The notes under the pieces: model-generated
Seen by the model: the letters and a program-made list of their open reading frames with translations, nothing else
Told to the model about the DNA's origin: nothing
Database searches by the model: none
Program-made: the position numbers and the translations under genes
Shown here: positions 1 through 50,158 of the stretch, piece after piece
Position numbering within the stretch: position 1 is the stretch's first letter
Layout of the letters: each line of letters begins with the position of its first letter
IMG/VR virus record: IMGVR_UViG_3300044644_002471
Coordinates: 1 to 50,158 of that record
Direction: 5' to 3' (one strand)
DNA length: 50,158 nucleotides
DNA from: a virus

Positions 1-75
1 AGAATTTTAGAGAATAAATTCTGTAAAATTAACGGCACTACAATAGATATTGACGGATCCTTTTTTACCATTTAA
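1..75 (+). CDS. 3' end of an unidentified gene (partial)
   Basis: An open frame runs from the window edge to a TAA at 73-75 and gives 24 C-terminal residues ending DGSFFTI. It has the same strand and tight spacing as the tail genes that follow, so it is probably the last part of another tail or virion gene. In T4, genes 26, 51, 27 and 28 precede the tape-measure gene, but too little remains here to assign a family. The reading frame is seen directly; the rest is inference from position. Confidence 0.5.
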   Translation, partial: RILENKFCKINGTTIDIDGSFFTI

Positions 76-84
76 TATTTTTTT

Positions 85-92
85 AATAAATA
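85..92 (+). promoter_or_regulatory. NATAAATA late-promoter-like octamer
   Basis: AATAAATA ends 6 bases before the ATG at 99. It matches the T4/cyanophage late-promoter core (TATAAATA / NATAAATA). No Shine-Dalgarno sequence lies between it and the start. See the finding on leaderless spacing. Confidence 0.5.
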
Positions 93-98
93 TATTAA

Positions 99-2696
99 AT
101 GAACGAGGTAAATGCAGAGCAGCTTCAATCTATATTCGGCACTGTTGCTAACATTGAAAGAGAAGTAAAATCTCAACAGCGTGTTATTGAAAAGACCGCT
201 CATGTATTAGGTGATAAATTGCCTGATATTACCAGGCATTTAACAGTATTGCGCGACGTAAAAGACGTGGTAAACGAGCTCGTACGTGCATCACTTAATA
301 ATAAAGAAGCAATAACAACAGCAGGTGAAAAAACTGTTGATGAACTCAATAAAATTAATACTAATATTGTTTCTACTAACAAGGAAATAGGTAAAAATAT
401 AAATGACGAGCTTAACAAATACGGTACAAAGCAAGAGCAAACTATAGATAAATTAGAATCGACATTATCGTCGAATTTTAAAACAGTAAGTGATACATTT
501 CTTTCAAGATCGCAGGAAGGTAAAGAGGATCCGTTTAAGCAATATATTGATAGTATTGTTACCGTACTTGGTGGCAAGCTTGATAATATGACATCCTCTA
601 TAGCGCAGTTAAAAGATAGTATGTCAGTTACTAATAAATCTGGAAAAGTAGAGGTAAAAGGTAACGCAAGCAATATATTAAAGCAACAAATTAATATTTT
701 AAATTCGTTTAAATCATCTTCTGATAAAAAACTTACTTCAATATTTGAAGCTATTACAGGTGCAAATCAACGCACTGCCGCCAGAGAGAAAAAAGAAAAA
801 ACTACACCACCAGAGATTAACTTATCGCGTAAAGATAGGCGGTTATTAACATCCCTCGATAACGCAACAAAATTTGATGCACTTCTCCATGAAGTTAAAG
901 ACTCAAAAAAAGCTGACGGCAAGTCACCATTATTAAAATTAATATCACCGCTCATGCTTTTGCTTGGAGGTGTAGGCGCTCTTGCCTTCGGTGTGTTTAA
1001 ATTTCCTACTGTCAAAAAAATGTTTGATACGTTTACGAAGACATCAATGGGCGGAGGCATAATGTCATTTTTTCAATCTCTTGGACCGAAAAATAAAAGC
1101 GTAAAAGAAATAATTAGAAATATACCTTTTGTAGGAAGAATGGTAGATTTATGGGATGCACTTAGTTTAATGCATAAAGGTAATTATAAGGCGGGATTTA
1201 AACAGCTCGCTTTTGCAATACCTGGCGCTGAATATCTCGCACTGTTGCTTGACACAACAAAAGAAAGATTATTGAGCTCAGCTTATGATAAGGCTGGTGA
1301 TAAGAGTGTTAAGATACCCTTTATTGGTGCTACTGCTGAGCAACTGTTTAATGGTATATTTGGTGGTATAAGTGGTGTATTTCAACCGGTCATTTCTTTC
1401 TTTAGAGATGGCTTTGGTGCTCTCGGGGATGTATTTAACGTTCTTAAAAAAGGTGTTGGGGTAAATTATAATGATGTAGCAACAGCTCTTGATAGTATTT
1501 CTACCAATTATTTTCCATCACTAAAACCCGTTGCTGAAATTTTTAAATCATTAGCAAAAAGTTCTTTTGATTGGACAGCTGCTAAAATGGGGGTACAGCC
1601 TGATGCAGGAAAAGAGATAAAACCTATTAATATTGGTGATTTATTCAATACTGTTTTTGAAACAATATCAGAAAAGATTACAAAAACTTTCGAAACTTTA
1701 GGTGAGGTAATGAGCGCGCTCGGAATGGTTTTTAGCGGTGACACCCGCACACAGCAACGCGGACTCAATATACTTGACAGGTATGCACCCGGTATATCAA
1801 ATGGTATTGGTACATTTTTAAACGTTCTTGATAGTATTAAAGAGATGGGTGGTGCAGATGGTAAGATTGATGCCTATGACATGATTATGGGTAAAGGTAT
1901 ATCTATGGAAGGTAAATTTAGTAAACGTGATCGATACAAATCAGTAATGTCAAAAGAAGGCAATGATGCTCTTGACCAATATGAAGCGCTGACAGCAGAG
2001 ATAAAAGCATTAGAAGAAACAACAGACATAAGCCCCACTATGCAGAATGTAACTACTATGAGCGGTGGAATGCCGAGTATGTATAGCATAATGAATCGCA
2101 CGGTTAGAAACAAAGATAGGGAGGAAGAAATAAAAAAGAAAATAAAAGCGAAGAAATATGAAAGAACAGTACAGTTAAATAAAACCGTTCAGCATGGTAT
2201 GCCGTTTGAGTATTTTTTCCCCGGCACAGGTGTAAAAGATAAATCATGGTTATCAATGGAACAAAGTGATGTAAATGCAATGCAACCGGAGTTGTTTACA
2301 CGTGAAAATAACCCTGCAACCGCTGCTAAAATAATGGAAGCAAGTCCATTTAAACGTTTAAATCAAGCTCCAGATAAGTTTGAAATGCAGACAAATACAT
2401 ACCGCGGCAACCTGGAAAAAGATAAACAAGAAAGCAAGCAACAGTTTGAAATACAAGAAAAACTATATCAACTTATTAACGGCCCTGTTTTAAACATGCT
2501 AAAAGAATCAGCTCACAACGGTAAAGCACAAGTATCACACCTCGAGCAAACTTCAAAAGGAATAGCATCACTCGGTAATGCGCCTCGCAATAATGTAGTT
2601 GTAAGCAGTGTTAAGAATTCTATAAATTCGTTTGGTGGGACAAATACATTAAATGCTAAAGCAAATGCCCTAGGCGCTATGGGTATAACTGTTTAA
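99..2696 (+). CDS. Candidate tail tape-measure protein (gp29-position)
   Basis: An 865-residue protein. The first ~270 residues are highly charged and helical, coiled-coil-like, with few Gly or Pro. A strong hydrophobic segment follows at ~278-300 (LLLGGVGALAFGVF), then further Gly/hydrophobic stretches at ~365-455. The C-terminal half is charged again. A long helical protein with central membrane-active segments is the usual build of tape-measure proteins, which set tail length and help DNA cross the membrane. The gene sits directly before a tube-cap-like gene, as T4 gene 29 sits before 48 and 54. At roughly 1.5 angstrom per residue it would predict a tail near 130 nm. No sequence motif proves the role; another internal virion protein is possible. 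Confidence 0.5.
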   Translation: MNEVNAEQLQSIFGTVANIEREVKSQQRVIEKTAHVLGDKLPDITRHLTVLRDVKDVVNELVRASLNNKEAITTAGEKTVDELNKINTNIVSTNKEIGKNINDELNKYGTKQEQTIDKLESTLSSNFKTVSDTFLSRSQEGKEDPFKQYIDSIVTVLGGKLDNMTSSIAQLKDSMSVTNKSGKVEVKGNASNILKQQINILNSFKSSSDKKLTSIFEAITGANQRTAAREKKEKTTPPEINLSRKDRRLLTSLDNATKFDALLHEVKDSKKADGKSPLLKLISPLMLLLGGVGALAFGVFKFPTVKKMFDTFTKTSMGGGIMSFFQSLGPKNKSVKEIIRNIPFVGRMVDLWDALSLMHKGNYKAGFKQLAFAIPGAEYLALLLDTTKERLLSSAYDKAGDKSVKIPFIGATAEQLFNGIFGGISGVFQPVISFFRDGFGALGDVFNVLKKGVGVNYNDVATALDSISTNYFPSLKPVAEIFKSLAKSSFDWTAAKMGVQPDAGKEIKPINIGDLFNTVFETISEKITKTFETLGEVMSALGMVFSGDTRTQQRGLNILDRYAPGISNGIGTFLNVLDSIKEMGGADGKIDAYDMIMGKGISMEGKFSKRDRYKSVMSKEGNDALDQYEALTAEIKALEETTDISPTMQNVTTMSGGMPSMYSIMNRTVRNKDREEEIKKKIKAKKYERTVQLNKTVQHGMPFEYFFPGTGVKDKSWLSMEQSDVNAMQPELFTRENNPATAAKIMEASPFKRLNQAPDKFEMQTNTYRGNLEKDKQESKQQFEIQEKLYQLINGPVLNMLKESAHNGKAQVSHLEQTSKGIASLGNAPRNNVVVSSVKNSINSFGGTNTLNAKANALGAMGITV

Positions 2697-2702
2697 TAAA
2701 TA
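2695..2702 (+). promoter_or_regulatory. NATAAATA late-promoter-like octamer
   Basis: AATAAATA overlaps the TAA stop of the upstream gene and ends 6 bases before the ATG at 2709. No SD sequence is present. Confidence 0.5.
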
Positions 2703-2708
2703 ATAATT

Positions 2709-3839
2709 ATGAGTTTATGGACAATAAGAAGAAGTGCACTTGATGTACCTGCAACCGGTATACCATCTACAAGCGTCAATGATGCAGTTGCCTTACCGAT
2801 AATACAACCGTTACCGCTGCCTGTCGATGTTGTACGACATTATTATTGGACACATTCACCGAGACCTGCATCGCGAGAAGAAGTACCGTATATAAAATTA
2901 ACAGAAAAACGATTGCGCACAAACGCTCTTATTGCGCAGTTAAAATATTCCCTTGGTCTGACAGCTAATGGAGCAAATGAAGTAGCACAACAGCTCGCAA
3001 GTAGACCTGATGCAAGTAAGTTACTTAAAACTATTGCTAGAGATGTGCAGACAGGTGCAGGTCTTATAACATCAGTAAGCGATAGTGTATTACCAAGTAA
3101 TGCTAATGATACTGCTTGGACTTCACCGTATCTTGTACCGTATCGCAACCTGTATCTAACGGAAAATACTGGATGGAAATTTTATTTACCGTATTTTGAA
3201 AATGCGTGGGATGGTATACAAAATCAATTCAGTTCCTCTGGCCCTACAAATGCACTCGGAACAATGGCACAGGCGGGATCTGAATTTCTCACTGGCGTAA
3301 CAGAAATGCTAGCTGCAACAAACAGACCATTTGAAGTTACATACGTTGAAAGATCAAAGTTTTTTAATTATTCAGACGATGGTGAGGATATCACAATAAC
3401 ATTTCCTTTAATTAACACCGGGCAGGTGGAGTTTAATGATGTGTTTAACAACTGGCAGCTTATATTCCTCTTAATGTATAATAACAGACCAGGTAAAACA
3501 AGTATTAACACAGTGGAGCAGCCTGTTATATATGAAGCAGAAATACCGGGTGTAAAGTTTTTTCCATATGCTTATATCTCACAATTATCTGTAGACTTTC
3601 AAGGTGCACGTCGTCGTTTGGTTTTTGATGTACCGTATGCTGAGACACAGACAACGGTTGATACCGCAACTGATGGTACAAGATCAGTAAGCCAGCTTAC
3701 ATCATCACATAAGGTAGAAGCTATAGTACCTGATGCCTATATGGTAAAGATAGTATTACACGGTCTCAATTCTACTACACGTAACTTTATGTATCATATG
3801 TTGACAAAACAAGAAATCGTCCAGGCAACAGAAGTATAA
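2709..3839 (+). CDS. Baseplate tail-tube cap/initiator-like protein (gp48/gp54 type)
   Basis: A 376-residue protein. The C-terminal half looks like a tail-tube-fold domain: a YEAEIPGVKFFPYAYISQL strand region near ~275, an RRRLVFDVPYAE strand, and a closing segment (IVPDAYMVKIVLHGL, then TRNFMY) of the kind found at the end of myovirus tube and tube-cap proteins. T4 gp48 is 364 residues and ends in a comparable strand-rich segment. The gene lies between the tape-measure candidate and the gp53-like gene, as expected for the protein that caps the hub and starts tube polymerisation. Similarity to T4 gp48 by eye is weak, so the call rests on fold pattern, length and gene order. gp54 is the alternative. 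Confidence 0.5.
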   Translation: MSLWTIRRSALDVPATGIPSTSVNDAVALPIIQPLPLPVDVVRHYYWTHSPRPASREEVPYIKLTEKRLRTNALIAQLKYSLGLTANGANEVAQQLASRPDASKLLKTIARDVQTGAGLITSVSDSVLPSNANDTAWTSPYLVPYRNLYLTENTGWKFYLPYFENAWDGIQNQFSSSGPTNALGTMAQAGSEFLTGVTEMLAATNRPFEVTYVERSKFFNYSDDGEDITITFPLINTGQVEFNDVFNNWQLIFLLMYNNRPGKTSINTVEQPVIYEAEIPGVKFFPYAYISQLSVDFQGARRRLVFDVPYAETQTTVDTATDGTRSVSQLTSSHKVEAIVPDAYMVKIVLHGLNSTTRNFMYHMLTKQEIVQATEV

Positions 3840-3842
3840 ATA
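3835..3842 (+). promoter_or_regulatory. TATAAATA late-promoter-like octamer
   Basis: An exact T4 late-promoter core that overlaps the upstream TAA stop. It lies 35 bases before the ATG at 3878 and is the only octamer in the set with a conventional leader length. Confidence 0.5.
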
Positions 3843-3877
3843 AGCGCAATTTAATAACTTTTAGTTAAATAATTCTA

Positions 3878-4240
3878 ATGATAGGGTTATTTCAAAATCA
3901 AATAAAAGAATTGCCTGCACTTAATAGATATAGATACGAAAAAATTTTTCGTGTTTATAAAGATAAAGGTGTTCATTACTTTTATAATATATTACAGGCA
4001 CTTCACTTGCCCGATCAAGTTGACGAGACGAAAGTATACTATATTACTGTCAAACAAAAAGAACCATGGACAATGATAAGTTTTAGGGCATATAGAACCA
4101 TTGAATTATGGTGGCTTCTTTGTCTTATAAATAAAATTTATAATCCCCTTCTATTCCCTGCATCAGGTACTACATTAAAAGTTTTAAGACCGCAATATCT
4201 TCCCGAGCTTTTTAATGAAATAGAAACACAACTTGTATAA
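3878..4240 (+). CDS. 53: Baseplate wedge subunit, gp53-like with LysM-like domain
   Basis: A 120-residue protein. Residues ~54-105 have the pattern YYITVKQKEPWTMISFRAY, then a WWLLCLINKI helix, then PASGTTLKVLRP. This is the LysM-like layout of gp53-type wedge proteins: an initial strand, W..IS..AY, a helix rich in Trp and ending in N, then a G..LK.L strand. T4 gp53 is 196 residues, so this is a short form. In T4, gp53 joins wedge sectors to the hub. The gene is 3 bases upstream of the hub gene, consistent with co-expression. I am fairly sure of the family and less sure about the boundaries of the domain. Confidence 0.65.
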   Translation: MIGLFQNQIKELPALNRYRYEKIFRVYKDKGVHYFYNILQALHLPDQVDETKVYYITVKQKEPWTMISFRAYRTIELWWLLCLINKIYNPLLFPASGTTLKVLRPQYLPELFNEIETQLV

Positions 4241-4243
4241 CAA

Positions 4244-5902
4244 ATGGAGTATTCAGATTTACCATCGAACGATTCATTAATTTATAGAATTAATAATACC
4301 TATTATAGGTTTGATGTCTCTATAGTAAATCTTGAAGGTCGTATGCAGGTTGTCAAACCATCCGCCATAAAAAGGCTGGTTATTGAAGATTCTTTTGAAA
4401 ATTTCTATCATAAGGGATATATTATAATCGATAACGCGTTTGATATGATTGAACGCGACTATAATGGCGCCAATACACCTGCGACACCGCAATATTATAG
4501 TAGTATAAACAACACATCTATTACATCCCCCACTCAATCTGCCGGTAGTATTCCATCAAACGGATTTATCTTTAAAGGAGATAGTCGTGATATTTTACGT
4601 GTAGATATAATGCCTAGTCTCGATGCTACCAACCCAGGAAGCATTGGAAATAAACAGTCACAAGAAAATTTTAGAATGCTATATGATTTTGCTATATATC
4701 ATTCTGAAGATATAGAGGGTGATTCACCGGATATAAAACACAAAAAATTATATTTCTGGGATTTCTACTACGAAATATTACGCACACAAAATACGTATTT
4801 TACAACATCACGTTATACAAAAAACAAAAATGTTGTAAGCTTAACAAATGCTGGAAGAGGTGTTAAAACAGGGTTAGCTATAAAAGAACTTTTAAAAGAA
4901 ACATTTAATAGCGCTGATACAGGTGTGGACAAATATAATGTTGATTTCTTACCACCACAACAGCCTGCAACACCGAACCCTAGCATTCCCGTAGAGGAAC
5001 AAGATATTAACTGGGATGCTGGTGGTACATCAGTCTTTTTTTCAGCACCTGCACAATATAAAGCACTGGATGCTTTAAATTATCTTTTAAGTAGGCATGT
5101 ATCAAACGCTGAGAGTAACTTTGATCAATGCTTTTTACGTATTGAAAGAAGTCCGAGAGTCTTTACACTTAAAAGTCTAAAGAATTATTTTAAAGATAGT
5201 TACTCACGTAGTGCTGATGCAGGCGGACCGCTTTATTTGGAGACAGTAAAAATAGGCGGGTTTACACAAATAGATAATGAAGCTGTCGCGGGATTTTTAT
5301 ATAAGTTAGAAGTTGTACCTAGTAAGGCATTATATTTTGAGAGAATAGGTACCATACGCAATTTTAATTATAGCGATATGTCGGGTATTTTTTCACAAAA
5401 AGAACTTACTTCAAAAATAGTACATAGTTATAATTTTGAAAATAGTACCTTTCAAATAGATTCACAAAAAGGCGATATAGAAGAGACATTAAAGGTATAT
5501 AAATCAAATTATGTCGATCCGTTAAAAGGTGGATATATACAAAACTTTAATACCGGGCTTATTCGTAATGAGCGTAAAAATACTCAAAATGTATTTTCAG
5601 TAGTAGAAACTGAAAAAGATCAACGACTAGCAACTGGAAGAAACAAAACACTATATACCAGTATTTTTGCAAACGCTACTGTTACATTTAGATTACCGGG
5701 ATCAACACATAGACAAGCTGGTCGCTTTATAGGTATAAATAGAGATGGTGCTATGGAAGCTAGTGCTTTCGATAATAAAATATTAGGTATATATTTTATT
5801 ATAGGTGTTGAGCATCATTTTATTAACGGTGAATATTATACAGATATAAGATGTATGAAGACATACCTAAAGAATCAATTAAATAGTGATACAAGTATAT
5901 AA
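4244..5902 (+). CDS. Baseplate hub protein, gp27-like
   Basis: A 552-residue protein. An early beta-rich section (about residues 20-65, IKRLVIEDSFENFYHKGYIII) is followed by a long middle domain and a C-terminal section with FRLPGSTHRQAGRFIGI, a GVEHHFINGEYYTDIRCMKTY stretch and a polar tail. A late G.H.F..G.Y.T.I.C.K strand pair is typical of hub proteins related to T4 gp27 and VgrG, which form the trimeric ring on which the spike sits. The stop overlaps the next start (TAATG), so it is probably translationally coupled to the spike candidate. T4 gp27 is 391 residues; the extra length fits the generally enlarged tail proteins here. The assignment is by pattern and position. Confidence 0.5.
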   Translation: MEYSDLPSNDSLIYRINNTYYRFDVSIVNLEGRMQVVKPSAIKRLVIEDSFENFYHKGYIIIDNAFDMIERDYNGANTPATPQYYSSINNTSITSPTQSAGSIPSNGFIFKGDSRDILRVDIMPSLDATNPGSIGNKQSQENFRMLYDFAIYHSEDIEGDSPDIKHKKLYFWDFYYEILRTQNTYFTTSRYTKNKNVVSLTNAGRGVKTGLAIKELLKETFNSADTGVDKYNVDFLPPQQPATPNPSIPVEEQDINWDAGGTSVFFSAPAQYKALDALNYLLSRHVSNAESNFDQCFLRIERSPRVFTLKSLKNYFKDSYSRSADAGGPLYLETVKIGGFTQIDNEAVAGFLYKLEVVPSKALYFERIGTIRNFNYSDMSGIFSQKELTSKIVHSYNFENSTFQIDSQKGDIEETLKVYKSNYVDPLKGGYIQNFNTGLIRNERKNTQNVFSVVETEKDQRLATGRNKTLYTSIFANATVTFRLPGSTHRQAGRFIGINRDGAMEASAFDNKILGIYFIIGVEHHFINGEYYTDIRCMKTYLKNQLNSDTSI

Positions 5903-8900
5903 TGGCTAAAGGAAACACTAACGTTATACTAAACAATCAAAACATTGCGGACGGCAATGTTGCGGGTTCACTTACTCACATAACAGATGGTTCAGTAAAA
6001 TTTAAGCAAGGGTTACCATCAGGTATATCAGATAAAGAAATAAAGTTAGCTTTTAATTTTAGAAATTCCTTTAAACAAGGTAACACTGCTAGCGCTGTAA
6101 ATGATTTTTTTAAAAACCTTGAAGCGCAATTTAAGAGTATAAAATACGGAAGTGACTCGATACTGTTTTGGGTTGTAAGAAAAAAATATTCGTATAGGGA
6201 GATAACAAAATTTAGTAGTTCGGGCGGCTTTTTTAGTCAAGGGTTATTACCGCGATTATTCCCTAGTATGTCGAGACAGGTTGGTGAATGGTGGAATCAA
6301 GGATCTTCTGGGCTTCTTAATAACCCACTTGTACAAGCTACTTCTTCGACGCTCGGTATATCAACATCTGTTGACATAGGAGCAACAACTGATTTAAAAA
6401 GTTTCTTTGATGTAACAAGTGACAGTATTGGTGTGATGGCAAATACCAAATATATGCAACTCGACTCCACGTTGCCACTTATCGACATAACGCAAGAACG
6501 GTACGGGGTACCGATACCTTTTTCTGCATCTTCAGAAAACAAAATAAGCCCTACAACAAGAAATATAATGTTTAATTTAAGCAAGTTTAACACTGCTTTA
6601 ATGAGACGTAACCTTATACCGGTTGCATACGGTAATACTACAGTTACTGCAAATCTAGCTGTAGATGCTACCCTCGCCCACGGCGTCAACTTAATTAATG
6701 ATTTACCTACATTTGTTAAACTTAATACCGGTGTAAAAGCATTGGTGTTCGGGTTAAAAGCAGCAATTAGTGATATACGTATTTTTAGGTATATAAGTTA
6801 CCTTGGTAATATAGGTAACAAATCTGGGTTTAATTACCGGGACAACAGACCTGCAACAGCTGCAGATAAAGACTTTATTGTATTGTCAGGCGAAGAGCAG
6901 GCAGCCGGTATTCTTAATGAGATAAACGAGATTGCAAGCTTATCGCAAGCACAGGCTTTAGTACAAAAAGCTGCTCAAGGTGATATCATTAATAATTTCT
7001 TCCAAAGCCGTGGTTCGCAAATTATAACACCAAGCGGTGGTGTAGTTAGATCGGAGATAAGTAGTGGTGAGATAATAACAGAATCATCAACATTACCAGA
7101 ACTACCCCCTTCAGAATTTATTGACGATATACCAGCAGCAACAGACGGCAATACATTCAATGCTGCAGAAGCTAGACTCGATTGGGATGGTTCACCAAAC
7201 GCCAAGATATACTCTGGACCAGCGATCGGTCAATTTAAAACATCATATAGAGTACAGGATGGTTTTCTTAATGGTGAAACAGATATCTTCGTTGTTGCGC
7301 CTACTATGGTACGCGGAGCTAACGGAAGATATGTTTATGATTCTTCACTAGGTGCGCAGTATCCTTTAGGTACAGTTGTTTATGTAACAAATAAAAACGG
7401 AACAACAGTACGTGCTATTATCGGTGACAATGGACCAGCAGAAAATGGGTGGGGTGAAGTATCGGGTCGATTAGCACAAACCCTCGGTATACCTATAGTA
7501 ACAACAGAAGCAGGTAGACGAGTTACCGGTGGGAGTGGACATAGCCTCACATTCCAACTCGATCCAACAACTAGAGTACCGAATGGGTCCTTAACACGTA
7601 GCGGTCTCACGTCATTTTTAAACAACGTACAGGGTACACAACCTACCCAGCCTATCAACAATGCAGGGGTGAATGCAGCAGCACAAGCAATAATAAATAG
7701 TAGAAACGTAAATAGCAATGTAACTGCAGCAGAAGAAGCGGCAGCTACAAGAACTATAAGAGGCCAAACAGTTATAGATACTGATGCATTTTTTGAAGAT
7801 ACAGCAAATGAAGATCAGGCAGGAACAGCACCAGCACCGCAACCTGCAACTGCACCCGCTGCTTTGACGACACAGTATGATTCGCGTGGTCTTGAAATAA
7901 TAGAATCAGAGTTACCGTCAGAAGGTGGTCAGCCGGCAGGTCAGTACGATGCTTTCTTTACTGATGTACCAGTAGAAACACAGCAAAGTGCACCAGTAGC
8001 GAGTACCCCATCATCAACACCTACCGAGCAACAAGGTTCAGGAGCAGTATCAGCGCCTGGTGTCAGTAGCATACAGACAGCACAGAACGAGCAAGCACAA
8101 TCAAGCACCGATGTACTAGCACAAATGACAACACTATTAGATAGCCTTGGAGCGGGTAAATACAGTAACAGACAGAAATCTGATATATATACATTCTTTA
8201 TTAATGTTGAAGGTGTATATCAAAAAGTAGATTACTTATTGAAACGTATATCTGCAGGTCTTAATCCTTGTAAGTCTATTATACAAAGACTCTCAACATC
8301 AGCGACACCTGCACTAACAAACGCTATTGATACATCATCACCTGCAACCGCATCCTCACAATTAGCGCTCCTCGGTATACCTTCCCAATTTGCGGACTTG
8401 GGTGGCGAATTACTTCAAGGTGTCTTTAGTGGTGAGAATACAACTAATATACTAGCGGGTGCGATAAGTGATCAGTTTACTAATTTTACAGATCCTTTAG
8501 CAGAAAATCCATGGGCTAGTGCATATGATGATGCAGCAGGTGGTCTTAATCAGCTTGGCGGTCTAGTAGGCGGTGCTGATTTTGCAGGTGGATTGCTGCC
8601 TACATCATCAGAGCTTTTAGAAGCACTCGATCCAGGTCTTTTCTTAGAAGAGTTAAAAATACCTTCTATATTACCTTCTGTAGATCTCGGCTCTATTAAA
8701 GATTTACTTAGCCTTGCAGCAAGTGTCGCCACATCCGGGCCACCTACGAGCTTAACAGGTTTAATAAAAATGCAAGAACAGCTTTACTCAATTATTTGTA
8801 ATTTTGAATTACCCTTAATTACATTCCCAGATCTTGAAGCACTTCTTAAAATGAAGTTTAAAGATGTAAAACAAATGGTTATAGATATGGTTACAAAATT

Positions 8901-9069
8901 TGTCGAACGTATTCTCGATCAATTTAACATTCTTAAATTACTTAAGAACATGAAGAAAACATTTAAGCAATTACTTGAAGAGATTAAACAGAAGATTGTT
9001 GAGCAGCTGTTTAGCTGTGAAAAATATAAGAAAGCTGATAAATCCGGCAAACCATCAGTTGGCGGTTAG
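5902..9069 (+). CDS. Large hub/spike candidate with embedded GH75 (chitosanase-like) domain
   Basis: A 1055-residue protein. Residues ~424-560 look like glycoside hydrolase family 75: GETDIFVVAP, then GTVVYVTNKNGTTVRAIIGDNGP, then GWGEVSGRLAQTLGI. The IIGDNGP and GEVS segments match the conserved GD.G and GE.S motifs that carry the catalytic Asp and Glu in fungal and bacterial GH75 enzymes. Here these are Asp509 and Glu519. Ala/Pro/Gln/Thr-rich linkers surround the domain (~565-750). The C-terminal ~90 residues form charged amphipathic helices. It follows the gp27-like hub, where T4 carries gp5 with its lysozyme domain, so I infer a cell-wall-degrading spike or hub. It starts by overlapping the hub stop by one base and ends tail-to-tail with the minus-strand gene. 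The N-terminal ~400 residues are unassigned. Confidence 0.55.
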   Translation: MAKGNTNVILNNQNIADGNVAGSLTHITDGSVKFKQGLPSGISDKEIKLAFNFRNSFKQGNTASAVNDFFKNLEAQFKSIKYGSDSILFWVVRKKYSYREITKFSSSGGFFSQGLLPRLFPSMSRQVGEWWNQGSSGLLNNPLVQATSSTLGISTSVDIGATTDLKSFFDVTSDSIGVMANTKYMQLDSTLPLIDITQERYGVPIPFSASSENKISPTTRNIMFNLSKFNTALMRRNLIPVAYGNTTVTANLAVDATLAHGVNLINDLPTFVKLNTGVKALVFGLKAAISDIRIFRYISYLGNIGNKSGFNYRDNRPATAADKDFIVLSGEEQAAGILNEINEIASLSQAQALVQKAAQGDIINNFFQSRGSQIITPSGGVVRSEISSGEIITESSTLPELPPSEFIDDIPAATDGNTFNAAEARLDWDGSPNAKIYSGPAIGQFKTSYRVQDGFLNGETDIFVVAPTMVRGANGRYVYDSSLGAQYPLGTVVYVTNKNGTTVRAIIGDNGPAENGWGEVSGRLAQTLGIPIVTTEAGRRVTGGSGHSLTFQLDPTTRVPNGSLTRSGLTSFLNNVQGTQPTQPINNAGVNAAAQAIINSRNVNSNVTAAEEAAATRTIRGQTVIDTDAFFEDTANEDQAGTAPAPQPATAPAALTTQYDSRGLEIIESELPSEGGQPAGQYDAFFTDVPVETQQSAPVASTPSSTPTEQQGSGAVSAPGVSSIQTAQNEQAQSSTDVLAQMTTLLDSLGAGKYSNRQKSDIYTFFINVEGVYQKVDYLLKRISAGLNPCKSIIQRLSTSATPALTNAIDTSSPATASSQLALLGIPSQFADLGGELLQGVFSGENTTNILAGAISDQFTNFTDPLAENPWASAYDDAAGGLNQLGGLVGGADFAGGLLPTSSELLEALDPGLFLEELKIPSILPSVDLGSIKDLLSLAASVATSGPPTSLTGLIKMQEQLYSIICNFELPLITFPDLEALLKMKFKDVKQMVIDMVTKFVERILDQFNILKLLKNMKKTFKQLLEEIKQKIVEQLFSCEKYKKADKSGKPSVGG

Positions 9070-9536
9070 TTTTCGATTTGCTTAGTTTCTACAACCTGAG
9101 CTTCAACAGGCTTTGCTTCGTTAAACAACATACTAAATAGCTCTTCCCTCTTAAGTGCTACTTTGAGATTACCTTCCGCAGTATGTATTTCTTTCTTAGC
9201 AGCTACATCCATTTCCTTGACTTTAATAGATGTTTCGTTCTTTTTATTCGATATAACTATTTTGTTTAACGTTTCTATAGCGGAAGATGCAGCGTTTATT
9301 AACTCTGCTATTGAAGAAACATCCTTACTCTCTGGAGCTGAAGTAATATAATCCCTTACGTTTGTTATCATGCCAAGTGTCTCATCAACAAGGGTACTGC
9401 TTTTTTGTATTACAAAGTCCTCTAAATCTTCCTTGCGGAGAGGTGGTTTAGGAGCCTCTATCTGTCTTTCAGTTACAGCGGGAGCTTGTAATTGAGCTAG
9501 TAAATCTTCAACTGTAACTTTTGGTTCGTCTTCCAT
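9066..9536 (-). CDS. Small acidic helical protein; possible terminase small subunit (gp16-like)
   Basis: A 156-residue protein on the strand opposite to the tail genes. It has an acidic Pro/Gln-rich N-terminus (MEDEPKVTVEDLLAQLQ), then a core of long helices at ~45-135 (TLGMITNVRDYI; SSIAELINAASSAIETLNKI), then a charged tail. Size, acidic start and a helical core with a regular hydrophobic pattern resemble T4 gp16 (164 residues), but I see no decisive motif and another scaffold or regulatory protein is equally possible. Its stop overlaps the stop of the hub gene by 4 bases. A TATAAATA on its strand 10 bases before the ATG suggests its own late promoter. Confidence 0.35.
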   Translation of the reverse strand: MEDEPKVTVEDLLAQLQAPAVTERQIEAPKPPLRKEDLEDFVIQKSSTLVDETLGMITNVRDYITSAPESKDVSSIAELINAASSAIETLNKIVISNKKNETSIKVKEMDVAAKKEIHTAEGNLKVALKREELFSMLFNEAKPVEAQVVETKQIEN

Positions 9537-9546
9537 ACGCGAAAAT

Positions 9547-9554
9547 TATTTATA
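9547..9554 (-). promoter_or_regulatory. TATAAATA late-promoter-like octamer (minus strand)
   Basis: The plus strand reads TATTTATA, giving TATAAATA on the minus strand. It ends 10 bases before the ATG (9536) of the minus-strand gene. With the plus-strand octamer at 9590 it forms a compact divergent promoter pair. Confidence 0.5.
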
Positions 9555-9589
9555 ACACATTTAGTGTATATATACTTTTTTAAAAAAAT

Positions 9590-9597
9590 GATAAATA
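9590..9597 (+). promoter_or_regulatory. NATAAATA octamer before the GT29-like array
   Basis: GATAAATA ends 5 bases before the ATG at 9603. It precedes only the first of the four tandem copies; the others have related but imperfect AATAAAGATA / AATAAAAATAC in the same place. Confidence 0.4.
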
Positions 9598-9602
9598 AAA
9601 GT

Positions 9603-10283
9603 ATGAAAATAATCGTAATCGGTAACGGCAGTACCGTTTTATGTAAAGAAAATGGTCATAAAATAGATGGTTTCGATTATGTAGTGAGAATGGGTCGATG
9701 TAAAATAAAAGGACACGAAAAATATACAGGAACAAAAACGGATATGTTTAGAGTGACATGGAAACAGCTTTTTCATCAAGCAAACAACATAATTACATAT
9801 ATAGATACTGAACTTACAGAGTTTAAAGATATATTATTTACTGATATTTATGATTATGATAATTTCACGGAAACAGAAAATTTCTTTTCAAGAAGAATAA
9901 AAAAACCGAGGTTTGTCAGAAGTTTTCATAGTAAAAAACATAATATGGCAAGATATATGCACGATAGATGTCTGCAGCTTTTTATGTCACATCATCCTTA
10001 CGTAAAAAACGTTTTTTACTGCAATGCAAAAGGGCGCGTCGAATTAATAAAAGCAATATGTAAAGATGATAGTATCATTAAACCTACAAACGGTATTTTA
10101 ACACTCGATTTTATTATTAATAAATTTCCACAAGAAGAAATTTACGTAACAGGCTATGACGGATCGATAACAAGATACTATTTTAAGACTAGCAATGAAT
10201 ATGGTATATCGCATAATAATATTAATGAACTAATATATCTTAAGCAATTAGCAAAGACAGGTAAGATAAAATATCTAGAATAA
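9603..10283 (+). CDS. GT29 (sialyltransferase)-like glycosyltransferase, array copy 1
   Basis: 226 residues. Residues 3-49 match sialyl motif L: IIVIGNGSTVL, KIDGFDYVVRMG, then GHEKYTGTKTD. Residues ~160-187 match motif S (KPTNGILTLDF ... IYVTGYDG). HNNINE at 204-209 is the HxxxxE of motif VS, followed by IYLKQLAKTGKIKYL. GT29 enzymes move a CMP-activated sialic acid to a glycan acceptor. This is a bare catalytic domain without the membrane anchor and stem of animal enzymes, so it would be cytosolic. Donor and acceptor cannot be read. I chose ATG 9603 over an upstream GTG at 9564 because it aligns exactly with the three paralogues and follows GATAAATA. A related CMP-sugar transferase activity is possible. 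Confidence 0.7.
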   Translation: MKIIVIGNGSTVLCKENGHKIDGFDYVVRMGRCKIKGHEKYTGTKTDMFRVTWKQLFHQANNIITYIDTELTEFKDILFTDIYDYDNFTETENFFSRRIKKPRFVRSFHSKKHNMARYMHDRCLQLFMSHHPYVKNVFYCNAKGRVELIKAICKDDSIIKPTNGILTLDFIINKFPQEEIYVTGYDGSITRYYFKTSNEYGISHNNINELIYLKQLAKTGKIKYLE

Positions 10284-10301
10284 AGATACACATAATACAG
10301 T

Positions 10302-10982
10302 ATGAAAATAATTGTAATAGGTAACGGCAGTACCGTTTTATGCAAAGAAAACGGTCATAAAATAGACAGTTTTGACTATGTAGTGAGAATGGGTCAGTGT
10401 AAAATGAAGGGGTATGAAAAATATACAGGAACAAGAACGGATATGTTTAGAGTAACATGGCCGAAATGCTTTTGCGCGAATAACAACACTGTCGCATATA
10501 TGCACACTGAACTTACAGAGTTTAAAGATATACTTTTTACTGATATTTATGATTATGATAATTTCATGGAAACAGAAAATTTCTTTTCAAGAAGAATAAA
10601 AAGACCACCATTTCTATACGAGATGTATTCAGTAAAACATAATATGGTAAGATATATGCATGAAAGATGTCTACAGCTTTTTATGTCGCACCATCCTTAC
10701 GTAAAGAACGTTTTTTACTGCAATGCAAATAATCGCGCACAATTAATAAAAGCAATATGTAAAGACAATATAAAAATTAAACCTACAAACGGCATTTTAA
10801 CACTTGATTTTATTATTAATAAATTTCCACGTGAGGAAATTTACGTAACAGGTTATGACGGTATGCTAACAAAGCATTATTTTAGAGATACAGAGACATA
10901 TACGAAATGTCATAATAATATTAATGAACATATATACCTTAAGCGACTTGCAAGAGTAGGTAAAATAAAATATCTAGAATAA
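10302..10982 (+). CDS. GT29-like glycosyltransferase, array copy 2
   Basis: 226 residues with all three sialyl-type motifs intact: IGNGSTVL and DYVVRMGQC, then TGTKTD; KPTNGILTLDF and VTGYDG; HNNINE followed by HIYLKRLARVGKIKYL. It differs from copy 1 mainly at residues ~53-70 (WPKCFCANNNTVAYMHTE), ~101-113 (PPFLYEMYSVK) and ~188-203 (MLTKHYFRDTETYTK). The conserved framework with changed patches suggests altered acceptor or donor binding rather than decay. It sits 18 bases after copy 1 with no SD of its own, so it is probably read from the same transcript. Confidence 0.7.
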   Translation: MKIIVIGNGSTVLCKENGHKIDSFDYVVRMGQCKMKGYEKYTGTRTDMFRVTWPKCFCANNNTVAYMHTELTEFKDILFTDIYDYDNFMETENFFSRRIKRPPFLYEMYSVKHNMVRYMHERCLQLFMSHHPYVKNVFYCNANNRAQLIKAICKDNIKIKPTNGILTLDFIINKFPREEIYVTGYDGMLTKHYFRDTETYTKCHNNINEHIYLKRLARVGKIKYLE

Positions 10983-10997
10983 AAATACAAGTAAAAT

Positions 10998-11678
10998 ATG
11001 AAAATAATTGTAATAGGTAACGGCAGTACCGTTTTATGCAAAGAAAACGGTCATAAAATTGATGGTTTCGATTATGTAGTGAGAATGGGTCAGTGTAAAA
11101 TGAAGGGGTATGAAAAATATACAGGAACAAAAACGGACATGTTTAGAGTAACATGGCGGAAATGCTTTTGCGTGAATGACAACACTGTAACACTTATGCA
11201 CACTGAATTAACGGGGTTTAAAGATATATTATTTACTGAAGTTTATGATTATGATAATTTCATGGAAACAGAAAATTTCTTTTCAAGAAGAATAAAAAAA
11301 CCACTATTTCTATCCAAGATGTATTCAGTAAGACATAATATGACAAGATATATGCATGAAAGATGTCTACAGCTTTTTATGTCACACCATCCTTACGTAA
11401 AAAACGTTTTTTACTGCAATGTAAACGGGCATGTCGAATTAACAAAAGCAATATGTAAAGATAATACAAAAATTAAGCCAACAAACGGCATTTTAACACT
11501 CGATTTTATTATTAATAAATTTCCACGTGAGGAGATTTACGTTACAGGTTATGACGGGTTGAAAACAAAGCATTATTTTATAGACAAAGAGACATATGCG
11601 AAATGTCATAATAGTATTAATGAACTTATATATCTTAAACAGTTGGCGAGAAAAGGTAAAATAAAATTTTTTGAATAA
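10998..11678 (+). CDS. GT29-like glycosyltransferase, array copy 3
   Basis: 226 residues, closest to copy 2 in the 53-115 region (WRKCFCVNDNTVTLMHTE; PLFLSKMYSVR) but with its own segment near 188-203 (LKTKHYFIDKETYAK). Motif L, motif S and the HxxxxE motif (HNSINE) are intact. The C-terminus reads KGKIKFFE, shared with copy 4. The 15-base spacer before it is the same as that before copy 4, indicating that the unit duplicated together with its spacer. Confidence 0.7.
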   Translation: MKIIVIGNGSTVLCKENGHKIDGFDYVVRMGQCKMKGYEKYTGTKTDMFRVTWRKCFCVNDNTVTLMHTELTGFKDILFTEVYDYDNFMETENFFSRRIKKPLFLSKMYSVRHNMTRYMHERCLQLFMSHHPYVKNVFYCNVNGHVELTKAICKDNTKIKPTNGILTLDFIINKFPREEIYVTGYDGLKTKHYFIDKETYAKCHNSINELIYLKQLARKGKIKFFE

Positions 11679-11693
11679 AAATACAAGTAAAAT

Positions 11694-12374
11694 ATGAAAA
11701 TAATTGTAATAGGTAACGGCAGTACTGTTTTATGCAAAGAAAATGGTCATAAAATAGACAGTTTTGACTATGTAGTGAGAATGGGTCAGTGTAAGATAAC
11801 GGGATATGAAAAATATACAGGAACAAAAACGGACATGTTTAGAGTGACATGGAGACAACATTTTCATTTAGCGAACCATACAATTGCATATACAGACACA
11901 GAACTATCGGGGTTTAAAGATGTTATCTTTACTGATATTTATGATTATGATAATTTCATGGAAACAGAAAACTTTTTGTCAGAAAGAATAAAGAAAGCAT
12001 TTTTTGTGCAGGGTATGTTTATTGAAAAACATAATATGGTAAGATATATGCATGAAAGATGTCTACAGTTTTTTATGCTGCATCACCCACACGTAAAGAA
12101 TGTTTTTTATTGTAGTGCAAACAGACGCACTGAGTTAACAAAAGCAATATGTAAAGATAATACAAAAATTAAACCTACAAACGGCATTTTAACACTTGAT
12201 TTTATTATTAATAAATTTCCACAAGAAGAAATTTACGTAACAGGCTACGATGGTATGCTAACAAAGCATTATTATAGAGATACAGAGACAATCACAAGAT
12301 CACACAACAATGTTAATGAACTTGTATATCTTAAACAGTTAGCGAGAAAAGGCAAAATAAAATTTTTTGAATAA
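11694..12374 (+). CDS. GT29-like glycosyltransferase, array copy 4
   Basis: 226 residues and the most divergent copy of the array in the variable windows: WRQHFHLANHTIAYTDTE at 53-70 and KAFFVQGMFIEKHN around 101-114. In the 53-70 window it is partly closer to copy 1, so the copies look like a mosaic of each other. Motif L, motif S (KPTNGILTLDF, VTGYDG) and HNNVNE are conserved. It is followed 47 bases later by the dUTPase start. Confidence 0.7.
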   Translation: MKIIVIGNGSTVLCKENGHKIDSFDYVVRMGQCKITGYEKYTGTKTDMFRVTWRQHFHLANHTIAYTDTELSGFKDVIFTDIYDYDNFMETENFLSERIKKAFFVQGMFIEKHNMVRYMHERCLQFFMLHHPHVKNVFYCSANRRTELTKAICKDNTKIKPTNGILTLDFIINKFPQEEIYVTGYDGMLTKHYYRDTETITRSHNNVNELVYLKQLARKGKIKFFE

Positions 12375-12421
12375 AAAATACCACATTGATTTTCCTTACA
12401 ACAAAAATTATAATAGCGTAC

Positions 12422-12886
12422 ATGAATTATAATGATACGAAAGATAAAGTTGTTCAATATTTGCCGATAATGAAATTTGAGCAAACACACCCTGATGCAA
12501 AACTACCAAGTAAAAACCATGAAAGCGATACTGGGTACGATGTGTACAGTGTAGAGGAAGTTATTATACCTGCAAGGGGTAGTGCTGTGGTAGATGTAGG
12601 GCTAAAGTTTGCTTTTATTCCAGAAGGATATTGGGTAAAAGTTGAATCAAGAAGCGGGTTAGGCTTTAAGCATGGTGTCTCTGCACACCCCGGCATCATC
12701 GACAATGGATATAGAGGCGATGCCGGGATTAAACTGTACAATAATACTGATGTAGATTATAAAGTGCAAAAAGGTGATAGAATTGCGCAATTTGTATTGT
12801 ATTTTAATATTCATATGCCTGTTGAATGGGGTAAAGTAATTGAAAGTGATAGAGGTGAAAAAGGATTCGGTTCATCAGGCAAATAA
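12422..12886 (+). CDS. dut: dUTP diphosphatase (dUTPase)
   Basis: 154 residues from ATG 12422. All five trimeric dUTPase motifs are visible: I DTGYDVYS (36-43), II SRSGLGFKHG (76-85), III GIIDNGYRGD (91-100, with the conserved Asp and Tyr), IV GDRIAQFVL (118-126) and V RGEKGFGSSG (144-153, the P-loop-like closing motif). It hydrolyses dUTP to dUMP and pyrophosphate, keeping uracil out of phage DNA and supplying dTMP synthesis. The frame is open further up to a TTG at 12386, but ATG 12422 is more likely; ATG 12470 (MKFEQTHPDAKLP) is a third option that matches typical family starts. It lies 3 bases before the clamp-loader gene. Confidence 0.95.
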   Translation: MNYNDTKDKVVQYLPIMKFEQTHPDAKLPSKNHESDTGYDVYSVEEVIIPARGSAVVDVGLKFAFIPEGYWVKVESRSGLGFKHGVSAHPGIIDNGYRGDAGIKLYNNTDVDYKVQKGDRIAQFVLYFNIHMPVEWGKVIESDRGEKGFGSSGK

Positions 12887-12889
12887 TTT

Positions 12890-13816
12890 ATGGCATATGA
12901 TTTTAATTCCTTATGGTGTGAGAAATATCGACCTGCTACACTAGATGCTTATGTTTGTACAGATTCTGTACGTGAATTCTTTACGTCTGTAAGAGAGAAA
13001 AAAGAGATACCCAATCTGCTCTTTATCGGAACGCCTGGTCTCGGTAAGACATCGCTCGCAAAGATCATTGTTAATGATATCCTACAGTGTCAGTATTTGT
13101 ACATTAACGCAAGTGATGAGAATGGTATTGATACTATACGTACTAAGGTGACGAGCTTCGCACAGACAAGAAGTTTCGATGGAAAAACAAAAGTTATAAT
13201 ACTTGACGAGTGTGATGGTCTTACTATTGATGCACAGCGTGTATTACGCAACACAATGGAGGAATATGCTAAGTTAACACGGTTTATTTTAACTGCAAAT
13301 TACAAATATAGAGTAATTCCAGCTCTTCAAAGCAGATGTCAATCGTTTGACTTAACACCAACACTTGAAAGCGTTTTAAAGCGGTGTGTTGTAGTTCTCA
13401 AATCAGAAAATATTAGTGTAACAGATGACCAGAAACCTAAGCTTGTTGAGTTAATAAAAAATAATTACCCTGATCTAAGAAAGTGCATCAATGAACTACA
13501 GAAGAATTCATCCACCGGTACTCTTAAGCTTGATAACTTAAAAAATAATGAAACGCTCGAGCTGATTTTTAAAGAAATACAAAAAAAGAACATTAATCAT
13601 ATTCGTAAAGTTCTTATTGAAAACGAACACACATTTAGTAGTGATTATGTAGCTTTAATGCGAGACCTCTTTAACTATATTGATTCAAAAGAGCAAGATA
13701 TTGAACGAAAGAAAAACTATCTTATTACACTTGCGGAATATATCTATAGATCAAGCTTTGTTATTGATCAGGAAATAAACTGTTATTCCTGTTTAATAAA
13801 ATTATCAGAGATTTAA
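12890..13816 (+). CDS. 44: Sliding-clamp loader large subunit (gp44 / RFC-small-like AAA+ ATPase)
   Basis: 308 residues, close to T4 gp44 (319). It has the RFC-type YRP near the N-terminus (13-15), Walker A GTPGLGKTS (47-55), Walker B VIILDECD (102-109), sensor-1-like ILTANY (133-138) and the SRC arginine-finger motif (148-150). C-terminal helices (~200-308) would form the collar of the loader. It uses ATP to open the sliding clamp and load it on primer-template DNA. The partner (gp62-type) and clamp (gp45) are not in the window. It ends tail-to-tail with the minus-strand gene, one base apart. As a replication gene among tail genes it shows that functional blocks are intermixed in this genome. 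Confidence 0.92.
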   Translation: MAYDFNSLWCEKYRPATLDAYVCTDSVREFFTSVREKKEIPNLLFIGTPGLGKTSLAKIIVNDILQCQYLYINASDENGIDTIRTKVTSFAQTRSFDGKTKVIILDECDGLTIDAQRVLRNTMEEYAKLTRFILTANYKYRVIPALQSRCQSFDLTPTLESVLKRCVVVLKSENISVTDDQKPKLVELIKNNYPDLRKCINELQKNSSTGTLKLDNLKNNETLELIFKEIQKKNINHIRKVLIENEHTFSSDYVALMRDLFNYIDSKEQDIERKKNYLITLAEYIYRSSFVIDQEINCYSCLIKLSEI

Positions 13817-13817
13817 T

Positions 13818-14414
13818 TTACGGGAGATAAGCTGCAGTATAACTTGCAGGATCTTTTACACCTTTAGCAGGCATGCTCGGGATCTTTACGTTTTTACCAG
13901 AAAGATTAGTTTCACTTTTTGAATCTTTACCGTTACCAAGATCTGCAGTGCGTGTTCTATTTGGAGAGAAGAAAGGCACTTCTTCACTCTCATCTTTTAC
14001 GGGCTTAGCGTCGATATGTGATTTATCTTCATATTTGTGCTTTGCAGGCACTTCAGGCAAGTTAGGATATGAATCAACACGCACTAAAAGACGTACAGGT
14101 ACAGTTATAGCATCATTTGAAAATCTACCTGGAGCAATCTCACGGCATACTTCAGCATTAAAGCTATAACCATTATTATCGGTATTACCTGCTCCCATTA
14201 CTGCTGGCATAGTTGTTTTAATGCTTTTAATACGTAAAGTGTCGCCCGATGTAATATATTTTTCTACTTCTTTTTTATATTCATCTTGTACCTCTTTAAA
14301 AAAAGGATCACGCAAGACGCCATCTGCAAATTTTACAACATCACTGGCGAGAAGCCCGCCGTTGGTATAACGGGTGCGGATACTCTCATAAAGCTTTACG
14401 AATTTTTTATTCAT
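13818..14414 (-). CDS. Unknown protein, minus strand
   Basis: 198 residues, not recognised. The N-terminal third is helical and basic (MNKKFVKLYESIRTRYTNGG). The middle has a beta-rich section with FNAEVCREIAPGRF and VPVRLLVRVDSYPNLPEVP. The last ~70 residues are low-complexity, Lys/Asp/Ser/Pro-rich and probably disordered. There is no signal peptide or membrane segment. An AATAAATA on its strand lies 6 bases before the ATG. It points toward the clamp-loader gene and is divergent from the gp25-like gene. Late-type promoter and location suggest a virion or assembly protein, but no function can be stated. Confidence 0.7.
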   Translation of the reverse strand: MNKKFVKLYESIRTRYTNGGLLASDVVKFADGVLRDPFFKEVQDEYKKEVEKYITSGDTLRIKSIKTTMPAVMGAGNTDNNGYSFNAEVCREIAPGRFSNDAITVPVRLLVRVDSYPNLPEVPAKHKYEDKSHIDAKPVKDESEEVPFFSPNRTRTADLGNGKDSKSETNLSGKNVKIPSMPAKGVKDPASYTAAYLP

Positions 14415-14420
14415 TATAAT

Positions 14421-14428
14421 TATTTATT
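14421..14428 (-). promoter_or_regulatory. NATAAATA octamer (minus strand)
   Basis: The plus strand reads TATTTATT, giving AATAAATA on the minus strand, 6 bases before the ATG at 14414. It is paired divergently with the plus-strand octamer at 14470. Confidence 0.45.
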
Positions 14429-14469
14429 ATTTAGGTACGAGAGAAACATTTTTTAAAAGTAAAAAACGT

Positions 14470-14477
14470 CATAAATA
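14470..14477 (+). promoter_or_regulatory. NATAAATA octamer before the wedge genes
   Basis: CATAAATA ends 5 bases before the ATG at 14483. The 68-base divergent gap 14415-14482 contains this and the minus-strand copy and little else. Confidence 0.5.
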
Positions 14478-14482
14478 TTTAT

Positions 14483-15025
14483 ATGGCGAGTATTAAACTC
14501 AACTCTATACTGCAACCAAAAAAAACCTTATCTACATTTACGTATAGCGATCTTCATCTTGATCTCAAGATGAATTATACAAAAAACAATGAGTTATTAA
14601 AACAATCTGAAGCAAAAGATCTTACGTTAAGTTATGATTATGGTGCTATAAAAAACTCTCTGTATAATCTATTTACAACAATACCTGGACAAAAATTACT
14701 CAATCCTTTTTTTGGTATTAATTTGATACAGTATATATTTGAACCTTGTACTAAAGAAACAGCAGAACTCATAGGTCAGGCCATATACGATGGCATTACA
14801 ACGTTTGAGCCGCGCGTTGAAGTTAAAAAAGTACAAGTTGTGGCAATTACTGCAAAAGGCAGAGCGAAAGATCCAAATTCACCTATCGACGTGCGTTTTG
14901 TACCTGCAGATGCAGATGCTAACCAGTATCAAATAAACCTCATCATTAATGTACCGACTATTAATCAAAATAGCTTTACACTTGTCGGTACATTAAATAA
15001 TTCCGGTTTCTTCTTTAATACATAA
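14483..15025 (+). CDS. 25: Baseplate wedge subunit, gp25-like (GPW/gp25 family)
   Basis: 180 residues. Residues ~50-125 carry the family pattern: a helix AIKNSLYNLFTTIPGQKLLNP, then FFGINLIQYIFEPCT, then AELIGQAIYDGITTFEPRVEV with the following VVAI strand. The GPW/gp25 fold anchors the tail sheath to the wedge and, with gp6 and gp53, forms the conserved wedge core. T4 gp25 is 132 residues; the first ~45 residues (NSILQPKKTLSTFTYSDLHL) are extra. It is followed after one base by the gp6-like gene, matching the T4 order 25-6. Confidence 0.9.
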   Translation: MASIKLNSILQPKKTLSTFTYSDLHLDLKMNYTKNNELLKQSEAKDLTLSYDYGAIKNSLYNLFTTIPGQKLLNPFFGINLIQYIFEPCTKETAELIGQAIYDGITTFEPRVEVKKVQVVAITAKGRAKDPNSPIDVRFVPADADANQYQINLIINVPTINQNSFTLVGTLNNSGFFFNT

Positions 15026-15026
15026 T

Positions 15027-16883
15027 ATGAATAATAATTTTGCAGAATATAATATACCCTTAGACGGCTACGCTGCATTTGATGCTTTAAGCTTAAAAAG
15101 TTTAATTATTAAACGGCTTAGTACGAATAATGTTTTTACTGATCAAAACTTTGAAGGTAGTAACCTGTCGTCTATTATTGATATTATCGGATATGCATAT
15201 CACGTTCTTTTATTTTATCTTAACAAGACAGGCGCTGAGAGCACATTCTCTACTGCTGATCTTTATGAGAATATAAACAAAATTGTAAAATTATTAAATT
15301 ATGCACCAGTAGGCTATCAAACAGCAATATTACCATTTAAAGCATCGGGGACAACGGTATTACCTGCTGGTACATATACAATACCTAGATATTCATATTT
15401 TACTATAAACGGGTTAACATTTTCATTTAACAAAGATATAACGTTTACAAAAGCTACTAATACATTAGAAGAACTTACTAAATTTGAAGAAGAAAATCTC
15501 TTATATCAAGGTCTATACCACGAGTATCCGACATACTTCGCAACAGGTGAACCATACGAAGTACTTACACCTACCATTGTTGATATTAACGGTAATAGCC
15601 CGTACATAGATCACTTTAATATTGATGTCTATGTAAAAGACAATACGCTTGCTAACCCAAAGTGGGAAAAATGGAAAGCAACACAATCACTATTTCTCGA
15701 ACGTGCAAATGCAAAGACGTACGAAATACGGTTGAACGAGAATTTAAGATATGAAATAAAATTCGGTAACGATATTACCGGTAAACAATTAAACCCAAAC
15801 GATGAAATAGCAATATACTACCTACAATCTGATGGTGCACGAGGTGAGGTCGGACCTAATACAATAAACGGTAATAGAATGTTTTTATATAATACCGTAA
15901 GATTTAACGGCATACAGTCTGATACTACGCCACCAAACCTTACACTAATCTCATCAAATCAGACGTCAGGGTTAATATTCACCAATACCGACCCTACAAC
16001 ACGATTTGTAGAAGTTGAATCAGTAAACAGTATAAAAGCAAACGCTACTAATACATTTAAATCGCAATACAGGTTAATAACTTCATCAGATTTTGAAAAC
16101 TACATTACGAAAAATTACGGTAATATTATTGCGTCAACGCGCGCCGTAAACAATTGGGAATATATTTCCGGTCACTTAAAGTATTATTTTGATCTCGGTG
16201 TCTCAAAGCCTAATTTAGAATCGAGAGTACTTTATAGTCAACTTAAATTTGCAGATGCAAGTAATTCAAATAACGTTTATATATATTCTGTACCGAAATT
16301 AGAAAAAATAAATTCCATAGCTGCAAGAAATAATTACCTCAACAGTGCTCAAAAACAGATTTTATTAAACGATTTACAACAAATAAAACTAACAACATCA
16401 GAGATAATAATCAATGACCCGGTATATACTGCAGTTGATATCGGTGTGAGAGTAGCGGGTGTTGAACTTACACCTTCACTCAGCGATATAACTACGCTAG
16501 AAGTTATACGCAACCCATCATCGGCACGTAGCTCTGAGGCAGTACAAGAATTGGTATATAGGATATTTAGTAATTATTTTTCTACTACACGCAATAACCT
16601 CGGTTTATATATATCCCTTACTGACATCACCAACGAAATATTGTCGATTGAGGGTGTAGTTAGTGTAAATACAACGACAACGATCAACGGTATTGTACAT
16701 TCAATACCCGGTGTCAGTCTTATGCTTTATAATCCTGTTTACCCTTACAATGATATCAATATAACTTCACAGGATTTACAGCTACCGTATTTTAAATACC
16801 CATTTCTTAACAACACTACAGAATTTATTAATAAAATTTCAGTTGTATCGCCCGCCATTCAACTTATTAATCGAGAATATTAA
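15027..16883 (+). CDS. 6: Baseplate wedge subunit, gp6-like (baseplate J family)
   Basis: 618 residues, close to T4 gp6 (660). The N-terminal ~130 residues have the J-like layout (YAAFDALSLKSLIIKRL; GSNLSSIIDIIGYAYHVLLFYL; LYENINKIVKLLNYAPVGYQ), in which a region that spans the wedge ring is followed by a beta-rich section opening with LPAGTYTIPRYSYFTI. The C-terminal half includes SSDFENYITKNYGNIIASTRAVN, as in other gp6/J proteins. gp6 forms the inner ring that changes shape on contraction. Gene order gp25 then gp6 supports the call. The stop overlaps the next start (TAATG). Confidence 0.85.
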   Translation: MNNNFAEYNIPLDGYAAFDALSLKSLIIKRLSTNNVFTDQNFEGSNLSSIIDIIGYAYHVLLFYLNKTGAESTFSTADLYENINKIVKLLNYAPVGYQTAILPFKASGTTVLPAGTYTIPRYSYFTINGLTFSFNKDITFTKATNTLEELTKFEEENLLYQGLYHEYPTYFATGEPYEVLTPTIVDINGNSPYIDHFNIDVYVKDNTLANPKWEKWKATQSLFLERANAKTYEIRLNENLRYEIKFGNDITGKQLNPNDEIAIYYLQSDGARGEVGPNTINGNRMFLYNTVRFNGIQSDTTPPNLTLISSNQTSGLIFTNTDPTTRFVEVESVNSIKANATNTFKSQYRLITSSDFENYITKNYGNIIASTRAVNNWEYISGHLKYYFDLGVSKPNLESRVLYSQLKFADASNSNNVYIYSVPKLEKINSIAARNNYLNSAQKQILLNDLQQIKLTTSEIIINDPVYTAVDIGVRVAGVELTPSLSDITTLEVIRNPSSARSSEAVQELVYRIFSNYFSTTRNNLGLYISLTDITNEILSIEGVVSVNTTTTINGIVHSIPGVSLMLYNPVYPYNDINITSQDLQLPYFKYPFLNNTTEFINKISVVSPAIQLINREY

Positions 16884-19800
16884 TGAATACAGATTTTAAA
16901 CGCTCATATCTTTATTTTTATATAAATGATTATACAGGGGGTAACGCTCTTTCTTCATATACGCTTGAAAATACACCTCTTATCTTTAGACCCGATTTAA
17001 CGTCATCGGATTTACTTTCTGGTGCGCTCGGCGTATCAAATAAAATAGTTAGATGGGATTTCGGCGACGGTACATTTTCTAATAACTTAACAGCAAGCCA
17101 TATATATCAATGGCCTGGTGAATACCAGGTAAAACTTACAATACTTGACGTACACGGTGAAGCATATGAAAGTATATATACACCAACAGTAAAAATATTT
17201 GACTTCATACCGTTTGATTACGTATTTGATGATATTGGAAAACTAATTTACGATATCCCAGCAAGCAAGATTGGTGACCCGCTAAAAATATTGGTGCGTG
17301 ACAGTTGGCAGAACTACCACGCTGTTAGCGCAACTGGCCACACATTTTCACTTTATGCATCTGGTGCATCCGGCGATTATCAAAATATTGATAATTTCTT
17401 TAACGATAAATGGTCACATTTGCGCTTACTAAGCCGTTTTAAAATAAAACAAAAGTTAGGTAGTTCGGAAGCATATACAGATGTTGATACTGTAACAGCA
17501 AACTTAACCGAAATTTACGCAAAACTCAATAATACAACAAAAGAATTTAACATATGCTCAAAAGATGAGGAAGGTAGTATATTTACCGGTGTTACTGGTG
17601 AAGCAGAGTTTTATTATGTTGATGATAGAGCAAAAAATTTCACTTCTCGTGAAAACCCCATCTTTGTTTTTGCTACACCAAATAATACACTACTTAACGA
17701 TAAATTCACACAATACAATAATGTTTATGATGTAATCAAGCCGTTGCCGGCACACTTTCAGTCCTTAAAACCACTCTCACAGCCGATTATTAAAGTGAGA
17801 CATAATCCTGCAGACCACCTCTCTATAACCACTACAGGTATTGATGGCGAAGGCACTCTTTCAACAACAAAGTTTGAAATGCCAGAAATAAGCTGGCAAT
17901 ATACACCGGTACCTTTTGTTGTAAAATTAAAAGATAATGATAATTTTACAACAAAGACATACCCACCGTTGTCCTCAATGACAGTACACCCCACGCTCTC
18001 TACGATAGGTGTAAATTCTATTGAAACAGGTATTGTTAAAGTAACGGATAATGGTCTTGTACCAGTTACTAATGTAAAATTTTATGATGATTTTGACGAC
18101 CAAATACCACAATTTACCGGTGGGTTTTATAAGGGATATTTTGTATCTGATGAAACAGCACTAAATTGTGCACTCACAGCAGCTATTACACTTATTGATC
18201 CTATTAATTTTCCAAAAGATGCTCTTTTAGGTTACGTAGCGGTACCGCAATATAGTTATTTGATGCAGGTTCTTAAACAAAACTTCTACGACAGCTGCGC
18301 TGGATTTGTGTCGATGACATTAACTGCTGCACAATTATTCTTAAAAACAGAACCTAATCGTAATATACTGGCTATTTCCGTAGCACCTTCAGGTGCTGGT
18401 AAGAATAATGACTATCAGGCATGGGTAGCAGACTCGACTAATGATACTATACTGAATTATAAAGCTGACGGTACGTTAATCAAGCAATTTAGACTCTCGG
18501 CATGCCCTACTATTATTAATAGTCTTATTTATCAAAGAGACTATAGACTGAAAGTGCCGTTGAGTGCTGCATCTTATTACCCTAATGCTGCAGCACCGTC
18601 AAGCATAGCGCTGGATAGTAAGCAAAATGTATGGTGTGCTCTTTACGAAACTGGTATTGTAATTAAAATTAATAATGTGAAAGGGTATGTCACAAATATC
18701 GCTCTACCACCATACGATAATACCTTCTATTATGAAGGTAGTTCTTATAATGTACCGAGATTGAGCGCGTATGTCGGTGAATCAACATTATTACCTGCAT
18801 GCGTCGAAACTGATAGAGATGATAACGTTTGGGTCGCTTACACACACCCTCTTTCAAACTTTTTATGTAAGTATGATACCAACGGAGTGTTGTTAACTGC
18901 AATACACTTTCCAAAGCGCGTGCAACCTGTAGAGATATGTGCCGATAGGGACTATAACATATGGGTTACTGCAGTAAACAACAACACAACAGGTAGTACG
19001 CTTACTGCATATAACGATTTAGTATATAAATTTAAAAAAGATGGCACGAAAGTATCAGGTTACCCACTATCCGGGTTCAAAATGGTTGGCAATATCGCTG
19101 TCGATGGCGGTCAAAATGCGTGGGTTACGCATGGTAAGCAAACTTTAACAAGAATCGATGCAATAACACGTAATACCACACATTATATAGCAGGCTCCGC
19201 AGGAAATCAGACGTCATATATCGGTAGCCTTGTTGGGCTTGCATGTGATACAGCTGATTTTATTTGGGTTATTAATAATATGGATCGCAAGGCCTATGTT
19301 CTTGATAGTACATTACCACCTACATCATCATTTACATTTCAATCATACTTAGATCTACAGTACCCACCGGTATTATCATCATACCCATTATCATCTTTTG
19401 AAACTGAACAATTTCAAGCATATGGTGATTGGTTTGGGCAAAGATGGATTAATAAATACATGGTGCCGTCTACAACTGTCAAGTACTTGACCGGCATATC
19501 CAATACATTTAATATATACTCTTCTGAGGGAATGTATAATATCGCAAAAATTAATGAAGATTACAACCTCGCTGAATTTTACAAATCTATAAGACACCAA
19601 GAAGTACTCTTTGATAAAGAAATATTTTTTGATGATTTTCTCGGTAAAATCGTTGGTGACGGGAGTTCACAACCATACGAGCTTGGCAAAACAGTATATG
19701 AAAGAATAGCAAACTTTGTTACTAATAAAACTGACATTAATAAGTGTACGCTTGAAACATTATTATCATTTTGCACAGAATTTATAGTTTCTTTTGAAAA

Positions 19801-20377
19801 ATACAACTACTCTTACCCCCCGCAACTTAGACGGGTAGTTGACATCTTATCAATAAAACATAAACATCTTTTCGGTGACGTCAACACATATAATAGTAAC
19901 TTTGATTACAAATATACAAACCCTGTAAACACAAAGTATGGGGTAAATTTAGGTAAAGAAATATCACCTCTCTCCGGTACCATTATTGCAGGTAAGCCAG
20001 TAGTTGCGTATGAAAGGTTTGCTGATATGTTTACTAAAGTAAACGATAAAGGCATAAACAATTATACACTGTCAAGTGTATTACCTCTGTCAACTTTCTC
20101 ATATTTTTGGGGATGGAATTTAGTAGCACCACCATCAATTTCAGGTATAGATATAAGCATTTATTATAAATTTTACGAAATAAACTCTGTATATGATGGT
20201 ACGATATATAATAATGTTATTAATTGGGATGATCCGCATACAACCTTAAGCTATAATCAAAGTTCTTTTGATATGTGGAGCAAGGATAACGGAATTGCAC
20301 AGACACTCTTAAGTTATGAGTTAACAAAAGGATTACTTCTATTTACTTCTGCTGCTAATATAACATATAACAATTAA
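16883..20377 (+). CDS. Giant baseplate/structural protein with PKD domain and beta-propeller
   Basis: 1164 residues. A PKD domain lies at ~28-100 (VRWDFGDGTFSNN at 56-68, then YQWPGEYQVKLTILD). At ~500-815 at least five blade-like repeats resemble NHL/SMP-30 propellers: WVADSTNDTILNYKADG, NVWCALYETGIVIKIN, NVWVAYTHPLSNFLCKYD, NIWVTAVNNN, FIWVINNMDRKAYVLD. The last ~250 residues are a different domain (EIFFDDFLGKIVGDG). It overlaps the gp6-like gene by one base, where T4 has gp7 (1032 residues), so I infer a wedge role. PKD and propeller folds usually mediate protein or carbohydrate contacts. No catalytic motif is visible. Confidence 0.6.
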   Translation: MNTDFKRSYLYFYINDYTGGNALSSYTLENTPLIFRPDLTSSDLLSGALGVSNKIVRWDFGDGTFSNNLTASHIYQWPGEYQVKLTILDVHGEAYESIYTPTVKIFDFIPFDYVFDDIGKLIYDIPASKIGDPLKILVRDSWQNYHAVSATGHTFSLYASGASGDYQNIDNFFNDKWSHLRLLSRFKIKQKLGSSEAYTDVDTVTANLTEIYAKLNNTTKEFNICSKDEEGSIFTGVTGEAEFYYVDDRAKNFTSRENPIFVFATPNNTLLNDKFTQYNNVYDVIKPLPAHFQSLKPLSQPIIKVRHNPADHLSITTTGIDGEGTLSTTKFEMPEISWQYTPVPFVVKLKDNDNFTTKTYPPLSSMTVHPTLSTIGVNSIETGIVKVTDNGLVPVTNVKFYDDFDDQIPQFTGGFYKGYFVSDETALNCALTAAITLIDPINFPKDALLGYVAVPQYSYLMQVLKQNFYDSCAGFVSMTLTAAQLFLKTEPNRNILAISVAPSGAGKNNDYQAWVADSTNDTILNYKADGTLIKQFRLSACPTIINSLIYQRDYRLKVPLSAASYYPNAAAPSSIALDSKQNVWCALYETGIVIKINNVKGYVTNIALPPYDNTFYYEGSSYNVPRLSAYVGESTLLPACVETDRDDNVWVAYTHPLSNFLCKYDTNGVLLTAIHFPKRVQPVEICADRDYNIWVTAVNNNTTGSTLTAYNDLVYKFKKDGTKVSGYPLSGFKMVGNIAVDGGQNAWVTHGKQTLTRIDAITRNTTHYIAGSAGNQTSYIGSLVGLACDTADFIWVINNMDRKAYVLDSTLPPTSSFTFQSYLDLQYPPVLSSYPLSSFETEQFQAYGDWFGQRWINKYMVPSTTVKYLTGISNTFNIYSSEGMYNIAKINEDYNLAEFYKSIRHQEVLFDKEIFFDDFLGKIVGDGSSQPYELGKTVYERIANFVTNKTDINKCTLETLLSFCTEFIVSFEKYNYSYPPQLRRVVDILSIKHKHLFGDVNTYNSNFDYKYTNPVNTKYGVNLGKEISPLSGTIIAGKPVVAYERFADMFTKVNDKGINNYTLSSVLPLSTFSYFWGWNLVAPPSISGIDISIYYKFYEINSVYDGTIYNNVINWDDPHTTLSYNQSSFDMWSKDNGIAQTLLSYELTKGLLLFTSAANITYNN

Positions 20378-20385
20378 ATACATAT

Positions 20386-23300
20386 ATGTCGGATATCACA
20401 AGGTTTATAGATGATAGGTTACCTAACTCTGTAACATCATTAACACCCACACAACTGCCAATTGACAATAATGAACCATTAACATTTATTGAATGGGCAA
20501 AATTTGGCGGTGAAAATATTACTTCAGGTACTGAAGAATATCTTGCGCGTTATAGCTCTTATCTCAATAATTGGTTTACACAAAAAAATATATCGAAAGC
20601 AGATAGTCAAGCAACAATACAAAAGCTTTATTTTAGCCTTATTAATGATATTGTTATTAATTATTCTACTGTCGACGAACAGAGGTTTCTCAAGAATATT
20701 GATCCAACAAATCAGCGCGATCTAGCTGCCGCAGTACCGTTTTTTGCAAAAAAGCTAAAAGATATATGTCTCTATTACTCCACACTGCGTGACAAAGTAC
20801 AAAATACAGCACTAGCTAACAATTTAAACGGTTCAAATTATGGTGTACAGAAACTTATATATAACGCTATAATCGAAACTGTAACTACTGATGATTATGT
20901 AAGAGATACATCATCTTTATATTCACCTATTTCCTCAATTAAAAATGATACTGTCGTAGAAGTTGAAGATATTTACGACGTGTATTCAAATTATTATGAT
21001 ATATCACCAGTTGCTCCTGCGTCTGCGTACAATAGCAATAATGATGAACGTTCAAAATATTTTAATTTAAACCAATATACTGTTGACCCATATTTGTTTT
21101 TAAATCTGGATGAAAGTATATTAAGAGCAATATTTCTTTATCCGTTTTACCTTATCGAGCTTGGTAAAAATTTAACAATTGATCCAGCCATTAATTCTAC
21201 ACAACTCGGATTTTTAAAAGATAGTGATTATACAAAGCTTATAAGCGTACAGCAACCTGAGTCTTTAAATCTTGTTGATCAGAAAAATTTTGTTACAAAA
21301 TTTATAGGTACTGATTTTTATTATTTACAAACTAATTCTACAGGCAGTATTAGCACTTCAGGCATTTTATTTGAAGCTGAAAGTGAATTTGCAAATATTT
21401 TAAATAAACGCTACCCTAGCGTCGCAGCTGTTCCTAGTGAAGAATTCTTAAAGACGGGTAAAGAAGTAGGTTTATTTTTTAAACCAGACAAACAAGGGTT
21501 ATTACACTTTACGAATTTTAAATTCGTCCCCGTTGTAAAAGAGGTACTTGATCCGAATACTGTATATTATTTCCCTGATCCATCAAAATACGGTAACATT
21601 ACAAGTAATACACAGCAGGATTTTCGAACACCGTTTATATTTCGTGAGGAAAATTATTTCAACAAACTCGATTTTTCTAACCAATATGCATTCGGTGACG
21701 TCAAGTCAGATTATCAACTACATACTTTCCGCGCTTATCAATCGCGTGAACAGAGCTTAAACATATCAAACTTTGGTTTAGTAAGATATTCAGATTCTCA
21801 AGAATTTTTTAAAGGTGAAAAAAAGAACATATGGGCAAACAGCGATGTTTATCCACTGGTACCTGCCAATTTGTTTCCTATTGATGAAAGAATACAAACA
21901 CAATTACCTATTAATAAAACACTCATACAGTATAAGAGTGATATTTACGGTAACGATTACGGATTGTATAAAGACGTTGAGCCGTATAAAGTAACACAGG
22001 AGCTTTCAAAAACTACATCTCTGCCATTCCAATGTCTCGTTTTGGACGGTCATGTATTTTACGATTCTATTTCGGGGTTTAATTTTAACTATAATGTTGT
22101 AGATACTGAAAAAGGTTATTCTGGAGTAATCTTAAAAACATCTACCTCTACCTTCAACAACACACCCTCCGGTACAGGCAGATTTTCACTTTCTAGTGTC
22201 GACTATACAATCATATCTTATGAGTTTCAGCCCGAAAGTTTCTGTGAAGATTATATTAATGTAGAGTATGATTGTAATGTAAAAGACGGTCAATCATTTA
22301 CACTTTCAAATGATTCGTTACTGCCAGACATGCCAACTGACAGCCCATCATATGACCCTAACAACTCAGCATTGTACTACGAAGAGCTGGTAGACGGTGG
22401 CGTCAATCACTTAAATCTCCCGACATACCGCGCTACTTTTGCATACCCAGGTGATTTTACATATACACCACCGTTTACATCTATCGGTGATTATGATGGT
22501 AGTTTTTATTTTGTAGCGAATAGCGGTCAACCTTGCGGAGCAGGTAGCGCTCCATCCTTATATACTGAATCTGTTTTTTTCCTTGATTACCATATACCTT
22601 TACGTGAAACTGTCATCGACACCACATCATCATATGTAACAGAAAATAAAACAATTTATGATGCAGAATATAGAGTATATGGTGATATGTATTTTAGACG
22701 CGCGTCAGACTCTAAAGTATTGCCACTCTCTTCAGCACTAAGCGCAATATTCATCAAATATAATAATACTATACAGGAAGAACTATATACAAAGGTTATA
22801 AACTTCGATATATATTATGATACAATTTTATTAGAGACAGAAAATTACGCAATATTTGATGCCGTAGTACCATCACCTGATGGTAGCAAGATTTACAGTA
22901 ATACAGGTACAATGAATGCCATCTCGAAAGGTACGCATCGTGAGTTTGAGAAAGTATCTACTGTATGGTTCGATGAAATAAATAATAATCTTCTTGTATG
23001 CAAGATGTGTATACTTCCGGAGTTAAGTGCATCAAATTACAAAATAATATACCCAAAAGTATTTTTATATGATATAGGTACGAAAGAATTTTCACAGGTT
23101 TATCCACAGGAGCGTGATGAGAGTTTAACTTTTGAAATGTTGCGTAGCTTTTCATTAATTGACAAAAGCATAGAGCTCAATATTATAGAAATTGATAAAC
23201 CTGTCTTGACATATAACAATGATACTGACACATACAAATTGACATATGTAGGACGTGATGTGTCATGTATGTTTTATATTTTCGTAATAGAGTTTGCATA

Positions 23301-23556
23301 TATTAGCGGTGTTGTAGCTATAAAAACTCAAACAATGTACATGCCGACAATGGATGTATTAGATTTAAACTTCGCTAATCCTGCTTTTTTAACAGAATTT
23401 GATAATTACGCAACAATAGGTTCAAGAACAGGTAGTATTGACGCGTCAGATAATACTTTCGTGTGGGGACACATTGATCCACCAGTACCATACATTACTT
23501 TTGATGGGGAATATATCGCAACCGAGGACGGCTTAAATATAATGTATAGTCTATAA
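20386..23556 (+). CDS. Large baseplate/virion structural protein, unassigned
   Basis: 1056 residues, not recognised as a named family. The N-terminal ~180 residues are helical (FIEWAKFGGENITSGTEEYL; YFSLINDIVINYSTV; AAAVPFFAKKLKDICLYYS). The rest is beta-rich with many Tyr, Asn and Asp. No signal peptide or membrane segment is seen. It sits 8 bases after the PKD/propeller gene and before the first fibre gene. By order this is the gp7-gp8-gp10 region of T4, so a wedge protein that connects to the fibres is the best guess. The start has an imperfect TTAAATAC upstream rather than the full octamer. Confidence 0.5.
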   Translation: MSDITRFIDDRLPNSVTSLTPTQLPIDNNEPLTFIEWAKFGGENITSGTEEYLARYSSYLNNWFTQKNISKADSQATIQKLYFSLINDIVINYSTVDEQRFLKNIDPTNQRDLAAAVPFFAKKLKDICLYYSTLRDKVQNTALANNLNGSNYGVQKLIYNAIIETVTTDDYVRDTSSLYSPISSIKNDTVVEVEDIYDVYSNYYDISPVAPASAYNSNNDERSKYFNLNQYTVDPYLFLNLDESILRAIFLYPFYLIELGKNLTIDPAINSTQLGFLKDSDYTKLISVQQPESLNLVDQKNFVTKFIGTDFYYLQTNSTGSISTSGILFEAESEFANILNKRYPSVAAVPSEEFLKTGKEVGLFFKPDKQGLLHFTNFKFVPVVKEVLDPNTVYYFPDPSKYGNITSNTQQDFRTPFIFREENYFNKLDFSNQYAFGDVKSDYQLHTFRAYQSREQSLNISNFGLVRYSDSQEFFKGEKKNIWANSDVYPLVPANLFPIDERIQTQLPINKTLIQYKSDIYGNDYGLYKDVEPYKVTQELSKTTSLPFQCLVLDGHVFYDSISGFNFNYNVVDTEKGYSGVILKTSTSTFNNTPSGTGRFSLSSVDYTIISYEFQPESFCEDYINVEYDCNVKDGQSFTLSNDSLLPDMPTDSPSYDPNNSALYYEELVDGGVNHLNLPTYRATFAYPGDFTYTPPFTSIGDYDGSFYFVANSGQPCGAGSAPSLYTESVFFLDYHIPLRETVIDTTSSYVTENKTIYDAEYRVYGDMYFRRASDSKVLPLSSALSAIFIKYNNTIQEELYTKVINFDIYYDTILLETENYAIFDAVVPSPDGSKIYSNTGTMNAISKGTHREFEKVSTVWFDEINNNLLVCKMCILPELSASNYKIIYPKVFLYDIGTKEFSQVYPQERDESLTFEMLRSFSLIDKSIELNIIEIDKPVLTYNNDTDTYKLTYVGRDVSCMFYIFVIEFAYISGVVAIKTQTMYMPTMDVLDLNFANPAFLTEFDNYATIGSRTGSIDASDNTFVWGHIDPPVPYITFDGEYIATEDGLNIMYSL

Positions 23557-23559
23557 ATA
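23552..23559 (+). promoter_or_regulatory. TATAAATA late-promoter-like octamer
   Basis: An exact TATAAATA that overlaps the upstream TAA stop and ends 5 bases before the ATG at 23565. It is the first promoter-like site of the fibre block. Confidence 0.55.
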
Positions 23560-23564
23560 ATAGT

Positions 23565-25850
23565 ATGGCATTTAGCACTAAGAGATTTTCTGATTTTACT
23601 AAGCGTGACAAGAGTCAATTATTACTGTCAAGCTATTTTGTAGGATATCAGGATAGCGGTCTAAAATCTGAAATACGTGTACCGATTATTGATCTATTAA
23701 ACAACGTTTATAACCAAACACAGACAATTGTTTACTCAAATAGTAGTGCATGGGGAAATGCATCGACATCTTACATCGCCAATAGTAGTAATTTTCAAAC
23801 TACATATCAAACAGTAAGAGCTCTTAGTGCAAGTTGGGGCGGTACCGATACCGAAAATTGGGATAATACATACAGTATTATGCTCGCTAATAGTGCGGGA
23901 TGGAATGATGTGGAGAGTCTCTTTGCACTTAATAGTAGTGGTTGGGACAGTACGGAGTCAACAATGCGGAGTGAATCTGCTACTTGGGATTATACTTCAC
24001 TTCTTTTTAATAATTATTCACCACTATGGAATGATAACACAAATACACTGCAAGCTAACTCCGGTACATGGTCAGGTACTTCGTCTATTGTAAATGCTAA
24101 TTCAGCACAATGGGCATCTAATGATACCGCCCTTATAACGCTTACTGGTAACTGGCAAAGTACGTACACTAATGTGCAAGACAATTCAGCACAATGGGCA
24201 TCAACGTACACTAATGTACAAAATAATTCTGCACAATGGGCATCTAACGACACAGCCCTCATATCGCTTACTGGTAACTGGCAAAACACATACACTAACG
24301 TTAATGGTAGCAGTGGAAAATGGAATGATACATTCACTATAGTAAACGCTAATTCTGCACAATGGGCGATTGATAATTCTACGGATTTAGGTGTAAGAGC
24401 ACTTACGGGTAATTGGCAAAATACATACACTAATGTTAATAGTAACAGTAGTACATGGATTGATATATCAACCACCGTACAAAACAATTCAGCACAATGG
24501 GCATCTAACGATACTGCCCTTATATCACTTACAGGCAATTGGGAGGATACATATAGTACCGTACAAACAAACTCAGCATTCTGGTCATATAACGGAACTG
24601 ATGTTAAAATACTGACCAGCAACTGGGAAAATACATACACTAATGTAAGAAGTAACAGCGGTAGGTGGACAGAAGCATCTACAATTACACAGACATATTC
24701 CGCTGACTGGAATAATGCAGTAGCACGCATACCTGAAATTGCTAGTCTGTCAGGTAACTGGCAAGATACATATTCAACAGTATACACAAATTCGGCCACA
24801 TGGAACAGTTCAAGTGATAATGAGGTACGCGCTCTTACCGGTAACTGGCAAAATACATACACTACAGTAAGAGGTAATTCCGGGTCTTGGAGTGATTCAT
24901 ACTCGACTGTTAATACATTTTCTGCTGATTGGGGTTATTCAGGTACAGATATAAAAAATTTAACAGCTAACTGGGAATCTACATATACAACAGTTAGTGC
25001 TAGCTCAGCAAATTGGGAGAATACATACTCTAATGTATATGCTAACAGTGGTAGTTGGGTGAGCGTATACACGAGCTTTAACTCACAAAGTGCTGACAAC
25101 CTCGCAGTACAGAGTGCCGTTGCAGTAAACAGCGCATCATGGATCGATACTAATACAACAGTCTGGACAAACAGCGGTTTATGGGGAAGTGCAGTTGACA
25201 CAACACGATATGATGCTACATATACTACTGTACGACAATTAAGTTCGGGTTGGGTGTCAACAGAACAAGAAGTAACAGCTAGCTCAGATGACTGGTGGAG
25301 TGCACATAGTACTGTCATCACTAACTCTGCTAATTGGCAATCTGCGTATGATAATCAGGGTAATTATTTACTGCTCGCAGGCGGTACAGTAACAGGTAAC
25401 ACTTTATTTCAGCAAAATGTTACTATATATGGTGACCTTTCGTGTTCCGGTACACAGACTTTTGCTAATACCATCTTTACTACAACAAGTGCCCTGAGTG
25501 TTGTACATGTAGGATCGGGACCAGCAGCATGGATAGGAAATAGTGGAACCGGAGACATAGCATCTTTTTATGACATTGATGCAGGAGTAGAAGTTTTTCA
25601 TATTGGAGGGAATAACGGTACATTTCCAAACGTTGGTGTAAAAACATCAACCCCAAATAAAGATTTCACGGTTAATGGAGAAATAAGTGCGTCAAATCAT
25701 ATATGGACATCCGGTAATATATATGCTAATAATATAGAATTAAGTAATGCGACAGTACAAAACATCATAACACCATTAACTGCAAGTGGAGATTTTTTAA
25801 TTTTAAAAATTAATGGTACAGACCGCGCATTACGTTTGTGGAATTTTTAA
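23565..25850 (+). CDS. Long repeat-built tail fibre protein
   Basis: 761 residues. Residues ~45-600 are a run of repeats punctuated by Trp, with units such as LTGNWQNTYTNVNSNSSTW and NNSAQWASNDTALISLTGNW, most Trp residues being roughly 12-16 apart. The pattern implies an elongated fibrous shaft, probably trimeric. From ~604 a different module follows (LLLAGGTVTGNTLFQQNVTI, then GDIASFYDIDAGVEVFHIG, VGVKTSTPNKDFTVNGEIS). It has relatives in the genes at 25906, 26819 and 39075. The protein closes with a short ILKINGTDRALRLWNF strand. It is rich in Asn, Ser and Thr and has few charges. Part of the shaft is almost identical in DNA to the gene at 30540. Confidence 0.85.
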   Translation: MAFSTKRFSDFTKRDKSQLLLSSYFVGYQDSGLKSEIRVPIIDLLNNVYNQTQTIVYSNSSAWGNASTSYIANSSNFQTTYQTVRALSASWGGTDTENWDNTYSIMLANSAGWNDVESLFALNSSGWDSTESTMRSESATWDYTSLLFNNYSPLWNDNTNTLQANSGTWSGTSSIVNANSAQWASNDTALITLTGNWQSTYTNVQDNSAQWASTYTNVQNNSAQWASNDTALISLTGNWQNTYTNVNGSSGKWNDTFTIVNANSAQWAIDNSTDLGVRALTGNWQNTYTNVNSNSSTWIDISTTVQNNSAQWASNDTALISLTGNWEDTYSTVQTNSAFWSYNGTDVKILTSNWENTYTNVRSNSGRWTEASTITQTYSADWNNAVARIPEIASLSGNWQDTYSTVYTNSATWNSSSDNEVRALTGNWQNTYTTVRGNSGSWSDSYSTVNTFSADWGYSGTDIKNLTANWESTYTTVSASSANWENTYSNVYANSGSWVSVYTSFNSQSADNLAVQSAVAVNSASWIDTNTTVWTNSGLWGSAVDTTRYDATYTTVRQLSSGWVSTEQEVTASSDDWWSAHSTVITNSANWQSAYDNQGNYLLLAGGTVTGNTLFQQNVTIYGDLSCSGTQTFANTIFTTTSALSVVHVGSGPAAWIGNSGTGDIASFYDIDAGVEVFHIGGNNGTFPNVGVKTSTPNKDFTVNGEISASNHIWTSGNIYANNIELSNATVQNIITPLTASGDFLILKINGTDRALRLWNF
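23740..25340 (+). repeat. Degenerate protein-coding Trp-repeat region
   Basis: Imperfect direct repeats encode NSA.W / LTGNW..TYTNV units. Segments such as TTCAGCACAATGGGCATC recur (near 24094, 24184, 24490) and GGTAACTGGCAAA... recurs several times. The repeats also create a long open frame on the opposite strand, which is not a gene. Confidence 0.8.
25181..25337 (+). repeat. 157-bp block shared with 31409-31565 (copy A)
   Basis: 157 bases differ at only 4 positions from 31409-31565. They encode the WGSAVDTTRYDATYTTVRQL ... WWS.HSTVITNSANW part of two fibre shafts. Confidence 0.9.
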
Positions 25851-25888
25851 TAAAATATTAAATTCACAATATTTTACGTGTGCTAGAG

Positions 25889-25896
25889 AATAAATA
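25889..25896 (+). promoter_or_regulatory. NATAAATA late-promoter-like octamer
   Basis: AATAAATA ends 9 bases before the ATG at 25906, in a 55-base intergenic gap with no SD sequence. Confidence 0.5.
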
Positions 25897-25905
25897 TATA
25901 TACAT

Positions 25906-26808
25906 ATGCCACAAGAAATCTACACAAATAATATTGAGCTTCGCGGCTCTCTTACTCAAACCGGTACTGACACAGTATTACCAAAATATGATAATATACT
26001 CAGTAATGTAACGTCAAATAGTGCAAGCTGGAATTCAGTTTATAGTAACGTTAATGCTAACAGTGCTAATGCTGTTTCAGTTTATAGCAGCGTTAATACA
26101 GCGAGCGCTAATTGGAATAGTGCTTATGATAGCATAGGTAATGGTAATTCAGTTTATAGTAACGTTAATGCTAACAGTGCTAATTGGGATTCAGTTTATA
26201 GTAACGTTAATGCTAACAGTGCTAATGCTGTTTCAGTTTATAGCAGCGTTAATACTGCAAGTGCTAATTGGGATTCAGTTTATAGTAACGTTAATGCTAA
26301 CAGTGCTACATATGCTACCCGTGATTATGCGTATAGCACATATTTATCGCTCACAGGCGGTACAATAAGTGGCGATCTTACTATTAGTGAAAACGTTACA
26401 ATAACTAAAAACCTTTCTGTCTTTGGTGAAACGACATATATTGAAACAAAGATAAGTACAGCGAGCGCGGTATTAATTGATACAAACACAACAGAAGATG
26501 CTTTAAGAATAGTACAGCAAGGCAGTGGTTATGCTATTCGTATTGATGATTCAAAGCCCGACAGTACACCATTCGTCGTTGATTCCACTGGTAAAGTCGG
26601 TGTAGGTACCACAGACATAACATCAGAAGTAACAGTAGCGGGTAGCGTAAGTAGTAACGGCACAGTATATGCTAATGCATTAAATTTCAACACTGTTACA
26701 TTTGCTGGTACACAGTCTACCGCAACATCGATATCTGCTATCAATGACTTTATACCAATAACAATAGGCGGCAACACAAAGTACATTAGATTATACGATA
26801 TTGCATAA
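25906..26808 (+). CDS. Tail fibre protein with perfect 14-residue repeats
   Basis: 300 residues. Residues ~36-145 carry 14-residue units of the type SVYSNVNANSANWD, several identical at DNA level. Then comes the shared fibre module YLSLTGGTISGDLTISENVT, ITKNLSVFGETTYIETKIST, a ligand- or stability-type block (ALRIVQQGSGYAIRIDDSK; FVVDSTGKVGVGTT) and a terminal TIGGNTKYIRLYDIA. The layout is that of the 761-residue fibre upstream but shorter, so the two are likely paralogous fibre segments or alternatives. The opening (MPQEIYTNNIELRGSLTQTG) suits a short attachment domain. Confidence 0.8.
   Translation: MPQEIYTNNIELRGSLTQTGTDTVLPKYDNILSNVTSNSASWNSVYSNVNANSANAVSVYSSVNTASANWNSAYDSIGNGNSVYSNVNANSANWDSVYSNVNANSANAVSVYSSVNTASANWDSVYSNVNANSATYATRDYAYSTYLSLTGGTISGDLTISENVTITKNLSVFGETTYIETKISTASAVLIDTNTTEDALRIVQQGSGYAIRIDDSKPDSTPFVVDSTGKVGVGTTDITSEVTVAGSVSSNGTVYANALNFNTVTFAGTQSTATSISAINDFIPITIGGNTKYIRLYDIA
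26034..26315 (+). repeat. 42-bp tandem repeats inside a fibre gene
   Basis: Copies of TTCAGTTTATAG(T/C)A(A/G)CGTTAA begin at 26034, 26076, 26148, 26190, 26232 and 26274. Neighbouring copies are 42 bases apart, and a 72-base step occurs once where a unit is altered. Each unit encodes 14 residues and keeps frame, so copy number can change without breaking the gene. Confidence 0.9.
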
Positions 26809-26811
26809 ATA
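26804..26811 (+). promoter_or_regulatory. NATAAATA late-promoter-like octamer
   Basis: CATAAATA overlaps the upstream TAA stop and ends 7 bases before the ATG at 26819. Confidence 0.5.
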
Positions 26812-26818
26812 ATATAGT

Positions 26819-28414
26819 ATGACGGAATATATACCTAACGACCTGTCTGTTCGCAGTGACAACTTTTCTGTCGGTACAGGACCGGTAGTAACATTTCATA
26901 CTGAGGATGGGAGAGTGGGCGTAAATACGCCCACTCCTAATGAAGAGCTGACTATTGCCGGTGATATTAGCGCATCAGGTGTATTTTATGGTGATGGTAG
27001 TGGTTTAACAAATTTAGCTGCTGCTGCTGCTCCAGATACTGAAGTAAGAGGATTAACGGCTAATTGGGAAAATACATATACAAATGTTCAATCCAATTCT
27101 TCAACTAATTGGGATAATAGTTTAGCAAATCAATACACACATATTAATTTTTTACCCTTAAGCGGTGGTACATTAACAGGAACTCTTATTAATGATGTTT
27201 CAGCAACTGGTTCATTCTATGGTGATGGTAGTAAACTAACGGGTATAGTTGCTGGAGACACGGTGGCTACTACTTTAGTAAGATCTAATTCTGCAAATTG
27301 GGATAGTGTATATACTTCTTATAATGCAAATAGTGCATCTATAGATGCTTCATATATCACTAGTGGTACTCTTGGTGCTGCTAGACTTCCAACATTTAAT
27401 GGAGACATAACAGCAGACACTTCAGCTGGATCAGTAAGTGCAACCGTGGTATCTATTCAAGGCAATCCAGTTTCGGTACAAAATCCTGCAAACGGTCAAA
27501 TTTTACAATGGAACGGCACGGCATGGGTTCCAGGTTCTATTGCAACTGGGGGGAGCGGTGGAGGTGGAGTATTCTATTATTTCAATTATGCTAACTATAC
27601 GGGTATTTCTCCCACAAATGGTCTTCCTACATCTCCCGTAGCTCCTTCTTTATTAGGTAGAGAATATTCAGTTGGATCGGGTTCTCTTGAGTCAGCCGAG
27701 TTGACACAAAATGTTTATACATTAGTAGCTGGATTTGTTTCTTTATCCTCAGAACCAGCAGTAACAAATATTCCAGCTGGTCTTTGGGATTTCAATATTT
27801 GGGTTGATATAGTTGGTAATGCCTCAGTAAACCAATCATCAATGCAAGTTAGAGTTTATAAATACACCTCTTCAACTTCTACATATACTCCGTTAGCAAG
27901 TTCTGAAAATGTTTATATTTATGATCCTACTGTTATAGCTCAGTATATTGTTAATGTAACAATGCCTCAAACTACATTACTTACTTCGGATCGTATTTAT
28001 GTAGAATTTTGGGCTGCAAAATCTGATAATCAATCTCGTAAAATTAGATTTTGGTTTGATTCAACGCATCCCTCACACATACATACTACGTTACCGTCTG
28101 TTGCTGGATCGGGATTAGTAAAAACCGTCAACGGTGTCTATCAAACCCCTGCTTCTTTATTAGTTAATACTGATGTTGCAGCTAATGCAGAAATCGATCA
28201 ATCTAAGATTAATGGATTAACTGATGTTGCTAGTAAAGCTAATAGTGCTTTTACAACAGTTCAAAGTAATTCCGCTAATTGGTCAGGTTTTGTCACTTCT
28301 AACATAACAGGTATAGGTGGAGCTACATCGCTAACTAATATGATGCAAATTACACAAGCGGGTTATAATGCAATAACTCCTGCTGTAAATACCCTTTATA
28401 TAATCGTAGGATGA
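26819..28414 (+). CDS. Modular tail fibre / receptor-binding candidate
   Basis: 531 residues. The order is: a short module FHTEDGRVGVNTPTPNEELT, then the phage-fibre repeat GDISASGVFYGDGSGLTNLA (again as SATGSFYGDGSKLTGIVAG at ~137), and one Trp-repeat unit (LTANWENTYTNVQSNSS). Next come a linker with QNPANGQILQWNGTAWVPG, a Gly-rich hinge (GGSGGGG, ~243-249) and a beta-sandwich-like domain at ~250-420. It ends AGYNAITPAVNTLYIIVG, an ending common in myovirus fibre proteins. The domain beyond the hinge is the likely receptor-facing part. It overlaps the next gene by 4 bases (ATGA). Its codon choice differs from neighbours, with more Gct/Tct/Cct in the second half. Confidence 0.75.
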   Translation: MTEYIPNDLSVRSDNFSVGTGPVVTFHTEDGRVGVNTPTPNEELTIAGDISASGVFYGDGSGLTNLAAAAAPDTEVRGLTANWENTYTNVQSNSSTNWDNSLANQYTHINFLPLSGGTLTGTLINDVSATGSFYGDGSKLTGIVAGDTVATTLVRSNSANWDSVYTSYNANSASIDASYITSGTLGAARLPTFNGDITADTSAGSVSATVVSIQGNPVSVQNPANGQILQWNGTAWVPGSIATGGSGGGGVFYYFNYANYTGISPTNGLPTSPVAPSLLGREYSVGSGSLESAELTQNVYTLVAGFVSLSSEPAVTNIPAGLWDFNIWVDIVGNASVNQSSMQVRVYKYTSSTSTYTPLASSENVYIYDPTVIAQYIVNVTMPQTTLLTSDRIYVEFWAAKSDNQSRKIRFWFDSTHPSHIHTTLPSVAGSGLVKTVNGVYQTPASLLVNTDVAANAEIDQSKINGLTDVASKANSAFTTVQSNSANWSGFVTSNITGIGGATSLTNMMQITQAGYNAITPAVNTLYIIVG

Positions 28415-29274
28415 CGCTCACAGAATCACTTTCAGCCAGAATACGTACAAGTGTGGTTAGTGCTATTATCAGCACATCAGCAACATTTCGTCAATTCATG
28501 TGCTATTCTGCAATAACTATTTCACAAGTAATTACTGGAAGTATTGGTGTGATTAAAAATGGAATTGGCGGACTTACATTGTCTGGAAATTGTAATTATA
28601 CAGGACCAACACAAATAAATGCTGGAATCCTCACAATAACAGGAGCATCCGTTTTAAATGGAGTTATAAGTGGATCGGGATCATTGACAAAAACTGGAAC
28701 GGCAGTTTTAACAATAGGTGGCAACAATACTTACTCTGGCGGAACATCGTTTGTTTCATCTGGGTTAGCTGGCTATATATTATACACATCAAGCAATGCT
28801 TTCGGAACGGGACTTTTTACTCTCTCTAACGCCGCAGGACGCATCGACACATCGGCGAATGTGACCCTACCTAATGATTTTCAATTAAACACTTCACTTC
28901 AGTATCGCACACTCGGAGCAAACACGATAACTATTACGGGTAATATTGCAGGGGGCGGAAACTTGACCAAATCGGGCAACGGAACCCTTATTCTGTCTGG
29001 AACATTAACCTACACAGGGCAAACAATTATTACGGGATTGTTGCGAGCGTTCCAAACAACTGGAGCATCAACCGCGACCGCAACATTTAACTCGGCTGGC
29101 TCATTCATTGCTGTTTCGTTCAATGTTTCGCCTCCGTCTGGTGTTACAACATTTCGCTTCTTTCAAGGTTCAACATCAGGCGCTTGGGGCGTAGGAACTT
29201 TGACAGGCGTCCCTGCTGGAACAACAGCGACCTATAATTCAGCTACCTCAACCCTTTCCGTAACAGTCCCATGA
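28411..29274 (+). CDS. PATR (autotransporter-type) repeat adhesin-like fibre protein
   Basis: 287 residues. It contains passenger-associated repeats of the form G.G.LTK.G.G.L.LSG...YTG.T.I..G.L: VIKNGIGGLTLSGNCNYTG with TQINAGILTI, SGSGSLTKTGTAVLTIGGN with NTYSGGTSF, and GGGNLTKSGNGTLILSGTL with TYTGQTIITGLL. These build right-handed beta-helices in autotransporter passengers. There is no signal peptide or translocator domain, so it acts here as a fibre or adhesin module, not as an exported bacterial protein. The base composition is clearly richer in G+C than the neighbouring genes, consistent with acquisition from a bacterium or another phage. It is coupled by ATGA overlaps on both sides. 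Confidence 0.75.
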   Translation: MTLTESLSARIRTSVVSAIISTSATFRQFMCYSAITISQVITGSIGVIKNGIGGLTLSGNCNYTGPTQINAGILTITGASVLNGVISGSGSLTKTGTAVLTIGGNNTYSGGTSFVSSGLAGYILYTSSNAFGTGLFTLSNAAGRIDTSANVTLPNDFQLNTSLQYRTLGANTITITGNIAGGGNLTKSGNGTLILSGTLTYTGQTIITGLLRAFQTTGASTATATFNSAGSFIAVSFNVSPPSGVTTFRFFQGSTSGAWGVGTLTGVPAGTTATYNSATSTLSVTVP

Positions 29275-29480
29275 TAATTCTCCCAAATGAAAATACCTGG
29301 TCTTATGACGATTCTATAGGCAACTGGAAATTGGTCTACGACGAAATTTCAATTGTTTTTTATGAACAAACAGACCAATCCATTGCCACGCCTAAAACTT
29401 TATTTGTTGGAACCAAAGAAGAGTGTGAAGCAGAAATAAACAGGCTTGGGTTGCTCGAAGTACCTGAAGTTTCTGAATAA
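29271..29480 (+). CDS. Small protein after the PATR gene; possible fibre accessory protein
   Basis: 69 residues, not recognised. It has beta-type aromatic sequence at the start (NENTWSYDDSIGNWKLVYDE), then ATPKTLFVGTKEECEAEINR and an acidic tail. The start overlaps the PATR stop (ATGA), so the two were probably acquired as a unit. Small genes in this place are often fibre chaperones or caps, but nothing in the sequence shows that. Confidence 0.6.
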   Translation: MIILPNENTWSYDDSIGNWKLVYDEISIVFYEQTDQSIATPKTLFVGTKEECEAEINRLGLLEVPEVSE

Positions 29481-29495
29481 AAAACATCACTCAAT

Positions 29496-29504
29496 AAAGG
29501 AGGA
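29496..29504 (+). promoter_or_regulatory. Orphan strong Shine-Dalgarno sequence
   Basis: AAAGGAGGA is a near-perfect SD, unlike those of the structural genes around it. The only nearby start, a TTG at 29509, meets a stop after two codons, and the next ATG is at 29574, too far away. It is probably left over from a gene removed or cut when the 26.8-29.5 kb module was inserted. Confidence 0.5.
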
Positions 29505-29573
29505 AGAGTTGTTTTAATACATCTAGCTAATTGAGAATTCAAGTTAGTTGATAAGTAATATAGTAATTACAAT

Positions 29574-30506
29574 ATGGCAAACCTCTATCAACTCCCATAT
29601 GAAGCTATAGCAGGATCTATTTTTCTTGCAAAAAATCTCGACACATCAAAAGACATAGTAGTTTCTTTTGATTATGCTTGTTATGGTACAGAAGTATCAG
29701 GTAGTGAAGGATTTTGTGTATACTTTATTAATGCATTTGCAGATAACTTAAAGGGTGGGGGACCGGGTTCAGGTTTATGTTATGCAATGACAAATGGTAT
29801 CTCTGCACATGATAACGGTGGTATACGTGACTTTTATGATGGTGCATATTATGGAGAGTTAGGGGTAGGGTTTGATATTACTGGGAATTTCGGAACAAGC
29901 GGGTTTGGGTCAGATGGTGGGTTTACAGTACCTAAATCTAATACTATAGCTATTCGCGATTCATATAATACAAAATTTAACTTTAAATACCGCTCTGAGA
30001 GCTTGAGTAGCTCGGCATACGAGTATCCTTTTTCGTTATATCAACAGCGTATTGCAGGTGATTTTGAGTATAGGCGGGTTCGTGTTAGGCTGACTGATTT
30101 TTGTCAACGTGTGATTGTTGATTTTAGTCACCCGGAGTCAAGTGAATGTTTTGTAAATTACGCAGATGTATATATTCCTGGAGACAGACCACCATCACTT
30201 AATTGCTGTCTTTCATTTGCATCGAGCTTTACAAGAACAAGTCTCAAGATAAAGAACTTCAATATCAACGGCTTCTTTACTTCATTAAGTGGTGAAGAAG
30301 GTACAGATATATTTACATACACGGCTGAACCATACCTCGGTCTTGTACCCGATCCTGTATTTCTTACTGTGTTTGATACCATTTCTGTTGTAAACGCTCC
30401 ACCATACAATACAGGACCGATCCTGTCAAACCCGCTAATCACCGTATCAACAGGCACAGCACCGTTTGAAGCCGGAGACAATTATATTCTTATAACACCT
30501 CTGTAG
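29574..30506 (+). CDS. L-type-lectin-like (concanavalin-fold) structural protein
   Basis: 310 residues. Residues ~20-150 resemble legume/L-type lectin sequences: VVSFDYACYGT, then GSEGFCVYFINAF, GPGSGLCYA and YYGELGVGFDITGNFG, the arrangement of a jelly-roll lectin in which the Gly/Asp-rich loops bind sugar and metal. It has eight Cys residues, unusual among the fibre genes. The C-terminal ~70 residues are Pro/Thr-rich strands. Its position among fibres suggests a carbohydrate-binding tip or side adhesin. The fold call is by eye and moderate. The upstream 93-base gap holds only an orphan SD and no octamer. Confidence 0.45.
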   Translation: MANLYQLPYEAIAGSIFLAKNLDTSKDIVVSFDYACYGTEVSGSEGFCVYFINAFADNLKGGGPGSGLCYAMTNGISAHDNGGIRDFYDGAYYGELGVGFDITGNFGTSGFGSDGGFTVPKSNTIAIRDSYNTKFNFKYRSESLSSSAYEYPFSLYQQRIAGDFEYRRVRVRLTDFCQRVIVDFSHPESSECFVNYADVYIPGDRPPSLNCCLSFASSFTRTSLKIKNFNINGFFTSLSGEEGTDIFTYTAEPYLGLVPDPVFLTVFDTISVVNAPPYNTGPILSNPLITVSTGTAPFEAGDNYILITPL

Positions 30507-30521
30507 ATAATAAAATTTTAA

Positions 30522-30529
30522 AATAAATA
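30522..30529 (+). promoter_or_regulatory. NATAAATA late-promoter-like octamer
   Basis: AATAAATA ends 10 bases before the ATG at 30540; no SD sequence lies between them. Confidence 0.5.
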
Positions 30530-30539
30530 CTTTACACAC

Positions 30540-31925
30540 ATGGCAAACATATCTGCAAAACTTTCATTAAATGTACCAGCTATTACAGCACTATGTAAAG
30601 GTGAACCCGGGACTTCGGTGCTTAATGGTAGTATCGCACCTACATCCCTCGTAGGTAATGATGGTGATTTTTATCTCGATACTGTTACGTATCAGATGTA
30701 TGGTCCAAAGGCGGGTGTATGGAACGCACCGACACAACTCAATAATAATTTTTTAGCCCCTAAATGGAATTCATCTTACGATACATTAAGCGCTCTTAGT
30801 GGTGCATGGGTTAGTACAAATACCACAGTATACACCAATAGCGCGAGATGGTCAGGTGTCTTTTCAACAACCCGTGCATATAGCGGTGACTGGAATGATG
30901 CATATAATACAGCTTACAATGTCTATACACTCGTTAATACAGAAAGCGGTGGATGGGGTAATGTAACTGCAGATAATGTGTTTACTACAGTAAACACAAA
31001 CAGCGCTAACTGGAATGTATCGTATACAGCTATTGTTGATAATGGCAGTAAATGGAATAATACATATAGTTCGGTTTATGCTAATAGTGCGGCATGGAGT
31101 GCAACGGCAGATTTCGGTGTTAGAGCTTTAACTGGCAACTGGCAAAATACATATAGTATTGTTTATGCGAAATCAGCAAATTGGGATGCTGCAGTTAGTT
31201 CTGCTGGAGCTGATATTGCTGTAAGAGCATTAACTGGTAACTGGCAAAATACCTACTTAGCCGTATACCCTAATAGTGGTAGATGGGAAAGTGTATACAC
31301 TAGCTTTAATTCGCAGAGCGCTAATAACAGCGGTGCATTTTCTATAGTACGTACAGGAAGTGCGGCATGGATCGATACGAATACTACGGTTTACGTAAAC
31401 AGTGCGACATGGGGAAGTGCAGTTGACACAACACGATATGATGCTACATATACTACTGTACGGCAATTAAGTTCGGGTTGGGTGTCAACAGAACAAGAAG
31501 TAGCAGCTAGCTCAGATGACTGGTGGAGTACACATAGTACTGTCATCACTAACTCCGCTAATTGGGACACAGAGTATCTGGTATTTGCATGTAGCGATGA
31601 AACATCAAATCTTGCGGTAACTACAAACGCTCTTATATTTAGAATGCCGTATGGTATGGCTCTGACAGAAGCAAGAGCATCCGTTAGAACTGCTCCAAAT
31701 GGTAGCTCGATTATCGTGGATGTGAATCAAAACGGTTCATCGATCTTTTCTACTAGACTGTCTATCGATTCAAACGAAAAAACATCCACAACTGCCGTGA
31801 CCCCAGCAGTAATTGCAACATCTAACTTAATTGATGATTCAGAAATAACAGTAGATATCGATCAGATTGGCTCCACTACTGCTGGTGTAGGTCTTAAATT
31901 AATGCTTAAAGGATATAGAGTATAA
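30540..31925 (+). CDS. Tail fibre protein with Trp repeats and conserved receptor-binding C-terminus
   Basis: 461 residues. The N-terminus (GEPGTSVLNGS, GNDGDFYLDTVTYQMYGPKAGVW, ~22-62) is a common phage-fibre head. Residues ~75-345 are the same Trp-punctuated repeats as in the gene at 23565 (LTGNWQNTYS..., NSANWD). The last ~113 residues (FACSDETSNLAV, FRMPYGMALTEARASV, IIVDVNQNGSSIFSTRLSID, ending LKLMLKGYRV) match a C-terminal domain that recurs in fibres of many phages and prophages and is likely the distal beta-sandwich. Its shaft shares 157 bp with the earlier fibre. The stop overlaps the next start (TAATG). Confidence 0.85.
   Translation: MANISAKLSLNVPAITALCKGEPGTSVLNGSIAPTSLVGNDGDFYLDTVTYQMYGPKAGVWNAPTQLNNNFLAPKWNSSYDTLSALSGAWVSTNTTVYTNSARWSGVFSTTRAYSGDWNDAYNTAYNVYTLVNTESGGWGNVTADNVFTTVNTNSANWNVSYTAIVDNGSKWNNTYSSVYANSAAWSATADFGVRALTGNWQNTYSIVYAKSANWDAAVSSAGADIAVRALTGNWQNTYLAVYPNSGRWESVYTSFNSQSANNSGAFSIVRTGSAAWIDTNTTVYVNSATWGSAVDTTRYDATYTTVRQLSSGWVSTEQEVAASSDDWWSTHSTVITNSANWDTEYLVFACSDETSNLAVTTNALIFRMPYGMALTEARASVRTAPNGSSIIVDVNQNGSSIFSTRLSIDSNEKTSTTAVTPAVIATSNLIDDSEITVDIDQIGSTTAGVGLKLMLKGYRV
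31409..31565 (+). repeat. 157-bp block shared with 25181-25337 (copy B)
   Basis: Four differences in 157 bases from copy A, 6228 bases away in direct orientation. This indicates recent duplication or gene conversion between two fibre genes. Confidence 0.9.
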
Positions 31926-33364
31926 TGGGCATTGTACTGAATAGCAGCATGAAGAGCTATACTTTCGTATTATCAAGCAACCAGGAAACAGGTTTACCGA
32001 GTATTCTGAATCATTATTTAATTGAAGATCCAGTATACGGTATTTCATTTACATATCCAAATACTGCTAATGGTAGTTTTTTCCACACAACCACAGGTAC
32101 TTACGTATACCCAGTAACAGCAAACGGTGGTTTAATTTTTCCATGGGGATACGCTGTACAGACAATACGCACTAATATATCGGCTGGCCCCTTCAAAGGA
32201 CCATATACTATTAATTTTTGCCCTTCAGGTATTGATACCCGCTACTTTAGCACGTTAAAAATAGTATATGATTTCGATAATGGTGAAGAAATATTCAATG
32301 TCGAAAAAGATGTAGTACCAAATTTAAGAGAGAGATTTTTACAAGCAAAAACACCAACAGAAATTACACCGAGCAGAGTGTATTATCCTGGGCGTGAAAT
32401 GACAACATTTCACCCTATAGTATCGGTAATAAGCAGCAATTTAACCCAGCATATATACAATATAAGTTTTAGTTTAGCACCTGAGTCTGTTTATGAATAT
32501 AATTCCTTAAAGGTACTCAACTCCATTCAACCCGGTACAAAATACCTTGAGACTATGGGTATGTTTGAGATAGAGAACTCTAATTTTGTTACTAATGCAA
32601 GAATTTTAAGTACTGCTGATACAAAATATAGTGAAGGTTTTATATTCGCACCATCACAGTACGGAGACCTAGCACTATGGCTTGATGCATCAGACAGCTT
32701 AACACTTGAAAGAGATGGTGCCTATAGAGTTCAGCTCTGGCAAGATAAAAGCGGTAATGATAATCACTTCTATCAAGATAATACATCTAATAAACCAACG
32801 TTTGTGTATGCAAAACAGTCATCAGCTTCACGTAAAGGTATTCGATTTGCAGGGGATTTGAGTCAAGATGTTGATAAGAAAACACTTATATGCATTAATA
32901 ATACTGCTTTTGAGAGAATAACAGGCGGCTATACAATAGCTATGGTATTAAATCCTGTCTCTCTATCAGGGACACTCATAACACAAACAAGCAACACGAA
33001 TAATCCTCGGAATAATTTATCAATATCTTTTCTTCAACCATATGGAGTGAGTTTAACGCAGGGATTATCAGATTATACAACAAACATTGACAATATTTCA
33101 TTAAATCTGTCAGGTTATAACCTGTTCACGTTTACAGTGTCAAACTCCTCAACATTACATGCAACTTTTGAAAGTTTAGAGCTCGATATACCGAATCAAA
33201 CTTATGCTTTTGGTAACAATAATGCTGATATTACGATAGGTCCCTTATTAAGTTCTGAAATTTCAGAAATTCTTGTATATAACACACCACTAACCAAATA
33301 TACTCTTGATAAATTAAGAACAGATTTAAGTAGCAAGTGGGGTATAACATACCGAACAGATTGA
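31925..33364 (+). CDS. Structural protein with LamG/concanavalin-like C-terminal domain
   Basis: 479 residues. The N-terminal ~240 residues are beta-rich and unassigned. From ~248 the sequence reads LALWLDASDSLTLERDGAYR, VQLWQDKSGNDNHFYQ and, later, GGYTIAMVLNPVSLSGTLIT and SEISEILVYNTPLTKYTLDK. This is the layout of LamG-like jelly rolls (WLDASD / W.DKSGN.NH / I.E.LVYN..L) that bind sugars or proteins on bacterial and phage surfaces. It is translationally coupled to the fibre gene upstream (TAATG), so it may be a fibre tip or a baseplate-attached adhesin. No catalytic residues are evident. Confidence 0.6.
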   Translation: MGIVLNSSMKSYTFVLSSNQETGLPSILNHYLIEDPVYGISFTYPNTANGSFFHTTTGTYVYPVTANGGLIFPWGYAVQTIRTNISAGPFKGPYTINFCPSGIDTRYFSTLKIVYDFDNGEEIFNVEKDVVPNLRERFLQAKTPTEITPSRVYYPGREMTTFHPIVSVISSNLTQHIYNISFSLAPESVYEYNSLKVLNSIQPGTKYLETMGMFEIENSNFVTNARILSTADTKYSEGFIFAPSQYGDLALWLDASDSLTLERDGAYRVQLWQDKSGNDNHFYQDNTSNKPTFVYAKQSSASRKGIRFAGDLSQDVDKKTLICINNTAFERITGGYTIAMVLNPVSLSGTLITQTSNTNNPRNNLSISFLQPYGVSLTQGLSDYTTNIDNISLNLSGYNLFTFTVSNSSTLHATFESLELDIPNQTYAFGNNNADITIGPLLSSEISEILVYNTPLTKYTLDKLRTDLSSKWGITYRTD

Positions 33365-33370
33365 TTGTAT

Positions 33371-33378
33371 CATAAATA
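33371..33378 (+). promoter_or_regulatory. NATAAATA late-promoter-like octamer
   Basis: CATAAATA ends 5 bases before the ATG at 33384. A weak AAAGGT follows it, the only SD-like sequence next to an octamer. Confidence 0.5.
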
Positions 33379-33383
33379 AAGGT

Positions 33384-36300
33384 ATGGAGGTCGTTTCTCT
33401 TAGTTCTACAAATTTTATTGGCTTAACATCAAATTATGTCTATGATAAAACATTAAAATTTGAAGAAGAAATAATATACACTGAAAATGGTCTTTTTTTT
33501 CCAAAAGCCGCAGCATTTACAAATGCTAACGACGTAGCGACTAATAATTACTCACATCTGTTTTTAAGCTACAAGGCACCTCTCACTGGCAGCGTATATA
33601 TACAAGATCTTAATAGATTAGATGATGAAGGGTTCTCAACATACTTAGCGGCTAACTCTATTAACGGTATAAATGGTGGAAGTATATTTCTCGTTGTCGA
33701 AGAACCGCCGACAGAGGTAAATACTGCAAAAATCGCAATGTCAGGGACAAACGATCTCCTTGATAACCGTTATTTGTTTGAGATTGAGTTTATTGACGAC
33801 GCTCTTTGTTATATTAAGCATGAAAACAACCTTAATATGCGGTATATGACGGTTGACTACCTCGGTAACATTACTTTTACAAAAAAAATTAATTATGATT
33901 ATCTCTATGATTTAAGTCCACAGCTGTTTTATTATATCTATGATAGAGAACAAGATTATATTGTTTTTTATAAAAATATAAGTGATATTGCAAAATATGT
34001 CACATACGATGCACTCAATGAAACGTTAACACTAACTGATCCCTCCACTGGTGTGCTCACACCGTACACAACAATGAGCATCTTTAAGTGTATAGATCGT
34101 AATGAAGCTCCGAATAACACAAAACTTTTTGACCCATGGGTAAGTTATAAACGCGATCAAAAAATTAATACACAAGAAATACGCACTGATCGAAGCATAG
34201 ACCATATTGATTCAAATATTCTTTTTAACGCTGAATACAACACACTCTCTAGCAATTCCCTAGATCTCAACGCACTATCGCTTAAAAATACCAACACACC
34301 TGAAAATTTTCAATCGCGAAATAACCCTTTTAGCCCTACTAAAACACCGGCATTTACAGAAGCTGAATCAGATTTGAGAGATTATAAGCGTATCTTTTCA
34401 GGTTCAAATCAAATACTCGGTAACGATAATATTACACTTGGTTATGACGCGTACACCACTGATATTGTTTTAAAAAGCGATAGTATTACGTACTTTCATA
34501 TACCGCAAACCACATACCCGTTTATTCAATTAAATATAGAAGAGGCAGGGTTACAAGAAGCAGGCGCAATAGCCGGTGACCATCCACTTAAAGCTGATAA
34601 AATATTTAAACGCCTTGGCAATAACAAATACACATCGCATTTCGGTGAATCGATTGAAGAAGCAACAGGAAGTTTTTTATGTACCTGGCTCTCTGGTAAT
34701 CATAACCCTAATGCTAAGCCGATATGGGTTGATAGATATTACAACCCGTCAAAAGTATCATTTTTCGGTGCTCTCTCAACAAATGAAATACAATCAGTCA
34801 AATATAAATCTTTACTTGAATGTTTAGCAGGTACTGTAGCAGATATTCTTAAAAATGTCACAGTGTTTGATAAACCTTCTGACATGGTGTTTGAGCCAGG
34901 GACGTACTACGGTTACCATCATTACGGGCAAGATGACATTAGACGTTATATCCTATCACTAAACGATCAGCTAGTGCAAGAAAACATAAGCATTATAAAA
35001 GATACAAAAACAATGGCAGAGATAGCTTATGAGGGTACGGAATACATGCTCGATGGCTCTATGTACGGTACTTCAAGCAGCTTATCTGCTATACAAGACT
35101 CCGGTCAATTCACTCTGTCATTTTTCGCACATAGTAACGACTGGAATACACCGTTTGCCGGGCAGTTTATCGGAAATTATGCGACGGATGGATTCGGTAT
35201 TTTCAATCAAAATACACTCACACCCACACTCTACGTACCAACCTTGTGTGGCTGTCTGATATATAATACCGATATACAGCTTATAAAAAAACTTAATTAT
35301 ACAAGCTCGGCAGAAGCAATTATAAGACCGTCAGGTATTAGCAGCTATTACGTAGTACATGATGATGGTCAATTAAGACGCTACAATGCATCTGATGCAC
35401 TCTTACAAGAAATACAACTCGACGACTACTCAAAACTTATATCATATGATAGTACGCTAACCGATAATTATCTTTTTTATAGCGGTATAAATAATCCTGA
35501 CAGACATATTGTTAGAAACGATGTGGCGCAAGGCACAGTGACAGATTTAACAAATCAAGTCTTATCAGACCTTACAGTACGGTTTGCATACGATGAAGCA
35601 CGCGGATGGTACCCATCAGGTTCTGTATCTTCACTCTTAAAACAAGCCTCATCAATTGATTTTTACAACGGCTATTTCTATTTTACACCTGGTAAGTCAG
35701 CATCACGTGTTGATGATACCATCTACTATTTACGTGACAATAATACAATAATAAAATGGGATGATATAGAAGAAAACACATCTCTACCTGTAGTAACTGC
35801 ATTTAAAACGAAGACAGTCATAAATGATTTTGAAATAGACTATCAAAACAATATGTGGATTTTGGCAGATAACAACAAATTCTACAAATACACGTTAGAC
35901 AGAGAATTTATATTATCTGGTACCTTTGATAATGACATGTATACCAATTATAATATCGGCTTTATTGCAGATTTCGTTGATGGTGAATATTATCAGCAGG
36001 CAGTAATAACACGTACTGGCTGGGAACAACTACCTCCACCAGCCGCTACGCCAACGGACACGAGTCTTTCTGCGCAAAACTTTAACTATAACGTACTTGA
36101 CTTACAAGGTAATATTCTTTCAAGCTTTAAATATGAAGCGCTGTCGGGTGCATCAATTTTTGACCCATCAAATTCCGATTATTTACGTAAATTTGTAAGT
36201 AACATATATCCAGACAGTAATTTAAACGTTAAAGCAACACTAGCTAATACTTTTGATGTAACAGATACTATAACTATCGACCTCCCGGTTTCTTTATCAG

Positions 36301-36842
36301 CTGTTGATCCTGGGTACCATCATTTTGCAGTAAGGTTTGATACTTATAACGGTTACATGTTCTTGTTTATTGACGGACAACAAATCAATAGATTACAGTT
36401 TCCACCAAGAAAATACAAATTTAATGGGTTTATTAGTAGACCGTTCTTAATTGGAACTTCGTGCTTTACAAACTCTGTACCGCTTTTTAATTATGTACAG
36501 AAACAAACGTCAATTACTGATGGTATCACGATAAAAGATTTTAAAATATACAGCGAACCAATGAATTATTTCGATATTTCATTTCTCGCGAAACGTGGTA
36601 TGGAGATACAGGACATACACTTCAACGTTCCATGCGGTCGACGCGCGTATCTTGAAGAAATTGAACGTTACTTTAAAGCATCTGTACCTGGAACAAAGTC
36701 AGGTTTATATAATGTATTGATAAAAAACAGCGGTATCGTTGATGATAATGTAAAAGGCGTATTAGAGCAAAAAATATTACAGACACTTCAAAGCTCAACA
36801 CCTATATATAGTAAATTAAATAAAATAAAGTGGGAAGACTAA
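33384..36842 (+). CDS. Giant structural protein with C-terminal LamG-like domain
   Basis: 1152 residues, N-terminus unassigned. The middle has scattered propeller-like segments (MWILADNNKFYKYTLDREF near ~825). Residues ~975-1060 read YHHFAVRFDTYNGYMFLFID and GQQINRLQFP, then ISRPFLIGTSCF, a LamG-type jelly roll. The last ~80 residues (RRAYLEEIERYFKASVPGTK, then SGLYNVLIKNSGI) are helical and end KLNKIKWED, probably a docking segment. With the genes at 16883, 20386 and 36846 it makes a set of very large beta proteins typical of complex baseplates or adhesin whiskers. Role inferred from context only. Confidence 0.5.
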   Translation: MEVVSLSSTNFIGLTSNYVYDKTLKFEEEIIYTENGLFFPKAAAFTNANDVATNNYSHLFLSYKAPLTGSVYIQDLNRLDDEGFSTYLAANSINGINGGSIFLVVEEPPTEVNTAKIAMSGTNDLLDNRYLFEIEFIDDALCYIKHENNLNMRYMTVDYLGNITFTKKINYDYLYDLSPQLFYYIYDREQDYIVFYKNISDIAKYVTYDALNETLTLTDPSTGVLTPYTTMSIFKCIDRNEAPNNTKLFDPWVSYKRDQKINTQEIRTDRSIDHIDSNILFNAEYNTLSSNSLDLNALSLKNTNTPENFQSRNNPFSPTKTPAFTEAESDLRDYKRIFSGSNQILGNDNITLGYDAYTTDIVLKSDSITYFHIPQTTYPFIQLNIEEAGLQEAGAIAGDHPLKADKIFKRLGNNKYTSHFGESIEEATGSFLCTWLSGNHNPNAKPIWVDRYYNPSKVSFFGALSTNEIQSVKYKSLLECLAGTVADILKNVTVFDKPSDMVFEPGTYYGYHHYGQDDIRRYILSLNDQLVQENISIIKDTKTMAEIAYEGTEYMLDGSMYGTSSSLSAIQDSGQFTLSFFAHSNDWNTPFAGQFIGNYATDGFGIFNQNTLTPTLYVPTLCGCLIYNTDIQLIKKLNYTSSAEAIIRPSGISSYYVVHDDGQLRRYNASDALLQEIQLDDYSKLISYDSTLTDNYLFYSGINNPDRHIVRNDVAQGTVTDLTNQVLSDLTVRFAYDEARGWYPSGSVSSLLKQASSIDFYNGYFYFTPGKSASRVDDTIYYLRDNNTIIKWDDIEENTSLPVVTAFKTKTVINDFEIDYQNNMWILADNNKFYKYTLDREFILSGTFDNDMYTNYNIGFIADFVDGEYYQQAVITRTGWEQLPPPAATPTDTSLSAQNFNYNVLDLQGNILSSFKYEALSGASIFDPSNSDYLRKFVSNIYPDSNLNVKATLANTFDVTDTITIDLPVSLSAVDPGYHHFAVRFDTYNGYMFLFIDGQQINRLQFPPRKYKFNGFISRPFLIGTSCFTNSVPLFNYVQKQTSITDGITIKDFKIYSEPMNYFDISFLAKRGMEIQDIHFNVPCGRRAYLEEIERYFKASVPGTKSGLYNVLIKNSGIVDDNVKGVLEQKILQTLQSSTPIYSKLNKIKWED

Positions 36843-36845
36843 AAG

Positions 36846-38456
36846 ATGAACATAACACAAATCGTAAAAAAACAAGGATTACAGTTTGATAGACATCTAG
36901 ACTCCACATTTGCACTACCGGTATATGATTTTGAAGAAATAAAAATACAACCGAATGACGTCGCAACTGCCACTGTCATAAATGGAAGACTTAAAAAACT
37001 TTACGAAAATTTTGTATATCTATACAAATCAACGCGCGTTGCATCAAATATTATACCTGTCTCGTCCATCGCTATTGCCGGTGTTAGCGCTTCAACAAAT
37101 GACAATCTCACGTGGAAGCGTAATTTAAGTTCTAACTCTTTTACACAAATGTCATATGAAGGGTTTTACGGTGAAAACAACATTCGCGATATCGCTGTAG
37201 TAAGCAATAAAGATTTAGATAGATATTCAATCTTTTTTTCGACAGGTAAAGATATAGTAGTATATAATAGTGATACAGAAGAGACAACACTTACATTTGC
37301 ACTCTGTACAAATCAGCTAGCTGTAAATTATAATGTAAAGTGGCAAGATATCGTCGATATTGAATTTGGTGATAAAAATCAAATGTATGTACTTGATGTA
37401 AGCGCGAATAAAGTTGCAAAATATGATGTATCAGGGTTTACAACTGACGATACTATCCTTAATAACAGACTGGTCTTTAAAGAGAGCATTGGTGGATACG
37501 GTACATACGATGATAAATTACTCTTCAACACACCACGAGCACTTACAATTCATGATACAAGTGTATATGTGCTTGATAGCGGTAACGGTTGCATAAAGAA
37601 GTACGACGAGAATTTAAATTGGCAGATAACTTATAGATTATTTAGAGATTTTCTATCCGCCTATCCGGTAGATATGGCGAGCGATGTTTACGGTTATATT
37701 TATGTTTTGACTCAAAATGGTTATATATTGAAATATGATAACGACTTTCTTACGAAAGAAACAATAAATTTACTACCACTTTCAAGTGCTGGTGAAACCT
37801 TTAAACAGATAAGTTTTTCACCGACAGAGCCAAATATTGGATATATAACAACAAATAAAAGTATATATAAAATTACTACTGCCAAAGGGTTCAATATAAT
37901 CGGTACATACCTATTTTATCTTAATAATATAAACACAAATGAAAACTTATTGTCATTTTCGTCATTGCAATATGGTACTAACGATAAAAATTTCGTGTTT
38001 TCAACAAATGGTACACGCGGTATATTACGACTATATTATGACAATTTAAATCTCTATGATGTACTGGCAATAAAAGATTTTGATGTATATTCATTTGAGG
38101 ATATCGAAATTAATCGATCTGAATATTTGCAAAACTGGGTATTCAACAAAGCTATAGCCAAGCTTCTCATTAATCATATGAGACTAAGAGATCAAATTAC
38201 AGGAAAATTTCAAGCAAGGAAAGATATGTATGGCAATTTAGTATTACAAGGAACACGCTATTTATTACCTGAAGAACAAAGCATTTTATCTTTTCAGCAA
38301 GATATAACACACTTTATAGGCGCTAATGAGATATTTCAAAATAATATTGTTAACCGGTGCCTGAAGAAACTATTTGATATACAGAACGACATTTACAATA
38401 CTCTTATAGTCGATAAAAAATATGTTTATGATACGAGTGCACCTGTAATTATATAG
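36846..38456 (+). CDS. Structural protein with NHL-like beta-propeller
   Basis: 536 residues. A short helical start (IVKKQGLQFDRHLDSTFALP; NGRLKKLYENFVYLY) leads to blade-like repeats at ~115-370: DIAVVSNKDLDRYSIFFSTG, DIEFGDKNQMYVLDVSANKV, ALTIHDTSVYVLDSGNGCIK, DMASDVYGYIYVLTQNGYIL. The C-terminal ~130 residues are helical (FNKAIAKLLINHMRLRDQIT; NNIVNRCLKKLFDIQNDIYN). The propeller sequence style is like that of the 16883 gene, so the two may be related or interact. It is only 3 bases after the 1152-residue gene, so the pair is probably co-translated. No enzyme motif is seen. Confidence 0.55.
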   Translation: MNITQIVKKQGLQFDRHLDSTFALPVYDFEEIKIQPNDVATATVINGRLKKLYENFVYLYKSTRVASNIIPVSSIAIAGVSASTNDNLTWKRNLSSNSFTQMSYEGFYGENNIRDIAVVSNKDLDRYSIFFSTGKDIVVYNSDTEETTLTFALCTNQLAVNYNVKWQDIVDIEFGDKNQMYVLDVSANKVAKYDVSGFTTDDTILNNRLVFKESIGGYGTYDDKLLFNTPRALTIHDTSVYVLDSGNGCIKKYDENLNWQITYRLFRDFLSAYPVDMASDVYGYIYVLTQNGYILKYDNDFLTKETINLLPLSSAGETFKQISFSPTEPNIGYITTNKSIYKITTAKGFNIIGTYLFYLNNINTNENLLSFSSLQYGTNDKNFVFSTNGTRGILRLYYDNLNLYDVLAIKDFDVYSFEDIEINRSEYLQNWVFNKAIAKLLINHMRLRDQITGKFQARKDMYGNLVLQGTRYLLPEEQSILSFQQDITHFIGANEIFQNNIVNRCLKKLFDIQNDIYNTLIVDKKYVYDTSAPVII

Positions 38457-38484
38457 TACTGTGTGTTGAAAGCACGTATAAGAT

Positions 38485-38492
38485 AATAAATA
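38485..38492 (+). promoter_or_regulatory. NATAAATA late-promoter-like octamer
   Basis: AATAAATA ends 6 bases before the ATG at 38499, in a 42-base gap. Confidence 0.5.
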
Positions 38493-38498
38493 ATTGAA

Positions 38499-39071
38499 AT
38501 GGCAACAATTTCTGTAGTAAAACTAAAGGTAAGACGTGGCCCTGATAATCAAAGAAGGCTCATCACACTCGACAATGGTGAGCTCGGCCTTGTTACAGAC
38601 CCGAGTGCATATCGCTTATTTGTCGGGGATGGCGTAGCGAAAGGCGGTATTAGCACGACGATGAAATTTTTCTACGGTAGCATAACGTCGCCAGCATCTC
38701 TTATATATACACAAGTCGGCGACTTGATTTATAATACTGACGATACACGACTATATGTCTTGACAGGTATAAATTCTGAAAATTTTCCTGATTATTCTAA
38801 TAGGCAAGCATATCAATTTATAGGACCTGCTGTTGATAATACCACTTTACAGTACAACGGTACGGGTAAGATAAGTGTTAAAACTAACGGTATTGATGCT
38901 ACGCAGATATCATCTAATGCTTTTGATTTTACGACAGGTTTCGATAGAGTTACAAGTACAAGTAAAATAAAAATTAACATTAGTAACATAGATGCATCAG
39001 TACTGCCGACATCTAACCCCGGACCCGGTAAATTATGGAACAGCGGTGGGTTTGTAAAAGTAGGAACATAA
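38499..39071 (+). CDS. Short fibre protein with Mtd-N-like head
   Basis: 190 residues. Residues ~6-56 (VKLKVRRGPDNQRRLITLDN, GELGLVTDPSAYRLFVGDGV, AKGG) match the N-terminal head found in many phage fibre and tropism proteins (Mtd-N type: R.G......L..GELG...D...L.VGDG...GG). The rest is beta-rich and includes TLQYNGTGKISVKTNGIDA. The next gene starts with the same head, so the two are paralogous at the N-terminus and probably attach to the same partner. There is no C-terminal variable-repeat or lectin signature, so no diversity-generating retroelement is implied. Confidence 0.7.
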   Translation: MATISVVKLKVRRGPDNQRRLITLDNGELGLVTDPSAYRLFVGDGVAKGGISTTMKFFYGSITSPASLIYTQVGDLIYNTDDTRLYVLTGINSENFPDYSNRQAYQFIGPAVDNTTLQYNGTGKISVKTNGIDATQISSNAFDFTTGFDRVTSTSKIKINISNIDASVLPTSNPGPGKLWNSGGFVKVGT

Positions 39072-39074
39072 CAT

Positions 39075-40907
39075 ATGGCAATTGAAATTTCATCAAATAG
39101 TGTAGTTAAGATCGTTGTAAGACGTGGACCTGATTCAGATAGACGTGTAACGCTACTATCAAATGGCGAATTAGGCTATTCGCAAGATTTACAACGGTTG
39201 TATATAGGTAATGGTATCACATCTGGCGGTATACCGGTAGGCAATAAATTCTTCGGTACTGTACCGACACGGTCCGCATATTTGAGTTTCGCGGAAGAAG
39301 GTGATACGATCTTTGACACTACAACAAAGACACTCTATGGTCTTGATTCCGGTGTTTGGAAAAACATACACCCGAGTTTTCAAGTAAATGTTTTTGAACA
39401 AAGCCTAAACGGCACCTGGAACCTTTCACCTGATGCATTTGCTGATGCGTTTACTTTTGATCCTGCCTATGAACCGTTGTCTGTCGCAGGTATACCTAAT
39501 AAGATAGATTTTAATTCAAACTTTCTCTCGCTATGCGCAGCATATGGTAGTATGTACTTCGGTGACATAAAAACACGAACTGTAAAAAATAATTTTGACG
39601 CAACAGTAAACGTATCTGACGATCTTTACATTAATTCTACAACAGCAAACCCTAACCAAATACAATTAATAGCGCGTAATTTTGCCGGTAATTCTTCTGT
39701 TAGAGGTGTAAGCGGTAACCTCGATGTCGGCGGTCGTAACAACTTATTTCTTACGACAGACAGTAAAAACGCACAGCAAGTCGATGTAAATCAAAATGTT
39801 TACATGCTTAAGACGGGAGGGACATATAACACACCATCGTTCCGTGTTGATGGGGTAAGTAAATTTCTCGATGATGCACACTTCGACAAAAATCTTACAG
39901 TCTATGGTAACTTGAGTGTATACGGCGATCTTTCATATCTTGAAACAGTAATATCCACTACAAGCGCAGTTCAAATTATTAATAAAAATAAAAATGCAAT
40001 AGCGCTTCAAGTATCACAACTAGACAACGCGGTAGATCAAACGTTAGCACGCTTTAGCAGTGATACGGGTTTCCCTGTAATGCAAATTAAAGACGGGCCT
40101 TATGTCGGCATTAACGCAGTTGAGACAGAGACAAGTTCAACAGCAAATTTTTCAGTATATGGTAAAACACTCTTTACTACAAACAATAGCACCTTTACTA
40201 TAAATGCAGGAACAGGTAGTACAAACTTAAACGGAAGAGTGAACATCGGTGGTGTAGTTGATTTCACTACCAGTCCAACAGCAAATACAACATCTAGCAG
40301 TATTCTTGTACTTAATGCCAATAATGAAATAGAACAGCGTTCGATAAATGCCAACGTCTGGGGCGGTAATTACTTACAAGGTGCTTTAACTGATAATTAT
40401 GTACCTAAAAAGCAAACAAGTGTAGCAAATACACTGATTGACTCTTTAATTTTTGATAACGGTACTAATGTTGGTATCGGTACTGCAGTACCTGGAACGT
40501 ACAAGCTGAATGTTAACGGGTCATTCTACAGTACTAGCATTAACACCGGGGCTATAGCATGTGCTAGTGTTGCAGCAACAGGCGCTATAACATGTGATAG
40601 CCTAGCAGCTACTGGTGACGTTGTCGCGTTTTCAACATCTGATAAAAGACTAAAAGACAACATACAAACGATTACCAGCCCGTTGCAGAAATTAAACCAA
40701 ATTTCCGGTGTAAGTTTTGAGTGGAGAGACGATCTACAACATACATACACCGGTAATGATGTAGGCGTTATAGCACAAGAAATTGAAAATATTTTACCAG
40801 AAGCAGTTATAACACGTGAAGACGGCTATAAAGCTGTAAGATATGAAAAAATTATACCTCTTTTAATAGAGGCAATAAAAGAATTGCAATCACAACTTAA
40901 TAAGTAA
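39075..40907 (+). CDS. Tail fibre with Mtd-N-like head and S74 self-cleaving chaperone domain
   Basis: 610 residues. The head at ~8-60 (KIVVRRGPDSDRRVTLLSNG, then YIGNGITSGG) is followed by a shaft; at ~268-400 comes the shared module DKNLTVYGNLSVYGDLSYLE (compare the gene at 25906). The C-terminal ~90 residues are a peptidase-S74 intramolecular chaperone: TSDKRLKDNIQ, then VSFEWRDD, GVIAQEIENILPEAV and KIIPLLIEAIKEL. Ser522 and Lys527 are the expected catalytic dyad. Such domains trimerise the fibre, then cut themselves off, here leaving a ~521-residue mature fibre. A repeated YST.. / SVAATGAITCDSLAATGD linker precedes the cut site. Confidence 0.9.
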   Translation: MAIEISSNSVVKIVVRRGPDSDRRVTLLSNGELGYSQDLQRLYIGNGITSGGIPVGNKFFGTVPTRSAYLSFAEEGDTIFDTTTKTLYGLDSGVWKNIHPSFQVNVFEQSLNGTWNLSPDAFADAFTFDPAYEPLSVAGIPNKIDFNSNFLSLCAAYGSMYFGDIKTRTVKNNFDATVNVSDDLYINSTTANPNQIQLIARNFAGNSSVRGVSGNLDVGGRNNLFLTTDSKNAQQVDVNQNVYMLKTGGTYNTPSFRVDGVSKFLDDAHFDKNLTVYGNLSVYGDLSYLETVISTTSAVQIINKNKNAIALQVSQLDNAVDQTLARFSSDTGFPVMQIKDGPYVGINAVETETSSTANFSVYGKTLFTTNNSTFTINAGTGSTNLNGRVNIGGVVDFTTSPTANTTSSSILVLNANNEIEQRSINANVWGGNYLQGALTDNYVPKKQTSVANTLIDSLIFDNGTNVGIGTAVPGTYKLNVNGSFYSTSINTGAIACASVAATGAITCDSLAATGDVVAFSTSDKRLKDNIQTITSPLQKLNQISGVSFEWRDDLQHTYTGNDVGVIAQEIENILPEAVITREDGYKAVRYEKIIPLLIEAIKELQSQLNK

Positions 40908-40923
40908 ATATATATATAAAAAT

Positions 40924-41508
40924 ATGGCGAAAATTGGATCAGGAGTAGTAAGTGTTGGTTCTGCTGCAGGAGCAGGCAATAGTATCAATGGTATTGACGG
41001 CATTGGGAATGTACAGACTAATATTACAACAAGGGAATCTACATTTATGGGAGGTAACCCTGCAAATCGTAACGCTGCAGGTGCAAAATGCATGCCTAAT
41101 CAGGCACAGAAAACAATTGACCTAGCAAATCTAACTGGCTCGGCATATAGGTATAACGGTACCCCCTCAACCAATGCATGGAAACAAACCGCAATGAGCG
41201 AATTTAAAGGTGCATACACAACAAAACCAACAGCAACGGCTAATGCCGTAGGGAGCGGTGATACTAATTATGGTAATTGTACTATTACATGTACACCACC
41301 GGCTGATGTAGGTGGTATTTGTGCAGTATACATAACACCTACACCGACTAATGGTGTTGCGGGATGGGTGTCGTGCAATGGTGCAAACCAATACGCATTT
41401 AGAGCCAACCTAAACCGAAATTACACTATATATATAAAAGATATTAATAATTGTGGTGCAAATTTAGAAATTAATATAAGCGGTACATATTATACGGGAC
41501 AACAATGA
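40924..41508 (+). CDS. Gly-rich head plus Cys-rich domain; candidate adhesin/fibre tip
   Basis: 194 residues, not recognised. The first ~35 residues are Gly/Ser/Ala/Ile repeats (GSGVVSVGSAAGAGNSINGI). The middle has KTIDLANLTGSAYRYNGTPS. From ~115 six short beta segments carry five Cys (NCTITCTPP; GICAVYITPTP; GWVSCNGANQY; NNCGANLEINISG), like a small Ig/fibronectin-type or jelly-roll domain. It follows the S74 fibre, and its stop overlaps the next start (ATGA). A small tip or cap protein on the fibre is plausible but unproven. Confidence 0.6.
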   Translation: MAKIGSGVVSVGSAAGAGNSINGIDGIGNVQTNITTRESTFMGGNPANRNAAGAKCMPNQAQKTIDLANLTGSAYRYNGTPSTNAWKQTAMSEFKGAYTTKPTATANAVGSGDTNYGNCTITCTPPADVGGICAVYITPTPTNGVAGWVSCNGANQYAFRANLNRNYTIYIKDINNCGANLEINISGTYYTGQQ

Positions 41509-42893
41509 ACTATAACACATCTTTACCTTACGAACAATATATAGCAAATATAATAAACAGAGCTCTTACATACATTGAGGTTCCTGTCGAAGAAACCAAA
41601 AGTATAAATGTATATATTGCAACACGCAACCAAAGTGTACTTGATCACTTTGGTATCTTTGATTTCCCTTTTAAAGAATTCGACGTATCAACAAAACAGA
41701 TACAGGCAATCGATGTATTGACGGGTAAACCTGCTATCATACAGTTACCTAACGCACAAAACGTTTATATTCCTGGTGACCCGAACTTATTATCACCACC
41801 ATCTATCGGTAACCCGTTATTTTTTGATCAGATAACAGAAAAAGATATTGCAGATATACAGTTACTTTTCTGCATATCAATAAAACAATTAAAAGATGCA
41901 GGGTACTTATATGAAACAACAACTAATGTACCAGCTGATTTATTTAAAAAGATATTACGCTTTCAATATATTACAAAAACATTAAATTTTGAAATAGAGC
42001 CTGACATAGCCTCTTTAATGTCTGATTATATTCATTCTATGTGTAATAAAAGATTACACGAGTATATAGATGAAGAAAAATATGATTTACTAACAATGCG
42101 TTATATCGTTAGTAACGCAACGGAAGAGATAAAAGATATCCCGCTCAATACGTTTAAAGAAATCGAGAATTTTTTAAGCGACACAGAGAAAGTAATTACA
42201 GTTTGGAAAAAATTTATAGAAAGATTAATAGATGAGCGAGTTGTCGAATATAATAAAGAATATGAAACAGTCATATCTGATATTACTAATTTAGAGTCAC
42301 GTGAAAGAGAGTTTATAAAATTACAGTACGATAAAGCGATTTCTGATCTTAAAGAAATTGATGTAGATGGTGCGTTACATAAATTTGGTAATGAGACACG
42401 ATTAATATTACGATACCTTCCAAATGACATAAAAACACCGGAAGGCCTACTAAACGTACGAATGTTCTCTACATATGAAAATACCATTCTTGGTGCATTA
42501 ATAGGGAACGGCGTCAACGTACACGAGAAAGATTTAAAGTTTGATTACATAAACACGATTATGGGGTCAAATGGAATCGATGATATATCAGTACAGCTTA
42601 ATGCGAATTATATCGAACAGATAAGAGAAATACGATTAAAACAAATTATTAAACATGCAGATGAACTCGTAAAGACAGTAGAGAGTGAAGCAGACGAGCT
42701 TGATGAAGAAGATCTACTCGAAATACTAGCTTCTATACGTGATTACGAGACATACAGACAACGACTCGAAGAGTATTCAGATATAAGCAGTATCGTGCAG
42801 TATTGGCCGTCAATATTGTTACCTGCTCCTGCGTACGCAGTACGTCTTGATAGTAAACATCAAAGACCGCTAATATTGCAGCTACAAGCTTGA
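41505..42893 (+). CDS. Unknown mostly helical protein, end of the structural block
   Basis: 462 residues. The first ~120 residues are mixed, with a PGDPNLLSPPSIGNPLFFDQ loop. The rest is predominantly helical and very charged (FIERLIDERVVEYNKEYETV; VKTVESEADELDEEDLLEIL), suggesting coiled coils. There is no membrane segment or signal. It overlaps the preceding gene by 4 bases, so it belongs to the structural operon. It could be a fibre connector, a head or neck component, or an assembly factor; the sequence does not decide. Confidence 0.6.
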   Translation: MNYNTSLPYEQYIANIINRALTYIEVPVEETKSINVYIATRNQSVLDHFGIFDFPFKEFDVSTKQIQAIDVLTGKPAIIQLPNAQNVYIPGDPNLLSPPSIGNPLFFDQITEKDIADIQLLFCISIKQLKDAGYLYETTTNVPADLFKKILRFQYITKTLNFEIEPDIASLMSDYIHSMCNKRLHEYIDEEKYDLLTMRYIVSNATEEIKDIPLNTFKEIENFLSDTEKVITVWKKFIERLIDERVVEYNKEYETVISDITNLESREREFIKLQYDKAISDLKEIDVDGALHKFGNETRLILRYLPNDIKTPEGLLNVRMFSTYENTILGALIGNGVNVHEKDLKFDYINTIMGSNGIDDISVQLNANYIEQIREIRLKQIIKHADELVKTVESEADELDEEDLLEILASIRDYETYRQRLEEYSDISSIVQYWPSILLPAPAYAVRLDSKHQRPLILQLQA

Positions 42894-42903
42894 TTTTATA
42901 GCA

Positions 42904-42912
42904 TGATATTAT
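42904..42912 (+). promoter_or_regulatory. Possible extended -10 promoter for the modification cassette
   Basis: TGATATTAT fits TGN plus a -10 hexamer (5 of 6 to TATAAT), 19 bases before the ATG at 42932. No good -35 is visible at 16-18 bases. It is a weak call, but it marks a change from the octamer pattern used upstream. Confidence 0.3.
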
Positions 42913-42931
42913 ACCATATAGGTGTAATCAT

Positions 42932-43675
42932 ATGCAACAAATCAATTCGCTTTGGATAGGGCAAAACTTTTCATTGTTAGAGATGCTAACAATGAAAAGT
43001 TTTATAGATTTTGGGTATGAGTTTCACTTATGGGTTTATGACAAAAAGTTAAAAGATCTCTGTCCCGGCGGTGTTATTATACGCGATGCAAATGAAATTT
43101 TACCAGAGAGTACAATTTTTAGATATGATGGTGGTGGTGATTGTCGTGGTGGTTCTTTAGGCGGGTTTTCAGATTTATTTAGGTATTATTTAATTTATAA
43201 AATCGGCGGCATATATGTCGATATGGATGTAACATGTCTCTCTAAATTTGAGCTTAATGACGAATATGGATTCAGACCACATAGTCTGGTAAGTGCTGTT
43301 GCAAATATACTAAAAGCACCCGCCGGCTGCAGTTTTCTCGAAACATGTATTACATTAACTGAGGCAGCTATCGATAAAACAAATAATGAATGGGTAAAGC
43401 CTGTAAAGATTTTTGCAAATACAGTAAAGGAATATAATCTTGAAAAATACATTTTTCCTAATGAATATTTCGGTAATGACGCAGCGAAAGATATACTAGA
43501 TTATAAAACACAAAATTACTTCTTACTCAAAACCAAGTTACCAAATTACGGTATACATTGGTGTAAGGAGTGTTCACACGGAACATGGTCTTTTCGTGAT
43601 ATATACGATTGGAATTACCCTAAACCCCTCTCACTATACTACAACCTATTGTATAAACATAAACTGATATCATAA
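42932..43675 (+). CDS. GT32-like glycosyltransferase
   Basis: 247 residues. The segment GGFSDLFRYYLIYKIGGIYV at ~77-96 followed by DMDV (Asp97, Asp99) is the signature of GT32/Gly_transf_sug enzymes, where the DxD binds the metal and nucleotide sugar. It starts IPKIIH-like but shorter (INSLWIGQNFSLLEMLTMKS). Such enzymes add hexoses or N-acetylhexosamines to growing glycans and are common in capsule and phage modification loci. There is no membrane segment, so it is cytosolic. It opens the modification cassette and is 2 bases from the AsnB-type gene. Confidence 0.85.
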   Translation: MQQINSLWIGQNFSLLEMLTMKSFIDFGYEFHLWVYDKKLKDLCPGGVIIRDANEILPESTIFRYDGGGDCRGGSLGGFSDLFRYYLIYKIGGIYVDMDVTCLSKFELNDEYGFRPHSLVSAVANILKAPAGCSFLETCITLTEAAIDKTNNEWVKPVKIFANTVKEYNLEKYIFPNEYFGNDAAKDILDYKTQNYFLLKTKLPNYGIHWCKECSHGTWSFRDIYDWNYPKPLSLYYNLLYKHKLIS

Positions 43676-43677
43676 TA

Positions 43678-45339
43678 ATGTGTAGTATTTTTGCAGTCGT
43701 TGACAAAAAAAGAGGTATTGATATTGAACGATGCCGTAACGCACATACGGCATCGATATTGCGCGGACCTGATTATGCATATACATATATTCAGGATAAC
43801 ATTTTTATAGAATGCAAAGTATTATCTATTACTGGCACAACAAATAATAGTTATTTTAAACACAACAATTTATTTCTTGCATATAATGGTGAGATATATC
43901 AAGATTACGAATATAAATTACCTGATACAAATTTTATTTTAAAAGAATTTAAAGAATGTAATGGTGATTTTAAGGGTGTTTTACGACAATTAGATGGTAT
44001 GTTCGGTATTGTGTTACATGACAGTAACACTAATGAACTTGTTGTAGCGAGGGATGTGCAGGGTGAAAAAACTCTCTACATTTATGAAAGTGAGGAGTGT
44101 ATTATAATAAGTTCAACAATTGCATGTATTGACGTATATGTGGGCGGTCTGTCTATCAACTATAGACTAAACAATTATTATTTACATACACGACATTTCC
44201 TTACATACAACAAATCAATATACGAAGATGTGCAGCAAGTACAACCAGGTAGCTATATCATTTTCAATACTAAAAATTTTACACGGAAAAAAACGATTTT
44301 TAAAACTTTAGCTGATGCATACTGTGAAGAAACCTTACAAAAGAATATCACAAGACCTTATAAAGATTTATTAGAAGAGCTTGACCATTTGCTCGATAAA
44401 AATATAAAGCAAATGATACCTAAGAGAGCATGTAGTGTAAGCTTTTCTGGGGGTATCGATTCATCACTTATTGCTGCTTATATGAATAAGTATACTTCTG
44501 AATTCCTACCTATAGCTATTAACTGTATAGGTAAAGATTATATTACACAGGATTTATCAGCATTCAAACATCACATAACACCTACAATCAGCACACTTAA
44601 CATTACCGAGAAGGAGTGGTACGATGCATTGCATGAGACATATAAAATAGTACGGATGCCATTACCATCACATAATTATTGTACAAAAAAAATACTTACA
44701 AAATTTTTAAAACAAAAAAATATAAAGGTATGTCTCGGCGGTGAGGGTGCTGATGAGTTATTCGGGGGTTATGATTTTTATTGCAATATACAAAACGAAA
44801 CCACTAATATATCACCGTATTCAAGTTTTATACAGCATAGTATGTACGATAACGAAGAGCACCCTGCAGACTTAGCAAAGTATCTTAATAAAATATGGAA
44901 CTATTATTACAAACTTACAGGCGACACTGTAGCAGCTACATCATATACTGATACCTATTTAGTTGTTGCAGATGATGGCTTGCGGAATAGTGATCAGATA
45001 TATGGTTACTACGGCATAGAGGGTAGGTCACCTTTTATGAGATGGGAAATTATTAAATTTGCATTTAATCTCCCTTCTAAATATAAGCGCGGTAAGGTGC
45101 TATTACGAGATTTATTTCATAAATACTACCCTAACGTAAAAATACATAAAAAGCAAGGATTCACAGGCTTCCCTTGTGAATCATATAATTATTTTCCAAA
45201 AAAAATACATAATTTTGATGTATTAGCACTACATAATATAACTAATATACCAAAAACACCGGCATTATTATGGAAGCTTTTTAATTTACAATATTTTTAT
45301 GAATGCTATAATAGTAGGTACATCTGCAACCATTCTTGA
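43678..45339 (+). CDS. asnB: Glutamine-dependent asparagine synthetase-type amidotransferase (AsnB-like)
   Basis: 553 residues, the normal AsnB length. Cys2 (MCSIF) is the class-II glutaminase nucleophile, with LRGPD (28-32) and AYNGEIY (around 68-74) forming the ammonia site. The ATP-PPase loop SGGIDSS is at 257-263. Later GGEGADELFGGYDFY and IEGRSPFM match the synthetase domain. It would transfer ammonia from Gln to an activated carboxylate, classically aspartate. Because it sits among glycosyltransferases, amidation of a sugar carboxylate, as for AsnB-like proteins in O-antigen loci, is an attractive alternative. Its 3' end overlaps the next gene by 41 bases, an unusually long coding overlap. 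Confidence 0.9.
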   Translation: MCSIFAVVDKKRGIDIERCRNAHTASILRGPDYAYTYIQDNIFIECKVLSITGTTNNSYFKHNNLFLAYNGEIYQDYEYKLPDTNFILKEFKECNGDFKGVLRQLDGMFGIVLHDSNTNELVVARDVQGEKTLYIYESEECIIISSTIACIDVYVGGLSINYRLNNYYLHTRHFLTYNKSIYEDVQQVQPGSYIIFNTKNFTRKKTIFKTLADAYCEETLQKNITRPYKDLLEELDHLLDKNIKQMIPKRACSVSFSGGIDSSLIAAYMNKYTSEFLPIAINCIGKDYITQDLSAFKHHITPTISTLNITEKEWYDALHETYKIVRMPLPSHNYCTKKILTKFLKQKNIKVCLGGEGADELFGGYDFYCNIQNETTNISPYSSFIQHSMYDNEEHPADLAKYLNKIWNYYYKLTGDTVAATSYTDTYLVVADDGLRNSDQIYGYYGIEGRSPFMRWEIIKFAFNLPSKYKRGKVLLRDLFHKYYPNVKIHKKQGFTGFPCESYNYFPKKIHNFDVLALHNITNIPKTPALLWKLFNLQYFYECYNSRYICNHS

Positions 45340-45937
45340 TAACAAAAACGGGCGCTATATAGATAAATTTGACTATGTAGCGAGATCTATTTCGTCAGCG
45401 CAGTATACAGGGTATGAAGAATATACAGGTATAAAGACAGATTTATACTGGTCAAAATTTCAATTTTTGTATAGGATGAAGTTTTTAAAAACGATGTTTA
45501 ATGGTACACTTCTGCTATTAAATTCTGATCCTGATAATTTTTATGAAGGGTATGTACCTCAAAATGCTGTTTCAACAAGATATAAAAGACTAATGTTTGA
45601 TATGTGGTATAGCGAGCTTATAAAACAACATAATATTACTTCTTTAGTATATCAAGATACTACACAGATCTCTTTATTGCATAAATATGCGGGATTTAAA
45701 CAAACATGTGGTGTACAACCCTCAACACCAGTATACTCCAGCGCAGGGTTACGCGTAATACAGCACTTTATTGACATGCAAAAATATGAAAAAATCTACG
45801 TTACAGGCTTTTCATTTTTTGATCGCGGCACATACTTCGATGTCGCTAATAACCATATAGTACATGAACACTGTTATTATAAAGAAAAACTCTACTACAA
45901 GCGTCTTTTAGAGAGAGGGTTAATATATGAGCTGTAA
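45299..45937 (+). CDS. GT29-like glycosyltransferase, second cluster copy 1
   Basis: 212 residues and the most divergent member of the nine. Motif L reads IIVGTSATIL (GTS instead of GNG), then YIDKFDYVARSI and GYEEYTGIKTD. The motif S region is SSAGLRVI ... IYVTGFSFF. The HxxxxE is HCYYKE at 191-196, with its Glu 17 residues from the C-terminus as in the other second-cluster copies. The changed GNG and shorter middle suggest a different donor or reduced activity. The start lies inside the AsnB gene (41-base overlap); no later ATG preserves motif L. Confidence 0.65.
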   Translation: MNAIIVGTSATILDNKNGRYIDKFDYVARSISSAQYTGYEEYTGIKTDLYWSKFQFLYRMKFLKTMFNGTLLLLNSDPDNFYEGYVPQNAVSTRYKRLMFDMWYSELIKQHNITSLVYQDTTQISLLHKYAGFKQTCGVQPSTPVYSSAGLRVIQHFIDMQKYEKIYVTGFSFFDRGTYFDVANNHIVHEHCYYKEKLYYKRLLERGLIYEL

Positions 45938-46646
45938 GAAAGCTATAATAATTGGTAACGGGTCTGACGTCCTTAAATATGAAAATGGCCACAAAATAGA
46001 TAATTTTGATTATGTGGTGCGTATGGGTGATGCACCGCGGATTAAAGGGTATGAAAAATATGTAGGTACGAAAACAGATATGTTTAGAATTAAATGGTTT
46101 AATATGTTTTACATGGAGGAATTATTAGATAAAGAAAGACATAGCCAGCCACGTAAGACTTTTGATTTTGATATCACAAAGTGTGATATTCTCAATATAT
46201 GTCAAGATCCTGACGAATATACGGAAACAGCTTATACTGCTCATGAATATTACGATATCTCACTTAACAGAAACTTTTTATTACCGATAGGGAATCGTTA
46301 CTTACACGATTTATGTATTGAAAAATTTAATCTCAAGACACAAAAATGGTATTTTTTTAATGCCTATCATAATGCTGAGTTAATGTCTAGAATGCAATTA
46401 CAAAACTACAAAACAAACAGATCAGGCGTATGCGAATATCGGATCGGACCATCAGGTGGCCTATGCACTTTATGGTTTTTTTTAAACTTTATGCCTTATA
46501 GCATTTATATTACAGGATTTGATTCATGGAAAACAGGACATTATTGGAAGCCTCACATTGTTACTGATTACATGAGCCATAGTAGTATACATGAACGTAT
46601 ATTCATAAACAAACTTATTAAAAGAGGTTATATTAACGTCTTATAA
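45927..46646 (+). CDS. GT29-like glycosyltransferase, second cluster copy 2
   Basis: 239 residues. It has MSCKKAIIIGNGSDVL, then HKIDNFDYVVRMGDA and GYEKYVGTKTDMFR (motif L); GPSGGLCTLWF and IYITGFDSW (motif S); and HSSIHE (218-223, HxxxxE). It is longer than the array copies because of an insertion between ~60 and 120. It overlaps the previous gene by 11 bases (ATGAGCTGTAA) with GAGGG at 45915-45919, 7 bases before the ATG, a good SD that suggests coupled translation. Confidence 0.7.
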   Translation: MSCKKAIIIGNGSDVLKYENGHKIDNFDYVVRMGDAPRIKGYEKYVGTKTDMFRIKWFNMFYMEELLDKERHSQPRKTFDFDITKCDILNICQDPDEYTETAYTAHEYYDISLNRNFLLPIGNRYLHDLCIEKFNLKTQKWYFFNAYHNAELMSRMQLQNYKTNRSGVCEYRIGPSGGLCTLWFFLNFMPYSIYITGFDSWKTGHYWKPHIVTDYMSHSSIHERIFINKLIKRGYINVL

Positions 46647-46668
46647 AATATAAACAGGTGCTATATAT

Positions 46669-47391
46669 ATGAGTTGTAAGAATATTATTGTAATAGGTAA
46701 CGGCGGTAACATTTTAAAAAAGCAAAACGGTCATAAAATTGATAATTTTGATTACGTCGTAAGAATGGGCAATTGTGCTACTAAAGGATATGAAGAGCAT
46801 ACTGGTACAAAAACAGATCTCTATCGTGTTTCATGGGATAGATTGTTATACAATATAAACCAAGATATATGTCAACACACACCATACAAGTATATAGACA
46901 TACACTTTAATTTTAAAGAGTTGTTATTTTTAGAACGCGACCCTGATACATTTTATGAGACATTTCCTAATAACACTCGTAGGTCTAAGATATTAAATAA
47001 AGCGTTTTTTACTAACAACTCATTCCCTGATACAATATTTAAACCCTACATGCACCGTTTAATGCATGACAGTTGCATTGACTTTTTTAAACAAAAATAT
47101 AGTTTTAAAAAACATTCCTATATTCATATAGTTGATAGAATCAATGCATTTATGGCGGTAAACAAACCAACTACTACTAGAGATGTGATTTTACCGTCAA
47201 GTGGTCTTGTCACACTCTTATATATAATGAGGCTTTATCACCGTGATAATATTTATATAACAGGGTTTGATGGGTTTAAAACGAGATATTACTGGCGTGA
47301 TTTTGAGACGTATTTTGATGGGCATTGTGGTTACCGTGAACAGCTTTTTTTGCGTAAGTTAAAAAAAGAGGGTCGTATAAATGAATTATAA
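46669..47391 (+). CDS. GT29-like glycosyltransferase, second cluster copy 3
   Basis: 240 residues. Motif L: IIVIGNGGNIL, KIDNFDYVVRMGNC, GYEEHTGTKTDLYRVSW. Motif S: LPSSGLVTLLYI, IYITGFDGFKTRYYW. Motif VS: HCGYRE (219-224). AGGTG at 46656-46660 is 8 bases from the ATG. The middle (~65-165) has no close match to the first array apart from its helical character, so the second cluster has diverged for longer than the tandem array. Confidence 0.7.
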   Translation: MSCKNIIVIGNGGNILKKQNGHKIDNFDYVVRMGNCATKGYEEHTGTKTDLYRVSWDRLLYNINQDICQHTPYKYIDIHFNFKELLFLERDPDTFYETFPNNTRRSKILNKAFFTNNSFPDTIFKPYMHRLMHDSCIDFFKQKYSFKKHSYIHIVDRINAFMAVNKPTTTRDVILPSSGLVTLLYIMRLYHRDNIYITGFDGFKTRYYWRDFETYFDGHCGYREQLFLRKLKKEGRINEL

Positions 47392-48094
47392 GAAGCAAAT
47401 TATAGTTGTAGGTAATGGCAGTGATATACTTCAACATAAAAACGGATGTAAAATTGATAGTTTTGAGTGTGTAGTGAGAATGGGTAGCTGCAAGATTAAC
47501 GGGTATGAGGAGTACGTTGGTACAAAAACAGATCTGTATAGATCTTCATGGGATAGAATGTTTGAAGATAGTAATGGCGTACTTTTACCTATAAAAAATG
47601 GAGTTATATCAAAAAATTTTTTATTTTTAGAGCCGGATAATGATGTATTTTATGAATCAATCACAGACGCAAACAATACCGCTTTAAAAAAAATATTTTA
47701 TAAACAAAAATTTGCAAAACATCGCTTTCACGAATTACTGTCGTGTAAAATACCGGAGAGACTCTTACATGATTATTTCATAAAAAATATTAGTAACCTT
47801 TACAGTACACATAACATTATGTATATGTCGATAAAGCAGCGTATTGACGCTTTTAAAAGACTAAACAATGTGCTGCAATTTGAAAAAGCCTTTCTACCTT
47901 CAGGCGGCATATGTACACTTTTGTATGTTCTAGATACATATAAAGACTATTCTGTATGGATAACAGGTTTCGATGGATTCACTACAAAATATTACTGGAG
48001 ATCAAATAATGTATATTTTAACGTGCATTCAAGTATACATGAGAGATTGTTTTTACAACAGTTAATAAAAAAAAATATAATTAAAGTACTGTAA
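47381..48094 (+). CDS. GT29-like glycosyltransferase, second cluster copy 4
   Basis: 237 residues. Motif L: IIVVGNGSDIL, KIDSFECVVRMGSC, GYEEYVGTKTDLYRSSW. Motif S: LPSGGICTLLYVLD and WITGFDGFTTKYYW. Motif VS: HSSIHE (216-221). It overlaps the previous gene by 11 bases (ATGAATTATAA), the same overlap length as the pair at 45927, with GAGGG 8 bases before the ATG. The repeated overlap design suggests that the genes arose from one duplicated unit with its junction. Confidence 0.7.
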   Translation: MNYKKQIIVVGNGSDILQHKNGCKIDSFECVVRMGSCKINGYEEYVGTKTDLYRSSWDRMFEDSNGVLLPIKNGVISKNFLFLEPDNDVFYESITDANNTALKKIFYKQKFAKHRFHELLSCKIPERLLHDYFIKNISNLYSTHNIMYMSIKQRIDAFKRLNNVLQFEKAFLPSGGICTLLYVLDTYKDYSVWITGFDGFTTKYYWRSNNVYFNVHSSIHERLFLQQLIKKNIIKVL

Positions 48095-48113
48095 CGTTGA
48101 ATAACAGTTTTTA

Positions 48114-48122
48114 TGGTATAAT
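48114..48122 (+). promoter_or_regulatory. Extended -10 promoter-like site
   Basis: TGGTATAAT is a full TGN-TATAAT extended -10, 15 bases before the ATG at 48138. A TTGAAT lies upstream at 48097-48102 but the spacer is only 14 bases, so the -35 is doubtful. The site suggests host-polymerase, non-late transcription of the GT8-like gene and those after it. Confidence 0.45.
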
Positions 48123-48137
48123 ATTTTTTTATAAAGT

Positions 48138-48842
48138 ATGATTAATGTATATATAGGATGGGATCCGCGCGAAGTAAGAGCTTATAATGTATGTGCATCC
48201 TCGCTAAAAAGACACACAACAGTACCTATAAATATTATCCCAATTATTCGTGAAGAATTAGAGCATCAAAATAAACATAAAAGACCGCATGATAATTTAG
48301 CTGCTACACAGTTTACATATACACGATTTCTCGTCCCGTTTCTTAATAATTATAACGGTATAGCGGTATTTTGTGATTGCGACTTTTTATGGTTAACAGA
48401 TATCAACCAATTACTTCAAGAAATAAATTACGGCACAGCAGATTTTAACAAAAAAGCTGTATACGTTGTCAAGCACGATTATACACCAGTAAATACTATA
48501 AAAATGGATGGTGCTGTACAAACGATATACCCGAGAAAAAACTGGTCTAGTCTAATAGTTTGGAATTGTAATCATCCAAAACATAAAGTGCTTAGTACTG
48601 AATGTATAAATACTGCGACAGGGGCTTTTCTTCATAGATTTCAATGGCTTAATGATGAGGAAATAGGAGAAATAGATTTAGGGTGGAACTGGTTGGTCGA
48701 TGTATATGATATAAATACTTACGGAAAAGAATTAAAAGCATTACACTATACTGAAGGAGGCCCGTGGTTTGAAAATTATAAAAATTGTTCTTTCTCAGAT
48801 TTATGGAATACAGAGGAATCTCTCTCACTACAGACAACTTAA
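48138..48842 (+). CDS. GT8-like glycosyltransferase
   Basis: 234 residues. It starts MINVYIGWDPREVRAYNVCA, a typical start for a phage and bacterial glycosyltransferase group related to GT8. DCD at 80-82 (within AVFCDCDFLWLTDI) is the metal-binding DxD. The end has ALHYTEGGPWFENYKN, where the conserved late His coordinates the metal in this superfamily (HYT.GGPW). It transfers a sugar from a nucleotide donor; the exact sugar is unknown. There is no signal or membrane anchor. It has its own promoter-like site upstream. Confidence 0.8.
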   Translation: MINVYIGWDPREVRAYNVCASSLKRHTTVPINIIPIIREELEHQNKHKRPHDNLAATQFTYTRFLVPFLNNYNGIAVFCDCDFLWLTDINQLLQEINYGTADFNKKAVYVVKHDYTPVNTIKMDGAVQTIYPRKNWSSLIVWNCNHPKHKVLSTECINTATGAFLHRFQWLNDEEIGEIDLGWNWLVDVYDINTYGKELKALHYTEGGPWFENYKNCSFSDLWNTEESLSLQTT

Positions 48843-48849
48843 GCGGTAC

Positions 48850-49161
48850 ATGCCGCAACTATCTCAAGAGCGTGATAATAGAAGCACAGTGTTGTATAGC
48901 AAATATAAAGACTTTTTTAAGAAATACTTTAAAAAGATATCTATCAAATATTCTAATATTTGTTATCTGTACAAAAACCGTTTACTTGCTGTACGGTTTT
49001 TTGATTATACGCGCGATTGCCCAACAGAAATTATAAATTGCAAACAACTTCGTGAGGAGTATTTACAAGAATTAAAAGAGCTTCAAAAATACGGGATGTG
49101 TACAATGTGTAAAATACCATTTTTGCAGGAAAAAATCATTCAAACGTTTATACTCAAATAG
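48850..49161 (+). CDS. Small basic protein with CxxC, unknown
   Basis: 103 residues from ATG 48850 (MPQLSQERDN). The frame is open further up to a TTG at 48769 inside the GT8-like gene, preceded by AAGGAGG. That SD-like run is also coding (EGGP) for the conserved end of the GT8-like protein, so I prefer the internal ATG. The protein is Lys/Tyr-rich in the first half (YSKYKDFFKKYFKKISIKYS) and has CTMCKIPF near the end, a CxxC that could bind metal. It is not recognised. Its place between a glycosyltransferase and an oxygenase suggests an accessory role in the cassette. Confidence 0.5.
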   Translation: MPQLSQERDNRSTVLYSKYKDFFKKYFKKISIKYSNICYLYKNRLLAVRFFDYTRDCPTEIINCKQLREEYLQELKELQKYGMCTMCKIPFLQEKIIQTFILK

Positions 49162-49216
49162 TATATCTATATTATTTAAAAGTGTAGATTAATATAAGAA
49201 AGAGGTAAGTAATTTC

Positions 49217-49966
49217 ATGTCAAATTGTATATACGACAGCTTTGTAAATTGTAAAAAATACAATAAACCATGGGTGCATTATGAGACTACAGATATTCTT
49301 GATAGTGATCTACTTGACTTTATATATAATTTTAAATTCCCAACGAATGAAGAAATTATTACTGCACCTGTAAACTTTTGCACATTACGTAAATTCGAAA
49401 AAATATCTGCACTATTGAAAGGTGAACAGTACAAGCAAACATTCTTAGATGAAAGACACTCCTGCGAAATAAATTTTACTCAAACATTTAGACAGCAGCA
49501 TGTACAAGCACAACGACTTTTTGAAATGTTTTTGGATAAAAAAGTAATAAGTTATCTTGAAAATACCGGCAACGTCTCGTTAAAAGACTCTTTTTTAAGA
49601 ATCCAACTCTTAAAGGATATCGACGGGTACACAGTAACACCACATATTGATTATGAAAAAATCTTTACCTTACAGTGTTTTTTTATGACAAATACGGAAA
49701 GCGACATTGGTACAATACTGCTTTCTGAACGTAACGGTGACATTATTAAGCGCACACAATATCATGAAAATGCTGGTACATTTTTCTTTCCGACCAAATG
49801 TACACAAAAAAATATACCGATGAATAATACGGACGAAATGACATGGCATTCGTTTTACGGTAAAATTAACGTACAGAGAATATCGCTTATGGTAAATTTT
49901 TTCAGTAGTATACCACTCGGTAATAATGCTATTACAAATAAAGATGTAGTTTTTTATAAACTGTGA
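49217..49966 (+). CDS. 2-oxoglutarate/Fe(II)-dependent oxygenase-like protein
   Basis: 249 residues. The cupin-type facial triad is visible: His143-Ile-Asp145 (in VTPHIDYEKIFTLQCFFM), distal His211 (TWHSFYG) and, ten residues on, Arg221 (VQRISLMVNFF), which would bind 2-oxoglutarate. Spacing and the flanking strands fit phage and bacterial prolyl-hydroxylase-like enzymes. It would hydroxylate a protein side chain or a sugar. An SD-like AGAGGT lies 10 bases before the ATG. It overlaps the next GT29-like gene by 4 bases (GTGA). The substrate is unknown; a partner to glycosylation, such as making a hydroxyl acceptor, is an inference. Confidence 0.8.
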   Translation: MSNCIYDSFVNCKKYNKPWVHYETTDILDSDLLDFIYNFKFPTNEEIITAPVNFCTLRKFEKISALLKGEQYKQTFLDERHSCEINFTQTFRQQHVQAQRLFEMFLDKKVISYLENTGNVSLKDSFLRIQLLKDIDGYTVTPHIDYEKIFTLQCFFMTNTESDIGTILLSERNGDIIKRTQYHENAGTFFFPTKCTQKNIPMNNTDEMTWHSFYGKINVQRISLMVNFFSSIPLGNNAITNKDVVFYKL

Positions 49967-50158
49967 TTAATACGCCGCATAAGGTTATAGTTGTTGGCAA
50001 TAGTAGTAATATTTTACAGGTAAATAATGGTAACATAATAGACTCTTTCGACTATGTTGTAAGAATGGGGATGTGTCGTATTGACGGTTACGAATTACAT
50101 GTAGGGTCAAAAACAGATTTACTATGTGGCACTATTAACGATTTTTTTGTACCACATT
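49963..50158 (+). CDS. GT29-like glycosyltransferase, 5' part (cut by window end)
   Basis: 65 residues are present, from a GTG start that overlaps the oxygenase stop (GTGA). They contain the whole motif L: HKVIVVGNSSNIL, IIDSFDYVVRMGMC, GYELHVGSKTD. GNS replaces GNG. No ATG lies between the previous stop and motif L, so GTG is the only sensible start. It continues beyond the window, showing that the GT29-like cluster is longer than seen here. Confidence 0.65.
   Translation, partial: MINTPHKVIVVGNSSNILQVNNGNIIDSFDYVVRMGMCRIDGYELHVGSKTDLLCGTINDFFVPH

Follow-up and report, generated by a model that had tools for sequence, protein, structure and literature searches.

Which glycan might be built by a run of sugar-transfer-like genes lying behind the tail-fibre genes of an environmental phage, and on which surface would it be placed? 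To our knowledge, chemical decoration of structural proteins has been described in few phages and for few enzymes. In the window, meaning the whole 50,158-nucleotide stretch of viral DNA that was analysed, nine ORFs occupied positions 42932-50158, all on the plus strand and downstream of a plus-strand tail-fibre gene (39075-40907) with a C-terminal S74 intramolecular chaperone (Pfam Peptidase_S74, 1e-15; PHROG tail fibre / baseplate families). Between the fibre gene and the nine ORFs lay two further plus-strand genes, one for a small protein beside the fibre that is possibly a fibre tip (F194, 40924-41508) and one for a fibre-adjacent protein with no assigned role (F462, 41505-42893). The S74 fibre protein and F194 are possible targets of modification. 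The nine ORFs encoded, in order, a GT32-like glycosyltransferase, an AsnB-like protein, four GT29-fold enzymes (A to D), a GT24/GT8-like protein, an orphan "2OG" ORF and a partial fifth GT29, with intergenic spacings of 2, -41, -11, 22, -11, 43, 374 and -4 bases. The same-strand genes with 41-, 11- and 4-base overlaps described in the earlier note were reproduced when recomputed. The contiguity that it claimed held through the gene at 48138 and was then interrupted, before the "2OG" ORF, by the 374-base gap, which carried an additional ORF. A glycan-modification gene cassette beside the tail-fibre genes is real. The late-promoter motif TATAAATA occurred at chance, scans for sigma-70 promoters and terminators were near chance, and Rfam and tRNA scans were empty.

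The GT32-like protein (42932-43675, plus strand) matched Pfam Gly_transf_sug (PF04488) at 8.6e-9, with 36.4 bits against a cut-off of 23, and its DxD motif was present as DMD, both of which upheld the family proposed earlier. An 18-bp hairpin was seen inside the start of this gene and was not conserved in L009, a related phage contig. The AsnB-like protein (43678-45339, plus strand), a predicted glutamine-dependent amidotransferase, matched Asn_synthase (PF00733) at 6.6e-29 together with GATase_7, contained Cys2, the PP-loop SGGIDSS and the GEGxDE motif as GEGADE, and had E. coli AsnB (1ct9) as its best solved relative (3.9e-24). The earlier assignment therefore stood at the superfamily level. 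The score was below the equivalog cut-off for asparagine synthase B (TIGR01536, 168.6 against 267.1 bits) and also below that of the WbpS / XrtA-system amidotransferase model TIGR03108 (eps_aminotran_1, 99.9 against 816.9 bits). In an alignment, Val took the position of Arg49 of E. coli AsnB, so the use of glutamine by this enzyme is not assured.

The GT29 family is best known from animals. All five cassette genes assigned to it exceeded the cut-off of PF00777 (Glyco_transf_29), with 26-63 bits against 23, and the four full-length plus-strand genes did so at E values from 7e-6 to 3e-17: A (45299-45937, 7.4e-6), which overlapped the AsnB-like gene by 41 bases, B (45927-46646, 2.4e-12), C (46669-47391, 3.2e-17) and D (47381-48094, 9.2e-15). 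The fifth, with a GTG start, was cut by the end of the record (49963-50158, plus strand, 3.9e-12). An AlphaFold model of enzyme C (pLDDT 84.4) superimposed on human ST6GALNAC2 (6apj) with a Z score of 15.8 over 177 residues at 2.9 Å; GT42 was second at 11.2, and unrelated folds reached at most 7.9. The GT29 sequence match to ST3Gal1 was 9e-11. The PF00777 matches and the modelled fold thus agreed with the GT29 assignment made earlier.

The proposal that the cassette travels as a unit was supported by L009, where the conserved core (fibre, GT32, AsnB, GT29 array and GT24-like) recurred at about 50% identity. The order there was fibre S74, F194, F462, GT32, AsnB, five GT29 genes and GT24-like, with proteins 39-67% identical, from F462 at 39% to the GT32-like protein at 67%. 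Enzymes A, B and C had the orthologues L009 8613, 10725 and 10001, and the nearest to D was 11420. A looser arrangement of fibre, GT24-like, radical-SAM and four GT29 genes was found in the distant L011 and L012; F194 was weakly similar to a fibre-adjacent protein of L011, and the C-terminus of F462 to L011 3901-4683. Phage S-SCSM2R had an AsnB-like gene near its long tail fibre; its genes 262 and 263, which lie beside its GT24 and KdsA/KdsB genes, were tested as GT29 candidates and were not GT29. In profile scans with AsnB, GT32 and F462, the contig of L009 was the sole match, which is weak evidence against further cassettes because the patterns came from two sequences and were narrow. A scan of bacterial genome contigs gave a single distant relative, and among 296 genomes from its phylum GT29 exceeded the cut-off in only one, the seed genome itself, so no host source of the genes was found.

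We conclude that the cassette probably attaches unusual sugars, either acidic or amidated, to the fibres of the virion or to the surface of the host. Our preferred reading, held tentatively and at somewhat less than even confidence, infers that this fibre-linked phage cassette builds a glycan on the virion, with GT29 paralogues that share a CMP-ulosonate-type donor and differ in their acceptors. The GT32- and GT24-like enzymes would attach the initial sugars to a protein or a pre-existing glycan, the GT29-fold paralogues would then add a CMP-activated 2-ulosonate-type sugar from the common donor to different acceptors, and the AsnB-like enzyme would amidate the carboxylate of a sugar. Fibre proteins of the virion itself would be a likelier target than the host envelope because the cassette runs on from the fibre genes and follows fibre genes in distant phages, and the expected effect would be changed surface properties of the fibre or altered receptor binding. 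Proximity to fibre genes does not in itself make the fibre the substrate, and the leading alternative, which we consider somewhat unlikely, is that the cassette remodels the LPS or capsule of the host during infection, leading to receptor masking and superinfection exclusion or keeping progeny off debris. O-antigen and capsule loci typically contain GT32, GT29 and AsnB-like genes, the uronamides made in bacteria by the AsnB-like WbpS belong to LPS chemistry (PMC7468200), and relative G042 had, as read by eye, an island of sugar genes in a separate place that included epimerases and a GT11-like fucosyltransferase. Against host remodelling, the cassette lay directly behind fibre genes in both L009 and L011 and had no recognised gene for a membrane polymerase, flippase or O-antigen ligase.

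The donor of the GT29-fold enzymes was considered from their active-site residues and from the neighbours of viral GT29 genes. The motif-L residue Asn170, which touches the CMP phosphate and can bond O8 of Neu5Ac (PMC6884586), was Asn in 1 of 20 enzymes of the window's group, which mostly had Gly, compared with 25 of 28 NeuB-linked enzymes and all 14 others. The motif-III His299 was found in 5 of 20 (replaced in 15) compared with 25 of 28 NeuB-linked enzymes; it was kept in gene B and absent from A, C and D. The catalytic base His316 in HxxxxE was present in 18 of 20, including all of A-D. To judge from these residues, the label sialyltransferase is unsafe for the window's enzymes, since the clade has lost Asn170 and mostly His299 even though the catalytic base is kept. 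The signature comes approximately from one clade and therefore does not represent many independent events. A more specific form of our reading, which we regard as rather unlikely, is that a phage-specific GT29 branch with a rebuilt donor pocket, amplified into arrays and acting with the AsnB-like amidotransferase, equips the tail fibres of the phage itself with an ulosonate glycan that is amidated or unusual in some other way, with paralogues diversifying the acceptors.

Among GT29-bearing viral records, NeuB was found in 18 of 41, compared with none of 50 controls (p 4e-8), and a NeuA-type gene in 21 of 41, usually with NeuB/NeuA within a few kb; in the huge phage LR756508 the GT29 genes adjoined NeuB. 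The link between viral GT29s and NeuB is strong, but it does not extend to the window's clade: no NeuA or NeuB was seen in the window and its close relatives, whose records are fragments. Since NeuB/NeuA genes adjoin viral GT29s, the capping with acidic sugars suggested earlier is plausible for these enzymes as a whole; for the window, simple sialyl-type capping is weakened by the residues lost and by the lack of NeuA/NeuB in the fragmentary records of its clade. The linkage on other contigs would also fit true sialylation, with NeuB/NeuA genes of the phage lying beyond the 50-kb fragment and supplying the sialic, legionaminic or pseudaminic acid that the window's GT29s transfer. We consider this unlikely, given that the residues typical of NeuB-linked enzymes are mostly replaced and that the fragmentary records of the clade are all without the two genes. 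For the reading that we prefer, a host CMP-ulosonate would be a likelier donor than phage-made sialic acid, because the donor pocket is altered and NeuA/NeuB are missing; CMP-Kdo is a guess.

A further four GT29 genes, arranged in tandem, sharing 74-85% identity among themselves and outside what the earlier note had described, were found on the plus strand at 9564-10283, 10302-10982, 10998-11678 and 11694-12374. Three of the four kept His299. This second array (9564-12374) was identical in L010, not found in relatives G041 and G042, and missing from an 80%-identical relative. Its dN/dS was 0.07-0.11 within the donor motifs, compared with 0.16-0.27 for the remaining sequence, which points to purifying selection on a young array and counts in favour of our reading.

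The gene at 48138-48842 (plus strand) had been called GT8, a call that did not hold, as no Pfam family matched at E values up to 1 and phrog_28018 was its only match (3e-50). Its relative in S-SCSM2R is annotated "glycosyltransferase family 24", and the window's protein belongs to an uncharacterised DxD family. Such a gene adjoined GT29 genes in L011, L029, L044 and phage DLP6. The pairing alone is weak functional evidence because GT24-like genes abound on viral contigs (more than 550 matches) and just 1 of 50 contigs bearing one also had GT29. The ORF in the 374-base gap (48769-49161, plus strand), with CP..I..C..LR.....CxxC at its C-terminus, was conserved in L009, with homologues at 12683-13093 and 13972-14247; its start is uncertain and probably near 48994. 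For the orphan ORF (49217-49966, plus strand), the motif H143-x-D145...H211-x9-R221 of a 2OG-Fe(II) oxygenase was present as the earlier note had said, but the enzyme assignment gained nothing further: Pfam, PHROGs and NCBIfam gave no profile match, a scan for homologues found none, and a single-sequence AlphaFold model had a pLDDT of 27.5, too low to be informative. A 2OG-like ORF of L011, tried as a relative, showed no similarity. Since the ORF was absent from the corresponding place in L009, the hydroxyl acceptor once attributed to it falls outside the conserved core.

This absence, together with a variable fibre end that carries other fibres in G041, would suit a collection of unlinked auxiliary genes in which AsnB supplies asparagine and the rest are passengers or decoys with no common product. 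This is very doubtful, as order and overlaps were kept at just 39-67% protein identity, the young GT29 array appears to be under purifying selection, and the AsnB-like protein fell below the asparagine synthase cut-off. Glycosylation of phage DNA bases is most improbable: an oxygenase-like ORF is present and DNA-hypermodifying phage glycosyltransferases are known (cited in PMC12619734), but no base-modifying partner was recognised nearby, the location is a fibre block, and the known acceptors of GT29-fold enzymes are glycans.

Among known systems, virion glycosylation of mycobacteriophages shares with our reading the notion of phage glycosyltransferases that act on structural proteins (Freeman 2023, as cited in PMC12619734). 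That work concerns another phage group. The decorating enzymes of mycobacteriophages are reportedly other than those of the window. An AsnB-like gene within a glycosyltransferase cluster is also found in the WbpS/WbqG loci (PMC7468200) and in the T. forsythia protein O-glycosylation cluster, where asnB occurs together with Pse-transferase genes and a terminal ulosonate transferase is present (PMC6120980). The cassette showed none of the flippase and sugar-nucleotide genes of the WbpS and T. forsythia clusters, and its AsnB-like protein was far under the WbpS-type cut-off. Viral NeuB-NeuA-GT29 modules (such as L037, L038, L039 and LR756508) likewise combine large phage contigs with one or often several GT29 genes, and suggest that nonulosonate transfer recurs in large environmental phages; they keep Asn170/His299 and CMP-nonulosonate genes, whereas the window's group is separate and its clade lacks these in known records. 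The enzymes resembled CAZy GT29 members (ST6GALNAC2, ST3Gal1 and bacterial/plant GT29-like proteins) in the fold over most of the model, the sialylmotif L/S pattern, the Asn147-equivalent and His316 with HxxxxE, but they were only about 210-260 aa long, had mostly lost the donor-site residues Asn170 and His299 and stood in tandem arrays beside phage fibres. Among the papers covered by a word search, none described GT29 arrays in phages, and BFVD already annotates GT29 on an uncultured Caudovirales phage. Taken together, the genes behind the fibre point to one specific glycan and involve a GT29 family that has diverged at its donor site. Stenotrophomonas phage DLP6 differs in having a single GT29 and no AsnB, GT32 or fibre gene annotated nearby, but its AAY80_201/202 pair, in which a GT24-like gene precedes a GT29-fold gene that carries the R-x-G signature and is annotated as hypothetical, places a member of the window's GT29 group in a cultured phage and offers a starting system.

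The cassette at 42932-50158 was described in the earlier note as a contiguous set of GT32, AsnB, GT29, GT8 and 2OG oxygenase genes that could modify the fibres or the host envelope. Its open reading frames (ORFs) and its 41-, 11- and 4-base overlaps were borne out in the sequence, and the GT32, AsnB and GT29 labels were backed by profile matches. The GT8 label was not: the sole match of that gene (48138-48842) was phrog_28018, and its relative in phage S-SCSM2R is annotated as family 24. The 2OG ORF (49217-49966) contains the motif H143xD145...H211x9R221, the one basis for its label, and a search for its homologues found none. Contiguity is broken by a 374-base gap before this ORF, which holds a small CxxC ORF that ends at 49161 and is conserved in the related contig L009. 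The last GT29 gene of the cassette is cut off at the record end. Just within the GT32 gene, window 42963-43003 holds a perfect 18-bp inverted repeat with a 5-nt loop (fold -20.7 kcal/mol) that is not conserved in L009. The window spans an entire IMG/VR viral record (50,158 bases), lacks end repeats and is probably a fragment. Its genes include T4-like baseplate wedge proteins, a dUTPase, a clamp loader and numerous fibre proteins, and the nearest isolates by clamp loader were cyanophages and Pelagibacter phage Mosig, at ~37% identity.

Travel of the cassette as a unit was supported for its core. L009 (contig 3300008448_014967) has the same order of S74 fibre, fibre-adjacent ORFs F194 and F462, GT32, AsnB, five GT29 genes and GT24-like gene as the window, with identities of 39% (F462), 67% (GT32), 47% (AsnB) and 59% (GT24-like); the 2OG ORF is not in its cassette. 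GT29 genes A (45299-45937), B (45927-46646) and C (46669-47391) had one-to-one partners in L009 with starred support, and D (47381-48094) was matched to its nearest; in L009 the order is A, then one additional gene, C, B and D, unlike that in the window. The distant contigs L011/L012 carry S74 fibres with a fibre-tip-like protein and an F462-like end, a GT24-like gene, a SPASM radical SAM gene and then four GT29s interspersed with an aminotransferase, and the likeness of F194/F462 to the L011 region was weak. SPASM radical-SAM genes recurred near phage fibre and GT29 genes (L009 13068-13946 and 19241-20362; L011 5292-6143 and 11860-12744). Of the window phage's relatives, G041 has other fibres past window position ~38.3 kb, and G042 (16037-25814, L064-L065) showed, by eye, a separate sugar-gene island with epimerases, a GT11-like fucosyltransferase and methyltransferases.

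Four further GT29 genes, absent from the cassette as first described, form a tandem array at 9564-12374, between a minus-strand gene and the dUTPase. G042 is ~80% DNA-identical to the window and colinear but lacks this 2.8-kb array, with a clean junction; G041 lacks it too, and in contig L010 it is present and identical, so the array is a variable insertion or loss. The copies share 74-85% protein identity and are under purifying selection (dN/dS ~0.23), with the donor motifs most constrained (0.07 and 0.11) and the middle (0.27) and the C-terminal part (0.16) less so, and their amino-acid differences cluster outside sialylmotifs L and S. This pattern, from small numbers, would fit a common donor and differing acceptors.

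The GT29 fold assignment is firm. A model of gene C, built from 48 viral sequences, had a pLDDT of 84.4 and VIA-align Z values of 15.8 to ST6GALNAC2, 15.1 to ST3Gal1, ~11 to the GT42 enzyme CstII and at most 7.9 to unrelated folds; the sequence profile by itself retrieved ST3Gal1 (9e-11). Among 41 GT29-bearing viral records, NeuB was found in 18 and a NeuA-type cytidylyltransferase in 21, most near the GT29 gene, and NeuB was found in 0 of 50 control viral contigs carrying a GT24-like gene (Fisher p 4e-8; 4e-6 after near-duplicate contigs were removed by hand; a weaker bound of ~1e-3 when corrected for total bases). Such neighbours are apparent phage nonulosonate-transfer modules. The 18 NeuB-bearing records, L038 (12250-13768) among them, have NeuB near GT29, usually with a NeuA-type gene. 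Neither NeuB nor NeuA was found in the window, L009, L010, L011/L012, L029 or L044, all fragmentary records. Work on ST3Gal1 places its Asn170 in contact with the CMP phosphate and able to bond the Neu5Ac C8 hydroxyl, and the N170A mutant is less active (PMC6884586). NeuB-linked enzymes kept this Asn in 25/28 and the motif-III His in 25/28, whereas the window's group, with the R-x-G signature, has Asn in 1/20 and Gly in 16/20, and keeps the motif-III His in 5/20 and the base His316 in 18/20. These residues suggest that the donor or the donor geometry has changed, in one or a few events because the group is essentially one clade. CMP-Kdo may be the donor, a guess made because plant GT29-like proteins have been proposed as Kdo transferases (PMC5811610).

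The AsnB-like protein (43678-45339) retains Cys2, the SGGxDS loop and GEGxDE, and fell under the cut-offs for asparagine synthase and XrtA-amidotransferase. Where E. coli AsnB has Arg49, a glutamine contact, the aligned residue is Val, as it is in L009 and apparently in S-SCSM2R, in which a distant AsnB-like relative is likewise downstream of a long tail fibre gene. The genes of the cassette, their order and conservation, the GT29 fold and the residues kept or lost were observed directly; the proposed role is that these genes would assemble a fibre-linked glycan with a GT29 donor of ulosonate type. Amide formation could be one step, and WbpS offers precedents for uronamides (PMC7468200). The virion would be the target, favoured over the host because of the cassette's position.

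In S-SCSM2R (L164 5001-8526), the GT24-like gene adjoins annotated KdsB/KdsA and two genes of no assigned function, which were tested as GT29 and rejected. In the literature searched, we found no description of a GT29 array, of AsnB/GT32 partners at a fibre locus or of the altered signature. The cultured Stenotrophomonas phage DLP6 carries an unannotated GT29-fold gene (AAY80_202, L161 7644-8435) with the same R-x-G signature, adjoining a GT24-like gene. In the huge phage LR756508 (L162 8534-13355), NeuB is accompanied by four or more GT29 genes and, by eye, GDP-mannose dehydratase and fucose-synthase-like genes. BFVD already lists GT29 on an uncultured Caudovirales phage; with this entry, DLP6 and LR756508, phage GT29 genes are not new per se.
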